Below the pieces are notes generated by a model. The model was not told the DNA's origin, did no database searches, and saw only the letters and a program-made list of their open reading frames with translations. A program made the position numbers and the translations under genes. This document shows positions 1 through 64,000 of a stretch of 64,000 nucleotides of DNA, piece after piece. Where the stretch lies: NCBI GenBank assembly GCA_029204225.1, contig CM055099.1:61039753-61103752 (forward strand), written 5' to 3'. This DNA comes from Diphasiastrum complanatum (Eukaryota > Streptophyta > Lycopodiopsida > Lycopodiales > Lycopodiaceae). Within the stretch, counting starts at the first letter, position 1. The number at the start of each line of letters is the position of its first letter.

Positions 1-938
1 AGGGTAGAAATAATCACCTTTCTCATCATCTATAGGTCCTCATGAAAAGAGAGTCTTTTGGTTGCCATCTCTCTTTCTCTTACACTTTCTCGCTATGTCC
101 ACTACACTACAACATTTTGGATTCTTTCCGAGAAAAATTCCGAGGTTTCCTTAAAGAAAGAGAGAAAAAATGAAGGGCTTCCATCGGTATTTCAAAATAA
201 TGGCATGCAAAACGAGACAGATTTTGAGGTCCATAAAAAGTCTTATTCTAAGGTCCATATCTTTGGCTATTCCGAGGTTTGTATTTGTTGTTACTCCAAG
301 GTCTATTTGGAGGTGCCACAAAAAAAAAAAAAATTAGGACAGAAGGGAGCCAATATATGGCTCCATTCTGCCCTATTATGAGACTCCATCCAACCCCAAG
401 AGGTTTTTCACTATTACTTATAAAGTTGGCGAGCAAAGAAAATTGTTGTAGTAGTTGATTAAAAATAAAAATAAAAATAATAATTTTTTTTTTCAAATAA
501 ATTCCTGACATGGATAGCTGGTCACTCTAGGTGTATATGGCTATTGGTTATGCCTCGTCATTCCGGGCTTGGCCTGTAAAGTAATTAATAATCATATGAC
601 GGCCCAGACCTATAATTGGACATAGGAGCACTTGCATGGTGTCTGACTGCTATAATGCAAGAATATGAGGTTAATAGCTAAGATATGCTGCATGGGGATC
701 CTAAGGAGAATATTCTCTCTTTGGAGAGAGAATACTTACCATGGAAACTTGCCCATCTCCCTATTGAAAATTCAGTTTTTTGAGCCAGGATTCCTCTCCT
801 ATCTTGCATTCATTCACCATGGCTTGGGGGCCAAATCCAGGAGGGATCTAGGATTGGATGGGTGGTTTTGCTCCACAGGTGTCCTTTTGGTTGTTTTGCA
901 ACAAGATCTAGTCAGATCTTCATAAGGTGATTCTTACA
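1..938 (+). repeat. Flank and probable Ty1-copia LTR end
   Basis: No convincing coding region is visible. The right edge reads TTCTTACA followed by G and a primer-binding-type sequence, which is how a plant copia LTR ends, so at least the last few hundred bases are probably LTR. I cannot fix the LTR start because no second copy is present in the window. Short reading frames here are AT-rich and unlike known proteins. Confidence 0.4.
711..734. repeat. 10-bp perfect inverted repeat
   Basis: TATTCTCTCT and AGAGAGAATA are perfect complements separated by TTGG, giving a short hairpin inside the probable LTR. It may be incidental in CT-rich DNA. Confidence 0.5.
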
Positions 939-939
939 G

Positions 940-951
940 TGGTATCAAAGC
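940..951 (+). other. Primer-binding site, variant
   Basis: TGGTATCAAAGC is one base from the usual copia initiator Met-tRNA site TGGTATCAGAGC. It follows an LTR-like end (TTCTTACA, then G). Confidence 0.6.
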
Positions 952-1860
952 TATGGATTTGCATCAATTGGAAGGTGGAGCTACTTCTTGTATTTTCTCA
1001 GTTTTTGTGGATCTCTCCTTGCATGTTACTTCCAGGTGGTGGAATTGATCTCCAAGTAGGTGGCTTCTCTGAATTTGGTGTACTTTCAGCCTTAAAATCA
1101 TAATTATGGATTTTTCCACATATTTTGATGGAAATCAAAAGATTTTTGATGATTTTAGTGAGTTTTTCACCTAGAATTAAAGAATCTAATGATGGCATGA
1201 TGTTTGAATAGTCAAAAGGATGATTAGATAGTGATTTTGGACCAAAAATTGGGGTTTTTGGACTAGAAATGGGCTATAGAATCCATATTTGACTGAAATA
1301 AGAACTTGTAGTGCTTGCATATAATGGATTTACAGGGATTTGGATCTGATTGCACTTATTTTTGGATTTGACCCACAAATTTTGGTCAAAATCAATCAAA
1401 AATCATGGTTTATTGATGTTTTTTGGACTAATTTTGTGGTAGATCTCAAAATTCATAGCCAATATTTTGCATGCATGCTTTCAAAGGTGTAATGAAGCTG
1501 TCCTAAGGCTGTCATAAAGTTTGGTTAGGATTGGACACCATTAGGGGCCTCAAAACATTTCAAAAATAGTGTATTTTTGGTGATTTTTGGGCATGAGCAC
1601 CTATCAAATGGGGGTCTGAACCTTTTGGTTCTCATTACAAGCTTAAAGATATGATGGATTGCGTCTGTTTTGGGGCATCATGCATCCAATTTGGATAGGT
1701 GAGCATTAGACACCATTATGTTGAAGTTTTGCTTGTTGAAGGAGGCCAAAAATGCATTTTTTTGCATGATCTGAGCTTATGATTGCTTGCTCGACCTGTT
1801 AGAAGCTTCTATGCCTCTCTAATGAAACTTAGTAGAGTGCTTGTGACCTCTGATTGGATG
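952..1860 (+). other. Non-coding leader-like stretch
   Basis: About 900 bases downstream of a primer-binding site with no sustained reading frame. Texture (T- and G-rich, ATTTTTGG-type words) suits a decayed retrotransposon leader. No protein-like frame is recognisable. Confidence 0.35.
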
Positions 1861-2929
1861 CTTATTGTCAAAATTGTAAAACGTTATCTATCTTAGTCTT
1901 AGGGGTTTCATAAAGTTTTATGTCAAGCTTCTTTGTGTAGATTTGTGTAGATTTCATAAAGTTCTATGTCAAGCTTCTTTGTGTAGTTTTGTGATAGGGC
2001 CAAAAATTGGCATAGATGGCAAATTGGCCAAATCCACATGTAAAGCCACTATTGAGCCAAAAGTCATTTGTGATGCAAACTTGAGCTATGTAGGCTAGTA
2101 AATAGGTTTGTGACACTTGTATTAATGTAGTTTGATGAGTGATGAAGTCAAAGTGTTGGCTTTGGTCAAAAAGTCCAATAGGAATTGAGAAATCTTGAAG
2201 AATGGTCCAATAGAATTGAAGGATGGATGCATCACTCATCCAATAACATTAGAGAGGCTAGGATTAGGGGTCCAATAGCATGCAAGGAGGATTGTCCACG
2301 AGTTTTATATGTACTTCATTTGTGAATCATAATCTAAGTTGAGTTTTGATCATGAGTCAAAACTTGAGTTTGGTGAGATTTGCTTGTTTTCTGTTCTCTC
2401 TCTACACGAATCCAAAACAGCTCTATTATCTCTCTACCCGAGGAGAGGAGCTTAATTTTACTTAGTTTTTTCAAAGATCACCTTCTCTCATGCATATGTA
2501 CTTTGGTTATCAACATAAGCATCCATCTTTGCTTCTATGCCTTATTTTTTTGATCTAGATCTTGGAAATCAATCCCACATCCATCAACAAGTGCATAAGC
2601 TTGCTTAGGAGATCATTCACACACTTTAGGACATTCCCACATGTGTGAAATTTCTCATGGTTTTAGAGCCTACCTAAGCTCTTGATGCTTGTTTCATCCA
2701 AAGTTCCAAAGATTCCTTGAAAATCAAGATCTAGAGAGACTAATTTGCATCTCCCATGCTATCTCAAGCAAAATTGGATCATAAGGGTTCATAATCATTT
2801 GGATTGAACCATTTCTGATATTGTACGGATTTTCCTGTTCAGACATGTGTGAAGGACAACCCAATTCACTTTGGTGGTTCTCTTCCATGTGTGAACCAAA
2901 TTTGGTGCTTGATAGCTCGTTTCAAAGCT
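1861..2929 (+). repeat. Diverged LTR-like sequence
   Basis: Read on the plus strand, this resembles the reverse complement of the LTR copies at 27,274-27,948 and 28,240-28,891. Shared landmarks in order are a GGGTTTCATAAAGTTTTATG-type start, GGCCAAAAATTGG, repeated GTCCAATAG words, and CTCTCTACCCGAG. Bases 2,560-2,650 also resemble 26,890-27,000. It is an old, strongly diverged member of the same LTR family in the opposite orientation. Ends are not resolved. Confidence 0.5.
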
Positions 2930-3638
2930 ATTAGTAAAAAATATCTTCCTATCTCGAGTTTTGGGGCCATGACCATGCTATTTCCATTTGTAAACTTTAT
3001 TGTACATAAAAGTATGTGAATTGAGCACATAACCTTCTAGAATAGGTCGAGTTTGAGTTAGGTAGATTCAAATTTGATGTCATGCAAAAGTTTAGATAAC
3101 ATGCAATGTCATTCAATATGCATGCAAGCCACATGCAATCAGTGCATGCAACATGCAAAGTGGTTTTTATGATCTACACATGTCTAGGCAATTTTGAGAG
3201 TTGACATGCAGTACATGCAATATCCATGCATGTAGTTACACATGTGGATCCTTGGTAGTTGATAACTGAGTTAAGTGGAATTTCCATGCAACTCCACTGT
3301 AGGAACTCGAGCCACTTTGATGTAGGAAAACCTTGGCATGTTTTGCCATATGGTGAATATTGAGATTTATCTATTCTCTCTCTACCCGAGTTTTCTAGTG
3401 TTAATTTTCTCTCTCTACCCGAGATTAGCCTGTTTTTCTCATACTGAACACTTAGAATTATTTCTGACATTCATTCCTCATAGTGAGAAGTTAGTTTTTT
3501 CAGTCTGATGTATGCCATTGTGCTCTTGCCTTAGATTTTTCAAGTAATCTGTTTGTTGATCAATCTTGTGCAATCACAACACCTCAGTAAGATCCTGTAA
3601 GGTGTGTGGTGAAGTTCACACGTGCTAAAAACTTCACA
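2930..3638 (+). repeat. 5' LTR
   Basis: Matches 5,296 onward base for base over long stretches, beginning ATTAGTAAAAAATATC and ending ACTTCACA. The terminal TGTGAAG expected from the inverted end CTTCACA is absent. It contains CTCTCTACCCGAG words and many ATGCAA/CATGCA words. Confidence 0.85.
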
Positions 3639-3650
3639 TGGTATCAGAGC
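3639..3650 (+). other. Initiator Met-tRNA primer-binding site
   Basis: TGGTATCAGAGC immediately follows the LTR end CTTCACA, the standard plant Ty1-copia arrangement. Confidence 0.9.
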
Positions 3651-4317
3651 TTCATGCTTTGAAGAGGTGAGGGTGTATACATCAGAACAACAGTGCTTTT
3701 TCTTGCAAGAACTCGGATTTGGGAGAGGAATCCAAACTCGCTGACAAATACAAGCCATATGTGGATCATAAGTGGATCAAATCGAGTCTGATATGCTCTA
3801 GCTGAGCCCTGTACGGACAAAGAGCTCACATGTGAAATCAGCCTTCTTTGTTTGAGTGCTACTTCTCAAGGAATGATCCAAATTTGATGTTCTATAGCTT
3901 GTTGGATAGATATTGAAGAGTACAATGTGTTGCTCGAGTTTCTAGATCAATTTGATTTATTTCTAGAAGACTTTTAGGCAATCAGAGAGTTTGAGAGAGT
4001 ACTCATCGCGTGGGATATTCCAAAGTGAGCACACATCAATTTTTATCACCAACTTCTTCAATTTTCATTGTCAATCAAGTAGAATTGGATAGAGGTGAGT
4101 TTTGTGAGGTCTTAGACTTTTTATTTCACACAAATTATTGTGTCTGAGTTGAAAGTAAGTTCCTAGAGAGTTTATCAGTTCTTTGAAACTCGTGGGAGAG
4201 ATAGACTTCTTACTTGCATGTGCTTCATTTCAATGATTGAAGCAAGATCCAAATTCAAGATCGATTGATTTTTTATGTTGAGAGTTTGATCTCACATTCG
4301 GTGCTAGATTTCATAGG
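3651..4317 (+). other. Leader of the deletion derivative
   Basis: No coding potential is visible. The sequence runs from the primer-binding site directly to a late RT fragment, so gag through most of RT was deleted. Confidence 0.55.
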
Positions 4318-5300
4318 TTGGATCAACATTATCTTGGAAATAATGAGAAGCTACTTGAAGAAACTAAGCATGCACTTGGTAGTGAGTTTAAGATGCAGGA
4401 CTTAGGAGTTCTTCACTATATTTTAGACCTTGAGATTGACTTTGGGAAAGGTCATGCCTTTATAAATCAAAGTAGATATGCATTTCTATGCTCAAGAAAT
4501 TCCAAATGAAAAACTGTAAAGGCATAGATACACCAACGGAGCACATTGTAAAAGTTCCTATGAAAGATGATGAAAAATCTTTTGTGGACATCACTTTTTA
4601 TAGGAGTCTTATTGGCTCACTTATATGGTTAACAGTGACTAGGCCTGATCTAAGCTTTAGCGTGCGTAAGCTAAGTCAACACATGCAGGATCCAAAGATA
4701 TATCACTGGAAGTTGGCTAAAAGAATCTTGAGGTATATATCTTCTACCTTAGACTATGGATTAATCTACAAAGGAGAAGATCTAACTTTGGTTGCTTTTT
4801 CAGATTTAGATTTTGCAGGAGATAGGTTGGATAGAAAATCCACAAGTGCTTACACAATTTTTCTTGGAGGAAACTTAGTTTCTTGGCTATCAAAGAAACA
4901 AGCAAATATATTCTTATCATTCTGTGAAGCTGAGTACAAATCTCTTACAACCACAACAAAAGAGGTTTTATGGACCAAAAGGCAACTTTTGGAGCTAAAG
5001 TGTTATGGAGATGAAGACCTTCCAATTATCAAGAATGATAACATTTCAGCTCAGGCTCTTGCAAATAATCCTGTGTTCCACACAAGGAGCAAACACATTG
5101 AGGTAGCTCATCATTTTGTAAGAGAAAAAGTCATTGGGAGAGAGATCTTATTGGAGCATGTTGGATCTTCAAATTGTGTTGCAGATCTTCTCACCAAGCC
5201 ATTGCTCAAGAATGTCTTTATCAAGATGAGGTCTAATCTTGGCCTAATTTCAAAGTCTATGTTGGATAGGAACATATATTTTAAGGAGTGTGAAGATTAG
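4318..5300 (+). pseudogene. Copia RT C-terminus and RNase H remnant
   Basis: Encodes the end of Ty1-copia reverse transcriptase and the RNase H domain that degrades the RNA template in particles. Visible landmarks are KMQDLG, then a frame change near 4,490, KGIDTPTEH, SLIWLTVTRPDLS, and an RNase H series: FSDLDFAGD, SFCEAEYKSL, KNDNISAQ and HTRSKHIEVAHH. The chain continues to LTKPLLKN near the polypurine tract. The catalytic YVDD part of RT is missing. The stop codon lies 12 bp inside the 3' LTR, as is common in copia elements. It is closely related to the RNase H at 7,782-8,159. Non-functional alone. Confidence 0.85.
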
Positions 5301-5936
5301 TAAAAAATATCTTCCTATCTCGAGTTTTGGGGCCATGACCATGTTATTTCCATTTGTAAACTTTATTGTACATAAAGATATGTGAATTGAGCACATAACC
5401 TTCTAGAATAGGTCAAGTTTGAGTTAGGTAGATTCAAATTTGATGTCATGCAAAAGTTTAGATAACATGCAATGTCATTCAATATGCATGCAAGCCACAT
5501 GCAATCAGTGCATGCAACATGCAAAGTGGTTTTTATGATCTACACATGTCTAGGCAATTTTGAGAGTTGACATGCAGTACATGCAATATCCATGTATGCA
5601 GTTACACATGTGGATCCTTGGTAGTTGAGTTAACTGAGTTAAGTGGACTTTCCATGCAACTCCACTATAGGAACTTGAGCCACTTTGATGTAGGGAAACA
5701 TTGGCATGTTTTGAAATATGGTGAATATTGAGATTTTGATGTTTTGGACTCATTCTCTCTCTACCAGAGTTTTCTAGTGTTAATTTCTCTCTCTCCCTGA
5801 GAGCAGCCTGTTTTTCTCATATTGAGCACTTAGAATTATTTCTGACATTCATTCCTCATAGTGAAAAGTTAGTTTTTTCAGTCTGATGTATGCCATTGTG
5901 CTCTTGCCTTGGTTCACATGTGCTAAAAACTTCACA
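5289..5936 (+). repeat. 3' LTR
   Basis: Starts TGTGAAG and ends CTTCACA, a 7-bp perfect terminal inverted repeat, after a purine-rich tract (AAGGAG). An internal deletion of about 75 bp relative to the 5' copy lies near 5,910. Confidence 0.85.
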
Positions 5937-8159
5937 TATACTTCTCATCATCTCAAAGCAAGGGAGGAGCTACTTGCTTTGTGACTTTTATTGATGATTT
6001 CACAAGATTTACATGGCTCTATCTTCTTACTTCAAAATCTTTGGTGTATGATCACTTTCTTATATTCAAAGCATATGTTGAGAAGCAATTCTCAATCAAG
6101 ATCAAGGCTTTGAGGAGTGATGGAGGAGGAAAATATATCTCCAACAAATTCCATGACTATTGGTATTAGGAGGAAGTTCTCTTGTGCATATTCACCATCT
6201 CAAAATGGAGTGGCCAAGAGGAAGAATAGATCCTTATGTGAATGTGCAAAAGCTATGAGGATTGAAGCATCTTTGCCTAGAGACTTTTGGGAGAGAAGCT
6301 ATCAATTGTGCAAATTATCTTTGCAATAGACTCCCACATCTTGCTCTTGAAGGAAGGACACCATATGAGGTCTTATTCAAAAAGAAGCCTAAGATTGATA
6401 ACCTTAGAGTATTTGGCACTATTTGCTTTGCACATATTCCCTTGGAAACAAGGAAGAAGGATGATCCATGTAGCAAAGGGATCATGGTTGGATATTCATC
6501 CACAAAAAAGGCTTATAGAGTCTTTGTGATCTCTACTTCTCAAATTATTGAAAGTAGAGATGTTGTATTCCATGAAGATCAACATCCATTATTTGAAGGG
6601 GCCGAGATCAGGTCAACTCAAGATCCATCACCTATAATGCCTATTGAAGACCATCAAGATTTGTTGGGGTCGAGATTTGAGGAGGAGTCTCCTCGGGTTC
6701 ACACACCTAGGAGGACTTCTAGAGAGAGATCTGAGCCTAAGAGGCTTTCCTATGATGACAAAGGCAAGCAAGTGGAGCTTGATTCCACCCATTTTGCATA
6801 ATTCATCTCTCTTGAAGAGCCAAAGGATGTTGAAGAGGCACTCAATACCAAGGAGTGGTATGATGCCATGAAGCAAGAGTATGAAGTCTTGATGATCAAC
6901 AACACTTGGGAGCTTGTGGATCAAGCATGTCATTGGATCCAAGTGGGTATTTTGAATCAAGTATAATCAAGATGGCACTATTCATGAGTACAAGACAAGA
7001 TTATGTCCCAAGGAATTTGCTCAAATCCATGGAATTGATTATGAGGAGACCTTTGCACCCGTGGCAAAGATGGTGACCATAAGGATTCTTATATCTCTTG
7101 CTACTTATTTCAAGTGGAAGGTGTTCCAATTAGATGTTTCCAATGCATTTCTCAATGGTTATCTTCAAAAGGAAATCTATATGGAGCAATCTCAAGGATC
7201 AAAAGTGTGCTTGCTTTTCAAGAGTCTTTATGGACTCAAGCAAGCACCAAGATCTTGGTATGAGAGGCTCAATTCTTTTCTTATTTCACTAGGATTCACT
7301 CTTAGTGACTATGATCCTTCCATGTACATCAAGTTTATTGCTAGTGATATTGTTATTCTTCTCATTTATGTTGATGACATTATCCTATGTGGAAGTAGTA
7401 TCAAATTGGTTGAAGATACCAAAGTAGCACTTGGAAAAGAGTTTAAAATGCAAGATCTAGGAGAGATCCATTACATATTAGGCCTAGAGATTGACTTTCA
7501 TGATGATTATGCTTTTATTTGTCAATCTAGACATGCTCTTGGTATGTTAAAATATGGAAGGATGTAAGAGCATTGACACACCTATGGAGCACATTGTAAA
7601 AGATCCTAATAAAGGTGATGAAATATCCTTCAAGGACATCACACTTTTTAGGAGTCTTATTGGCTCTTTGATATGGCTTACTATCACTAGACCCGACTTG
7701 AGCTATTGTGTGCACAAGTTGAGTCAATTTATGCAAGATCCAAAGATCCAACTTGGAAGATGGCCAAGAGGGTGCTAAGATATGTATTTTCGTCACATGA
7801 TTATGGTCTACTCTACAAAAGTGAAGATTTATCCATCATTGGCTACTCGGATTCGGACTTTGCAAGTGACAAGGTGGATCGAAAAGTCAACAAGTGCATA
7901 CACTATCTTTTTGGGAGAAAATCTCATATCTTGGCTATCCAAAAAGCAAGATACTATCTCTCTTTCTTCTTGTGAGGCCGAGTATAAAGCACTCACTACA
8001 TTGACAAAAGAAGTGCTTTGGATCAAGAGGATTTTATTGGAGCTAAAGTGCATCAAAGAGGAGGAGCTACCATTGCTATATTGTGATAACAACTTGGCCC
8101 AAGCACTTGCAAATAATCCAATTTTTCATGCAAGAAGCAAGCATATAGAAGCTGAGTAA
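5937..8159 (+). pseudogene. Ty1-copia pol remnant (INT-RT-RNase H)
   Basis: A decayed copia polyprotein starting abruptly inside integrase. In order: integrase core FIDDFTRFTW and LRSDGGGKY (5,981-6,169), QNGVAKRKNRSLCE (near 6,200), the integrase C-terminal region with GIMVGYSSTKKAYRVF (6,262-6,801), RT with FQLDVSNAFLNGYL, YGLKQAPRSWYERL and the catalytic IYVDDIILCG (7,061-7,567), then RNase H with LSSCEAEYKAL and HARSKHIEAE ending at 8,159. Frame changes and stops occur near 6,170, 6,800, 7,050, 7,560 and 7,780. Gag, protease and both LTRs are absent. The RT and RNase H are the same subfamily as the remnant at 4,318-5,300, so it may be what remains of the older element into which the 2,930-5,936 element went. 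Confidence 0.85.
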
Positions 8160-8443
8160 GCATGAAAATTATGAGCTGTTGGATCCATACAAAAGAAGGA
8201 AATTGTTGCATGATTCTAAGTTGCAACTTTTCATTAGAGAAACTATCTCATCTCCCTTCACCTATTATCTTGATGAATGTATATGGTTAGTATTAGTCAT
8301 AATTAGAGTTAAAGTAGAGCAGATTTAGTGTAGAATTAGAAAAGCATCTAAACTATCAACTAACTAAGTTAGGTTCCTATCCAAGTGTTCTAGCCCTTTT
8401 GACATGCGAAGGGCTTCTCACCATCGAATTCCTACACCCTACA
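8160..8443 (+). repeat. Probable 3' end of a Ty3-gypsy LTR
   Basis: No gene. The stretch ends CCCTACA directly before a Tat/Athila-style primer site, so at least its right part should be gypsy LTR. The left boundary with the copia remnant is unclear. Confidence 0.45.
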
Positions 8444-8444
8444 A

Positions 8445-8462
8445 TGGTGCCATTGCCGGGGA
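8445..8462 (+). other. Ty3-gypsy primer-binding site
   Basis: TGGTGCCATTGCCGGGGA is very close to the TGGCGCCGTTGCCGGGGA primer site known from plant Tat/Athila gypsy elements. It follows an LTR-like CCCTACA end. Confidence 0.75.
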
Positions 8463-9269
8463 TAGGCCATCTCTAACTAGTTCTAGTTGTCTTTTTAGTT
8501 GTTTTGCCATTTTTAGCGTGTTTAGGTGGATTTGGGGGTAGTTTAGATTTGTTTTGCTTGTTTTCTTGTGATTGGACTATTGTAAGCTAGCAGAGGAGGG
8601 GTGGAGTGGTAGTCGAGATCTAAGCGGCCTCTAATGGATTGACATCCTATCACAAACATTAAAAAATACCAAAAAACACTCAAATCTGCATTTTGGAGGG
8701 TAAAAGAGAGCCAAAATTTTATCAGATTTTGATTTTTCCAAAACCAGTAAAAAGTAACCTTTGCATGATTGGCAGCAGCTCCAAGACATAGTTCCAAACC
8801 TGCATAGAAGCTTGCGAGAGTTACTTCCCAATATATTTCAAAAAATCAAAGAAAAATCCAAAAAAATTCAAAAATCTCTTGTAAAAGTCAAAAAAAATTC
8901 AAAACTGCAAAGTAACCTTTGCAGAGAGTCCTAAAGCTGATTTTCAATGAGATAAGCACACAAAGTAGTATGTGAGAATTAGGTTGAAGTTTAACTCCCT
9001 CTACGAGAGTTCCCAAAGTCCAGAAGGTGAAAAACAAAGGCAGAACCCTCGCATACATCAAAATTTCAGTTTCCTATGGTAACTAACCTTCGTAGAGAAT
9101 TCTATATCTCCATCTCACTAAGATAGGTACACATAAGAGCTTGCGAGAGTTCATCTTATTTCAATGGGCTAAAAAGTGGCTTTAAGTGCATAAAAATTGA
9201 GAAAATCATCAGATCCAGAAAACCCTTGCAAAAGTAACTCTCGCAAACCATTCCATTGTTTCCATAATG
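8463..9269 (+). other. Gypsy leader with repeated GCGAGAGTT words
   Basis: Non-coding. Loose repeats of CTTGCGAGAGTT/CTCGCA words recur near 8,810, 9,055, 9,145 and 9,240 between A-rich spacers, suggesting degenerate tandem units. No gag frame is recognisable. Confidence 0.4.
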
Positions 9270-10157
9270 TCATTTTCCATCAGTGATAAAACTTGTGAGA
9301 ATTAGTTTGAAGTATTGATAGACCTGTAAGCCAAAAAGTTCACCTTCACTTGATATTGGACTTGACAAACACATCAAAAGAGAATCACAACCACCTCGAT
9401 CCTCATCATTAGTAGTAAAGTTGATTTGCTTGCTACTTTCATCTCTTTGTTTCTTCAAACATTCATTAGCAAAATGTTCTTTGATTCCATAATAAAAGCA
9501 TTTCAACTTAGACTTATATTTCCAAGATTAGCATATAGATTCCAACATAGCCTCCTCTTCATATTGAGATGTTGATATAGATTCACCTCCTCTTGATTGA
9601 AGCCTAAACTCCTCATTCACCAAGATCTCTTGCAAATCCACTTGGCAAATTCTTTTGAATAACAAAACTTTGAACAAGATTAGCATGATCATCCAACAAG
9701 CCATTAAATATAACTTGAACAAGTTCTACCTCCTTAGTGCTTTCATCAATACATGCTGACTCATCATTGAATGCTTTAACCCTCAAAACAAAAGCATGAG
9801 TACTCTCTTCCTTCTTTTGAAAACTTTGGAAGATTTGCCTCCTAAGAGTATGCACTCTTGATGTAGACTTGGATTCATAAAGCTTCTTCAAAGCTTCCCA
9901 AGCCTCCAAAGATTGTGTGCACTTACCAATCTCCTTGAGAAGTTCATTGGTAACATTCATCTTGATTATGTGTAGAGCCCTTTTGGCCCTCTTATCACAC
10001 CTCATTTGATCTTGTTGAGTTGCTGTTCTCTTCTCCAAACCTACAACAATATCCAAAACATCATTCATCTCAAGAAGTGATTTCATCCTCACTTTCCACA
10101 ATGAATACTTGAGATAAGCCTAGCATTGCCTTTCAACATGAATCCTACACCAGCCAT
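9270..10157 (-). pseudogene. Ty1-copia gag
   Basis: Encodes a copia Gag, the structural protein of the retrotransposon particle. The best frame (10,101 to 9,613) has MWKVRMKSLLEMNDV, RAKRALHIIKMNV, LLKEIG and a coiled AWEALKKLYESKSTSRV region typical of the UBN2/gag family. A later frame (9,506-9,270) keeps a zinc knuckle whose second cysteine is changed (CFYYGIKEHFANEC instead of CX2CX4HX4C). The likely start is ATG at 10,157 (MAGVGFML), followed by a frameshift near 10,101. Another frame break lies near 9,610. Protease and pol are absent to the left. The same Gag subfamily recurs at 45,257-45,625. Confidence 0.85.
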
Positions 10158-10746
10158 GTTGCAATGACCTGATCTTCTTCTTTCAACCTGTTTCAATGCA
10201 CAAAGCACTCTCTTGAATGTCAGCAAATGAACTCAAGAAAAAATCACAAAGATATGGAACCTCTCAAATCTCTTCTAACACTTCTAACTAGAAAATCAAC
10301 ACATAGAATAGTGAAATCTTGATCAACTTATGAGCTATCCTCAATCTAATGATTCTTGCCACTTCTGAAGATTGAAACACACTCAAATGAAGTTCAGTAA
10401 CCTCACAAACTAGAGATCCAATAGAAATTAGGATTTTGACAAAATCACAAAAAATTGAATATCTCAAATTCTACATGCAATTTTTAAAAACTTGTTATAT
10501 CATCTTGTAGCATCCAATAATATCTTCCTAATGCACCAAAAATCGACTGATTCCAGTAAACCAAGTGTGAAATCGGAGTGATCAAGTATATAAACCTATA
10601 TTGAATTTTGACCTACAAAAGATCAATTCTACATATGCAAAAATGGAGATTTTTAAATAGAAATCAATCTAGCATGCTCTAGCATTGGTAAGTCCTCCAA
10701 ATCTTTGATAAATCTGGTTGATTCTTTCATAACCTGAAACACAATA
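10158..10746 (-). other. Leader of the minus-strand copia element
   Basis: Non-coding sequence between the gag start and the primer-binding site. Bases 10,270-10,375 closely match 45,738-45,835, upstream of the related gag at 45.3 kb. Confidence 0.6.
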
Positions 10747-10758
10747 GCTCTGATACCA
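10747..10758 (-). other. Initiator Met-tRNA primer-binding site
   Basis: GCTCTGATACCA (reverse of TGGTATCAGAGC) abuts TGTGAAAG, the edge of a minus-strand LTR. Confidence 0.9.
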
Positions 10759-11316
10759 TGTGAAAGATTTCAGATCGTTCAAGATCTAAATCCATGTCCT
10801 TGAGGTTATGACGGAAATCCGATCTAACATGGACGTTGCAGTGCGACGTCTGACGTGGATATCGCATTCCAAAGATGTCGCAAACGCTCTGACGTGGATG
10901 TTGCATTGCGACGTCTCGAAATTCAGTCGGATTTCGACATCTGTAAACACAAAATGATGTCAAAATTTCACCGATGGATGTCCGACACCCATCATACATC
11001 CATTCGACACGTATGCTTGGACGTCGGAATCCGACGTCCCATAAAGCTGTCAGAATCCGACGTCTGTTAACAGAATGATAAAAAAAAATGTCCGACGTGT
11101 GTCCGACGTCTATCCGATGTCCCAAATTAGGTCAAAAAAAAAATGCGTAAAAAATAGCGCGCGCATTTCGGGCTGTTCTTGGAGTTGAGTTCTTGGAGAA
11201 GCGATGTTTGTGAATTGTTTTTAAAACAATATTTTTGAGTTGCATTCAACATTTGGATCAAACAACAAACTAAGCATGAGGTACTTTTCATTCTTAAACT
11301 ACTTTTCATTTTATAT
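10759..11316 (-). repeat. Copia 5' LTR with GACGTC cluster
   Basis: Begins TGTGAAAGATTTCAG next to the primer site. From 10,845 to 11,110 it holds six GACGTC palindromes (10,845, 10,910, 11,020, 11,033, 11,059, 11,105) and several GACGTG or CCGAC words in otherwise AT-rich DNA. ACGT cores are bZIP-type sites in plants. The far end of the LTR is not resolved, because the array at 11,317 inserted here. Confidence 0.7.
11312..11316. repeat. Outer target-site duplication, left
   Basis: TATAT directly before the first LTR. The same five bases follow the last LTR at 23,127-23,131. Confidence 0.85.
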
Positions 11317-12017
11317 TGTGAAAGTACTGTACTTTAGGACCATAAATGGATCTACAAAAGATCCACAAGAGTGATTGGATGCTTGCTTAACAATCTATCA
11401 AAAAACTAGACACAAAAAAGTTGATCTAGATTGGCAATTTGACAAACAACAAGCATTAACAATCAAAAGCATTGATAAACATTGAAATCTGAGCCCACAC
11501 GTGTGTACTACAGGCTGTAGTACGGCGTTCAACCTGAGAAACAAGTAGAAATTGATTTGGTTTCATTTGGATCACAAAAACTCAATGTACATAGTGAACT
11601 AGCTTGAGATTGCCAATGAGCTCCAAAAATTTTCTTTCTTCTCACTATGGAGAGAGGGAATACATAGCAAATTCGACTTCCATCTTGAAGTTAGGTGGAT
11701 TTCCAGCATGTAATAAGGAAGTTAACTCACTCTCCTTGACCTAAAATGAAACCCTAGTCTATTTCCTAGAGTTATGCTTGGTAGGTAGCTAGTTGGTCAA
11801 ATTTTCACCTTAAACTTAGGTGTAGGTCCTATAAAATAGGGATAACCACCAAATAGACATGACCAACTCTCTTGACTTGACCTAACCTACATTAGGATGG
11901 ATTTCCCATGTGGCATCATGGCCTCACATGTGTGGGACCCACTTGTGTACACAATTTACACTATTCTACATGGTTTTTGATCAAGCTAGATTTGCCAATT
12001 TTTGGCAATTCTTCACA
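11317..12017 (-). repeat. LTR1, outer 3' LTR (701 bp)
   Basis: Plus-strand reading TGTGAAAGTACTG to GGCAATTCTTCACA. Shares GTGTAGGTCC, GGATAACC, GGATGGATTT and the short T run with LTR5, and GCTGTAGTAC and GAGAGAGGG with LTR2. Confidence 0.95.
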
Positions 12018-13042
12018 CTCCTCAAATTTAGCTTGATCTATTTACAACTCTCTTGATAGATCAATGAAAGCTTTTAGAAGTGTCTAAAAAATCCAGCTAC
12101 AAACAAAGAACTTTTGAGACTCCAATAGAGAATGATGTCCATGAAGGATCTTTCACCACCTCTTAGAGGATCCCTTACAAGATGTTCCATAAATGTGTCT
12201 ATATACATGTAGCACACTTCAAAATTAAACATCATGCCAAGCCATGGATTCCAAGGCATTTTGTGCACTTGAAGATACATCAATGAAAATATTAAGTTCA
12301 TAAATAATGTTGCCAAAAACAACTTGTCTTGCTTGATCCATATGATTGAGCCTAGATGGCTCCATCTTGATACTCAAGATTCTTCTTGGAGTCCTCGGGT
12401 CTTGAGCTTGATCCTCCACTTGACTTGACTCCAAAACATCAATGAATTGAATAATGTGTTGATCCAAAGGTGCTTCTTCAAGTTTACAAATCTTCCACTC
12501 TTGAAAGATCACATTTCCACCATTGACAAATTCTTTGGTTGAAAACAAGTAGATTCTACAATCTCTACTTGAAGAGCAAAACACTACCATTATTCCTATC
12601 ATTGAAATAGGATAATCTTTGGTCCTTACATTGGAATGATCATGCACAAAGCATGTGGACACAAAGATTTTCAAAGCAAATGATGTTTCATCTTTTATGA
12701 CTCTATTCAAACTATTACAAAAATAGTTATCCAATGAAATTGCTTTATCAACAACAAATGTAGATTTCAAAGCATCCCATTTCATTGTCTTGTCATACAA
12801 AGTAATAAACACCATGAATCTTAAAGGTAAGAAACAAGTCACCTCATGTCTACTAATACTTTCCAAAAAGTATTCAAAGATAGTAGACTCTCCAATGCTC
12901 ACCACCCTTGCAAGATGCACACTTGAATGGACAATTTGCATGCAATTTGATGACTCGGACATTGTCATTGAGGACTCCCTTGGAACTCTCATGCTTTGAG
13001 GCTGATCCTCAAGATCTTTCTCCTTTTGATGCTCCTCCTCAA
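12018..13042 (-). pseudogene. Outer element 3' half: integrase remnant
   Basis: Best frame 13,094 to 12,225 (its first residues are read from the LTR). It aligns with the copia integrase C-terminal region: NYFCNSLNR, STCFVHDHSN, CRIYLFSTKEF and GGNVIFQEW match the NYLCNRLP, STCYVH, GYRVF and SRDVIFDE blocks of the element at 50.3 kb. It then jumps to a short pre-RNase H piece, IDTFMEHLVRDPLRGGERSF, so RT and RNase H were deleted. The catalytic integrase core is also missing. The right edge at CTCAA is where the inner element inserted, so this half belongs with the gag half at 20,380-22,425. A polypurine tract lies next to LTR1. Confidence 0.8.
13038..13042. repeat. Inner target-site duplication, left
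   Basis: CTCAA directly before LTR2. It is repeated at 20,375-20,379 directly after LTR4. Confidence 0.85.
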
Positions 13043-13745
13043 TGTGAAAGTACTGTACTTTAGGACCATAAATGGATCTACAAAAGATCCACAAGAGTGA
13101 TTGGATGCTTGCTTAACAATCTATCAAAAAACTAGACACAAAAAAGTTGATCTAGATTGGCAATTTGACAAACAACAAGCATTAACAATCAAAAGCATTA
13201 TTAAAAATTGAAATCCGAGCCCACACGTGTGTACTACAGGCTGTAGTACGGCCTTCAACCTGATAAACAAGTAGAAATTGATTTGGTTTCATTTGGATCA
13301 CAAAAACTCAACGTACATAGTGAACTAGCTTGAGATTGCCAATGAGCTCCAAAAATTTTCTTTTTTCTCACTATGGAGAGAGGGAATACATAGCAAATTC
13401 GACTTCCTTCTTGAAGTTAGGTGGATTTCCAGCATGTCATAAGGAAGTTAACTCACTCTCCTTGACCTAAAATGAAACCCTAGTCTATTTCCTAGAGTTA
13501 TGCTTGGTAGGTAGCTAGTTGGTCAAATTTTCACCTTAAACTTAGGTGTGGGTCCTATAAAGTAGGGATGACCACCAAATAGACATGACCAACTCTCTTG
13601 ACTTGACCTAACCTACATTAGGATGGGTTTCCCATGTGGCATCATGGCCTCACATGTGTGGGACCCACTTGTATACACAATTTACACTATTCTACATGGT
13701 TTTTGATCAAGCTAGATTTGCCAATTTTTTTGGCAATTCTTCACA
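13043..13745 (-). repeat. LTR2, inner 3' LTR (703 bp)
   Basis: Carries the inner-type U3 variants GTGTGGGTCC, GGATGACC, GATGGGTTT and a T run two bases longer. It has no primer site on its left, as expected for an insertion into the outer element. Confidence 0.95.
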
Positions 13746-14723
13746 CTCCTCCTCAAATTTAGCTTGATCTATTTACAACTCTCTTGATAGGTGAATGAAA
13801 GCTTTTAGAAGTGTCTAAAAAATCCAGCTACAAACAAGGAACTTTTGAGACTCCAATAGAGAATGATGTCCATGAAGGATCTTGCACCACCTCTTAGAGG
13901 ATCCCTTACAAGATGTTCCATAAATGTGTCTATATACATGTAGCACACTTCAAAACTAAACATCATGCCAAGCCATGGATTCCAAGGCATTTTGTGCACT
14001 TGAAGATACATCAATGAAAATATTAAGTTCATAAATAATGTTGCCAAAGACAACTTGTCTTGCTTGATCCATATGATTGAGCCTAGATGGCTCCATCTTG
14101 ATACTCAAGGTTCTCCTTGGAGTCCTCGGGTCTTGAGCTTGATCCTCCACTTGACTTGACTCCAAAACATCAATGAATTGAATAATGTGTTGATCCAAAG
14201 GTGCTTCTTCAAGTTTACAAATCTTCCACTCTTGAAAGATCACATTTCCACCATTGACAAATTCTTTGGTTGAAAACAAGTAGATTCTACAATCTCTACT
14301 TGAAGAGCAAAACACTACCATTATTCCTATCATTGAAATAGGATAATCTTTGGTCCTTACATTGGAATGATCATGCACAAAGCATGTGGACACAAAGATT
14401 TCCAAAGCAAATGATGTTTCATCTTTTATGACTCTATTCAAACTATTACAAAAATAGTTATGCAATGAAATTGCTTTATCAACAACAAATGTAGATTTCA
14501 AAGCATCCCATTTCATTGTCTTGTCATACAAAGTAATAAACACCATGGATCTTAAAGGTAAGAAACAAGTCACCTCATGTCTACTAATACTTTCCAAAAA
14601 GTATTCAAAGATAGTAGACTCTCCAATGCTCACCACCCTTGCAAGATGCACACTTGAATGGACAATTTGCATGCAATTTGATGACTCGGCCATTGTCATT
14701 GAGGACTCCCTCGGAACTCTCAT
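13746..14723 (-). pseudogene. Inner element integrase remnant
   Basis: Near-identical to 12,018-13,042: the same shortened integrase piece (frame 14,723 to 13,956) and pre-RNase H scrap (14,053 to 13,805), with the same deletion of RT and RNase H. The deletion therefore predates both insertions and defines a non-autonomous subfamily. The polypurine tract at its left edge (plus-strand CTCCTCCTCAAATTT) adjoins LTR2. Confidence 0.8.
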
Positions 14724-14732
14724 GCTTTGAGG

Positions 14733-16136
14733 CTAATCCTCAAGATCTTCCTCCTTTTGATGCTCCTCCTCAATGCAAGCAAGATCACACTTTGCCAAGA
14801 TCTCCTCTTGAGTGATCTCCTCCTTCGCCAAGCTCATTCTTTCAAAAGCAACACTAGCTTCTAACATAAACAATCTTCCATGTTTAAATCCCTTTGCAAT
14901 GCAAACATCATTCTTCAAGATGAAGCAAACACCATGCTTAAAGTGGACATCCAAACCACTCTCTAAGAGTAGACCAACACTAAGCATATTCTTGGTGATT
15001 GATGGTACATAAAGGACATTTTCTAGATCCATTCATTTTGAGGATTCTAGATACAAAGAGATGGTGCCAACACCATCTATCCTACACTCTTCATCATTTG
15101 CAGTAAAGAAAAACTTTTTAGTATCATTGAATGAGTGTAAGGTTGAGAAAAAGTCCTTTTCACAAGACATGTGGGAGCTAGCCCCACTGTCGATCCACCA
15201 ATTGTCTCTTGAATTGCTATTGCTTGTTGGTGAGGATGTAGATGCCATCAAGAATACATCTACTTCATCATCCTCCTCCTCCTTTGCAAGGTTTCCTTGT
15301 TTGTCCTCCTCTACTTGTGCTCTTAGCCTCTTGTAGCATTCAGATGCATAATGCCCCTTCTTTCCACAAAAGAAGCATTTTTGCTTTGACTCGTCCTTTG
15401 AGCTTGATGCATCATCCTCTTCTTTGGCCTCCTTTGGATGCTTCTTCTTTCCATTGGTCTTCTTTTTGCCCTTGAATGAGAAATTGGCTTTCTCATCACC
15501 ATCCTGCAAATACAAGGAACTCATCCTAGATTTTGCATGGAGCATCCTACACTCTTCAGCCACTAATACACTATGAAGTTTTTCTATAGTTGGCAAAGTG
15601 TCTTGGATGGCAAAACTTTGGACCAAATTTGCAAAGTCATCTCCTAGACCATTAAGGACAATTTGTACAAGCTCCTCATCATGAATCTTCTCTCCCATGG
15701 AAGCCAACTCCCTATTTAGAGACTTGATTCTGAGTACATAATCCTGTGCACTCTCCTCACTTCTCCTCATGCTTTGCAAAATTTGATTTCTAAGCATAAG
15801 AACTCTAGAAGTGTTGCTAGACTCATAGATTTATTTTAAAGACTCCCAAGCCTCTTTAGCATTAGTACAAGCTGATACTTCTCTCAACAAATCATTGCTC
15901 ACATTCATCTTCACACAATGAAGTGTAAGCCTAGATCTCTTCTTGTATCTAGCTAACTCCTGTGCACCTAGAGGTTCATCTTCATCTTCAATCAAGAACT
16001 CATAAAGGACTTGGAGCACCAAGAGTGACTCCATTCCAACCTTCCAAATAGCATAATTTGTAGAATTCAACCTCTCACTAGCTTCTAGAAGGTATGCTCC
16101 AGCAGATCCCATCTTACTAGTGACTTCTACAAACAA
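14733..16136 (-). pseudogene. Inner element gag-protease
   Basis: Copia Gag with zinc knuckle CFFCGKKGHYASEC, then aspartic protease WWIDSGASSHM, then a GAG-pre-integrase stretch (NVLYVPSITKNMLSVG). Start MFVEVTSKMGSAGAY at 16,136. Two in-frame stops interrupt it: one near 15,830 where the sister copies read SLKSIYES, and one near 15,032 where they read SSKCMDLE. Unlike the two sister copies it keeps the sequence between GAG-pre-integrase and integrase, including the CTCCTCCTCAATGC stretch that is the empty site for the nested insertion. Confidence 0.85.
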
Positions 16137-16905
16137 GAAATAGGTTTGATTGACTTGAAACTCACAAAGGTCTCACACTTGCAGTGTTTCACTCAAATTT
16201 GATTTCTAATCCAACAAATGGACTTATAATCACAGTTCTATCACTCCCTCACAAAGTTGGAATGAAAATAAGATGAAGTGAAAACTACTTTCAAACAAAT
16301 CTTGCAAAGAAATGGATTTGATTGTCTCTAGAAACTCACTAAGGTCTCTCTCTTGTAGTTTTTCGCTCAAATTAGATTTCTAATCCAACAAATGGACTTA
16401 TAATCTCAGTTCTAGCACTCCCTCACAAAGTTGGAATGAAGATAAGATGATGTGAAATCTACTTACAATCAAATCTTGCCAAATTTGGCTATTTTTGGAC
16501 AAAAAAATGACTTAATCTCTTTCTTCCTTCTTGGTGTACTTTCAAGACCTGTTTTTAACCTTAATAGGACTTGAACTCAGCCTAGATAAATTAGATTCCA
16601 TGAAACAAATTCAAATCTAATCAATGGCAAATGATCTTGGTAGATTATCCTAGGATCTCCACCAAAAATCACACCAACAGCTCACAAATTGAATTTTTTT
16701 GGATCAAATGAATACCATGCATTAAATGCAGGTTCAGTGGTGCCCACACATGTGGACAGTACGGATTTGGACCCCTACCAAGTTTGGGATCAAATCTCCT
16801 CACCAAAATCAAGATTCTAGCTTTTTCTCTCAATACTAGCTTTTAGCACCAAAACTTGCTAAAAATGGATTTGCATTAGATCAATGGCTTATGCTCTTGT
16901 ACTTG
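16137..16905 (-). other. Leader of the inner element
   Basis: Non-coding, between gag start and primer site. It contains two imperfect repeats (16,150-16,280 and 16,330-16,460) built on CTCACAAAGGTCTC/CTCACTAAGGTCTC and CCTCACAAAGTTGGAATGAA. The same leader recurs at 18,891-19,659 and 21,645-22,413. Confidence 0.7.
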
Positions 16906-16917
16906 GCTCTGATACCA
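16906..16917 (-). other. Primer-binding site
   Basis: GCTCTGATACCA directly before LTR3 (reverse of TGGTATCAGAGC). Confidence 0.92.
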
Positions 16918-17620
16918 TGTGAAAGTACTGTACTTTAGGACCATAAATGGATCTACAAAAGATCCACAAGAGTTATTGGATGCTTGCTTAACAATCTATC
17001 AAAAAACTAGACACAAAAAAGTTGATCTAGATTGGCAATTTGACAAACAACAAGCATTAACAATCAAAAGCATTGATAAACATTGAAATCCGAGCCCACA
17101 CGTGTGTACTACAGGCTTTAGTACGTCCTTCAACCTGAGAAACAAGTAGAAATTGATTTGGTTTCATTTGGATCACAAAAACTCAATGTACATAGTGAAC
17201 TAGCTTGAGATTGCCAATGAGCTCGAAAAATTTTCTTTTTTCTCACTATGGAGAGCGGGAATACATAGGAAATTCGACTTCCATCTTGAAGTTAGGTGGA
17301 TTTCCAGCATGTAATAAGGAAGTTAACTCACTCTCCTTGACCTAAAATGAAACCCTAGTCTATTTCCTAGAGTTATGCTTGGTAGGTAGCTAGTTGGTCA
17401 AATTTTCACCTTAAACTTAGGTGTGGGTCCTATAAAGTAGGGATGACCACCAAATAGACATGACCAACTCTCTTGACTTGACCTAACCTACATTAGGATG
17501 GGTTTCCCATGTGGCATCATGGCCTCACATGTGTGGGACCCACTTGTGTACACAATTTACACTATTCTACATGGTTTTTGATCAAGCTAGATTTGCCAAT
17601 TTTTTTGGAAATTCTTCACA
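16918..17620 (-). repeat. LTR3 (703 bp)
   Basis: Inner-type U3 variants at its right part. In the left part it has GCTTTAGTAC and GAGAGCGGG, shared with LTR4 and LTR5. It is followed by CTCAT, a one-base variant of the CTCAA duplication. Confidence 0.95.
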
Positions 17621-17636
17621 CTCATTGCAAGCAAGA

Positions 17637-18890
17637 TCACACTTTGCTTGCAATGCAAACATCATTCTTCAAGATGAAGCAAACACCATGCTTAAAGTGG
17701 ACATCCAAACCACTTTCTAAGAGTAGACCAACACTAAGCATATTCTTGGTGATTGATGGTACATAAAGGACATTTTCTAGATCCATGCATTTTGAGGATT
17801 CTAGACACAAAGAGATGGTGCCAACACCATCTATCCTACACTCTTTATCATTTGCAGTAAAGACAAACTTTTTAGCATCATTGAATGAGTGTAAGGTTGA
17901 GAAAAAGTCCTTTTCACAAGACATGTGGGAGCTAGCCCCACTGTCGATCCACCAATTGTCTCTTGAATTGCTATTGCTTGTTGGTGAGGATGTAGATGCC
18001 ATCAAGAATACATCTACTTCATCCTCCTCCTCCTCCTTTGTAAGGTTTCCTTGTTTGTCCTCCTCCACTTGTGCTCTTAGCCTCTTGTAGCATTCAGATG
18101 CATAATGCCCCTTCTTTCCACAAAAGAAGCATTTTTGCTTTGACTTGTCCTTTGAGCTTGATGCATCATCCTCTTCTTTGGCCTCCTTTGGATGCTTCTT
18201 CTTTCCATTGGTCTTCTTTTTGCCCTTGAATGAGAAATTGGCTTTCTCATCACCATCCTGCAAATACAAGGAACTCATCCTAGATTTTGCATGGAGCATC
18301 CTACACTCTTCAGCCACTAATACACTATGAAGTTTTTCTATAGTTGGCAAAGTGTCTTGGATGGCAAAACTTTGGACCAAATTTGCAAAGTCATCTCCTA
18401 GACCATTAAGGACAATTTGTACAAGCTCTCCATCATGAATCTTCTCTCCGAAGGAAGCCAACTCCCTATTTAGAGACTTGATTCTGAGTACATAATCCTG
18501 TGCACTCTCCTCACTTCTCCTCATGCTTTGCAAAATTTGATTTCTAAGCATAAGAACTCTAGAAGTGTTGCTAGACTCATAGATTGATTTTAAAGACTCC
18601 CAAGCCTCTTTAGCATTAGTACAAGCTGATACTTCTCTCAACAAATCATTGCTCACATTCATCTTCACACAATGAAGTGCAAGCCTAGATCTCTTCTTGT
18701 ATCTAGCTAACTCTTGTGCACCTAGAGGTTCATCTTCATCTTCAATCAAGAACTCATAAAGGTCTTGGAGCACCAAGAGTGACTCCATTCTAACCTTCCA
18801 AATAGCATAATTTGTAGAATTCAACCTCTCACTAGCTTCTAGAAGGTATGCTCCAGCAGATCCCATCTTACTAGTGACTTCTACAAACAA
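17637..18890 (-). CDS. Copia Gag-protease, 417 aa open frame
   Basis: An uninterrupted frame for the particle protein and start of protease. Residues about 10-170 form the copia gag (UBN2-like) region (YAIWKVRMESLL, LALHCVKMNVSNDLL). Residues about 220-250 are lysine-rich. The zinc knuckle CFFCGKKGHYASEC lies at about 254-267 (CX2CX4HX4C intact). The protease motif WIDSGASSHM is near 313-321. The frame ends soon after NMLSVG and HGVCFILKNDVCIA, where a deletion removes the rest of pol. The second Met (residue 9, MGSAGAY) matches the start of the related Gag at 51,650. It could still make Gag, but no polymerase is linked. It duplicates 20,391-21,644 at an offset of exactly 2,754 bp. Confidence 0.85.
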   Translation of the reverse strand: MFVEVTSKMGSAGAYLLEASERLNSTNYAIWKVRMESLLVLQDLYEFLIEDEDEPLGAQELARYKKRSRLALHCVKMNVSNDLLREVSACTNAKEAWESLKSIYESSNTSRVLMLRNQILQSMRRSEESAQDYVLRIKSLNRELASFGEKIHDGELVQIVLNGLGDDFANLVQSFAIQDTLPTIEKLHSVLVAEECRMLHAKSRMSSLYLQDGDEKANFSFKGKKKTNGKKKHPKEAKEEDDASSSKDKSKQKCFFCGKKGHYASECYKRLRAQVEEDKQGNLTKEEEEDEVDVFLMASTSSPTSNSNSRDNWWIDSGASSHMSCEKDFFSTLHSFNDAKKFVFTANDKECRIDGVGTISLCLESSKCMDLENVLYVPSITKNMLSVGLLLESGLDVHFKHGVCFILKNDVCIASKV

Positions 18891-19659
18891 GAAATAGGTT
18901 TGATTGACTTGAAACTCACAAAGGTCTCACACTTGCAGTGTTTCACTCAAATTTGATTTCTAATCCAACAAATGGACTTATAATCACAGTTCTATCACTC
19001 CCTCACAAAGTTGGAATGAAGATAAGATGAAGTGAAAACTACTTTCAAACAAATCTTGCCAAGAAATGGATTTGATTGTCTCTAGAAACTCACTAAGGTC
19101 TCTCTCTTGTAGTTTTTCGCTCAAATTAGATTTCTAATCCAACAAATGGACTTATAATCTCAGTTCTAACACTCCCTCACAAAGTTGGAATGAAGATAAG
19201 ATGATGTGAAATCTACTTACAATCAAATCTTGCCAAATTTGGCTATTTTTGGACAAAAAAATGACTTAATCTCTTTCTTCCTTCTTGGTGTACTTTCAAG
19301 ACCTGTTTTTAACCTTAATAGGACTTGAACTCAGCCTAGATTAATTAGATTCCATGAAACAAATTCAAATCTAATCAATGGCAAATGATCTTGGTAGATT
19401 ATCCTAGGATCTCCACCAAAAATTACACCAATAGCTCACAAATTGAATTTTTTTGAATCAAATGAATACCATGCATTAAATGCAGGTTCAGAGGTTCCCA
19501 CACATGTGGACAGTACGGATTTGGACCCCTACCAAGTTTGGGATCAAATCTCCTCACCAAAATCAAGATTCTAGCTTTTTCTCTCAATACTAGCTTTTAG
19601 CACCAAAACTTGCTAAAAATGGATTTGCATTAGATCAATGGCTTATGCTCTTGTACTTG
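18891..19659 (-). other. Leader of the duplicated unit
   Basis: Non-coding leader, nearly identical to 21,645-22,413. Confidence 0.75.
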
Positions 19660-19671
19660 GCTCTGATACCA
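19660..19671 (-). other. Primer-binding site
   Basis: GCTCTGATACCA directly before LTR4. Confidence 0.92.
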
Positions 19672-20374
19672 TGTGAAAGTACTGTACTTTAGGACCATAA
19701 ATGGATCTACAAAAGATCCACAAGAGTGATTGGATGCTTGCTTAACAATCTATCAAAAAACTAGACACAAAAAAGTTGATCTAGATTGGCAATTTGACAA
19801 ACAACAAGCATTAACAATCAAAAGCATTGATAAACATTGAAATCCGAGCCCACACGTGTGTACTACAAGATTTAGTACGGCCTTCAACCTGAGAAACAAG
19901 TAGAAATTGATTTGGTTTCATTTGGATCACAAAAACTCAATGTACATAGTGAACTAGCTTGAGATTGCCAATGAGCTCGAAAAATTTTCTTTTTTCTCAC
20001 TATGGAGAGCGGGAATACATAGCAAATTCGACTTCCATCTTGAAGTTAGGTGGATTTCCAGCATGTAATAAGGAAGTTAACTCACTCTCCTTGACCTAAA
20101 ATGAAACCCTAGTCTATTTCCTAGAGTTATGCTTGGTAGGTAGCTAGTTGGTCAAATTTTCACCTTAAACTTAGGTGTGGGTCCTATAAAGTAGGGATGA
20201 CCACCAAATAGACATGACCAACTCTCTTGACTTGACCTAACCTACATTAGGATGGGTTTCCCATGTGGCATCATGGCCTCACATGTGTGGGACCCACTTG
20301 TGTACACAATTTACACTATTCTACATGGTTTTTGATCAAGCTAGATTTGCCAATTTTTTTGGCAATTCTTCACA
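19672..20374 (-). repeat. LTR4 (703 bp), likely recombinant
   Basis: Left part like LTR5 and right part with inner-type U3. Its left side adjoins a primer site and its right side adjoins CTCAA. This is the pattern expected of an LTR made by crossover between the outer 5' LTR and the inner 5' LTR. Confidence 0.95.
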
Positions 20375-20379
20375 CTCAA
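20375..20379. repeat. Inner target-site duplication, right
   Basis: CTCAA directly after LTR4. Joining it with 13,038-13,042 restores the sequence seen unbroken at 14,769-14,773. Confidence 0.85.
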
Positions 20380-20390
20380 TGCAAGCAAGA

Positions 20391-21644
20391 TCACACTTTG
20401 CTTGCAATGCAAACATCATTCTTCAAGATGAAGCAAACACCATGCTTAAAGTGGACATCCAAACCACTTTCTAAGAGTAGACCAACACTAAGCATATTCT
20501 TGGTGATTGATGGTACATAAAGGACATTTTCTAGATCCATGCATTTTGAGGATTCTAGACACAAAGAGATGGTGCCAACACCATCTATCCTACACTCTTC
20601 ATCATTTGCAGTAAAGACAAACTTTTTAACATCATTGAATGAGTGTAAGGTTGAGAAAAAGTCCTTTTCACAAGACATGTGGGAGCTAGCCCCACTGTCG
20701 ATCCACGAATTGTCTCTTGAATTGCTATTGCTTGTTGGTGAGGATGTAGATGCCATCAAGAATACATCTACTTCATCCTCCTCCTCCTCCTTTGCAAGGT
20801 TTCCTTGTTTGTCCTCCTCCACTTGTGCTCTTAGCCTCTTGTAGCATTCAGATGCATAATGCCCCTTCTTTCCACAAAAGAAGCATTTTTGCTTTGACTT
20901 GTCCTTTGAGCTTGATGCATCATCCTCTTCTTTGGCCTCCTTTGGATGCTTCTTCTTTCCATTGGTCTTCTTTTTGCCCTTGAATGAGAAATTGGCTTTC
21001 TCATCACCATCCTGCAAATACAAGGAACTCATCCTAGATTTTGCATGGAGCATCCTACACTCTTCAGCCACTAATACACTATGAAGTTTTTCTATAGTTG
21101 GCAAAGTGTCTTGGATGGCAAAACTTTGGACCAAATTTGCAAAGTCATCTCCTAGACCATTAAGGACAATTTGTACAAGCTCTCCATCATGAATCTTCTC
21201 TCTGAAGGAAGCCAACTCCCTATTTAGAGACTTGATTCTGAGTACATAATCCTGTGCACTCTCCTCACTTCTCCTCATGCTTTGCAAAATTTGATTTCTA
21301 AGCATAAGAACTCTAGAAGTGTTGCTAGACTCATAGATTGATTTTAAAGACTCCCAAGCCTCTTTAGCATTAGTACAAGCTGATACTTCTCTCAACAAAT
21401 CATTGCTCACATTCATCTTCACACAATGAAGTGCAAGCCTAGATCTCTTCTTGTATCTAGCTAACTCCTGTGCACCTAGAGGTTCATCTTCATCTTCAAT
21501 CAAGAACTCATAAAGGACTTGGAGCACCAAGAGTGACTCCATTCTAACCTTCCAAATAGCATAATTTGTAGAATTCAACCTCTCACTAGCTTCTAGAAGG
21601 TATGCTCCAGCAGATCCCATCTTACTAGTGACTTCTACAAACAA
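20391..21644 (-). CDS. Copia Gag-protease, 417 aa open frame (outer element)
   Basis: Second intact copy of the 417-codon Gag-protease frame, differing from 17,637-18,890 by only a few codons (for example SWIDSGASSHM instead of WWIDSGASSHM, and SFREKIHDG instead of SFGEKIHDG). Zinc knuckle and protease aspartate are intact. It belongs to the outer element and is the template of the tandem duplication. The deletion after NDVCIA (about 110 bp relative to 14,785-14,893) is shared by both copies and absent from the inner element. Maintained open frames suggest recent duplication rather than long decay. Expression is unknown. Confidence 0.85.
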   Translation of the reverse strand: MFVEVTSKMGSAGAYLLEASERLNSTNYAIWKVRMESLLVLQVLYEFLIEDEDEPLGAQELARYKKRSRLALHCVKMNVSNDLLREVSACTNAKEAWESLKSIYESSNTSRVLMLRNQILQSMRRSEESAQDYVLRIKSLNRELASFREKIHDGELVQIVLNGLGDDFANLVQSFAIQDTLPTIEKLHSVLVAEECRMLHAKSRMSSLYLQDGDEKANFSFKGKKKTNGKKKHPKEAKEEDDASSSKDKSKQKCFFCGKKGHYASECYKRLRAQVEEDKQGNLAKEEEEDEVDVFLMASTSSPTSNSNSRDNSWIDSGASSHMSCEKDFFSTLHSFNDVKKFVFTANDEECRIDGVGTISLCLESSKCMDLENVLYVPSITKNMLSVGLLLESGLDVHFKHGVCFILKNDVCIASKV

Positions 21645-22413
21645 GAAATAGGTTTGATTGACTTGAAACTCACAAAGGTCTCACACTTGCAGTGTTTCAC
21701 TCAAATTTGATTTCTAATCCAACAAATGGACTTATAATCACAGTTCTATCACTCCCTCACAAAGTTGGAATGAAGATAAGATGAAGTGAAAACTACTTTC
21801 AAACAAATCTTGCCAAGAAATGGATTTGATTGTCTCTAGAAACTCACTAAGGTCTCTCTCTTGTAGTTTTTCGCTCAAATTAGATTTCTAATCCAACAAA
21901 TGGACTTATAATCTCAGTTCTAGCACTCCCTCACAAAGTTGGAATGAAGATAAGATGATGTGAAATCTACTTACAATCAAATCTTGCCAAATTTGGCTAT
22001 TTTTGGACAAAAAAATGACTTAATCTCTTCCTTCCTTCTTGGTGTACTTTCAAGACCTGTTTTTAACCTTAATAGGACTTGAACTCAGCCTAGATTAATT
22101 AGATTCCATGAAACAAATTCAAATCTAATCAATGGCAAATGATCTTGGTAGATTATCCTAGGATCTCCACCAAAAATTACACCAATAGCTCACAAATTGA
22201 ATTTTTTTGGATCAAATGAATACCATGCATTAAATGCAGGTTCAGAGGTGCCCACACATGTGGACAGTACGGATTTGGACCCCTACCAAGTTTGGGATCA
22301 AATCTCCTCACCAAAATCAAGATTCTAGCTTTTTCTCTCAATATTAGCTTTTAGCACCAAAACTTGCTAAAAATGGATTTGCATTAGATCAATGGCTTAT
22401 GCTCTTGTACTTG
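21645..22413 (-). other. Leader of the outer element
   Basis: Non-coding, same content as the leaders at 16,137 and 18,891. Confidence 0.75.
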
Positions 22414-22425
22414 GCTCTGATACCA
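22414..22425 (-). other. Primer-binding site
   Basis: GCTCTGATACCA directly before LTR5. Confidence 0.92.
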
Positions 22426-23126
22426 TGTGAAAGTACTGTACTTTAGGACCATAAATGGATCTACAAAAGATCCACAAGAGTGATTGGATGCTTGCTTAAC
22501 AATCTATCAAAAAACTAGACACAAAAAAGTTGATCTAGATTGGCAATTTGACAAACAACAAGCATTAACAATCAAAAGCATTGATAAACATTGAAATCCG
22601 AGCCCACACGTGTGTACTACAGGCTTTAGTACGGCCTTCAACCTGAGAAACAAGTAGAAATTGATTTGGTTTCATTTGGATCACAAAAACTCAATGTACA
22701 TAGTGAACTAGCTTGAGATTGCCAATGAGCTCGAAAATTTTTCTTTTTTCTCACTATGGAGAGCGGGAATACATAGCAAATTCGACTTCCATCTTGAAGT
22801 TAGGTGGATTTCCAGCATGTAATAAGGAAGTTAACTCACTCTCCTTGACCTAAAATAAAACCCTAGTCTATTTCCTAGAGTTATGCTTGGTAGGTAGCTA
22901 GTTGGTCAAATTTTCACCTTAAACTTAGGTGTAGGTCCTATAAAGTAGGGATAACCACCAAATAGACATGACCAACTCTCTTGACTTGACCTAACCTACA
23001 TTAGGATGGATTTCCCATGTGGCATCATGGCCTCACATGTGTGGGACCCACTTGCGTACACAATTTACACTATTCTACATGGTTTTTGATCAAGCTAGAT
23101 TTGCCAATTTTTGGCAATTCTTCACA
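22426..23126 (-). repeat. LTR5, outer 5' LTR (701 bp)
   Basis: Same length as LTR1 and the same U3 variants (GTGTAGGTCC, GGATAACC, GGATGGATTT, short T run). Its left part matches LTR3 and LTR4. It ends CTTCACA, then TATAT. Confidence 0.95.
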
Positions 23127-23131
23127 TATAT
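23127..23131. repeat. Outer target-site duplication, right
   Basis: TATAT, matching 11,312-11,316. Confidence 0.85.
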
Positions 23132-23800
23132 TTTATTGCATTACTTCATGTTTATTATAAATGACAATACTTTATTGCATTGTTTTGTGCACATCATAAA
23201 TTTCATTTAGATTTTTAGATATGATATTGATTGTTGTTTTGAAATCCGACATTGCACATGGTTTTAATTTCTTAGTTGGTTATTACGTCAATCCACATCC
23301 CTAAATTTGACATTGCAATTTTTGAAAAAAAGAACATTGCACATATAAAAGCAATTGCAATATAGCACGATCATTTGCAATAATAATATTTTCATAATAT
23401 GAATCAATGTATTACAAAATTTGTGCTTTAATGTCGCACGAGTATTTCTAAATCTAACATCAACTAAAATTTATGAACCTAATCTACTCGTCGTCGTCGT
23501 GACGTCCAGTCTGCATGAACACAAGTAAACAAACTACATTAATATTTAATGCTTGGGTGTATTAAATTAAATAAAATTGACGTCATGATACAAACCACAT
23601 TAGTATGAAACTGTTTACGAGGTATCTTAATGTTGAGAGCTGTGATCAACTGTCATTAGCCGTAGGCTAGTCTATTAGTCTACTCGTAGGTTTTCTCTCT
23701 CTATTAGGGGTTCAGGGTTTATTTGTACATTTTACATTCTGTATGAGTTAGTGTGATAGAGTGACAGTGCATGTTCTTCTTCCACCTTCTTGTGGTGATT
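23132..23800 (+). other. AT-rich non-coding stretch
   Basis: Continuation of the DNA into which the array inserted. Notable points are repeated ATTGCA words, a TCGTCGTCGTGACGTCC stretch near 23,490 and a perfect TGACGTCA at 23,578-23,585. These recall the GACGTC-rich LTR at 10,759-11,316, so part of this may be the rest of that LTR. A GGTTTTCTCTCTCTATTAGGG word near 23,690 precedes the gag remnant. Confidence 0.4.
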
Positions 23801-23811
23801 GCTTATGTATG

Positions 23812-24830
23812 CAGTTTGGAAATTCAAATTGAAGAACATTTTGATGGAAAAGGAGTTGTGGGAGATTGTGACAGGTGAAGAGACAGTTATTGAAGAAGAT
23901 TAGCGGACATTTGATAAGAGAAAACAGAAAGCCCAGAATGTCATCAACTTATCAGTTAGAGATGCAATTATTCCCTATATTTCAGATTTAGAAGGACCAA
24001 AAGAAGCGTGGGATACATTGAAGACATTGCTTGAAACGACAAATACATCTCGAATATTGTTTCTGAAGACAAAGTTGCATATATTGTAGATGGATGATGG
24101 TGCAACTATTGCCGATCACATACTGAAGATCAAAGAGATCCATGACTAATTAGTAGCAGTTGGAGAGCGAGTACAAGATTGTGAGATCGTGCAATTGACA
24201 TTGAATAGTCTGAGTGAGTCACATCAGATGTTTGTGACGAGTATAGCCACAAGAGAAAATCTTCCAACCTATGAAGAACTAGGTGGATTGCTTTTGCAAG
24301 AAGAACAATGTCAAGAGAACTTGAATCATCGTAACAGGAGCTATGATCAAGCTCTTGTAGTTAGAGGACCAGGTGGAAGATTTGGCCGTGGAAGGTATCA
24401 ATCTAGAGGAGAAAACTCAAGCCGGGGATCATTTCAACAATTTCATGAGCAAGTCAATGATAGTCCGAATTGAGGCAATTGGAATCAAGGTCAAGGTCAA
24501 GGACGCGGCTATTCAAAACAAAGTAAACCTGAAAATTGTAGGTACTGCAACAAACCTGGCCACTGGAAGCGTGAATGTTTCAAGAAATAGAAGGAGATGG
24601 AACAAAGAAAAATTGATGCTATTATTATGAAAACAATTATACTGACCAACATCAATATGATGATGATCAATATGAAGATGATACTGGTGAGAGTTCAAAA
24701 TTGTTCATTACAACATTAATGACAAGTGATGAAGCCAAGGATACATGGTACATTGATAGTGGTGCATCCAAGCACATGACTTCATTTAGAACTCAAGGAA
24801 ATTGACAGTGGTGATGAAGTTGGACAAGCT
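23812..24830 (+). pseudogene. Ty1-copia gag-protease, second lineage
   Basis: Decayed Gag of a different copia lineage from the array. Recognisable in order: WKFKLKNI..MEKELWEIVTG, KRKQKAQNVINLSVRD, EAWDTLKTLLETTNTSRI, VQLTLNSLSESHQMFV, a glycine/arginine-rich stretch, then a zinc knuckle CRYCNKPGHWKREC (near 24,540) and the protease motif DTWYIDSGASKHM (near 24,750). Stops lie at about 23,900, 24,090, 24,150, 24,470 and 24,590. Integrase onward is missing. No LTR partner is visible. Confidence 0.85.
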
Positions 24831-25084
24831 GATGGCAAATTACAACAAATATATATACACTTGTCAATGCGACAACCAAATTATTTCAAACTTTAAAACA
24901 TTTTGTTCGTGGATGAACCATGTCACCAAAAAGTTTTACTGTGCTATATCTTGGAGTGTTGACCATTATTTGATGACGATGTAGTAATCGCTCTTTGGAA
25001 TTTGTATCATGTCTTCCTTTGATAATAGAAAAATTAAAACTTGCTATTTCATCATATATAAATTGCAGTCCTTTCTCTTGATAT
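24831..25084. other. No gene seen
   Basis: AT-rich sequence between the gag remnant and the left arm of the inverted gene copies. Confidence 0.4.
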
Positions 25085-26476
25085 GGATTTTCGTAGCAAT
25101 ATTAGGCAAATGTTTCGTTTTTTAATTTCTAAATTTAGTCACCTCTAGCCAACTACGACATTTCGAAAATAAATCTTTCAAAAACTTGGAGGCAAATTTA
25201 TATATTTTTTCTTCAAATAATGCCATTTTTGTGAAGTCTTTTTCAAGTCTTCAACAAAATAGTGTTTGATGACATTTTTTAAAATTCTTTCATCTTTGAC
25301 TCTTGTGCAAAATTTTTCCAATGACAATTTTTTTTTTCAGATGATCAACATCAAAAGATAGACAAAAATAAAAGGATCCATTGATCAGCCCATCAAAGAA
25401 AAATGACATGTCTTTCTCCTTCAATCCTTGAACATGTCACAATAAATGATCTTTCACAAAAAAAAAAAATAACTTAACTAAATATTAAAGTATAATATTT
25501 TAAATATAATAATAAATAAATAGATAAAACTCACCTAATATAATTGACATCTTAGTTGGATTATTGATAATTTCACCATAATTGTTCCGTAACCTTCCTA
25601 GTCTTCATAGTTGACAGATTTTATTCCATTTCTTTCAATTCTCATATTTCAAATAGACTCAATTGTATATTTTTTTTAAATAACTTTTTAGTAGAACATT
25701 ACTCAACATGTTTCTATAATTCTACACAACATAAATAAAGATACATAAGTTATTCTATAACAATCATTCAAAAAAAAAAACTTTACTAATAGTGATTATT
25801 TGAAATATAAGTGAAGATAAAAAATCTCACCTTCCACTCTTTAAAATCTTGTTCACCTTTTTCGTATAGTTTGAGACGACTCAATAATTTTTACTACATT
25901 TTTGTTTGTAACAACTGCTCCATGTATAAGCTCTTCAACTTTCGCTTTTTTGATATAATAACAAAATCAGCAAGTGAAATCAAATGGCTCAAGATTCATG
26001 ATTTTCAACTTTGATAGTAATTCTTTAAAATATATTCATTTTCAATATTTTTATCTTGTTTGCGCAACAATACTAAAATATTTTTAGCAACCTCGATTGG
26101 GTGCTATCCATCAACCATATAAAAGCGAATATCTGATTTATGTACATCTTTAATTTTTTGTACTTTCACCAATTGAATGAACCATCTTATTTTCTATGAA
26201 ATTGAATAAGATCCCCTGGTGCATATATGATTCTAGGTGTTTGTAAAAAAAAACCAACCATATTATTGCGATACTTCGAATTAAAAGGTCTACAATTGTA
26301 TTGAAGAGGCAAAACACACTTTTCAACTGGTATGTTTGTCGTCGTTTTTATCCCAAGAAGATAACAACGCTCATATTTCATCAGTTTGACTATGGACTTC
26401 TTTTAAAAATCGGGTTCACTTAAATTCAATAGTGTCAAACGTCTTGGTGCAAGCACATCTATGATATTTTCAAGCA
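25085..26476 (-). pseudogene. Decayed gene, left inverted copy (VDG-x-H family)
   Basis: Minus-strand counterpart of 29,234-30,630. The clearest frame (26,381 to 26,187) reads MKYERCYLLGIKTTTN, then PRIIYAPGDLIQFHRK, and continues past a stop into SIQLVKVQKIKDVHK and RFYMVDG-stop-HPIEVAK, where the other copy reads VDGQHTIE. An intron-like gap with a GTGAG donor follows a KEW codon run near 25,815, and a second follows SIIL near 25,540. A VDGQH motif in this setting resembles the ParB/sulfiredoxin-fold DGxHR motif, but I cannot assign a family firmly. Several stops and frameshifts show it is dead. It lies directly downstream of a copia primer site and LTR at 26,588-26,603. Confidence 0.6.
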
Positions 26477-26587
26477 CCATAGGAGAGTCAGTTCGGAACT
26501 AAAGAAATAAAGTTTGACGGGTTGACATCTATTTCATGCGTAAACATACAAGGCCTTCCCATCAAATTTTCGAAATATAAAACCTTA
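26477..26587 (-). other. Short coding-like stretch next to primer site
   Basis: Minus-strand frame MGRPCMFTHEIDVNPSNF lies between the primer site and the left gene copy. Probably part of the same decayed gene. No family recognised. Confidence 0.3.
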
Positions 26588-26599
26588 GCTCTGATACCA
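26588..26599 (-). other. Initiator Met-tRNA primer-binding site
   Basis: GCTCTGATACCA, followed after three bases by TGTGAACCCGAAGG, an LTR-like edge. Confidence 0.75.
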
Positions 26600-26602
26600 A
26601 AC

Positions 26603-27000
26603 TGTGAACCCGAAGGAAAGGTCTCTCCTAAATGTCTAGAGTTTCAATTGAGAATTGGTCCTTAAAATCAAGTCAACAAAATATTCATAAACATATCGCA
26701 AGGAAATACAAAGCTTATCAAAGAAATAATTCCATTCAATCATAAAGCATTCAATCATAAGACATGATGAGGGGTCAAGATTGGGACCCCCCCCCACCAA
26801 AGGATTCTTTTATATTATGCAAAACCAACTGGCCCTCAAACAACAACATATGTAGAGGATAGAACTTTTGGTAATGATTGAATGCATGTAGGATGGCCTT
26901 TTTGCCTTAGATCTTGGATTTCAATCGATACGTGATCTATAGTGTATGAGCCAAGCTTAGGAGATCAATTTCACACATTAGGACATTCCCACGTGTGTGA
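26603..27000 (-). repeat. Probable copia LTR (minus), plus LTR-family fragment
   Basis: Starts TGTGAACCCG beside a primer site. It includes a C10 run near 26,790. From about 26,890 the sequence matches 2,560-2,650 (GATCTTGGATTTCAATC, GGAGATCAATTTCACAC, ACATTCCCACGTGTGTGAA). Ends are not resolved. Confidence 0.45.
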
Positions 27001-27273
27001 ATTTTTACACTAGCAATTGTAATAGTTGATAAAAATTGTCATTGAAAAATTTCAGTGGTGCATAGAAATGGACTTGTTGTTTGGTAAAATGTAATATGAG
27101 CCATGTTTGTTAATTCGTGATAATATTAAAGGAAAGATGAGGACAGTGGGTGTGACTTTAGACTTGAGTGAAACAATTGATGACAAAGGAAGTCCATTAC
27201 TGAAACTTCTTGTGGTATCATAAAAAAACGTCATCATGAATATGAATTTCACATGCGTGGAGTGCCCATTAAG
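27001..27273 (+). pseudogene. Gene fragment interrupted by LTR element
   Basis: Plus-strand frame with RDNIKGKMRTVGVTLDLSE, DDKGSPLLKLLVVS and NVIMNMNFTC looks protein-coding in composition but matches nothing I recognise. It has at least one stop. It could be the 5' part of the gene continuing at 28,892, split by the LTR element between them. Confidence 0.35.
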
Positions 27274-28891
27274 TGTGATTTAAATCTCCAAAGGTGTGTG
27301 GACGCACAATGATCTAGATCAAATTGAGATTCAAGATCTATCTTACTCTCAATGGCAGAAACACACTACTACATGCATTAACTCACTTCCAAAGTACATA
27401 CACACGTGTGAGAAGTGTTGCAAAATAAAAACTAAGTACAAAAACAACCAGCTCTAGAATAGAATGAGTAGTACAATGATACTAGTAGATCCACGAGCTA
27501 ATCCACGAACATGATTGGACCCCATATTTATAACCTCTTAATCCATCTCTCCATTCTATTGGACCATTCTCAAGCATATCTCAAAAACTATTGGACCAAT
27601 GGTACTTCTAGGTCTTAATTCTATTGGACCTCTTGAACTTTGACTTGTCACACATCAAACTAACTAAGGACACTTGTCAAAAACCTATCTAGCTCAAATT
27701 TTTCACTTGTACTTTTGGCCTAATAATGACAAAACAAGTGTCCTTGACTAATTGACCTCTAAAGCCAAAAATGGCCCAATCTACTAATGACACATAAAAG
27801 CTTGACTATGGAACTTTATGAGACCCCTACTACAAACATTTTTAATTTTACAATTCTCCACATGTGGGAACATCCTCCAAACATGTGAGATTCACTCATA
27901 AACTTCTAACATAAAAATACCAAACTAGATTTTTGCCAATTTTTCACACTCCTCAAAAAATAGCTTGGAAAGGTACTAGATCATGAGAAGTTTGTAAAGC
28001 TTTTTGAGTGGATCCTTTGATATACATAAGAAGTGAAGATCAGCCAATGGATCCATCATAGCAACACCCTCACCATATCCATGATAAAATTTCTTTAGTA
28101 AAAAATCATTTGCCAAAAACTTTGAAGATCATTCCACCAATATGCCACTATGTCCATGTGCTTCCTTCATGCTTGATGATGGCCTTTAATTTGAAAGCAC
28201 CGATGGATGCACCATAAATAGAGAAATCCGAGGCTTCCAAGCCTCATAAATAAAAACTAAGTACAAAAACAGCCAACTCTCGGGTAGAGAGAGAATCCAA
28301 TCAATAGCTCTCAGATAGAGAGAGAATGCAAGAAAACACTTAGTCTCAAAATCTCCTTGAACTCAAAATCACTTAACATAGAATGAGTAGTACAATGATA
28401 CTAGTAGATCCACGAGCTAATCCACACTCAAACATGATTGGACCTCATATTTACAACCTCTTAATCATATTGGACATGATGCATCTATCTCTCAATTCTA
28501 TTGGACATTCTCAAGCATATCTCAAATCCTATTGGAACAATGGTACTTCCACCTCTTAATTCTATTGGACCTCTTGAACTTTGACTTGTCACATATCAAA
28601 CTAACTAAAGACACTTGTCAAGAACCTATCTAGCTCGAGTTTTTCACTTGTACTTTTGGCCTAATAATGACAAAACAAGTGTACTTGACTAATTGACCTC
28701 TAAAGCCAAAAATGGCCCAATCTACTAATGACACCTAAAAGCTTGACTATGAAACTTTATGAGACCCCTATAGCCAACATTTTTAATTTATTTTACAATT
28801 CTCCACATGGAAACATCCTCCACACATGTGAGATTCACTCATAAACTTCTAACATAAAAATACCAAGCTAAATTTTTGCCAGTTTTTCACA
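27274..28891 (-). mobile_element. Shrunken minus-strand copia element
   Basis: Two LTR copies (about 27,274-27,948 and 28,240-28,891, the second shortened on its left) flank only 291 bp of internal DNA. That remnant holds a polypurine tract (plus-strand CTCCTCAAAAAATAGC) and a reverse-strand end of pol (DPLKKLYKLLM, LFFEECEKL) like the FEEECEKL end of the element at 50.3 kb. LTRs end GCCAATTTTTCACA and GCCAGTTTTTCACA. No target duplication is apparent. It sits inside the gene-like sequence 27,001-30,800. Confidence 0.7.
27949..28239 (-). pseudogene. Residual 3' end of copia pol
   Basis: Only the last codons of RNase H/pol and the polypurine tract are left between the two LTRs. Too short for function. 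Confidence 0.5.
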
Positions 28892-30800
28892 ATGAATGTT
28901 TATGTGATGCGAGAATATGTTCATACAATATAGAATTGATGAATCTCACAAAAATAAAAACCATCATGTGCAACTCTGAAATGGAGTTTAGGTTGTGGGA
29001 TTTCAACATTATCTCAGAGTCATATCATAGATGAATTTAGAAACATTCGTGATGCACTAAAAAAGAAAGGTTTGACTATTTCAGTTGAAGGCAATAAGAC
29101 ACCAAAATACCAAATTTTGAAAAAAAAAACTTTTTACTAAGTTGAGAAGAAAAAAGAGTGCCATTATGATCGATAATGATATTGTATCAACAAAAAAAAA
29201 ACAAAAAAACAAAATATTTGCAAAGAAAAGTATTTGAAAATATTGTAGATGTGTCCGCACCAAAATTTTTGGCACAAATGGATTCAAGTAGACCCGATTC
29301 TTTAAAGAAGTCCATAGCCAAACTGATGAAATATGAGCGCTGTTATTCTCTTGGGATAAAAACAACGACAAACATATACGTTGAAAAGTGTGTTTGCTAC
29401 CTCTTCAATACAATTGCAAATCTTTCAATTCAAAGTACTACAGTAATATGGTTGCTTTTATTTCATAGACATATGGAATCATATTTGCACCAATTGACCC
29501 AATTCTATTTTGTAAAAAAGAAGATGGTTCAATTCAATTGGTGAAAGTTCAAAAAATTGAGGATATACATAAATTAGATAATCGTTTTTATATAGTTGAT
29601 GGACAACACACAATCGAGCAACTAATTTTTTTTTAGAATTGTTGCGCAAACAAAGTGAAAACATTAAAAATGGACATATTTTAAAGAAATACTACTGAAG
29701 TCGAAATATCTTAAGTCATTAAATTTCACTTGATGAGTATATTGCTATATCAAGAGCGCTTAATGAAATATCAAAAAAGTTGAAGTTAAAGTACTCATAC
29801 ATGGAGTAATTGCTACAAGCAACAATGCAGTAGGAATCATTGGGTCGTCCCCAAAAACATGAAAAATGTGGACAAGCTCATGAAGAGTGGAAGGTACAAT
29901 TTTTTATCTTCACTTATGATTCAAATAATTATTGCTAGTAACATTTTTTTTAAATGATTGTTATAAAAAAATTAATGTATTTTTATTTATGATGTATAAA
30001 AATTTTAGAAGCATGTAATGTTCTGAAAAAAAATAATTCAAAAGAAGTATGCAATTGGATCTATTTGAAGGATGAAAATTGGAAGAAGTGGAAATTTTTT
30101 TTGTTAACTATGGAGGCTAGAAAAGTTACGGAACAATTTCGATGAAATAAACAATAATCCAATTGAGATGTCAATTATATCAGATGAGTGTTATTTATTA
30201 TTATTCTTATATTTAAAATATTATATTATAATAACTAGTTAAGTTTAATTAGTTTGTAAAAGATCATTTATTGCGAACTATTCAAGGATTTAAGGAGAAA
30301 GACATGTCACTTATCTTTTATGGGCTGATCTACGAATCCATTCATTTTTTTTCCATCGATTGGTATTGATCATTTAAAGAAAAAAAAAATTGTCAATGAA
30401 ATTTTTTTGCACAAGAATCAAAGATAAAAAAATTCTTAAAAATGTTATTAAACAATATTTTGTTGAAGACTTGAAAAAAAAACCCCACAAAAATGACAGT
30501 ATTTGGAAGAAAATATAATTTCACCTCTGAATTTTCAAAGATCTATCTTCAACATGTTGTAGTTGGCTAGAATGGCTAAACTTAGAAATAAAAGAACGGA
30601 ACCTTTGTCAGATATTGCTACGAAGACTATCAAAGATATGTATGATTCCGTCCATGGTGTCACAATCATTCAAACAAATGACCCTTGGATTGTTCATAGG
30701 ATTGATAAGCTTATCAATATAGATCTGTTTCGCATTACTATACCCTCCATGCATATCACTTTAGGCATTTTTTTATTCCACTTCTTTCTCTAATTTTTTA
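28892..30800 (+). pseudogene. Decayed gene, right inverted copy (VDGQH family)
   Basis: Plus-strand gene remnant. Coding-like pieces in order: EFRNIRDALKKKGLTISVEG (near 29,040), FENIVDVSAPKFLAQM then KLMKYERCYSLGIKTTTN (29,240-29,380), EDGSIQLVKVQKIEDIHK and RFYIVDGQHTIEQL (29,525-29,635), SRALNEISKK (near 29,755), CGQAHEEWK before an intron-like gap at about 29,893, VYNWIYLKDENWKKWK (near 30,050), and ARMAKLRNKRTEPLSDIA (30,563-30,620). Intron-like gaps have GTACAA and GTGAGT/GATGAGTG starts. VDGQH with a following hydrophobic helix resembles ParB/sulfiredoxin-type DGxHR motifs. Stops and frameshifts break it. Its inverted partner is 25,085-26,476. Confidence 0.6.
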
Positions 30801-31309
30801 TCACATTAGGCGTGACACAGTTGTTACTATCATAACTTCTAGATGTTGCAGGTGTGACACGGTTGTTACAATCATAGATTTTTCGAATTCTAGATTTTCT
30901 TGTTTGGACAAGTGGGATCACTGGTGGCATCAGGTCAATTCTCTCATCGACGAATGCATCATATCTATGGTGCAGTTTGTATTCCTAGCACTCTTCCCTT
31001 GGGTGCTCAATACTATTATATGCTTATTCCCTTTGAATTGGAGGCCACTTCGATTCCTAAATATTTTGAAAATTGGCATGTATAAAAAAGATATCTTGAT
31101 TTTCAAGAAAAGTTCTACGATAAAATTTATACCTTAGCTTTTGGTTACATTTGTTTTTACTACATAGATTAAAATGAATTTTTAAAAGAAGTTTACTATA
31201 CTCTCATAAGGCATATGGTACTTGAATAAAAATGGAGGAAAACGTTCCTACAATATATTTAACTCCAAAAAGAAAAATAGATATGCATGCTCACAACCTA
31301 ATGATCCAA
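30801..31309. other. No gene seen
   Basis: AT-rich stretch with a repeated GGCGTGACACAGTTGTTAC / GGTGTGACACGGTTGTTAC pair near 30,808 and 30,850. Short frames are not protein-like. Confidence 0.4.
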
Positions 31310-33560
31310 CTTCGATCATGATACATACATTATATTAGAAACTTCTACTAACTTGCATAGAGAAAAACTCGACTCAAAAAGGTTAGGATGTGGTATAAAG
31401 CATGAATAGTTTAAGTTACGTTCACTCAAAAGATTTGTAGTTTTGGAATGATCCTACCATCTATGATTTTCCAAACAACTCGAACTTGGTTCAAGTAGTG
31501 ATGTCTTCTTTTGAAAATCATTTGTATATCATGGCATTTATTAGCAAAGAGTGTGTGCTTCTAGCTCGAACATGGTTTGACTTCGATGACTTGTGTATTC
31601 ACAACAAATCCTTACTGGTTTTTGGTAGAAGAACCTATCTATGTTCACATTCACAATTTATGACTTGAACTACATTTGAGTTAGCAACTCGAACCAAATT
31701 TGAGTTGTAGTTAATCGATGCTAAAAAAGCTTGGTTCAAGTGAAGAGAATCACACAAGCACACACATACTTCACAACTCAAACTTGGTTCGAGTGAAGAA
31801 AATCACACTAACATTTGCCACTATCCAATCATTTACGCTCATTTTTTCACCATTGAATTTTGACAGTTACTGATTGAAGTCAAACCACATTCGAGCTAGA
31901 TACACATTATCTTTGCTATTGAATGTTGCCAATAATAACTCTAAATTTAGAAAGCAAGAAGAACTTGTACAGGAAAGTGCACGATTGCAATAATACTCAC
32001 TGCGACATTGCCTTTGCAATTTGTTGCATGATACATACCAATGTTTACATGTTGGATTCGAACTGGTGGTTCAAACTGGCCGATTCAAAGGTGTGAACCG
32101 CGTTTGAAACAGATAGGCCAAATTCGAACCGTTGAACCGTTTAAATTGGTTTTAGGATTTTTTTTTATGTTTATTGAAATTTGATTTTCTTTTAGGATAA
32201 ACCATAATTCTTAATACATAAACTAAATAATAACCTAGTATTAAGCTAAGTTGGAGTTTGGGAATGTCTGTATTGCGTAAAGCTAGGCATGATCACTGAA
32301 TCATTGTATTAGTATTGTAGACAGTAGACACTTAAGAATTTAATTTTTTCTTCAAACTTTGTTACAATGAATGACAAGTGGAAGCCCGTACTTGTCTCAC
32401 ATTTGAACATAGTAGTGCACAACTCAAACCTTGCTGAAGTTTTAGTTGCACAATCCTTGAACTCGAACCTGATTCAAGTTCAAGTTCGAGTTCAATTTGA
32501 TTTAGGGTTTAGGTTCTAGGTGTAAGTTGGACTTCATAATTTTTGACACTTTATAACTTGAACCTGCTTCAAGTTAAACTGCACTATCTGCTCAATCACT
32601 CTATTATAGTAAATAACATTGTGACAAAACAATGAGCTTTCGATGTAGCAGCACAACTCACTTTAATACTCAAATCTACTTTGAGTTAAGATGCATTGTT
32701 CATTGCATCACTCTATATGGAAGATAACTAACAAACAATGAGCTTTGGATGTAGCACCACAACTCGAACCTATGACGAATTTACTTTGGTATAAGATGAG
32801 TAACATAAGCACTTAATTTATCAAATTATAAGCACTTAGTTCATGTTAAGAGTTAGTATTACATGATAACTTGATTCAACATTACACAGCTCAAACTTGG
32901 TTTTTGTTTCAATTTGGTATCATGTGGTGATATAATTTAAGATTCACAACTATTCTTTTGACACTTTACAACTCAAACCTGGTTCAAATTTCGGTGCACC
33001 ATTTTATCACTCTAAAGTGGTAACAAACACTCATGTTTAGATGTAGCACACTCTTGCAACTCCCACCTTGCATGAGTATAGGTTTAGTACTATATGGCAA
33101 ATTATAGAAAATCAAATTTTTTTACACACAAACTTCACAACACAGCTTGATTCAAGTTACAAATATTGCTTATGGGAGTACCACGACTGAAGTCCACCTA
33201 CACTCCAAAACTCTAAATGGTTTGTGTTAGAAAAACCTATCTATGTTTACATGCACAATTCAGACTTGAACTTGTTTGAGTTAGGAACTCGAACCAAGTT
33301 TGACATGTTTCATGGAATACGCAAAGCTCAAAGTCATACTTCAACATTGCACAACTCCAACCTACTCTGAATTCAATTGGGTACTATATGGTGATTAGGT
33401 TTAATGTGCACTGCTACTAATTTGACACTTTACAACTCGAACCTTGTTTTAGTTAAGCTGCACTATCCATTGTATCAGCTTTACAATTGTAACAAACACA
33501 AACCTTTGGATTTAGGAATTCTCATGGTGTTCACTAGAAAATGGTAAATATCATGATCAA
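31310..33560. repeat. Palindrome-rich repeat block 1
   Basis: Non-coding block in which variants of ACTCGAACC(N)GGTTCGAGT recur at roughly 70-250-bp spacing, often after CACTTTACA or CACTTCACA (for example near 31,476, 31,680, 31,774, 32,460, 32,556, 32,760, 32,970, 33,285 and 33,437). Bases 31,310-31,960 are a direct repeat of 38,425-39,090. No reading frame is persuasive. Confidence 0.65.
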
Positions 33561-35769
33561 ATGCAACGATTATCTCCAATTAGCATATTTCGTTAACATT
33601 GTGCATCATTGAGAAAAACCTTTATCTAGTTGCTTGTTTTTTGGGGGATCTAAGTGGGAGCCTGATATTGAAGATCTACTTAGTTCCTTATCTTTTACTT
33701 GAGTAAACAACATAAAAAAAATGGAATGGAGAAAAGCAAAGGAATGTACCTAGCTTTCAAAACCATTTGACATGTTGAGGTGAAACAACAAAAGCAAGTG
33801 ACACGTTGAGGTGAATCAACAAAAAACATTTATAAAGGTAAGCGAGCCATATCTAAAACTTTAAATTTTTGTGAAACTGAGAATGCGTAGTATTGAGAAT
33901 ACTGTCGGATGTGAGAGAGAAAATGTCAATACATGATTGTTGCAGTTTACTCTTCTAGAGTTAAGTATATAGCAACATTGCCAGGGCTTTGTGGTCATCC
34001 TAGAACCAAACCATGCCTTGCATTCTTCAGGATTGATGAGAGATATGCCATAACAATCGAATTAGACTTTTAAGTGCGTTTTCATCGGGCTTAATTGCAA
34101 CAATTTTGACATGAGGATAATGTCACCTTGTGACTTATGAGAGCAGGTTCAGGATGAAGTTGGTGTAGATGATTGCTTAGTCGACTCCTACCAGTCTTGA
34201 TTACATGATTCCGATTCCCTCAAAAATCGTGTTTTAATGTAAGTTTTGAATTCCTTCATTTTGTACATGCTTCTGATTTAGTCTTCAACATAAAAACAAG
34301 AATACTTTTGAGATTAGTAGATTCCCACTGATCTATGGCCAGTGGACTTCATGGAGAGCTATTTGAGATCAAACTCCAGATATGGAATTCATCAAACTGT
34401 TTTTGCTTATCCTGTAATAACATAGCTAAACCGATAAATGCACCAACAAAACATAGGTTGAGCTGAGAGTCATAACGCAACTTTGGCTAACTTGTTCAAC
34501 ACTCTTCTTCTTTATGACCACCCGTGTGCAAAAAATCTCAGAAGGATTTCACATGGAAGAAATAGCAGTAAAGTTATATCACTTAAAATTTTGCTTTGCC
34601 TTGAGTTATGGATTCAAGGTTTGTGTTTATGTATATTATATAGAAAAAGAACCACTACCCCAACCATAAATGCTCCAGCAAATCTCACTCCAAGGTACCT
34701 ACTAACGGATCAAACAATGAAATTGCATTCCACCAAATTTTTCTCCCATGATATGTACCTTATAGGATTAAAGTTGCTCATTGGTATCCAAATTCTAAAT
34801 AGGAAATCAAATGTATGACTAGGAATAAATCGTTTAATACTTTTTCTTTCTCTTTTTACGAGAATAAGATCCAAAATGCACTCTCCCTAACAAGATTATC
34901 ACATCAAAATAGAGATTTTACACTTGGCAAAAAGGCCAACATAATTGGTGCACAATGCTCTATGTAAAGATGATCATAGAACCATTCTAAAAAACCAACT
35001 CTATAAAAGAGAAAACAGATTCCAGCGTGATGAATTCTCAAAAATGTAACTTAAAAATGGTAGGAAACTTCTCATGCTTCAAGAAAATAAATTCCTAACA
35101 TGATTCTAAGGTGTAGACCACCATAATTCATGCTAAAAACACAAATTTCAGATCTGTCCCTCTTTTAGACATCACCCAAAAAGTTACACAAGATCCAATA
35201 GGAATCCAATCCATCACTTAAATTTGCACCCATTAATATGGACAACAAATACACATGAATCAATCATAAACAACTTATGGAGGAGGAAGGATTGGAAAGA
35301 GCAGATTATTAAGTATGCTAAAGATTCAAAGAAGTTTATAGAAGAGAATAGCATCCAAGCTTTTTGAAAAAAATCCAACACCCCACTAATTTCCAACGTT
35401 GACAAAATGGAAACCTTCTCACAGAGACAGCTAAATACACCTATTGTGCCACAAAAAAAGTTTGAAAAATAGTGACTTGCCAGCAAAAAACCAGCAACTA
35501 ACACTGTTAGAAAAACTGTCCAAAATAGGTGAAAAATGCGCCTATGAGTGAAGGAGATTTGTGCCAATCTGCCTGAAAATTTGCTCTTCCTTGTTGCTAG
35601 TAAATCGGCATCAAACCTGCTCACAAAGACATTGTAAAGTGGGCCCAATCTGCTAAAAAAATGCACCCTTTAGAGACTCCATTGGCTGGAACAAAATCGC
35701 CCATCTGCCTACCTTCCAATAAGCATAAACGTAGAGGCTATGAGTGTTAATCATGTAGCCTATGAACCC
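33561..35769. other. Long stretch without recognised gene
   Basis: Reading frames at 34,483-34,818 (plus) and 35,214-35,666 (minus, hydrophobic) lack recognisable motifs and are probably chance frames. Because a copia primer site and LTR edge follow at 35,770, the right part may be a minus-strand retrotransposon leader. Confidence 0.4.
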
Positions 35770-35781
35770 GCCCTGATACCA
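35770..35781 (-). other. Primer-binding-like site, one mismatch
   Basis: GCCCTGATACCA differs by one base from the copia site and is followed at once by TGTCGAGATTC, an LTR-like edge. Confidence 0.6.
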
Positions 35782-36220
35782 TGTCGAGATTCAATGTGAA
35801 CTAGAAGCAAAAACATTCACAATGAATTGAGTGATTAATGTTCTATGAACAATCACAAATTATGCATACAAGTGGAAGCAAAGTACGATACCAATGGAGA
35901 CAAATCTTTATACAAAGACTGTATGTACATAAGCATTGCCAATCTCTCTAGTCTCTCCACATTTATAGGAATATTCCCTATAAAATAGGATTATGTATTT
36001 CAATGTTTGGACTGATTTTAAATTATGGTTCAATGTGATGCTTGGAAAGTTGTTTGGGAGTTTGCTTGGTGTTTGATAAGTTTGATGTGGGCCGTGAGAT
36101 TTTGCCTTTTGAGGACCATAAACTAAGGTATATTTTCAAGTAGCCAATGATATATTCCACAACTGTATAGGCTATATGCCTGAATACCCAACTATTAGGT
36201 GTGTAGTGCAATTTAAAGTT
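35782..36220 (-). repeat. Probable copia LTR (minus)
   Basis: Starts TGTCGAGATTCAATG beside the primer-like site. AGGAATATTCCCTATAAAATAGG near 35,960 is TATA-like. The far end is not defined because no second copy is present. Confidence 0.4.
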
Positions 36221-36889
36221 CTCAAAGCAAGATAGGCATGAGCACTATGAACACTTGAACCTTAAGAGTTTGCTTATGGTTTGATTTAAAAAGGTCTTAC
36301 CTATTGTCTGTAACTTACATTCGTGGTAGGGAGAAGTCATTGTGGCCAAATGCAAGTGAAGGCATCATGGAGCGAAGTAATCTATAATGTTTATCAATGA
36401 TTCTTTAAGAAATTTGTCACCTATGCAATGAAGCAGAAGAGTGAGGCATTACACATGTTTAACTAATCAAGTCCATGTTGGAGAACCTAACAAGGAGCAT
36501 CGATGGCTCAAGGGCGACTGAGAAGAGAAGTGTAGATATGAATTGAACTCATTGTTTTCTAAAAGAAGTCATTGTGCCCTAGAAATGTGAGCAACATGGC
36601 ATTGTATAGAAGAAGGAAATCTGATAAGAAAGATTGGTACGTGATTGTTATTAGAAAAATGCAAGCTCGTTTTTTCAGCACCCTTAATAACTTCAACGTA
36701 ATTCTTAGCAACAAAACTATTTTGTAGGATCACGTAACCACATGTAAGAAGCACATTGTAGAAAACTGCAATCTATTCTAGTCACATAGTCCTTGAACTT
36801 TTTCGAGTTCAAACTCATAGATGTTTAATGTAAGTTTTTCTAAGAGGACACAAAAATTATTGAGATAGAAGCATAAACAAAGAACTCAC
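36221..36889. other. No gene seen
   Basis: AT-rich DNA downstream of the RPA1-like exon (minus orientation). It may include its intron, beginning GTGAGT at 36,889. Confidence 0.35.
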
Positions 36890-37170
36890 TTTCGATTTTG
36901 CACCGTATGGCATTTGTACTCTTGAAGTTGTACAAGAGTGCCCTTCTTAACTTGCGTTGCTTTTACATATTTATTTAGCTGTGTGTCCAACATGGTCTGC
37001 TGGTCATAAGTTCCATTTGAAAGTACCAAACGAAACAATTCTTGAACACTTTGAGCAGTATTAATTTGCCTAACATCCAGAACCCGTTCCACTTGTCTAA
37101 GATGCTCGTTCCCACTAATAAGGGCCATAATTGCATGCAGCGTCAAAGATTATCCAGTAGGCATTCCCAT
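36890..37170 (-). pseudogene. RPA1-like N-terminal exon
   Basis: Resembles the N-terminal OB-fold of the large subunit of replication protein A, the eukaryotic single-strand DNA-binding complex. Visible are RVLDVRQINTAQS, FRLVLSNGTYDQQTMLDTQL, VKKGTLVQL and EYKCHTVQNRK, matching the family pattern VLxxRxI, YRLxLSDGxxxQQAMLATQLN, KGSxVxL and EYxCNxVQNRK. It starts MGMPTG at 37,170 but an in-frame TAA follows six codons later. The exon ends with a clean GTGAGT splice donor at 36,889. No later RPA1 exons are recognisable downstream. Helitron transposons often carry RPA1-like genes, so this may be a captured or transposon copy. A decayed host duplicate is the alternative. Confidence 0.75.
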
Positions 37171-38424
37171 CTTTAAATGTAACCACGATCTTTATTTGAC
37201 ACTACGAAGCAGAGTCTACAATAGCAATATCTATAAGGACAAAAGTTACTATTTGTTATTTTTTGCGAAACACAAGATAAGATCAGTGCTTTCCAAATCA
37301 AAGAAAACTCACAGATTGCTCACAGATCCATGCTCGTAGTGCCCATGGATTGCTCTATTGCCCATTGATCACTCTATTGCCCATGGATCACCAACAAAAA
37401 GCTAATATTCTAACAATTGCAAGATCAGCTTTGTTTTAGCTTGTATTCATGTCTTAGCTCACATACTTGTGGATGACTTTTACTCCAATCAATAAAATAG
37501 AATGGATATCAATTACTTTGGAACATTGTTAGTAGCTTGTTATGCTAGTAAAAGCTTTTTTTTTACTCTATGCTTTGATTTTATTGATTATCTCTTTAGT
37601 TTTGTGTTTTGGTTGGTGAAACTTTTCTAGTCTTAAGTAGCATAAAGATAGGGTTTTAGGATCAATGCTTTGCTAATGATTCTACTTTCTAGTGTTGGCT
37701 ATGTGCCAATTTCCATTCTAATAGGTTAAATATTGGTATTAGGTTTTGACAAAGAACATTCATATGGTCCATATGGAAGAATACTTTTGCATGCGAGAAA
37801 TGACATACTCATTGTTGATAAAAAATACATACTTGTAATTAGAATGAGAAAGAAAGTTTGCCAGTGGAAGTACATAATGTCACAGAATTTTGTATGACAA
37901 TTGTGTGCATTATATGATATAGTACCATGCAATTCAAATATGTTGCAAATTTTGTAATGCCGATTGTTTTGCCACCAATGGATCTTAGGAATTTGATAGA
38001 TATTGGGCTTTTGCTCGCATGCCAACTCCAAAGAACACTTTGACAAGATTTCCATCTACTTGGATCTATAGGATTTTTTTGCCCTTTTTTTTTTTCCAAC
38101 AATTTCTATATTGCTCAAAGAGAGTTTTCATTTGCTTTTATCAAACTTGCTGCCGAGCCCAAGTAAACTGGACATTTTTTTTCATCATATGGTCTTATTA
38201 GTAAAAACATACCAATGGCAACATCCATATGTGGTCGAAACTCCAACAATCATTCAAACACCTAGCATTGAATTAACTTTACAAATGTTTAGCATGAAGA
38301 CAAAGAAACTTTCATTTGTTTAAAATGGTTTTCTACAATGTGTTTAAAGTTGCATGGAATAGAATCTTGCTTATATCAGTCTTGAGTCGATATCCTAAGA
38401 TAGAGTGGCTTGAGTTAGATATGA
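37171..38424. other. No gene seen
   Basis: AT-rich. Near 37,320-37,395 the words GCTCACAGATCCATG and CTCTATTGCCCATGGATCAC repeat in short tandem form. No coding signal. Confidence 0.4.
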
Positions 38425-39530
38425 TAAGCATGATACATATTTTATATTAGAAAACTTATACTAACTTGCATAGAAAAAAACTCGACTCAATTTGGTTAGG
38501 ATGTGGTATAAAGCATGAATAGTTTAAGTTAGCTTCACTCAAAAGATTTATAGCTTTGGAATGATCCTACCCTCTATGATTTTTTAAACAATTCAAACCT
38601 GGTTCAAGTAGTGATGTCTTCTTTGAACATCATTTGTATATCATGGCAACATTCATTAGCAAAGATAGGGTGCTTCTAGCTCAAACATGGTTTGACTTCT
38701 GTGACAAAACCTCATTGGTTTGTGCTAGAAGAGCCTACCTAATTGTATATTCACAATTTATGACTTGAACTACGTTTGATTTAGCAAGTCAAATCAGGTT
38801 CTAGTGTAGTTAATGGATGCTTAAAAAGCTTGGTTCGAGTGAAGAGAATCACACTAGCACGTACACACTTCACAACTCAAACTTGGTTCGAGTGAAGAGA
38901 ATCACACTAGCAACTCAAACTTGGTTCGAGTGAAGATAATCACACTAGCAGTTATCCAATCATTTATGCTCATTGTTTCACCATTTAGTTTGAGAGTTGA
39001 TGAAGTTGATCGAGTCATTACGTCAAACCACGTTCAAGCTAGATGTGCATTGTCTTTGCTATTGAATGTTGCCAATAATAACTCTAAATCATGTGAGCAG
39101 GAAGAACTTGCGTATATGCATTTCACAACACAGTTTTATTGGCTTGTGCTAGGAGATTCAACCTATCTAAATTTACATTCACAATTATGTATTGTTTGAG
39201 TTAGCAACTCGAACCAAGTTCGAGTTGTAATTAATGGATGCTAAAAAAGCTTATATTAACATTAACATAATATAATAGTGGAATTTGAATTATTTGTTTG
39301 AAGATAGAACATTTATGTATTCTGCAATCAACACTTATAGATGGTATGAACACTCCAAACTCTAAATCATGTCTGTGATGGAAGAAAATGTGAATGCCAC
39401 ATGAACACTTCACAACTCGAACCTGGTTCGAGTTAGGACTATCGTCAGTTGATGTTACATTTATATCTACTAATACTAGCAAGCTTTGATTTACATCTCG
39501 AACCAGGTTCGAGTTAAAGGCACACTATTT
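38425..39530. repeat. Palindrome-rich repeat block 2
   Basis: Direct repeat of 31,310-31,960 in its first 660 bp (same order of landmarks: CATGATACATA, AAAAACTCGACTCAA, GGTTAGGATGTGGTATAAAG, CATTTGTATATCATGGCA, GTTGCCAATAATAACTCTAAA). It continues with near-perfect palindromes built on ACTCGAACCTGGTTCGAGT at about 39,415 and 39,497, and TTGGTTCGAGTGAAGA units at 38,829, 38,883 and 38,921. Confidence 0.65.
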
Positions 39531-40250
39531 TTCCAAATGATTGATGCAGAAATCTACAAATAGTATTTAAAAGGAGCAACACAGTAGGTTGGAGTTCAGG
39601 GGACATCTATATGGGGTAATTGTACATTTTGCTTGATATAATAAAGAGTTGCCTACCTAATGTGAGGTTTCAATATAAATTCTTCTTGTACCTTAAAGAA
39701 TAAGATCTTCACACACAGACTAAAATATATTAAAAAAGTTCATTTTTCCTAATCCATTAATAGATATTCAAAACGATAGTCTAAGTGTTTATTCTCAATT
39801 TATATTCATATTATTGTAGCAATATAGAGGAAATAAAAAGCATAAATTCAAAACAAATAAAATGACCAATATAAAAAAATATATGCTATATATGTTTCTT
39901 ATATATCTTATTTGACAATATATTGATTCAATAAGGAATACTATCAAGACTTCTTTACTGATAAGTGCTTGCATTCATTTTTAGAAATAAGAAGATCTCA
40001 AAGGAAAACATAATGGAGTCTATTGTAATGTGCTCAAATGTCTCTCAGCTCCAACGAACCAGTGGCCCGTCCAATGAAGATGACAACATGCAAATTGCTC
40101 CCAAACAAATGTATAGAACGGCTCCAGAGCTTGATGCACCTAGCAATACGCAATTAGAGGATGAATTCAATGCACAGATTTTGAGAAAAAATATACAACT
40201 GGAATAATTTTATCCAAAAGAAGCTTGTTGCAAGGATAGTTATATAGCTA
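39531..40250 (+). other. AT-rich stretch with a small open frame
   Basis: Very AT-rich from 39,700 to 39,960. A frame at 39,965-40,207 (80 codons, MESIVMCSNVSQ and PKQMYRTAPELDAPS) has protein-like composition but no known motif. It could be an exon remnant. Confidence 0.3.
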
Positions 40251-41395
<1,145 letters not shown>

Positions 41396-41442
41396 ACATT
41401 ATTGCTATTTTCCCTCTCAAACCTAAAAACCTTTAAAAAACC

Positions 41443-42040
41443 CTAAAAGAGTCCTAAATTATAAAAAACAACGCCTCTCTCTCTCTCTCTCATCATGTTT
41501 TTCCTTAGAAATTGTATTTTCTGCACCGGAATTTTGCAAGGAAATAAATTGATCTTTAATCTTTCTCGCACGAATGTGTTCAGGTCTTTGTCGTCCCACT
41601 GAAGGTAAGTTAATTGGTCTTTCAAGAACATGATCTGATTACGAGATCGAGTCTCATTCTTGGTTTGCAATTCTTCCCATAAATCCTTTGCGTTTAAAAT
41701 TGATGTAAGATCTAGCATTATATTGTCATGCATTGAAGACGCAATAATTGCTATAGCTTTGTCATTTTTTAAACTCCATTCTCAAAGTTCTTTGCCAGGA
41801 GTAGCTTCTGGCTTCTCCGCAATTGGTTCTATCCATTGCCATAGACCTTTGCCCTTCAACAAGAGTGAAGTCTTTAATTTCCAAATCAAGTGGTTTGAAC
41901 CTTCTAGGTCCAAGATTGTAGTGATCTTAGCTTGAATATCTTTTAATTCTGAATACCCTCCGGATAGCGGCTTACTGATGGATGTATGAAGAATGTTGAG
42001 AGGGATGTGAAGATACCATTATATCAACTTTAATTTTGTA
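41443..42040 (-). pseudogene. Ty1-copia gag remnant, third lineage
   Basis: Decayed N-terminal Gag. The clearest frame (41,733 to 41,443) has LTSILNAKDLWEELQTKNETRS, QIMFLKDQLTYLQWDD and LNTFVRE. Upstream, toward 42,000, pieces of the gag start (RRFKPLDLEIKDF, VEGQRSMAMDR) occur in shifted frames. It lies next to a primer site and LTR at 42,042-42,055 and is cut off on the left near the CT-rich DNA. No zinc knuckle, protease or pol. Confidence 0.75.
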
Positions 42041-42041
42041 A

Positions 42042-42053
42042 GCTCTGATACCA
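42042..42053 (-). other. Initiator Met-tRNA primer-binding site
   Basis: GCTCTGATACCA, then C and TGTAGG, the edge of a minus-strand LTR. Confidence 0.88.
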
Positions 42054-42054
42054 C

Positions 42055-42980
42055 TGTAGGAAAAATAGTGATTATTCTTCCATAGAGAACACGATGCAAG
42101 TTTGAATAAATTGAACTAATATTAGTGTCTTCAATCGCGATTGTATCTGATCTATGTACTAATAGAACAATATTAGTTCTGATTGAATATGCGTGCAGAA
42201 ATTATATGCGAAAGTAAGAGACAATTTAAGACAATTTAGACAATAAGAAACTATTGATCAAAAATGAATTTTTATAACTTTGAATCTGATTCATCAATAT
42301 ACATCTCTTGCTGTCTTGTCTCGCTGTTGTGTCTCTGATTGAGTGAGTGTGTTACAATGAGTAGTGCACATGTATTTATATTGCTATAGGACAGGTCTTT
42401 TGGCCTTTTATTTACAAGTCTTTTGGCCTTTCAATGTTGTAACAGTAGATATCTAACCGTTTACGACAATTGATATTCAAATAGACGCTCTGTTCCAGGC
42501 TCGAATTAATTCTGTTTGTGAATTATTCGCGACAATCCATCTCTTCCTCTCAGCTTTGTGTTTTGCGAATTGTTCGCGACACTTGTCTCTTTGCGACATT
42601 TTTGTTTGTCGTGAATTGTTCACGACAGATGACAATTCTTGAGCTTTGAAGAAGAAATCTAGAATATTTCGCGAACTATTCGAGATAGTTTCACGACAGG
42701 TGAGCTTGGAGAATAGTCCAGAAGATTTTGCGAATTGTTCGCGACAATTTCGCTACATCTGAGGCTTGAACAAAAAACAGAATATTTTGCGACAAGATTC
42801 TGTTTGCGAATCTTTCTAGCTTCAACAAGAAAGCCATGAGCTTCTACAAGAAAACGTTTCGTGAATTTTTTGAGTTAATTGCAAGACAAATTTTGTGAAT
42901 CCTTCACGAATCTTTTTGAGTTGGTCATGAATAGAAATGTTTCGAGTTCACGTTTAGAGAGACATAAAAAAAAAGATACA
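42055..42980 (-). repeat. Copia LTR with spaced GCGAA-TTG-TTCGC palindromes
   Basis: Starts TGTAGGAAAAATAG beside the primer site. The right end is estimated. Between 42,519 and 42,742 five versions of a 13-bp palindrome occur at 42,519, 42,565, 42,611, 42,671 and 42,730. Three are perfect (GCGAATTGTTCGC twice and GTGAATTGTTCAC). Most are followed by GACA. Confidence 0.6.
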
Positions 42981-43273
42981 ATCACTTTACTTGTAACCCG
43001 TTTATGGGTGTTTTTTTTATTGATATCACAATAGATTCTTACAATCAGCTTGTGTCCATAGTCTAATAATGGAATGCAATTTTTCTATAATGATAAAAAG
43101 ACATTGGCATGTATTTGCTGATGGTGAATCTCAATGTTCTTCCATAAGTTGGATTGTTTCGCCAATATCTCTGCATTTGATCTCGAGCTCATGTCTTTTA
43201 TGTACCTGCATAAAATTAATACAAAGTTAGTTAGAATTAGTACAAAGTTTGTATTAGAAAGTTTTGATTGAAA
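42981..43273. other. No gene seen
   Basis: AT-rich sequence between the LTR and the 3' end of the minus-strand gene at 43,274. Confidence 0.4.
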
Positions 43274-44490
43274 CTATTCATAAAAGATCGAGTGTTTACA
43301 GTTACTTATGAGTTTACCATTGAAAATGAATCTGAAGTTTGAAAGTACATCATCTTGTAGGAGCAATAGTTCTCGCCGGATGTAGTTTAGACTCCAATCT
43401 TCTTCCACCTCAACACATGTCAAAACGACATCATTGTATATAATTTCAATATTTTTTCGTTTTGAATGTCCACTGGCTTCCAAGTCTTGATCGAGTGGCA
43501 CCCATTTACCTTCATTTTTTTTCCATCTTTGATAATGGAAGCATAAGCTCAACATTTGTTTTTCAATTTGATAACGGAAGCACATGGAAGACATTTTAAT
43601 TCTGCATTCTATTTCTCCATCCGATCTTTTGTCCCAGCCTTCATCCATAAGTTCAGATAATAAACTATCTAATGAATTTTTGCATACAAACATCGTTGGG
43701 TGTACATTGACACTTGAAAAGAAATCCACAAATATATTCAAGGAGATAAACCAACTCAATCTGACTGTTTTAGATCCCGTGCTCATTTTTAATGAATTTT
43801 TTACATCGTTATATATCTTGCAACGAAAGGATTCTGAAACAATAGCATCTAATGCAATCCATTCATCACTTTCAAAGCTAGGTAATGGAATTGGTACTAT
43901 TTGTCCAAAATTTTCTTTTGTATTAGGAATGTACATTGATTAACAAAAAAAAATTCCACCATCAGCTAAATCTTTTGCAGATCTACCTCAATATTGCAGC
44001 TGTTCAATATCAGTGTGAATAACATCTAACACACTTGCTAAAGATCCACTCGGCTCCCATTCATTTACGTTGGATGGATATAAATCTGCAAGAGAAAAAT
44101 GATCAGATTGGCAAGTTTACTATTAGATATTTATGAATGACAAAAATCAAAGTATCAAAAATATCAATACTCACAGTTGTTTTTTTTGTGATTCTGACGG
44201 TTGAATCTTTGCACATTTATCTCTGAATGCATATATACATGTTGGACTAGAATTTCAGAAATAGATTTTTCTCCTGATGATGTTTTGAAATCCAAAATTC
44301 TGGCCTTCCAATAAGATCGAAATGATAGTTTTGACCTTTTTCTTTTTCGAAATGCTCCTCTTGATGATGGATGCATCAAAACCCAAGAGTTTTTTGAATA
44401 TTTTCTTGGCACCCATAATCCATTATCATATGTCTCATTGAATAGAAGCATAGAGTCGATTGAGGAGCACGGCTTCCTTGATGGTGCCAT
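43274..44490 (-). pseudogene. Two-exon gene with C-terminal beta-grasp-like region
   Basis: Exon 1 starts MAPSRKPCSSIDSMLLF at 44,490 and is basic (RKRKRSKLSFRSYWKARIL). It ends at a GTGAGT donor near 44,175. The acceptor TCTCTTGCAG near 44,088 leads to DLYPSNVNEWEPSGSLASV. A stop and a frameshift near 43,950-44,010 precede a 220-codon open frame (43,936-43,274) with PLPSFESDEWIALDAIV and a C-terminus VEVEEDWSLNYIRRELL, VLSNFRFIFNGKLIS. That last block looks like a small ubiquitin-like beta-grasp domain, but the call is weak. It is the last gene in transcription order of the minus-strand cluster that includes the H3-Ulp1 gene. Function unknown. Confidence 0.5.
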
Positions 44491-44989
44491 TCATAATTTG
44501 CATGCAAAAATCTGAGTAATGAACTATGAATATGAAAATTTGCATAGACAAAAAGCCATGAATCTGAAAAAAAGTGTTGGCAAAAATTTGAAACACTGAT
44601 CTATTTGGCGCCACAAATTAACTCTGGTTATCCTTGTTAACCATGGTTTGACAATGTATATACATTAATGGTACACCGATTTTCTCATCTCAACCATCTG
44701 TCATATTCATTTTCAATATTTTTGGATCTCTTTGGGCAGTGATGAGCTGGAAGGGTAGGCCTCATCAACCAATAGCATTTCCACATGCTGTCCGACGAAA
44801 CAACAATATATTTAAAAAGTTTTTATTTTATTTATATTTGGAAAATTCTACGTTACATAGAACCCCGAAGCTAAGGTTTCAATTGTTCCACATGGCAACG
44901 AAAATAAAAAAATAAAAAAAATAAAAAAAACATCTTTTTCAAAGGCCCTCGTCGGGCTCTAAGTTTCTCTAATGCAATATAGCACTCGG
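44491..44989 (-). promoter_or_regulatory. Upstream region of the 43.3-44.5 kb gene
   Basis: No coding. Contains ACCAATAGC (CCAAT box on the plus strand) near 44,758 and A-rich tracts near 44,905. TATA-like words occur near 44,652 and 44,830. It may hold the promoter of the minus-strand gene, and the right end passes into copia integrase sequence near 44,990. Confidence 0.3.
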
Positions 44990-45835
44990 ACACCTATTGC
45001 ATAGAAAGTTAGCACACAACAAATCTTGATCCCAAAATGGTTTTGGAAGATTAGCACCTAACCTCATAGCTTTGGCACTTTCACATAAAGTCCTATTCTT
45101 CCTCTTGGCCACTCCATTTTGTTGTGGTGTCCTTGGAGTTGCATACTCCCTCTTGATCCCATGCTCATCACAAGAAGCCTTGAACTTGGTAGATATGTAC
45201 TCTCCACCATTGTCACTCTTTAAGCACTTGATCCTTGTGGGAAATTGGTTCTCCCTTCATTCTTGAACTTCACAAAGACATATCTCTTTATTCTTTTGCA
45301 AACTTTGAAAGATTTGTCTTCTTAGAGTCAACACTCTAGAAGTCTTCTTTAACGAATCCCAAGCATCCTTTGATGAAGTACACTCATCAACTTCCTTGAG
45401 AAGTTCATTGATAACACTCATCTTTATCATGTGTAGAGCTCTTTTAGCTCTCTTGTCATACCTCAATTGTTCTTGTTGTGTTGCTGGCCTCTCCTCCAAA
45501 CCTACAACAATATTCAAAACATCATTCATCTCAAGAAGTGATTCCATCCTCACTTTCCGCAATGAATAGTTGCTTGAGGTAAGCCTATCATTGCCTTCCA
45601 ACATGTATCCACTTGATGTAGCCATGTTGCAATGACTTGATCATTCTCTTTCAACTTGTTCCAATGCACAAAGCACTCTTTTTAAATACAACAAATGTTT
45701 CCAAAAAGAAATCACCAAGATATGGAACCTCTCAATTCTCTTCTAGCACTTATATCTAGCAAATCAACACATAGATGTAGAAATCTTGATCAACCTATGA
45801 TCTATCCTCAATCTAATGATTCTTTCCACAGATCT
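44990..45835 (-). pseudogene. Copia fragment with gag joined to integrase
   Basis: Minus-strand fragment: leader (45,640-45,835), Gag N-terminus (45,625-45,257, MATSSGYMLEGNDRLTSSN, VGLEERPATQQEQ, RAKRALHMIKMSV), then a direct jump to the integrase core (SDNGGEYISTKF, TPQQNGVAKRKNRTLCE at about 45,220-45,090). Zinc knuckle and protease are deleted. Gag is the same subfamily as 9,270-10,157. The right junction near 45,831 falls immediately after the last codons of the Ulp1-like gene, so this fragment truncates or abuts that gene. No LTR remains. Confidence 0.8.
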
Positions 45836-47888
45836 CTATTCAATCAATTTTTTTATATTTTCTATATCAGTATTAGGAACTGATAAAGCAACAGCTCCTT
45901 CTATAATCTCGTCCTCCTCTATTTCGGGAAGGGCCTCAATGCCTTTTAAGACAAGAGGAATATCTGCTACAAAATTGCCTTCCTCTGTATTAGGAAGGAC
46001 TTTTATTCCTTTTTGATCATATAAAATAAGATCTGCATCCTGAACAACCTGAAAGGCTGTTAAGGCAGAAGCAGCTTCCTTTTGAGGGCCTTCGATTGCA
46101 GGTGCAATGCTTATACCATATTGGGCAAAGGTTTTGATCAACTCTTGCCGAAATCTATATACATTATCATACGGCTCAAGAGTGAACTGTCATCACAAAA
46201 TCCGAGAATTAGCAAATTACAACCAATGATAGTAGTAAATTATGAATCAGAATGAAATGAACTACAGATGAATAGATTATTACCTTTTCAATATCTACAT
46301 CCGTTTGTAAGTTATACCATTCAAAAAATAGCTTCATATTGTACAGGACAAACCATGCACAGCTAAAAGTGTCATTTTGTTGTACACACTACATATATAG
46401 AACAAAAATTGATAGAAATTTTATTTATGCTATGATGATACATTTGAATTAAAAAAAGAATACATACATATCAAAGATAAATTGAATATACCTTGAGAGA
46501 TTTAATGGTTATATCTCCAATTAAAATTGTCGTTGTCGGTATTTTCCGAAATCAAATTCTCTATGTGTATTTGCAGTTGAGTTTAATTTTTACACATAGA
46601 AATTTTGATACTCCCTCCTTATTTATCTTTACAAAAAGAATGTTTAGGCTCCAATGTTGACTGCAACAACCAAGATACAAATATCGTTAAATTCATATTT
46701 ATGAAAAAAAATTCGTTCTTATTAAAGCAATGAGGCATGAAACAATCTAGATTAAAGGAACAAAAATAAAAGAGCAATCCTTACTTATTTTCATAAGGAA
46801 TCAAATAAAATTTCACCATAGGACTGCACTCGATAAAATAGACAGCCTTCTCAAAATTGGCTTCTTTCGTCTTTACCGCTCCCATGAAAAATGGACTAAC
46901 TACAAAAATTGTACCATGGGAATCGAAATTAATACTATTCTGCAAAAAAAAAACTCCAGCCTCTACTATTGCATTTGAAATTTCTAAGGTCTTATCTTTT
47001 AGCTCGGCACAAAATTTGAGACCTAATCTAAAGCTTCTATGTGTATTTGGAAGAAAAAAATCAAAAAAAGTTGTCGAGAAGATCAATTTTGTTAGCTAGG
47101 TAGGTCTCGTATTGATTATAATGGTCAGAATAAAAGAAAACCTGGGCTGGATCGTATGGAATTCTCACAAAAATATTATATACAGGAGCAGAAACAGAAG
47201 TGGAAAGAATATTTACAGATTTCTCCGCTCTTCTGGCTAGCTCCTCTTGGGTAATCAACACTTTTGGTGATGAAACCTACAGAGGAGTTGGACAAAAAAC
47301 AGGAGGAGGACTGGGTGAAGATTCTCGATCAGAGTCAAATTCTCCAGTATCTGACTCACAGCTCAGGAAGACACAGGGTCTCTTGGCCGGGATACATCTA
47401 GGAAGAAGAGAAACAGCTGGCCTTCGAGATCCAGCCTTCTTGGGGACAGCCTGCTTTCTCTTCCTCCTAGAGGTAGTAGGCACGTTGGTTCTATCCAGAG
47501 GCAGGTCTCTGGAGGTGCTGGCATTATCAACATGCACACCAGAATATCCATCCCGAAGCCTTTTGAGAATGACGAAATCCTGACACGCTTACCATGCACT
47601 GCCAAAAGACAAGTATCCTTAAAAAACTGGGATAGAAAATCTTCTGTAGCACCCTACAAGGCTTGCATGGCTGTCACGGCAAAACTAACATCCAACCAGA
47701 GTGACATTTCGTACAGATCGGTCGAAAGGGGTTTTAGAGATCAACAATTCAATTGATCTCTGAAGTTTTCTGATCTTCCTCAACCAGACTTGCTTCCTGC
47801 CACGCCTATGGCCAGTACCAGAGGGAACATGAGAATGCGATGGCTGTACAATGGTGATGGCACGGCCGGTGGATTTGGTCTTGGCCAT
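45836..47888 (-). pseudogene. Histone H3-fold / Ulp1-like protease gene
   Basis: Four exons: 47,888-46,785, 46,660-46,492, 46,388-46,284 and 46,186-45,836. The start MAKTKSTGRA resembles an H3 tail. HRRGRKQVWLRKIRKLQRS, ELLISKTPFDRSVRN match the H3/CENH3 alpha-N and alpha-1 helices. After a frameshift, AVTAMQAL-stop-GATEDFLS, FFKDTCLLAVHGKRV match alpha-2, and after another, QDFVILKRLRDG matches alpha-3. A basic, serine/proline-rich linker follows, then a stop in the same frame, then GTIFVVSPFFMGAVK, FYLIPYEN. Exon 2 supplies NQHWSL (catalytic His of C48/Ulp1 proteases) and exon 3 QQNDTFSCAWFVLYNM (Gln and Cys). Introns have GT-AG ends and keep frame. Stops in exon 2 and the H3 part show decay. 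H3 alone is about 0.85 likely; one fused gene is inference. Confidence 0.7.
47545..47888 (-). pseudogene. Histone H3-like domain
   Basis: Sub-feature covering the H3 fold. Helix order and spacing follow H3: LRKIRKLQRSIELLI (family LREIRKYQKSTELLI), PFDRSVRN (PFQRLVRE), TAMQALxGATEDFLSQFF (TAEALVALQEAAEDYLVGLF in plant CENH3) and AVHGKRV (AIHAKRV). Divergence from canonical H3 is high, nearer CENH3-like levels. Small deletions with frameshifts lie between alpha-1 and alpha-2 and between KRV and QDF. The TAG falls at the conserved Gln of ALQEA. Confidence 0.82.
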
Positions 47889-47970
47889 CATTCTCGGAAG
47901 AAGAAAATTAACAAAAAAAAGCTTGAACAAAACAAAACTGGATCAAAACAAAAAAAATTTGCGATGAAAG

Positions 47971-48152
47971 GGCGTTTGAGATCGATATTAGCACTGAATA
48001 TCGGTTTCGAACGCAAGACCTACAAAGATTATTTGCAGAAAAGAGATGCACGCTTGAAAGCGATATTGCACAGCACGCGATATCGGACTCGAGCGCACTG
48101 TGAGAGGGCGGAAGCTTGAAAGATGAAAGAGCGCGCTTGAGAGCGATATCGA
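47971..48152. repeat. About 81-bp tandem triplicate in the gene leader
   Basis: The words GCGTTTGAGATCGATAT, CGCTTGAAAGCGATAT and CGCTTGAGAGCGATAT start near 47,972, 48,051 and 48,135. They are spaced 80-84 bp apart, with partly conserved GCAC..TATCGG..TCGA spacers. They lie in the presumed 5' leader of the H3-Ulp1 gene. Confidence 0.65.
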
Positions 48153-48195
48153 GAGCTAAAAGTGAAAATTTTGCGAAAAAAAATGAAAATTCCGA

Positions 48196-48210
48196 GGACT
48201 TATATATACA
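48196..48210 (-). promoter_or_regulatory. TATA box
   Basis: Minus-strand TGTATATATAAGTCC, about 310 bp upstream of the H3-like ATG. It lies between the CACGTG cluster and the repeat-containing leader, where a plant core promoter would be. Confidence 0.65.
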
Positions 48211-48242
48211 AAATTTTTGCACATGTGAAAAGACGGCCGAGA

Positions 48243-48458
48243 CACGTGTCGTCAGATGATTAGACCACGTGCAATGTCTGTAATGACAATGATGAGCCAA
48301 TTATGAGGCCACGTGGGCTGATACACGTGTGCGAATCCCTAATCGACGCATGTCATTCTCGCACGTAACAGATGTCAGATCAATTATACTAGGTATGGCG
48401 CATTTAATTTTGCTAATCACAAGTCGACACGTGTTCCTTTGCTAGTCCTCCACACGTG
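48243..48458 (-). promoter_or_regulatory. Cluster of six G-boxes
   Basis: Six perfect CACGTG hexamers at 48,243, 48,266, 48,310, 48,324, 48,428 and 48,453, plus an AGCCAAT word near 48,294. Plant bZIP and bHLH factors bind CACGTG. Placement 35-260 bp upstream of the TATA box suggests promoter use by the minus-strand gene. Confidence 0.75.
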
Positions 48459-48587
48459 CAATTTTTTTTTATAAATATGTCTTTTTGGGTTCGAATTTTC
48501 ACGCAAATTCACAATTGCTTTGTCAGATATCAATTTCAAGTGCGCCGCTTGCTCTCATTACATATCGTAGTGTAAAATCAAAATCTT

Positions 48588-49860
48588 ACCATATAATGTG
48601 TTATACGATCAACACCCCATGCACTCTGAACTGCATCCACAAATTCATTGGTTGTTTTCTGTATCATTTGAACATCGGTATTTGAAAATTTATCTTTTTT
48701 CAAGTATTTCACCATGTTGTCTACGTTTTCTAAACTTCTACTTTGTGTATACGAGTAGAACCTTCTTCTTCGAAATCTTGAGTTGCTGCAATAATTTTTT
48801 TCCAAATTGTGTATTGAACCTTAGATTGTTTGCCAGAATAATTTGATAAAAATCTTCGAGCTTTAGATCCTCCAATGCTCGACTTGCATGGAATATTTCC
48901 TGTTTTACCTGATAACTTGTCATCTTTTTTTATTTTAACATGGCCTTTATGTAAGCCTGCTTTAAAAAAAATTCTCTAATCTGGAAATAGCTTCCTTTAT
49001 AGAGGCCTCTGGCTCGAAATTCCATGCAAACAAGATGTAAGAATATATTATTATTTCTATAATACGCACCTTCGCATGCAATGTACAGATACGAACATTT
49101 CGTAGAGGAATCGATAGTACAGGTTTCCAATTAGGATCTTCTCAATCTCTTAATATTCATGTACTCCTTGTCATGTCTTTTGCTGTTTTCATGCAGTACA
49201 AACAAGGGTGTTTAGAGTTAGCGCCATGAGATACATTGAACATACATTTTAATGTTTTCAAATCTCCTGCTAAATGCCATTCAATGTTGAAAGTGCCAAT
49301 TCCAGGAATATTGAGTGGAACTCCCTCCATGTGATTTTTTATGGTGGCAGGATATGATGTTCTATTAAATATCCATGAGAGAATGTTATGGTCTTCTTTT
49401 AGCACCTATAAGAGAATACAAAAAAATGATTAGCCTCATAATATTAACATAGAGAAGATTTAAGATATGAAATCCATATTCAAATGATTATCCCTATTTA
49501 TTATGCAAAGGGACTGCTATACCTGAAATGCTGCCAACCACCAAATATCATTTTCTGATTGAACACTAAAATTGAGGCCTTCTGAGTCTTCTGAATTTGA
49601 AAGTGCTCCATTCATGATCATGAGACTGACTCTTTCCATTTTTTGTCCTTTTATAATTTCAGACTCATCTAACTTGAGAACAACTATCAATTTGTTATTG
49701 ACATTCTCATCTGTAATATCGTAAAAGTTTATGATGAATGTTAATAACTGATTAATGTCAATAAATAAATTGTTGGAATTGTTATATGCTAGACTTTCTC
49801 ATTTCGAGCAATACACTTCATTGATATGAGATAAATTACCAACTATTGTCTGCATACCAT
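48588..49860 (-). pseudogene. Multi-exon protein, possibly transposase-like
   Basis: An exon ending at 49,523 carries LLTFIINFYDITDENVNN, LIVVLKLDESEIIKGQKM, MIMNGALSNSEDSEG and ENDIWWLAAFQ before a GTATAG donor. The acceptor TTATAG at 49,406 continues in frame with VLKEDHNILSWIFNRTSYP, NIEWHLAGDLKTLKCMF, HGANSKHPCLYCM. Beyond two stops it continues with DPNWKPVLSIPLRNVRICTL, HAKVRIIE and a basic stretch. A frameshift leads to NMVKYLKKDKFSNTDVQM and THYM before a GTAAGA donor at 48,588. The GDLK, CxxC and LHA..RIIE order resembles large uncharacterised transposon-type proteins, but I cannot name a family. The gene continues upstream into 49,864-50,320. Confidence 0.55.
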
Positions 49861-49863
49861 GGT

Positions 49864-50320
49864 TTAACATGTCTTTTTTTTTTTAAAAGATGAAATGGTC
49901 GTGGGATCATTAGAGGAGTTTTGAGCTCCAATCTCATCATTACTAGTTGTGTAATGATGCAAAGAAGATTTCAACCTTTGGATCTCCTCCTTGAGCATCT
50001 CATTTTCATCCAAACAAGTTTTCATCTTTGTAGATTTTTCTTTGCACTCCTTTGATATTTTCCTTGATTCCTCTTCCAAATAATGTATTCTTTGCAATGA
50101 ATGTGCATTCCCATAGAGCATCAAATTCTCACAGTAACCCAAAAGGCCATTTTTACCATGACACATATAGATTATTAACTGACTCACCGAATGAAAATCT
50201 GGGTGCTGCAATAAACATGGATCAATAGGATACAATGTTCTCGATGATCATAAATCTACATGTTTTAGCTTTTCCTCCCTGTATCGGACCATATCAGAAG
50301 TTGACAATTTGGGTTGCTTT
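49864..50320 (-). pseudogene. Coiled-coil segment of the same gene
   Basis: A 123-codon frame (50,235-49,864) with YPIDPCLLQHPDFHSVSQL and GLLGYCENLMLYGNAHS, then a heptad-rich EEESRKISKECKEKS, LDENEMLKEEIQRLKSSL that should form a coiled coil. Upstream, in another frame, come LSTSDMVRYREEKLKHVDL and a stop. At 50,321 the sequence is cut by a copia LTR and resumes at 56,312. It ends in a poly-A/lysine run where a frameshift separates it from the next exon. Confidence 0.5.
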
Positions 50321-50321
50321 G

Positions 50322-50326
50322 AATTT
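50322..50326. repeat. Target-site duplication, left
   Basis: AATTT directly before the LTR at 50,327. Repeated at 56,307-56,311. Confidence 0.92.
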
Positions 50327-51016
50327 TGTGAAAAATTGCCTACATTGGCAAATCTAGCCATGTAGAATATTGTACATTTTGTTAATATTGTTTGTTGGTT
50401 ACTTGAATGGCCAAAGTGCCACTTGTACATACACACCTAAAGTAGGTTACCACGAGTCAAGAGGAGTGGTTGTGTCTATTTGGTAGTGATTCCTACTTTG
50501 TAGGATCTAGACCATGATTTATGATGAGATTTGTACCTACCATGCACCTACCAAGCATGACTCTTGGATGTAGGCTAGGATTTTCACATTAGGGCAAGAA
50601 AGTGGAGTCTACTTCCTTATTACATGCTGGATTTTCACCTAACTTTGCAAAGGAAGTGTGTTTTACTATGTATTTCCATTCTCCATAATGAGAAGATAGA
50701 AAATTTTTGGAGCTCATTGGCAATCTCAAGCTAGTTCACTATGTACATTGAGTTTTTGTGATCCAAATGAAACCAAATCAATTTCTACTTGTTTCTTAGG
50801 TTGAAGGCCGTACTACAAACTTTAGTACACACGTGTGGGCTTGGATTTCAATGTTGATCAATGCTTTTGATTGTTAATGCTTGTTGTTTGTCAAACTGCC
50901 AATCTAGATCAACTTTTTTGTGTCTAGTTTTTTGATAGATTGTTAAGCAAGCATCCAATCACTCTTGTGGATCTTTTGTAGATCCATTTATGGTCCTAAA
51001 GTATAGTACTTTCACA
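50327..51016 (+). repeat. 5' LTR (690 bp)
   Basis: TGTGAAAAATTGCC to CTTTCACA. Same length as the 3' copy. Confidence 0.97.
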
Positions 51017-51028
51017 TGGTATCAGAGC
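51017..51028 (+). other. Primer-binding site
   Basis: TGGTATCAGAGC directly after the LTR. Confidence 0.95.
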
Positions 51029-51649
51029 CAAGCACAAGAGCATAAGCCATTGATCTAATGCAAATCCATTTTTAGCAAGTTTTGGTGCTAAAAGCTAGTA
51101 TTGAGAGGGCAAGCTAGAATCTTGATTTTGGTGAGGAGATTTGATCCCAAACTTGTTAGGGGTCCAAATCCGTACTGTCCACATGTGTGGGCATCTCTGA
51201 ACCAGCATTTAATAACCCATATTCATTGGATCATAGAAAATTCATATGGTGTCAGTTTGATGTAATTTTTGGTGCAAATCCTAGGATAAGCTACCAAGAT
51301 CACTTGCCATTGATTAGATTTGAATTTGTTTCATGAAAACTAATTAATCTAGGCTGATTTCAGACCTTCTTAAAGTGGAAACCAGGTCTTGAAAGTACAT
51401 CAAAGTGAATGAGAGAGATAGAGTCAGTTTTTGTCCAAGAATAGCCAAGATTGGTAAGATTTGCTTGAGTGTAGTTTTCATCTCATCTTATCTTCATTCC
51501 AACTTGTGAGGGAGTGATAGAACTATGATTACAAATCCATCTGTTGGATTAGAACTCAACATTTGAGTGAAACACTGCAAGTTAGAAACCTTTGTGAAGT
51601 TTCAGGTCCAAACAAATCTATATCTTGTGTGTAGAATCTTGCTAGTAAG
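51029..51649 (+). other. Leader of the copia element
   Basis: Non-coding, about 620 bp. It contains sections related to the array leaders (GTGAGGGAGTGATAGAAC near 51,507, CCACATGTGTGGGCA near 51,179), supporting a shared origin of the two families. Confidence 0.7.
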
Positions 51650-52951
51650 ATGGGATCAGTGGGAGCCTACCTTCTAGAACCTAGTGAGAGGTTAAATTCT
51701 ACCAATTATGCTATTTGGAAAGTGAGGATGGAGTCACTAATGGTGCTCCAGGATCTTTATGAGTTTCTAATAGATGATGAAGATGAACCTCTAGGTGCAT
51801 AGGAATTAGTGAGATACAAGAAGAGGTCTAGGCTTGCACTTCACTGTATTAAGATGAATGTAAGCAATGATCTTTTAAGGGAAGTATCATCATGTAAGAG
51901 TGCTAAAGAGACTTGGGAATCTTTAAAATCTATCTATGAGTCTAGTAACACTTCGAGGGTTCTCATGCTTAGGAATCAGATTCTACAAAGCATGAAGAGG
52001 AGTGATGAGAATGCACAAGATTATGTGCTAAGAATCAAGTCTCTTAATAGGGAGTTAGCTTCCATTGGAGAGAAGATTCAAGATAGTGAGCTTGTTCAGA
52101 TTGTCCTAAATGGTCTAGGGAGTGGCTTTACAAATTTGGTCCAAAGCTTTGCAATCCAAGACACTTTGCCTACTATAGAAAAGCTACACAGTGTATTAGT
52201 AGTTGAAGAGTGTAGGATGTTGCATACCAATGCAAGAATGAATGCTATTTCTCTGCAGGATGGTGATGAGAAAGCTAATTTCTCATTCAAAAGCAAGAAG
52301 AAGACCAATGGCAAAAAGAAGCACTTCAAGGAGACCAAGGAGGAGGATGAGGCTTCAAGCTCAAAGGGCAAGTTCAAAGACAAGTCCAAGTACAAATGTT
52401 TTTTCTGTGGAAAGAAAGGACATTTTGCATCAGAATGTCTCAAGAAGAAGAAGGCACAAGAGAGCAAACAAAGCAACATTGCACATCAGGAGGAAGAGGA
52501 AGATGAAGAGTCATCCTTGATGGTTTCCAACAAACCACCATCATCCAAGAGCAACACCAATGATTCTTGGTGGATTGATAGTGGGGCAAGTTCCCACATG
52601 ACATATCAAAAGGACATATTCTCCACCTTACTTTCTTACAATGACTTAAATAGATCAATCTATACTGCAAGTAGTCAAGAATGTAAGATAAGTGGAATAG
52701 GAACAATTCCCTTGTATGTGGGATCATCCAAAAGGATGAATCTAGATAATGTTCTTTATGTTCCTAAGTTAACCAAGAATTTGCTTAGTGTTGGCCAGTT
52801 AATGGATAATGGCCTAGATGTACAATTTAAGCATGGAGTTTGTTCCATCCTTAGAAATGATGAATGTATAGACAAAGGCTTTAAGCAAGGTAGATTATTT
52901 AAGCTTGATGCTAATATTGCAGTGGAGAGTGTTAACTTGGCAAAGGTGTAG
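51650..52951 (+). pseudogene. Gag and protease of the full-length element
   Basis: Start MGSVGAYLLEPSERLNSTN at 51,650. Gag region LALHCIKMNVSNDLLREV, ETWESLKSIYESSNTSRV, lysine-rich linker, zinc knuckle CFFCGKKGHFASEC (near 52,400), then protease SWWIDSGASSHM (near 52,565) and the GAG-pre-integrase start NVLYVPKLTKNLLSVG. One in-frame TAG at 51,800 stands where related copies have Gln (GAQEL), and another TAG ends the frame at 52,951 just before LSKVELWHKRLGH. The Gag is clearly homologous to the 417-codon frames of the array. Confidence 0.9.
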
Positions 52952-54098
52952 CTATCAAAGGTGGAACTGTGGCACAAAAGGTTGGGCCACCCCAACTACA
53001 AAGCCATGGAATCTATGGCTACAAAGGAGCTTGCAGTTGGACTCCCCAAGCATTTGTCAAAGTGTGGGAAGAGATGTGAAGCATGCAGCCTCTCAAAGGC
53101 TCACAAGCTACCCTTCTCAAGATCTACATCAAGATCAAACTCTCCTCTTGAACTCATCCATTCGGATGTTCATAGTTTTTCACATGAGTCTAATGGTGGT
53201 GCCAAGTACTATGTAATCTTCATTGATGACTATTCTAGATTTTGTTGGATGTACCTCTTGTCTAGCAAATCAATGGTGTTTGATTCTTTTGTAAAGTTCA
53301 AGACTTTGGTAGAAAATCAACTTAGTACCAAGATTAAGGTATTAAGGAGTGATAATGGAGGTGAATTGACTTTTGTATTTCTAATGGCATAAAGAGGGAG
53401 TTGTCATGTCCATACACCCCTCAACAAAATGGAGTGAGTGAGAGAAGAAATAGATCTCTTTGTGAGTGTGCTAAGGCCTTAAGGCTAGATGCTTCTCTAT
53501 CCAAACCATTTTGGGGTGAAGCAATAACTTGTGCTAACTATTTGTGCAATAGATTGCCAAACCAAGCCATTGGAGGAATCACACCATTTGAAGCTCTATT
53601 TGGAGAGAAGCCCAATCTCAAAGATCTCAAAGTTTTTGGATCCACTTGCTATGTACACCAATCCTTGGATAAGAGAAGGAAGGATGATGCAACATCCATC
53701 AAAGGCATCTTTGTGGGATATGGTGAGAATAGCAAAGGTTATAGAGTCTTCAATCCCATCACTAGCAAGGTGATAGTGAGTAGGGATGTTATTTTTGATG
53801 AAGGACATGCTTGTGATTTGGATGATAATGCTACTAATCATCTTGATGCCAAGGATCATGCTAGGATGGAGGAGGAGCTTCCAAGTGAAGAAGAACTTGA
53901 GGATCCACCTCAAGATGCAAGAACTCCAAGAACTCCAAGAAGATCTACAAGGGCAAGATCCGAGCCATTGAGGCTCACCTATGATGGTCAAGGTGATCAA
54001 AGGGAAGGCTCATCATCTTTCACATCTTACACCTTTCTTACTTACAAGCATCTTCATAGCCAACATGCTATGAAGATGCTTGTAAGTCTAAAAGTTGG
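52952..54098 (+). pseudogene. Integrase of the full-length element
   Basis: Inserts element DNA into the genome. Zinc-binding start LWHKRLGHPNYKAM and CGKRCEACSLSKAH. Core with LIHSDVHSF, IDDYSRFCWMYLL and RSDNGGEL. A frameshift near 53,380 breaks it before CPYTPQQNGVSERRNRSLCE. The C-terminal part has FGEKPNLKDLKVFGSTCYVH and GIFVGYGENSKGYRVF. The last part is broken again near 54,060 at a 20-bp perfect palindrome whose right arm is misplaced in frame. Confidence 0.88.
54040..54087. repeat. Perfect 20-bp hairpin with 8-nt loop
   Basis: Arms 54,040-54,059 and 54,068-54,087 are exact complements around CCAACATG. It lies at a frame break between integrase and RT, which suggests a templated inverted duplication. 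Confidence 0.9.
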
Positions 54099-55654
54099 AT
54101 GGATGCTATGCAAGTAGAGTATGATGCTTTTATTGAGAATCATACTTGGGATCTTGTGGATCTTCCTCAAGGGAAGAAACCTCTTGATTGCAAGTGGGTG
54201 TTTAGATTGAAGTATAATCAAGATGGATCAATAAGCAAGCATAAAGCTAGGCTTGTTGCCAAAGGTTTTTTACAAACCAAAGGCATTGACTATGATGAGA
54301 CTTTTGCTCCTGTGGCTAAGCTTGTTACTATCAGGTTGATCATTAGTCTTGCTACAACCTTCAATTGGGAGCTATTCCAACTTGACTTCACAAATGCATT
54401 TCTCAATGCTTATTTGGAGGAAGAGATCTACATGAGGCAACCCGAGGGCTTCATCAAGGCAAAGCATGAAGGAAAGGTGTGTTTTTTGAAGAAGAGCCTT
54501 TATGGGCTCAAGCAAGCACCTAGAGCATGGTACTCTAGGCTAAACTCTTTTCTCATTTCCATCAATTTTGTAATGAGTGCCTATGATCCATCATTGTATA
54601 TAAGTTTTCATGATGGCATGATCATTATTCTTGTTTTGTATGTAGATGACATTATCTTGACTGGTAATGATCTAGATGGAATTAGAGATGTGAAAATTGC
54701 TTTAGCCAAAGAGTTTAAGATGGTAGATCTCGGCCTATTGAGCTTCATTCTTGGAATAGAGGTTATTAGAGGATGTGATTTTAGCTTCATTTGTCAATCT
54801 AAATATGCTACATCCATCCTAGATAGATTTGGAATGAAGAATTGTAAAGGCATTGAGACACCAATGGAGCAACATGTAAAAGCATCTATTGGTTGTGATG
54901 AAGCATCCTTTGAGGACATCACATTATATAGAAGGCTTATTGGCTCCTTGATCTATTTAACTATAACTAGACCTGATCTTAGTTATAGTGTTGGAAAGTA
55001 AAGCCAATTCATGCAAAGTCCTCTAGTTTCACATTGGAAGATGGCCAAAAGAGTTCTTAGATACATTTCATTCACTAAGAATTTTGGTATTTTGTATAGA
55101 GGAACTAATCTTGGCTTAAGAGCCTATAGTGACTCGGATTTTGCAGGTGACAAAGTGGATAGAAGATCAACAAGTGCCTTTGCCACCTTTCTATGTGATG
55201 TAGTAGTATCATGGCTTTCCAAAAAGCAAGATATCATCTCCCTATATTCCACAGAATCCGAATACAAGGCCTTGACATCAACATGCAAGGAGGTCTTGTG
55301 GCTCAAAAGGCTATTGGTGGAGCTTCATGTCATGGAGGAGGAGATCCCTATCATCTAATGTGACAACCAATCAGCCCAATCACTTGCAACTAATCCTACA
55401 TTCCATGCCAGGAGCAAACACATCGAAATTGCTCATCATTTCGTGAGGGAAAAAGTGCAAGCTAAAGAGATCAAGCTCCAACACGTGCCATCATCAAGTT
55501 GCTTGGATGATTTGTTTACTAAACCTTTACCTAAAGATTCATTTGTCAAGCTTAGATCTTCAATTGGAGTTATTGATAAAAGCATTGTGATCTCCAAGGC
55601 TAGATTTGAGGAGGAGTGTGAAAAATTGCCTACATTGGCAAATCTAGCCATGTA
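54099..55654 (+). pseudogene. Reverse transcriptase and RNase H of the full-length element
   Basis: RT copies element RNA into DNA; RNase H removes the template. RT is a 300-codon open frame with CKWVFRLKYNQDGSI, GIDYDETFAPVAKLVTIR, FQLDFTNAFLNAYL, SLYGLKQAPRAWYSRL, the catalytic LYVDDIILTG and KGIETPMEQHVK. A TAA near 54,999 replaces Leu in KLSQFMQ. RNase H follows with AYSDSDFAGDKVDRRSTSA, STESEYKAL and, after another TAA near 55,356, CDNQSAQSLA and HARSKHIEIAHH. It ends FEEECEKLPTLANLAM, running into the LTR. All catalytic motifs remain, so decay is limited to point lesions. Confidence 0.92.
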
Positions 55655-56306
55655 AAATATTGTACATTTTGTCAATATTGTTTGTTGCTTACTTGAATGG
55701 CCAAAGTGCCACTTGTACATACACACCTAAAGTAGGTTACCACGAGTCAAGAGAAGTGGTTGTGTCTATTTGGTAGTGATTCCTACTTTGTAGGATCTAG
55801 ACCATGATTTATGATGAGATTTGTACCTACCATGCACCTACCAAGCATGACTCTTGGATCTAGGCTAGGGTTTTCACATTAGGGCAAGAAAGTGGAGTCT
55901 ACTTCCTTATTACATGCTGGATTTTCACCTAACTTTGCAAAGAAAGTGTGTTTTACTATGTATTTCCATTCTCCATAATGAGAAGATAGAAAATTTTTGG
56001 AGCTCATTGGCAATCTCAAGCTAGTTCACTATGTACATTGAGTTTTTGTGATCCAAATGAAACCAAATCAATTTCTACTTGTTTCTCAGGTTGAAGGCTG
56101 TACTACAAACTTTAGTACACACGTGTGGGCTCGGATTTCAATGTTGATCAATGCTTTTGATTGTTAATGCTTGTTGTTTGTCAAACTGCCAATCTAGATC
56201 AACTTTTTTGTGTCTAGTTTTTTGATAGATTGTTAAGCAAGCATCCAATCACTCTTGTGGATCTTTTGTAGATCCATTTATGGTCCTAAAGTACAGTACT
56301 TTCACA
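55617..56306 (+). repeat. 3' LTR (690 bp)
   Basis: TGTGAAAAATTGCC to CTTTCACA, preceded by the polypurine tract TTTGAGGAGGAG (55,605-55,616). Confidence 0.97.
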
Positions 56307-56311
56307 AATTT
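56307..56311. repeat. Target-site duplication, right
   Basis: AATTT, matching 50,322-50,326. Confidence 0.92.
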
Positions 56312-56470
56312 CTCATCCTGAGCGGAGCATATTCTGGTGACAGATCCACATGAAGATGATAAAGCTTTCTCATCGGTACAGTAGTATAGTAACAAACAAC
56401 ACAATGACAATAACAAAGCTGGAGATGGCACTAACGACTCTGCTGGAGATAGAGATGGTGTAGGCTTTTT
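56312..56470 (-). pseudogene. Upstream piece of the split minus-strand gene
   Basis: Removing the copia element and one AATTT joins this stretch to 50,321. The minus frame MRKLYHLHVDLSPEYAPLRM here continues without a break into the LSTSDMVRYREEK frame. The start of the gene is not clear. TATA or promoter signals were not found upstream. Confidence 0.5.
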
Positions 56471-56709
56471 TCAGAAATGTCACTCCTAATTCAAATTTTT
56501 GAGTGTTCCCAACTATTGGGAGGGAATATTGCAGCATTTTGAAAAATTATATTTTAACTGTGGTTAAACACCAGTGAAGTTTGATGTGACTAAACTAAGG
56601 TGCATTCATTTACATGGAAAGTAGTGCGGGCAGATGCGTAAAGAATTTAGAAAATGATATTATAATTACTTTATAGTTATTTTTCTCTCTCCTACATGGC
56701 ATTTCTTAT
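56471..56709. other. No gene seen
   Basis: AT-rich spacer between the split gene and a copia fragment. Confidence 0.4.
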
Positions 56710-57235
56710 AGGGCCCTCTTTTGGTCCATATTTTCTCTAATGGATGGAAGGATATCTTTTATGATGCTATTCAAGAGGAGGCCGAGTGTCAACTTTCTTA
56801 CAACTTTTGGATGTACTTGCCATGTCAATATAACTCTTGATGATAGGACAAAGGAGACTCCATATTCAAGGAAAGGTATATTTGTTGGATATAGTGAGGT
56901 GAGTAAAGCCTACAAGGTTTACATTCCTACTAGTGATAGGTGATTATTGGTAGAGTTGTCATTTTTGATGAGGGGAACATTTCAAAAGTAACATTCTTGA
57001 TGGATCTAATATTCTTGTGGATGAATCTAACATTCTTGATGTTGACGTAAAGGACCCTACTTTAGATGGTGATGATGATGGACCTTCATCAAGTCAAAAG
57101 CCAAGGAGAACATCAAGGGAAAGATAAATGCCTTCAAGGCTCACATATGATGAAAAAGGTAAGCAAGTGGAAGTGACTCATTTTGCTTTTCTCAAATGCT
57201 TTGGTAAATCTTCTTATGTCAAGTAGATGGATGTT
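56710..57235 (+). pseudogene. Copia integrase C-terminal fragment
   Basis: ISFMMLFKRRPSVNFLTTFG, TCHVN, then SRKGIFVGYSEVSKAYKVY match the integrase C-terminal region of copia (FVGYxxxSKxYRV). Later codons (KARRTSRE-like, SRLTYDEKGKQVE) continue with stops. No flanking LTR. Source family not determined. Confidence 0.8.
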
Positions 57236-57300
57236 TTCATGATTTTCCAGAAATTAATGGCTCTAGAAAATAGGTCTTAGTCAATGTCTTTGATGGTCAA

Positions 57301-57645
57301 GTGAAAGATCAAGAGGTTGATTTCAAAGGGCTTCAAAAACACAAAAGTGAAAGTGGCAATTTGGAGCTAGTCAAGAGCATTAAAGGAGAGTCAATTGGCA
57401 AAGATGTTATGGATATATTTTTGCAGGTTATTGAAGACTCAAGTAAGGTCAAAGGAGCAGCAAAGAAGTGTTGTTCAAATCTACTTTACTTGTTTTATCT
57501 CATGTTTGAGCAATTTCATGTGGATGTGTGCAAATTTTCAAGATATGGTAAAACTAGCTACATTGGTGAGCATCATTTTGATGTTGAAGTTGTACTAGTA
57601 GATGACAAATTTGATGAATCTGAGCAAGAATTTGGAAATAAATAG
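57301..57645 (+). other. Open frame of 114 codons, unassigned
   Basis: KDQEVDFKGLQKHKSESGN, SIGKDVMDIFLQVIEDSS and EHHFDVEVVLVDDKFDES have protein-like composition with an acidic C-terminus. No motif I recognise. It sits just upstream of a gypsy RT fragment, so it may be a gypsy remnant from before RT. Confidence 0.35.
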
Positions 57646-57678
57646 ACAACAAGAATAAATCCATTTACCCATGCCAAC

Positions 57679-58240
57679 ATGACGGAAGGTATAACTTTGC
57701 TAGATTCTACAGAGCTAATTGAACTTGCACCTGAAAAATTTGTGCATGTTTCTAAGTCCCTTGGAGAGACAGAATTAGCAGAGTTTACTGAGCTATTGAA
57801 AGAGTACCAAGATGTATTTGCATGGTCGCTTGAAGACTTGAAAGGAATTCCTGCTGAATTTGGCGAGCACTGCATTGATTTTAAAGAAGATGTTGTTCCT
57901 GTCCGACAGAGACAGTATCGTCTCAATCCAAAGTATTGTCTTATGGTGAAAGATGAACTCAACAAGCACTTTAAGACATGTATTATTTATCCCGTCTTAG
58001 GTAGTGAATGGGTATCTCCCATTGTTGTAGTCCCAAAAAAGAAGACTGACAAAATTCAAATTTGCCAGGACTTCAGGAAGCTAAATGCTACTACAAAGAA
58101 AGATCACCACCCATTACCCTTCACGAATTCTATTCTAGACCAAGTGGCTGGACAAGAACGTTACAGTTTCTATGATGGCTTCTCTGGCTATAATCAGATG
58201 GTTATGCTAATGCAAATGAAGCTATTAGAGGTTCATTATG
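57679..58240 (+). pseudogene. Ty3-gypsy reverse transcriptase N-terminal fragment
   Basis: LLKEYQDVFAWSLEDLKGIP, HCIDFKEDVVPVRQRQYRLN, SEWVSPIVVVPKKKTDKIQI, CQDFRKLNATTKKDHHPLPF and FYDGFSGYNQM match the start of gypsy RT (YxDVFAW, W.SP.V.V.KK, CVDYRKLN, HPLPF, GYNQI). The frame departs from the family just after GYNQ, before the catalytic YIDD block, so it is truncated near 58,200. No LTRs recognised. Confidence 0.88.
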
Positions 58241-58497
58241 TCACTCATTCATGGCCAAGTCATCAAGTGTTGATGATATTTTGTGTGGTAAGATGAAGAT
58301 GGAGGCTCATTCATGCCAGTTTTATGGCAGAGACATATCAAGAAAGGACAAAGAGGGAGGATACATACAAACAATGGTTGATCACTCACATATATTGTTT
58401 GGTTGCTTTAATTTTTTAGAGAGTTCAAAGTTGAGATCATGGAGGATAAGCTTGAAATTTGATAAGCTTGAAAATCTCTTGATAGAAGAAAAGCTTA
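58241..58497. other. No gene seen
   Basis: Short spacer. The frames are not protein-like. Confidence 0.35.
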
Positions 58498-60800
58498 TCA
58501 GGATAGCCCTGCGTGACCGAGAGTCTCTTGCTTGCTCTTTTCAGCTTTTCTTCTATCAAGAGATTTCTTGTAGCCGACCTTCTTTTCGATGGCTTCAAAT
58601 GTGATGAATCTTGTCTTTGCGCCCAACGAAATTGGTCCCAGGTACGGCCTTATTCCAAGTATGAGCTTATTTTCATACCACTTCTCGATCATCTGCACAT
58701 ACCGACTAGAAGTAAATGCGGCTCGAAAATAAAGCCTGGCCTTCATAAGATGTGCATCTTCTGATTGCAAAGGTTTATTTACATCCAACTTTATAAGTGG
58801 TAGCCCCATGATCCCAGTAGCACTCCAATGTCATGAGAAAGGCTATGGACAAACAATAATCCGCACTTTCTTGGACTACATTATCTGCACTTCCTCTATA
58901 GGCGTATCCAAACTTTAGTAGCACGTCTCGATACTTTACCACAATTGAGCTTGAGTCAATTATTTGAATAAAAGGCCAATTGATCTGTCGCTCGGCTGTT
59001 TTCTCCCAAGGGTCTCTTCTCTTAATTGGTGCATAGTAGGGGTCGACCCTTTTCTAGCTTGGTGCCCTTAGGTACTCCTGAAGCTTCTCGTCACTATTAA
59101 GCATCATCACGGTCCTCCAAGAAGGTTGTGGTCATAAGGCATTCACGAGGCTGTTGAGATTTGGATATTCTTCTGTAGTTACTTTCTTTGCCCCCCCCCT
59201 TGTTCTCCTTTCTTATAGGTCTTCTAGAGTTCGTCAGACTCTTTTCGATCGTCGTACTATCTTTTGATCTTTTCTATGGATTTCTTGGATAGCTTCCTTG
59301 AGGGCCTTTCCAAATAGTCATCCAAGGCTGTGGCACTCTTTGTATCAGGAATCCTTGGTGTTGAACCCTTGGACCTTGATGCAGGGAAGATGACACTCCT
59401 TCCTTTTGGAGGGAATGAAGAAAGTCCCATAGTAGGCTACATAGTCTCATCAAGTGAATCTTGATCAAAAAAATTAAAGTCAAGTGGGGATGGAGACGAA
59501 AATAGTTTACAAGTGGAGGGTAGTGGGTTAGTTATGAGGTTATACTGTGTTGTTGGTGAAATGAACTGTTTTAGAACATGGTCATCAGTTTTAAGAGACG
59601 ATGTGGGGAATATGGTATTAGAAGTGGATGTGGAGGTGGTTGAACAAGCAAATGGAAGAGATGAAGGTTGGTAAGATGAAAATGATTCAAAAAAATAAGA
59701 AGGCGAGTGGGACAACTAAGCGTAAGTGGAGGAGTCCACGACAGGTTTGTGGAGAGAGCCAGTTGTGGAATCAGCACCTCGTTGGTTGATGGATCGGCTT
59801 TGCTCAGGAGCTCCAGCATCATCGTTATGGTTATATTTTTTTTGCATTGATACGCTTGCATCGAGTCTACAGGACGTGTTCCATATGAGGTCCATTTGTC
59901 GCTTTGACATGAGAAGTTCCTCTTAGATCTTGTCAACACTTTCTTTGAATGTTGACAGCTTCTTGTTGCTTTCGTTTTCTGAAATTTAATGGTTTTTCTT
60001 GAAGGCTTCGTGTTTCTGGATTAAAGAGATATACTTTTCCATTTTTATTGTTGCTCCTAAAGACGAAATTGGAACTTTTATATATTTTGGCCTGATTGAT
60101 TGCTTGACTACTGTCATCACGTCATTTAGTCTCTTATTTTTCTGAGTCATGAAATCTAATCGGCACTCGAACTGGTCTTGCACCTCTTGGAGAGACTGGA
60201 GCTGATTTGAAAACTAGTTCTACTCTTTCAATCTCTTTCACTCTGCATCTTTTTCATGATTATCAACAACTCTGCGTCTCTTAACTACAGGTCCTGCTTT
60301 GCCGTTCTGAGCTCATTTGTCTGTTGTGCTAGTTGGTCTACCATTCAATGAAGGTGGTAAGAGGTCTCAGCATGCCACTTCAAGGACTTCTTGGCTCTTT
60401 TGAGCAAGCTGTCATAGGTTGGAAGGACGGGGAACTCAGTAGGAAAATGATGGTAAGTAAAAAAGAAAATCTGAAAATTGTGGAACGAGACAATAATGGA
60501 ACGGTTATTTGAGTATTTTCATTAGTATTAACGGAGGTGGTAGGAATGGTAGCAACAGGGGTAAGAGAGATGGTGACGGGTGTGGCATCAACAATGGTGG
60601 TGGTAGTGGTGGAAGTGGAGGTTAGTGACATGACTAGTGCAACTGCCTCTGGAACTGTCTCCACCTCCTCTTCTACAAGATCGCCTTCATCGAAGTATTC
60701 AAGAGCATTTACATTGATGAAACCATCTTGATCTAGAGTAGAGGGATCTTCAACTTCCTCTTTGTCCTTTTGGCTTTCCTGAACTTCCACTATTACTTGC
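58498..60800 (-). pseudogene. Minus-strand gag-like coding remnants
   Basis: A series of minus-strand frames in shifting registers, reading right to left: 60,790-60,380 acidic then Thr/Val-rich (VEDPSTLDQDGFINVNALEY), 60,183-59,986 (MQDQFECRLDFMTQKNKRLN, basic and helical), 59,939-59,437 Ser/Pro/Thr-rich, about 59,460-59,240 GLSSFPPKGRSVIFPASRSK and ALDDYLERPSRKLSKKSIEK, and 58,809-58,498 (VNKPLQSEDAHLMKARLYF, EKWYENKLILGIRPYLGPIS). No zinc knuckle or catalytic motif is visible. Together with 62,410-63,246 this may be one long decayed protein, perhaps a retroelement Gag or extra frame. I do not recognise the family. Confidence 0.4.
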
Positions 60801-61450
60801 GGTACTTGATCAGGTTCAACTTCTCTTATTCCTTCTGTTGTGTCTTCGTGACATGTAGTTGCAAGCAGCTCACTTTCTCCCTTGTCTGAAATTGTTTCCT
60901 CGGACGGGACACAAGGGAGTGATGTAATAGCTTGAGGAGTTCCCGATGGGGATGGAGATTTGGAATGTCAAGCAGATGATTGCACTGGTGTCTGCTGGGT
61001 GTCCATGATCTAGAGCTAATGTGAGGAGGCAACAGGTGAGGTTCTTCGTCATCTAGTGCATCTCGTTTGAAGGTTGCCTTCGTCCTCATCAACATTGTTG
61101 TCATGACTAGATGGAACATTTGCGTATCCGACCATCTTCTTCTTCGGGTTTCTCGGGGTCAGCTGATTTGTCATAGATGGCGGTGGGTTATCGGACTCCA
61201 TGTCGGAGTCAAGAGCAGTTTTGCTGGCGATCATCTTCATCCTCTGATCCTTCGATGGTGGTGTGGTATCGGCAAGTTGAGAGGTTGGTGGTGATGAGCG
61301 GTCGTGTCTCTTCTTGATGCGACGTTCATGAGTTGTAGTAGCTTGTGGGAAAGATGTAGCTGAAGTTGTGGATGGTGTATAGCTATAGCACAGGCATCCC
61401 AAAGGGAGCCGGAAACCACTACTTAGCTTCCCAGCCTTCAACTCTTGTCG
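60801..61450 (-). other. Low-complexity minus-strand frames
   Basis: Frames near 61,119-60,826 and 61,419-61,237 are His/Pro/Ser-rich and overlap each other. They could be a decayed linker of the same minus-strand protein. No domain seen. Confidence 0.3.
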
Positions 61451-61830
61451 TCCAAACCTACTCGACATACAAGCAGCCAACTCGCCAACAAAGATCAGAC
61501 TTAACCAACTTGAAGTTCCGAAACCAACATTGAGATCCAACCTAGCGCCATGCCAGATTAGGAGTCCCGATGTGGGTGACTTCCCTCCACGCCAGCTGCC
61601 CGACATACATCAAACTTAACCAACTCAAAGTTTCGTTACAAACGAGTAACATCCATTCAAAGAAAGCGGTCTGACTTACATCAGACTTAACCAACTGAAA
61701 GCTTTGTCACGAGCGCTGGAAGCCAACCTGGTGCCACGCCAGACTAGACAACCATAAACAGGTAACTTCCACCCAAGCAAGCCATCCAAGTCAGCCGACA
61801 AGTTAGAGCCCGTTTCCCAAGAGCTTAACC
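61450..61830. repeat. Imperfect tandem repeat, about 180-200 bp units
   Basis: Words CAGACTTAACCAACT(T/G)AAAG recur near 61,496, 61,613 and 61,681. The CACGCCAGACTAGACAACC and ATGCCAGATTAGGAGTCCC blocks recur near 61,735 and 61,551. Encoded minus-strand peptides repeat accordingly (LIWHGARLDLN, LVWRGTRLASS; both followed by SWLSL). Confidence 0.6.
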
Positions 61831-62409
61831 CATTCATGTTCATGCAAGGAACACTCAGAACCACAAGCCGCGACAGATATAGAGACAACCAGTTCTTGGA
61901 CCAAATGGTCCCGACGGCATACCGCTGGCGTCCTGGGATACAACCCTCAGCTATGTGCCAAATTAGAAAGTTTGAAGCGGCCTTACAACTGGTGCTTTTA
62001 CCGAACACTGAAACCCAGAAGGTAATCAGAGTCAGTTTGAGAAAAATCCCACTTTATTGATAAATCTGAGAAGGTTACATTTCAAGTGTGTCACCGACTC
62101 TAGTCTCCGGGGCCCTGGCATGCCAAGGCAAGTGCCAGGACAACATTCCAGCAAGGGAGGCTGAGACTTGGTTGGAGCTCGCCCTGAGTCGCAACCCGCA
62201 CTCTCCTATAGTATTGGTGGGATTCACCACCTCCCCTCATACCAAGTACTCTACCCAGACTGATAAAGCACATTTTCTCTCTCTAGAAAGTCATTTTCTC
62301 TCTCTAGAATTTATTGATTCGTAGACTTCCTTTAATCATGCCTAGATCGTGTGAGGGATTGCACATCGATCTGAGCTCTCTGGACTTCGCTAGAACCGAT
62401 CAAAGATTT
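61831..62409. other. GC-richer non-coding stretch
   Basis: No gene recognised. The minus strand has AATAAAGTGGG (poly-A-signal-like) near 62,055 and paired TTTTCTCTCTCTAGAA words near 62,274 and 62,294 on the plus strand. It may be LTR or untranslated sequence of the minus-strand element. It contains CCTGGCATGCCAAGGCAAGTGCCAGG near 62,113, a small inverted repeat. Confidence 0.35.
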
Positions 62410-63246
62410 TTAGCCATAGGAACTTGGCGCCGACTGGATTCTGGTCACAGTGGCACCGGGAGCGGCATTGGCACCAGTGGCGCCGGGAGTAGTAGGGGCG
62501 CTGCTGGCGCAGGGGACAATGCTGGCGCCGGTGGCGCCGGAAGTAAAGCTTGTAAAGGTAACAATAGCCTCAGCCCGCTTCAAGTCAATTGAGGACTGAC
62601 TTTGAGCAAGATAAAAAAAAATGTAGCCCAAAGATGTGACTGGGGCTCTCTTTTGTAAAGCATTGGTCAACTGTCGAGAGATGAATCCTGCCCAATTATA
62701 CATGTTGTGGTGGGCTTCATAGGATTCTCCGATCATGGCAAAAATCTGGACTGAAATCCGCAACAAATGTGCCTTGCGTGTAAATGTGTACCTGGTGAGG
62801 TAGGCACATGGAGCTCCTAATTTCTTGGATTTGATGGCTTCGAGTAGGATGCCATTTGTGTTCTTCCACTTGTCGACTGAGGTGTCAAGGAACTTGGCAT
62901 AGGATTGCTGCATCATGTTGGTGAGCTTCACCAGTTTTTCTTTATGGCCACTTGGAAAGCCGAAGGTGTTAAGGCTGCTAACAACCAAGTAGACATAGAG
63001 TTGAAAATTGGGAATATCAATGTGGAACATCAGCTCTTTGGCTGCAAAATTTTCATAAGCTTGGTACATTAGGTAGAGGCTCTGATGTCTTTTCCACTTA
63101 GGAATTTGGAACTCAAGCATCTGGAAGAGCATCTCTACTTGTGTGTACCATTGGAGCATCCACTGGAGCATGGCGCTATGTTCACATGGAACCAATTTCA
63201 ATTGCGAAGGTACATCTGCATTGTGATCTGAATCCGATTTGGCCAT
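62410..63246 (-). CDS. 278-codon open frame, helical, gag-like?
   Basis: An uninterrupted frame starting MAKSDSDHNADVPSQLKLVP at 63,246. Residues 1-215 are mostly helical and aromatic-rich (MLQWMLQWYTQVEMLFQMLE, RHQSLYLMYQAYENFAAKEL, HHNMYNWAGFISRQLTNAL). The last 60 residues are Ala/Thr/Ser/Pro-rich (TSGATGASIV, TTPGATGANAAPGATV), encoded by a GGCGCC-rich minisatellite. No zinc knuckle, catalytic motif or membrane segment is evident. Its position heading a row of minus-strand frames and the low-complexity tail suit a retroelement Gag-like or extra protein, but the identity is unknown. Confidence 0.5.
   Translation of the reverse strand: MAKSDSDHNADVPSQLKLVPCEHSAMLQWMLQWYTQVEMLFQMLEFQIPKWKRHQSLYLMYQAYENFAAKELMFHIDIPNFQLYVYLVVSSLNTFGFPSGHKEKLVKLTNMMQQSYAKFLDTSVDKWKNTNGILLEAIKSKKLGAPCAYLTRYTFTRKAHLLRISVQIFAMIGESYEAHHNMYNWAGFISRQLTNALQKRAPVTSLGYIFFYLAQSQSSIDLKRAEAIVTFTSFTSGATGASIVPCASSAPTTPGATGANAAPGATVTRIQSAPSSYG
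62440..62545. repeat. GGCGCC-rich minisatellite
   Basis: Degenerate 9-15-bp units around GGCGCCGG / GGCACC(G/A)G (for example near 62,452, 62,472, 62,502, 62,524 and 62,533), locally GC-rich against AT-rich surroundings. It encodes the Ala/Gly/Thr tail of the 278-codon frame. Confidence 0.75.
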
Positions 63247-64000
63247 TTTTTGAAATCTCTGTAGTGGTGTCGGATGCTAATGGTCGTCGGACATATTGGT
63301 AAATTCAACTAGATCAAAAAATTCAGAGGGATCGAAAAAGGAACAAAAACTTGGAAAATTATCAAAATAAAAAAAAATGTACAGACTCGAAAAAATTCAG
63401 GTAGGCAGATAGAGGGTGGCAGATGTAATATGACGAATACAATTTTTTTGTCGGTTGGAACTGTTTGTTGAGCGTGACCGGATGCAACTGGAATGTACAT
63501 TGGCGGATACAGATAGAGGGTACTTGTGAGAGATGGTGGATGCAGATAGACCTGAAGACGATAGATGCAGATGGTGATTGCAACTGGCGGATGGAAACAA
63601 TAGATTTAATTGTGATGTAGAAAGAAGAGGGGAGTCGAAAAAAATTTCATTGACTCGAAAAAATTTTCAATGACTCAAAAAAATAATGAGTCAAAAAAAT
63701 CTCGGCTTTTTTGAGTCATCCTTCTTTTTGTGATTTTCTTTTGAAAAGTTGAAGTATCGAAGAATTTTAAAGTATGAAAAAATCAACAAGGGACAAAAAA
63801 ATAACAAGTATCGAAAAATATTTTTCGAAACCGTGCTTAAAAAATCGGGTCTTCATATATTTTTATTTTCCAAAAGTAAGTATCAGACCAATGGTGTTCA
63901 AAAAATGTAGGTAGGAATATACATGGAAGAAAACACAACGGAAAAAAATAACTCTAATTATTAGACATAGAAAATTGATTCTTAAACAAGATCTATGGTA
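63247..64000. other. No gene seen
   Basis: AT-rich flank upstream of the 278-codon frame. Repeats of GACTCGAAAAAAATTT-like words lie near 63,630-63,700 and GGCGGATA/GCAGATAGA words near 63,500-63,600. Reading frames are short. Confidence 0.4.

Follow-up and report, generated by a model that had tools for sequence, protein, structure and literature searches.

The window analysed here, a stretch of 64,000 nucleotides from Diphasiastrum complanatum (contig CM055099.1), holds on its minus strand a decayed gene that combines a histone H3 fold with a Ulp1-like protease. Around it lie further pieces of a DNA transposon and one inserted retrotransposon, as follows (window coordinates):

47888-45836, minus strand: decayed four-exon gene, H3 fold plus Ulp1-like protease
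46785..47888, minus strand: exon 1, with the H3 fold, a basic/Ser-rich linker and the N-terminal part of the protease
46492..46660, minus strand: exon 2, decayed, with the HWSL motif of the catalytic His
46284..46388, minus strand: exon 3, QQNDTFSC, with the Gln and the putative catalytic Cys
45836..46186, minus strand: exon 4, C-terminal part, open to the stop, with an acceptor before 46186
48581..48975, minus strand: transposase-like segments 3 and 4; they lie in two frames that overlap
49160..49405, minus strand: transposase-like segment 2 (..WHLAGDLKTLKC..CLYC), 77-80% amino acid identity to elements L037, L038 and L039
49520..49798, minus strand: transposase-like segment 1 (..VVLKLDES..), 66-71% amino acid identity to L037, L038 and L039
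49867..50247, minus strand: N-terminal part of the transposase-like gene, resembling a coiled coil, 40-42% amino acid identity to L037 and L038
50327..56306, plus strand: copia-like retrotransposon, inserted in the element, outside the gene
56320..56458, minus strand: further upstream piece of the element, 96% identical to L026, cut off by the copia insertion
56711..56742, plus strand: diverged terminal repeat on the transposase side, ending ..TTTTCTCTAATG, read by eye
44944..44974, minus strand: terminal inverted repeat of the other end, exact CATTAGAGAAACTTAGAGCCCGACGAGGGCC
43277..44490, minus strand: orfX, a third open reading frame of the element, in two pieces, inside a segment that is turned around when compared with other copies
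42956..44974, no strand: inverted end segment of the element, formerly joined to the gene at 45830

Exon 1 runs from an ATG at 47888 to a donor GT at 46784 and contains frameshifts and stops (14 stops in the naive frame), in agreement with the original prediction of a decayed copy. Exon 2 is bounded by an acceptor AG immediately before 46660 and a donor at 46491, with a tblastn match of an exon-2 probe to 46656-46492, and exon 4 falls in a 117-aa open frame (45836-46189) that shares 90% amino acid identity with a probe for exon 4 that was blended from copies. The three predicted introns (46784-46661, 46491-46389 and 46283-46187) each start with GT, end with AG and proved correct to the base; the frame is kept across them, with phases 2, 0 and 0 as read against intact relatives. 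As had been proposed, HWSL and QQ-x5-C are on separate exons (46660-46492 and 46388-46284). All six splice dinucleotides are canonical in seven of the 13 window-lineage sequences (window included), and in the remaining six a splice site is missing or a dinucleotide is changed at the place located by script.

The H3-like fold predicted on the minus strand is recovered by Pfam Histone (PF00125, cut-off 26.4 bits) in one window fragment, 47685-47942 (E 4e-7, 30.8 bits), and below the cut-off in a second, 47363-47653 (E 5e-4, 20.7 bits; both on the minus strand); the other four of the six fragments tested gave no PF00125 match. The same model scores 69.0 bits in L042, an intact copy of the window lineage, and among the best 60 of 200 PDB matches to L018, an intact copy of family B, 59 are named H3 and one is a "Histone domain-containing protein." Identity of the fold to host H3 is 51-56% in families A and B and 43-51% in family C. 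Most copies aligned contain KRVTIMPKD, and the H3 tail start MARTK is present in six of the 12 window-lineage copies whose tail can be read, a Lys being kept at the MARTK position in 10 of the 12 (L040 and L041 are near-identical). Canonical H3 and CENH3 are matched in the alphaN to alpha3 fold and, in families A and C, in an ARTK-type tail start, whereas the shortened tail and the C-terminal protease extension of families B and C set these proteins apart. A possible link to CENH3 has a support of 50 in a short-alignment tree that includes CENH3 and CENP-A sequences, and a look for host CENH3 did not tell it apart.

For the protease, the Pfam check stood in part: unlike Histone, Peptidase_C48 (PF02902, cut-off 20.7 bits) has no match in the six window fragments, each searched alone, but it is found in family B (L018, 42.2 bits; catalytic exons of L014, 40.7 bits). 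Window-lineage scores are below the cut-off (L042 12.9, L030 18.2 and L043 19.6), so the C48 assignment there rests on homology to family B. All eight distinct PDB sequences matched by the protease half (at E 10 or lower, the best at 0.001) are Ulp1 or SENP. The HW and Q-x5-C motifs align with Ulp1 and SENP2, and the intact copies of both lineages have them. Some other copies (L012, L017, L025 and L035) have lost the Cys or have an altered Trp or His motif. At the position of the catalytic Asp of Ulp1 there is Asn (LNS or MNS) in all 13 window-lineage sequences (out of frame in the window's own), in six of seven family B loci (the seventh is unreadable) and in the second element of L026; a motif scan that demanded no particular residue found Asp in none of the copies where the position is readable. 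The protease may be weak or inactive, or may rely on a Cys-His-Asn triad.

The live relative that had been expected to accompany the decayed copy is present in the same genome, and twice over, each time as a single spliced open frame that contains both domains. L018 encodes a spliced protein of 470 aa in which Histone (97.3 bits, 1e-27) and Peptidase_C48 (1.1e-10) both exceed the Pfam cut-offs, and L042 is an intact version of 590 aa with a C48 score under the cut-off. The two proteins are 38% identical and homologous over the length of L018, and their intron positions and phases (2, 0, 0) agree. Each is the only copy shown to be intact in its sample (seven family B loci and 13 fetched window-lineage loci, respectively). 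Most sampled copies are broken.

A 376-aa exon-1 query, reaching from the histone to the end of the N-terminal protease part, returned 110 rows; 109 of these cover at least 294 query residues in a single read-through frame that joins histone to protease, and five, the query's own locus included, cover residues 1-376 without a stop. Within its own genome, the 34-aa QQ exon of the window has 150 scored matches (of 4,797 candidates) at 88-100% identity, and in all seven family B loci fetched by the histone, matches to exons 2, 3 and 4 lie downstream on the same strand. Histone and protease are not always separate in the relatives: they are joined in family B and in the window lineage, and family A, a sister lineage, has the histone with no protease detected (0 of 12 loci by tblastn at E 0.01; a motif scan was also without a find). 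These relatives manage without the fusion. At the level of the sequence, this is one four-exon gene of high copy number whose splice sites are conserved and of which intact copies exist, and the original prediction of an H3 fold and a C48-type protease in one mobile-element gene with a live relative is supported.

Comparison of L018 with L042 gives pN/pS values of 0.41 (0.30-0.55) for the histone fold and 0.47 (0.36-0.60) for exons 2 and 3, in contrast to 0.65 for the linker and 0.72 for the N-terminal part of the protease. By this measure, the histone fold and the catalytic exons are under purifying selection between lineages. There is little constraint among recent copies: between L042 and L043, pN/pS is 0.66 (0.31-1.74) for the histone fold, 0.92 (0.48-2.34) for the N-terminal part of the protease and 1.73 (0.74-8.30) for the linker.

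The gene had also been attributed to a mobile element, and its copies do lie in elements with terminal inverted repeats. L037 and L038 share these repeats (35 bp, perfect in both, with one mismatch in L039), the gene set and the gene order. Searches of the genome for terminus sequences gave 2,101 and 1,009 matches, the latter being those of CATTAGAGAAACTTAGAGCCCGACGAGGGCC at no more than two mismatches, and reversed controls have 0. The repeat at 56711..56742 has the same outer 11 bases as the other end and is partly alike in the rest; it was missed by a search allowing seven mismatches. By its termini and gene content, the fusion gene is one gene of a large multi-gene DNA transposon, of which the window holds a dead copy. 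A host gene was ruled out as an alternative, the gene being within inverted-repeat elements that share a gene set. As to a viral origin, the L018 protein had no relative in a single scan of viral contigs.

The window copy carries an insertion and an inverted segment. Its coiled-coil-like piece at 49867..50247 agrees with L037 and L038 in strand and in order with respect to the histone gene, and matches L026 at 95% in nucleotides; L026 carries the counterpart of 56320..56458 and then, after a 9-bp gap, a match to window 50325-49931. The copia-like insertion has two 690-bp LTRs (98.4% identical), with gag/pol frames recognised by eye. At the other end, L042 position 2238 corresponds to window 45830 (minus) and 2251 to 42956 (plus). 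The orfX piece at 43277-43939 has 50-61% amino acid identity to orfX of family B, and window 43303-44513 matches L037 495-1730 in nucleotides; orfX is on the strand opposite to the histone gene in L037 and on the same strand in the window.

As for a target site duplication, equal 3-bp flanks are found in one of five complete elements, and an 8-bp duplication is absent from the flanks of these five. Pfam includes models for hAT, MULE, CACTA and KDZ; its search gave no transposase match for the pieces of the window, those of L038 or a 361-aa family A frame, and the last also has no NCBIfam transposase match. Against PDB, the sole match was Nictaba (E 0.7), which is not useful. Transposase-like segment 2 occurs in family A too. 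It should be noted that, since an H3 gene is present in each of the families A, B and C, H3 is a lasting component of this transposon group and not a one-off capture.

Silencing of transposons works through chromatin, and few cases are known of how transposons fight back. A transposon-made histone that comes with a deconjugating protease would give direct access to this contest, and such a fusion would lend itself to editing chromatin locally. We give about an even chance to the reading that the H3-Ulp1/SENP-like fusion gene, of which the window holds a dead transposon copy, encodes a chromatin-bound, deSUMOylating anti-silencing factor. The histone part would bring the protein into or onto chromatin, as H3-H4 dimers or in nucleosomes, perhaps replacing host H3; the protease part would strip SUMO or a related modifier from nearby silencing proteins or histones, and this removal would keep the chromatin of the element expressible. 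By analogy, anti-silencing would proceed as in VANC-Ulp1 (KIU) of Vandal elements, with the histone in place of a sequence-specific DNA binder. Weighing against this reading are the C48 scores under the cut-off in the window lineage, the Asn at the Asp position, the histone of family A that occurs with no protease detected, the low constraint among recent copies and the small number of copies shown to be intact. More tentatively, the transposon's own H3 variant would enter nucleosomes with the SUMO-protease as a C-terminal arm, a modifier-removing anti-silencing enzyme thus being installed in the chromatin of the element. Similarly tentative is the suggestion that its makers form a multi-gene transposon group outside the recognised superfamilies, with an H3 gene as a standard part.

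Other readings of the same gene need to be weighed against this anti-silencing factor. It is rather unlikely, in our view, that the protein merely helps transposition, with the protease maturing or deconjugating the transposase or its partners, the histone only a tether that binds DNA or a dimer partner, and host silencing unaffected. Precedents are the Ulp1 domain on Ginger1 transposases (in the available text of PMC2836005) and the C48 peptidase beside the Crypton recombinase (in that of PMC3212892), and a transposase-like gene does sit in the same element as the histone-protease gene; however, a full H3-type fold, with KRVTIMPKD kept in most copies aligned, exceeds what a generic tether needs. 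We put little weight on unused passenger cargo, in which the element would have captured a histone that by chance became joined to a protease, itself captured or already resident, and the fusion was then amplified. Broken copies, which prevail in our sample, would fit this, as would the fungal hAT H3 copies of Pseudocercospora fijiensis, described in the accessible part of PMC6710886 as inactivated except for the original gene, but both domains and the splice sites have outlasted a divergence of lineages to 38% identity, under constraint, and each lineage has an intact copy.

Targeting to chromatin is improbable as the main role; here an H3- or CENH3-derived histone would steer the element (e.g., to centromeres) and the protease would loosen chromatin for insertion. 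LLIPRAPF is nearer to the LLIPAASF of plant CENH3 than to the LLIRKLPF of canonical H3, and terminus places cluster on C1 among the places listed: 28 lie within 1.7 Mb among the first 100 exact places listed, and of the 31 C1 places listed for the window lineage, 16 are within 1.8 Mb. Against targeting, these C1 clusters come from the first 100 places listed only and sit at different places in the two lineages, the 150 matches scored for exon 3 of family B are dispersed over every large contig (C1-C23), and the possible CENH3 link has the tree support of 50 noted above. A tandem satellite at the C1 cluster was dropped as a candidate after a 4-kb sample showed no tandem repeat. Finally, two adjacent genes that only appear fused are refuted at sequence level and have next to no probability: the window copy is broken between the domains, with nothing else in favor, whereas intact copies have the histone and the protease N-terminus in one uninterrupted exon, from which the frame runs on through three GT-AG introns to a single stop.

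Among known systems, the nearest in histone content are fungal hATs that carry an H3-like gene, reported from Pyrenophora tritici-repentis (PMC3538342) and from Pseudocercospora and relatives (PMC6710886). As far as the accessible parts of these sources go, they too are DNA transposons with terminal inverted repeats, an H3-like gene and tens to hundreds of copies. They differ in that the captured H3 is beside a hAT transposase, with no protease mentioned in the available text of PMC6710886, and in the 8-bp target duplications given there for P. fijiensis; in the present element a protease is fused to H3, Pfam has no match for the transposase and five elements show no 8-bp duplication. The KIU/Kaonashi genes of Vandal MULEs, in which VANC is joined to Ulp1 (PMC13317346, accessible part), resemble the present gene as transposon accessory proteins with an added Ulp1 domain, and VANC proteins are described as anti-silencing factors (PMC5735166, accessible part). 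The partner here is a histone fold rather than VANC (in L018 and L042, Pfam reports C48 and families of the histone fold and nothing else, so neither of the VANC domains DUF1985 and DUF287), the element ends in terminal inverted repeats and its transposase is without a Pfam match, and anti-silencing would apply only by analogy. Some Ginger1 elements (Ulp1 on the transposase itself) and some Cryptons (C48 encoded beside the recombinase) likewise encode a C48/Ulp1 domain, with other recombinases; the available text mentions no histone in PMC2836005 and no histone fold in PMC3212892. A search of the open-access literature did not find a fusion of histone H3 with a SUMO protease. Transposon-borne H3 (in fungal hATs) and transposon-borne Ulp1 are already published.

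The original prediction placed an H3-like histone fold and a C48-type (Ulp1/SENP-like) protease in a single, decayed four-exon gene on the minus strand of the window (45836..47888). This strand was split into stop-to-stop frames and six fragments were compared with Pfam. Two matched Histone (PF00125), one above the cut-off (E = 4e-7) and one below it (E = 5e-4). The other four fragments had no Pfam match, Peptidase_C48 included, so that a protease cannot be called from single fragments of this broken copy. The proposed introns are as described, with GT at 46784, 46491 and 46283 and AG directly ahead of 46660, 46388 and 46186; their phases are 2, 0 and 0. Live relatives had been expected, and two genes intact through all four exons do occur in the same genome: L018 (family B, 470 aa; its introns measure 107, 111 and 99 bp) and L042 (window lineage, 590 aa). 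They agree in intron places and phases, and an alignment of 502 columns gives 38% identity (E = 8e-96). The L018 protein exceeds the Pfam cut-offs for both Histone (1e-27) and Peptidase_C48 (1.1e-10), which bears out the claim of one gene. At the level of sequence, the fusion and its splicing pattern are established.

Exon 1 carries the histone, a linker and the N part of the protease. When it was searched with the L036 copy (376 aa, beginning at the start Met and ending with the residue that precedes intron 1), at least 110 rows were obtained from 109 scored candidates (10,235 at first look). At least 294 query residues lie in one frame in 109 of 110 rows, with stops read through, and residues 1-376 are stop-free in five, L036 itself among them. 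Of the other four, L042 is the intact copy named above, and L040, L041 and L043 have an open exon 1 and a stop or frameshift further on. In a script scan, all six splice dinucleotides were canonical in 7 of 13 window-lineage sequences, the window included; in the other six a site, as located by the script, is missing or changed.

In searches of the genome (1.74 Gb, 5,176 contigs) only the top candidates were scored, so each count is a minimum. The PF00125 profile gave at least 153 matches (6,325 candidates, 150 scored). Thirteen at 163.7-165 bits were taken as host H3 genes, and canonical H3 was read in three translated loci of this group. There is also a long series of H3-like matches, almost all at 95-110 bits, many within long open frames. 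Twenty such loci were fetched for their long open frames, and thus the sample is not random; they sort into family A (12), family B (7) and L026, a window-lineage (C) locus with a second, nested element from a further lineage. Protease exons 2, 3 and 4 lie downstream of the histone in all seven family B loci (tblastn, L018 and L042 exon probes). The same protease exons matched none of the 12 family A loci at E 0.01 (L009-L011, L016, L019-L024, L027, L028), which have the H3-like gene and no protease. The family A tail, M-x-x-x-KQTAR-D/G-PR, is readable in 10 of these 12, exactly as MARTKQTARDPR in five and as variants in five. Where readable, the family A gene has a long Pro-rich insert, and two loci (L011, L023) hold a 361-aa open transposase-like frame. 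The window's exon 3, with QQNDTFSC, has at least 150 scored matches in its own genome (4,797 candidates, 88-100% identity), and histone-fold frames lie upstream in six of eight loci fetched at 2.5 kb (exceptions L029 and L034). In L026, where the elements are nested, the window-lineage histone gene leads into a terminal repeat of family B type (22 bases exact); beyond it, the second H3-like gene has its own exon-2-like stretch (CVKMNFANNTHKHIDSL).

The intact window-lineage protein, L042, matches Histone strongly (5.5e-19) and Peptidase_C48 weakly (0.097, under the cut-off). Against a C48 cut-off of 20.7 bits, the window-lineage copies L030 and L043 score 18.2 and 19.6, and family B copy L014 scores 40.7; C48 membership is therefore firm for family B and, for the window lineage, would follow from homology to family B. 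All eight distinct sequences found in a PDB search with the L018 protease half (up to E 10) are Ulp1/SENP enzymes, the best being the Ulp1-like SUMO protease 6dg4 (E = 0.001), with yeast Ulp1 (1euv, 0.0015) and SENP2 (1tgz, 0.01) among the others; all three of these align with L018 at the HW and Q-x5-C motifs. At the position of the Asp in the Ulp1 catalytic triad, Asn (in LNS or MNS) is present in 13 of 13 window-lineage sequences, six of seven family B loci and the second element of L026, and none of these copies has Asp. This argues against a standard C48 triad. Papain uses a Cys-His-Asn triad, and by analogy a papain-like triad is possible in the transposon protease.

By sequence similarity, the histone fold of the fusion is H3: L018 had 200 PDB matches, and 59 of the best 60 carry that name. 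Identity to host H3 is 52-56% for B, 43-51% for C and 51-53% for A. Aligned B and C sequences read KRVTIMPKD (except L026, KRVTIMSKD) and family A reads KRVTILPKD. In alpha1, host H3 reads IRKLPF; every aligned sequence of families A, B and C reads IPRAPF there, and Arabidopsis CENH3 reads IPAASF. A small, short-alignment tree that included CENH3 and CENP-A sequences joined B and C with support 97; its support of 50 elsewhere does not discriminate between an H3 and a CENH3 origin.

These genes travel in mobile elements, whose sharp ends recur in differing flanks. The family B end, located by aligning copies, occurs exactly 1,324 times, versus 0 for the reversed control. Paired ends delimit complete elements of 9.45 kb (L037), 8.1 kb (L038) and 5.4 kb (L039, without a match to the histone-protease gene). 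The two ends of L037, and likewise those of L038, carry the 35-bp terminal repeat CATTAGAGGAGTTCTCAATATCAAAAAGACCCTTT without a mismatch; in L039 it has one. Of five complete elements compared, L037 has matching 3-bp flanks (TCA), and L038, L039, L018 and the element ending in L055/L056 have none. The L037 gene order is orfX (+), histone-protease (-), a zinc-finger-like gene (+; so called on visual inspection for its CPYCNKKC, without a Pfam match) and a transposase-like gene (-). Features in the window are as follows.

42956 to 56742: element copy, 13.8 kb
44974-44944: window-lineage terminal repeat CATTAGAGAAACTTAGAGCCCGACGAGGGCC, exact
ending at 56742: diverged partner of that repeat, outer 11 bases common to both (by eye)
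50327-56306: copia insertion (~6 kb), LTRs 98.4% identical
44969-45640: copia-like frames, recognized by eye
42514-42914: six 24-nt direct repeats (reference TTTTGCGAATTGTTCGCGACACTT, 75-96% identical), just beyond the element's inverted end
13959-21680, minus strand: three copia-like gag frames, spacing 2,754 bp (starts 21680, 18926, 16172)

The extent of the window copy follows from the two terminal repeats. Its orfX end is inverted (L042 2238/2251 match window 45830/42956 on opposite strands), and no zinc-finger-like gene was seen in it by tblastn. Allowing two mismatches at most, the genome has 1,009 matches to the CATTAGAGAAACTTAGAGCCCGACGAGGGCC-type repeat and none for the control. The gag frames would fit a tandem duplication of one part of a retrotransposon.

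Element ends are strongly clustered: of the 100 exact places listed first for the family B end, 28 fall in C1:64.97-66.68 Mb and 21 in C1:95.0-98.6 Mb; C1:48.43-50.24 Mb holds 16 of the 31 listed C1 window-lineage ends, 14 of them in one orientation. Segmental duplication and a special chromatin block are candidate readings of these clusters; one 4-kb sample, which holds an element end, contained no tandem repeat. Separately, host H3 genes in a duplicated part of C11, near 51.25 and 51.30 Mb (L002, L003, L044, L045), are followed ~1.3 kb downstream by a window-lineage terminal repeat (two mismatches), possibly a trace of how histone DNA met the element.

The transposase-like protein has no match in Pfam or NCBIfam. 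A KLD motif, and DLKTLK followed by CxxC, are common to families A, B and C, and VH-x-C-x(4)-E occurs in A and B (the E is lost in L039). We infer that KLD, DLKTLK and VH-x-C-x(4)-E may represent a D, D, E triad.

Uncorrected pN/pS ratios (codon bootstrap, 2,000 draws) establish constraint on the coding sequence. Between L018 and L042 they are 0.41 (0.30-0.55) for the histone fold, 0.47 (0.36-0.60) for exons 2+3, 0.65 (0.44-0.92) for the linker and 0.72 (0.60-0.87) for the protease N part, and L018 versus L043 is similar; these between-lineage ratios are probably too high, because silent sites are near saturation. The sole family B pair compared, L018-L025, gave 0.15 (0.07-0.28) for the histone fold, 0.46 (0.18-1.16) for the linker and 0.83 (0.42-1.94) for the protease N part. 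Within C, weak constraint is expected because young copies drift once inserted: the same three parts gave 0.66 (0.31-1.74), 1.73 (0.74-8.30) and 0.92 (0.48-2.34) for L042-L043, with 0.25 (0.09-0.67) for exons 2+3, and 0.47 (0.26-0.89), 0.65 (0.28-1.87) and 0.69 (0.38-1.49) for L042-L036.

In the likeliest reading, the H3 fold would associate the protein with chromatin, the protease would deconjugate SUMO or a relative, and the element would benefit through weakened silencing. No paper on a histone-protease fusion was found among the matches listed in the open-licence PMC literature. Fungal hATs with captured H3 (PMC6710886, PMC3538342) and several transposons with Ulp1/C48 (PMC13317346, PMC2836005, PMC3212892) are known. 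VANC makes its target elements lose DNA methylation (PMC5735166). The nearest functional precedent is KIU of Vandal elements, in which VANC genes have gained a Ulp1 domain (PMC13317346).
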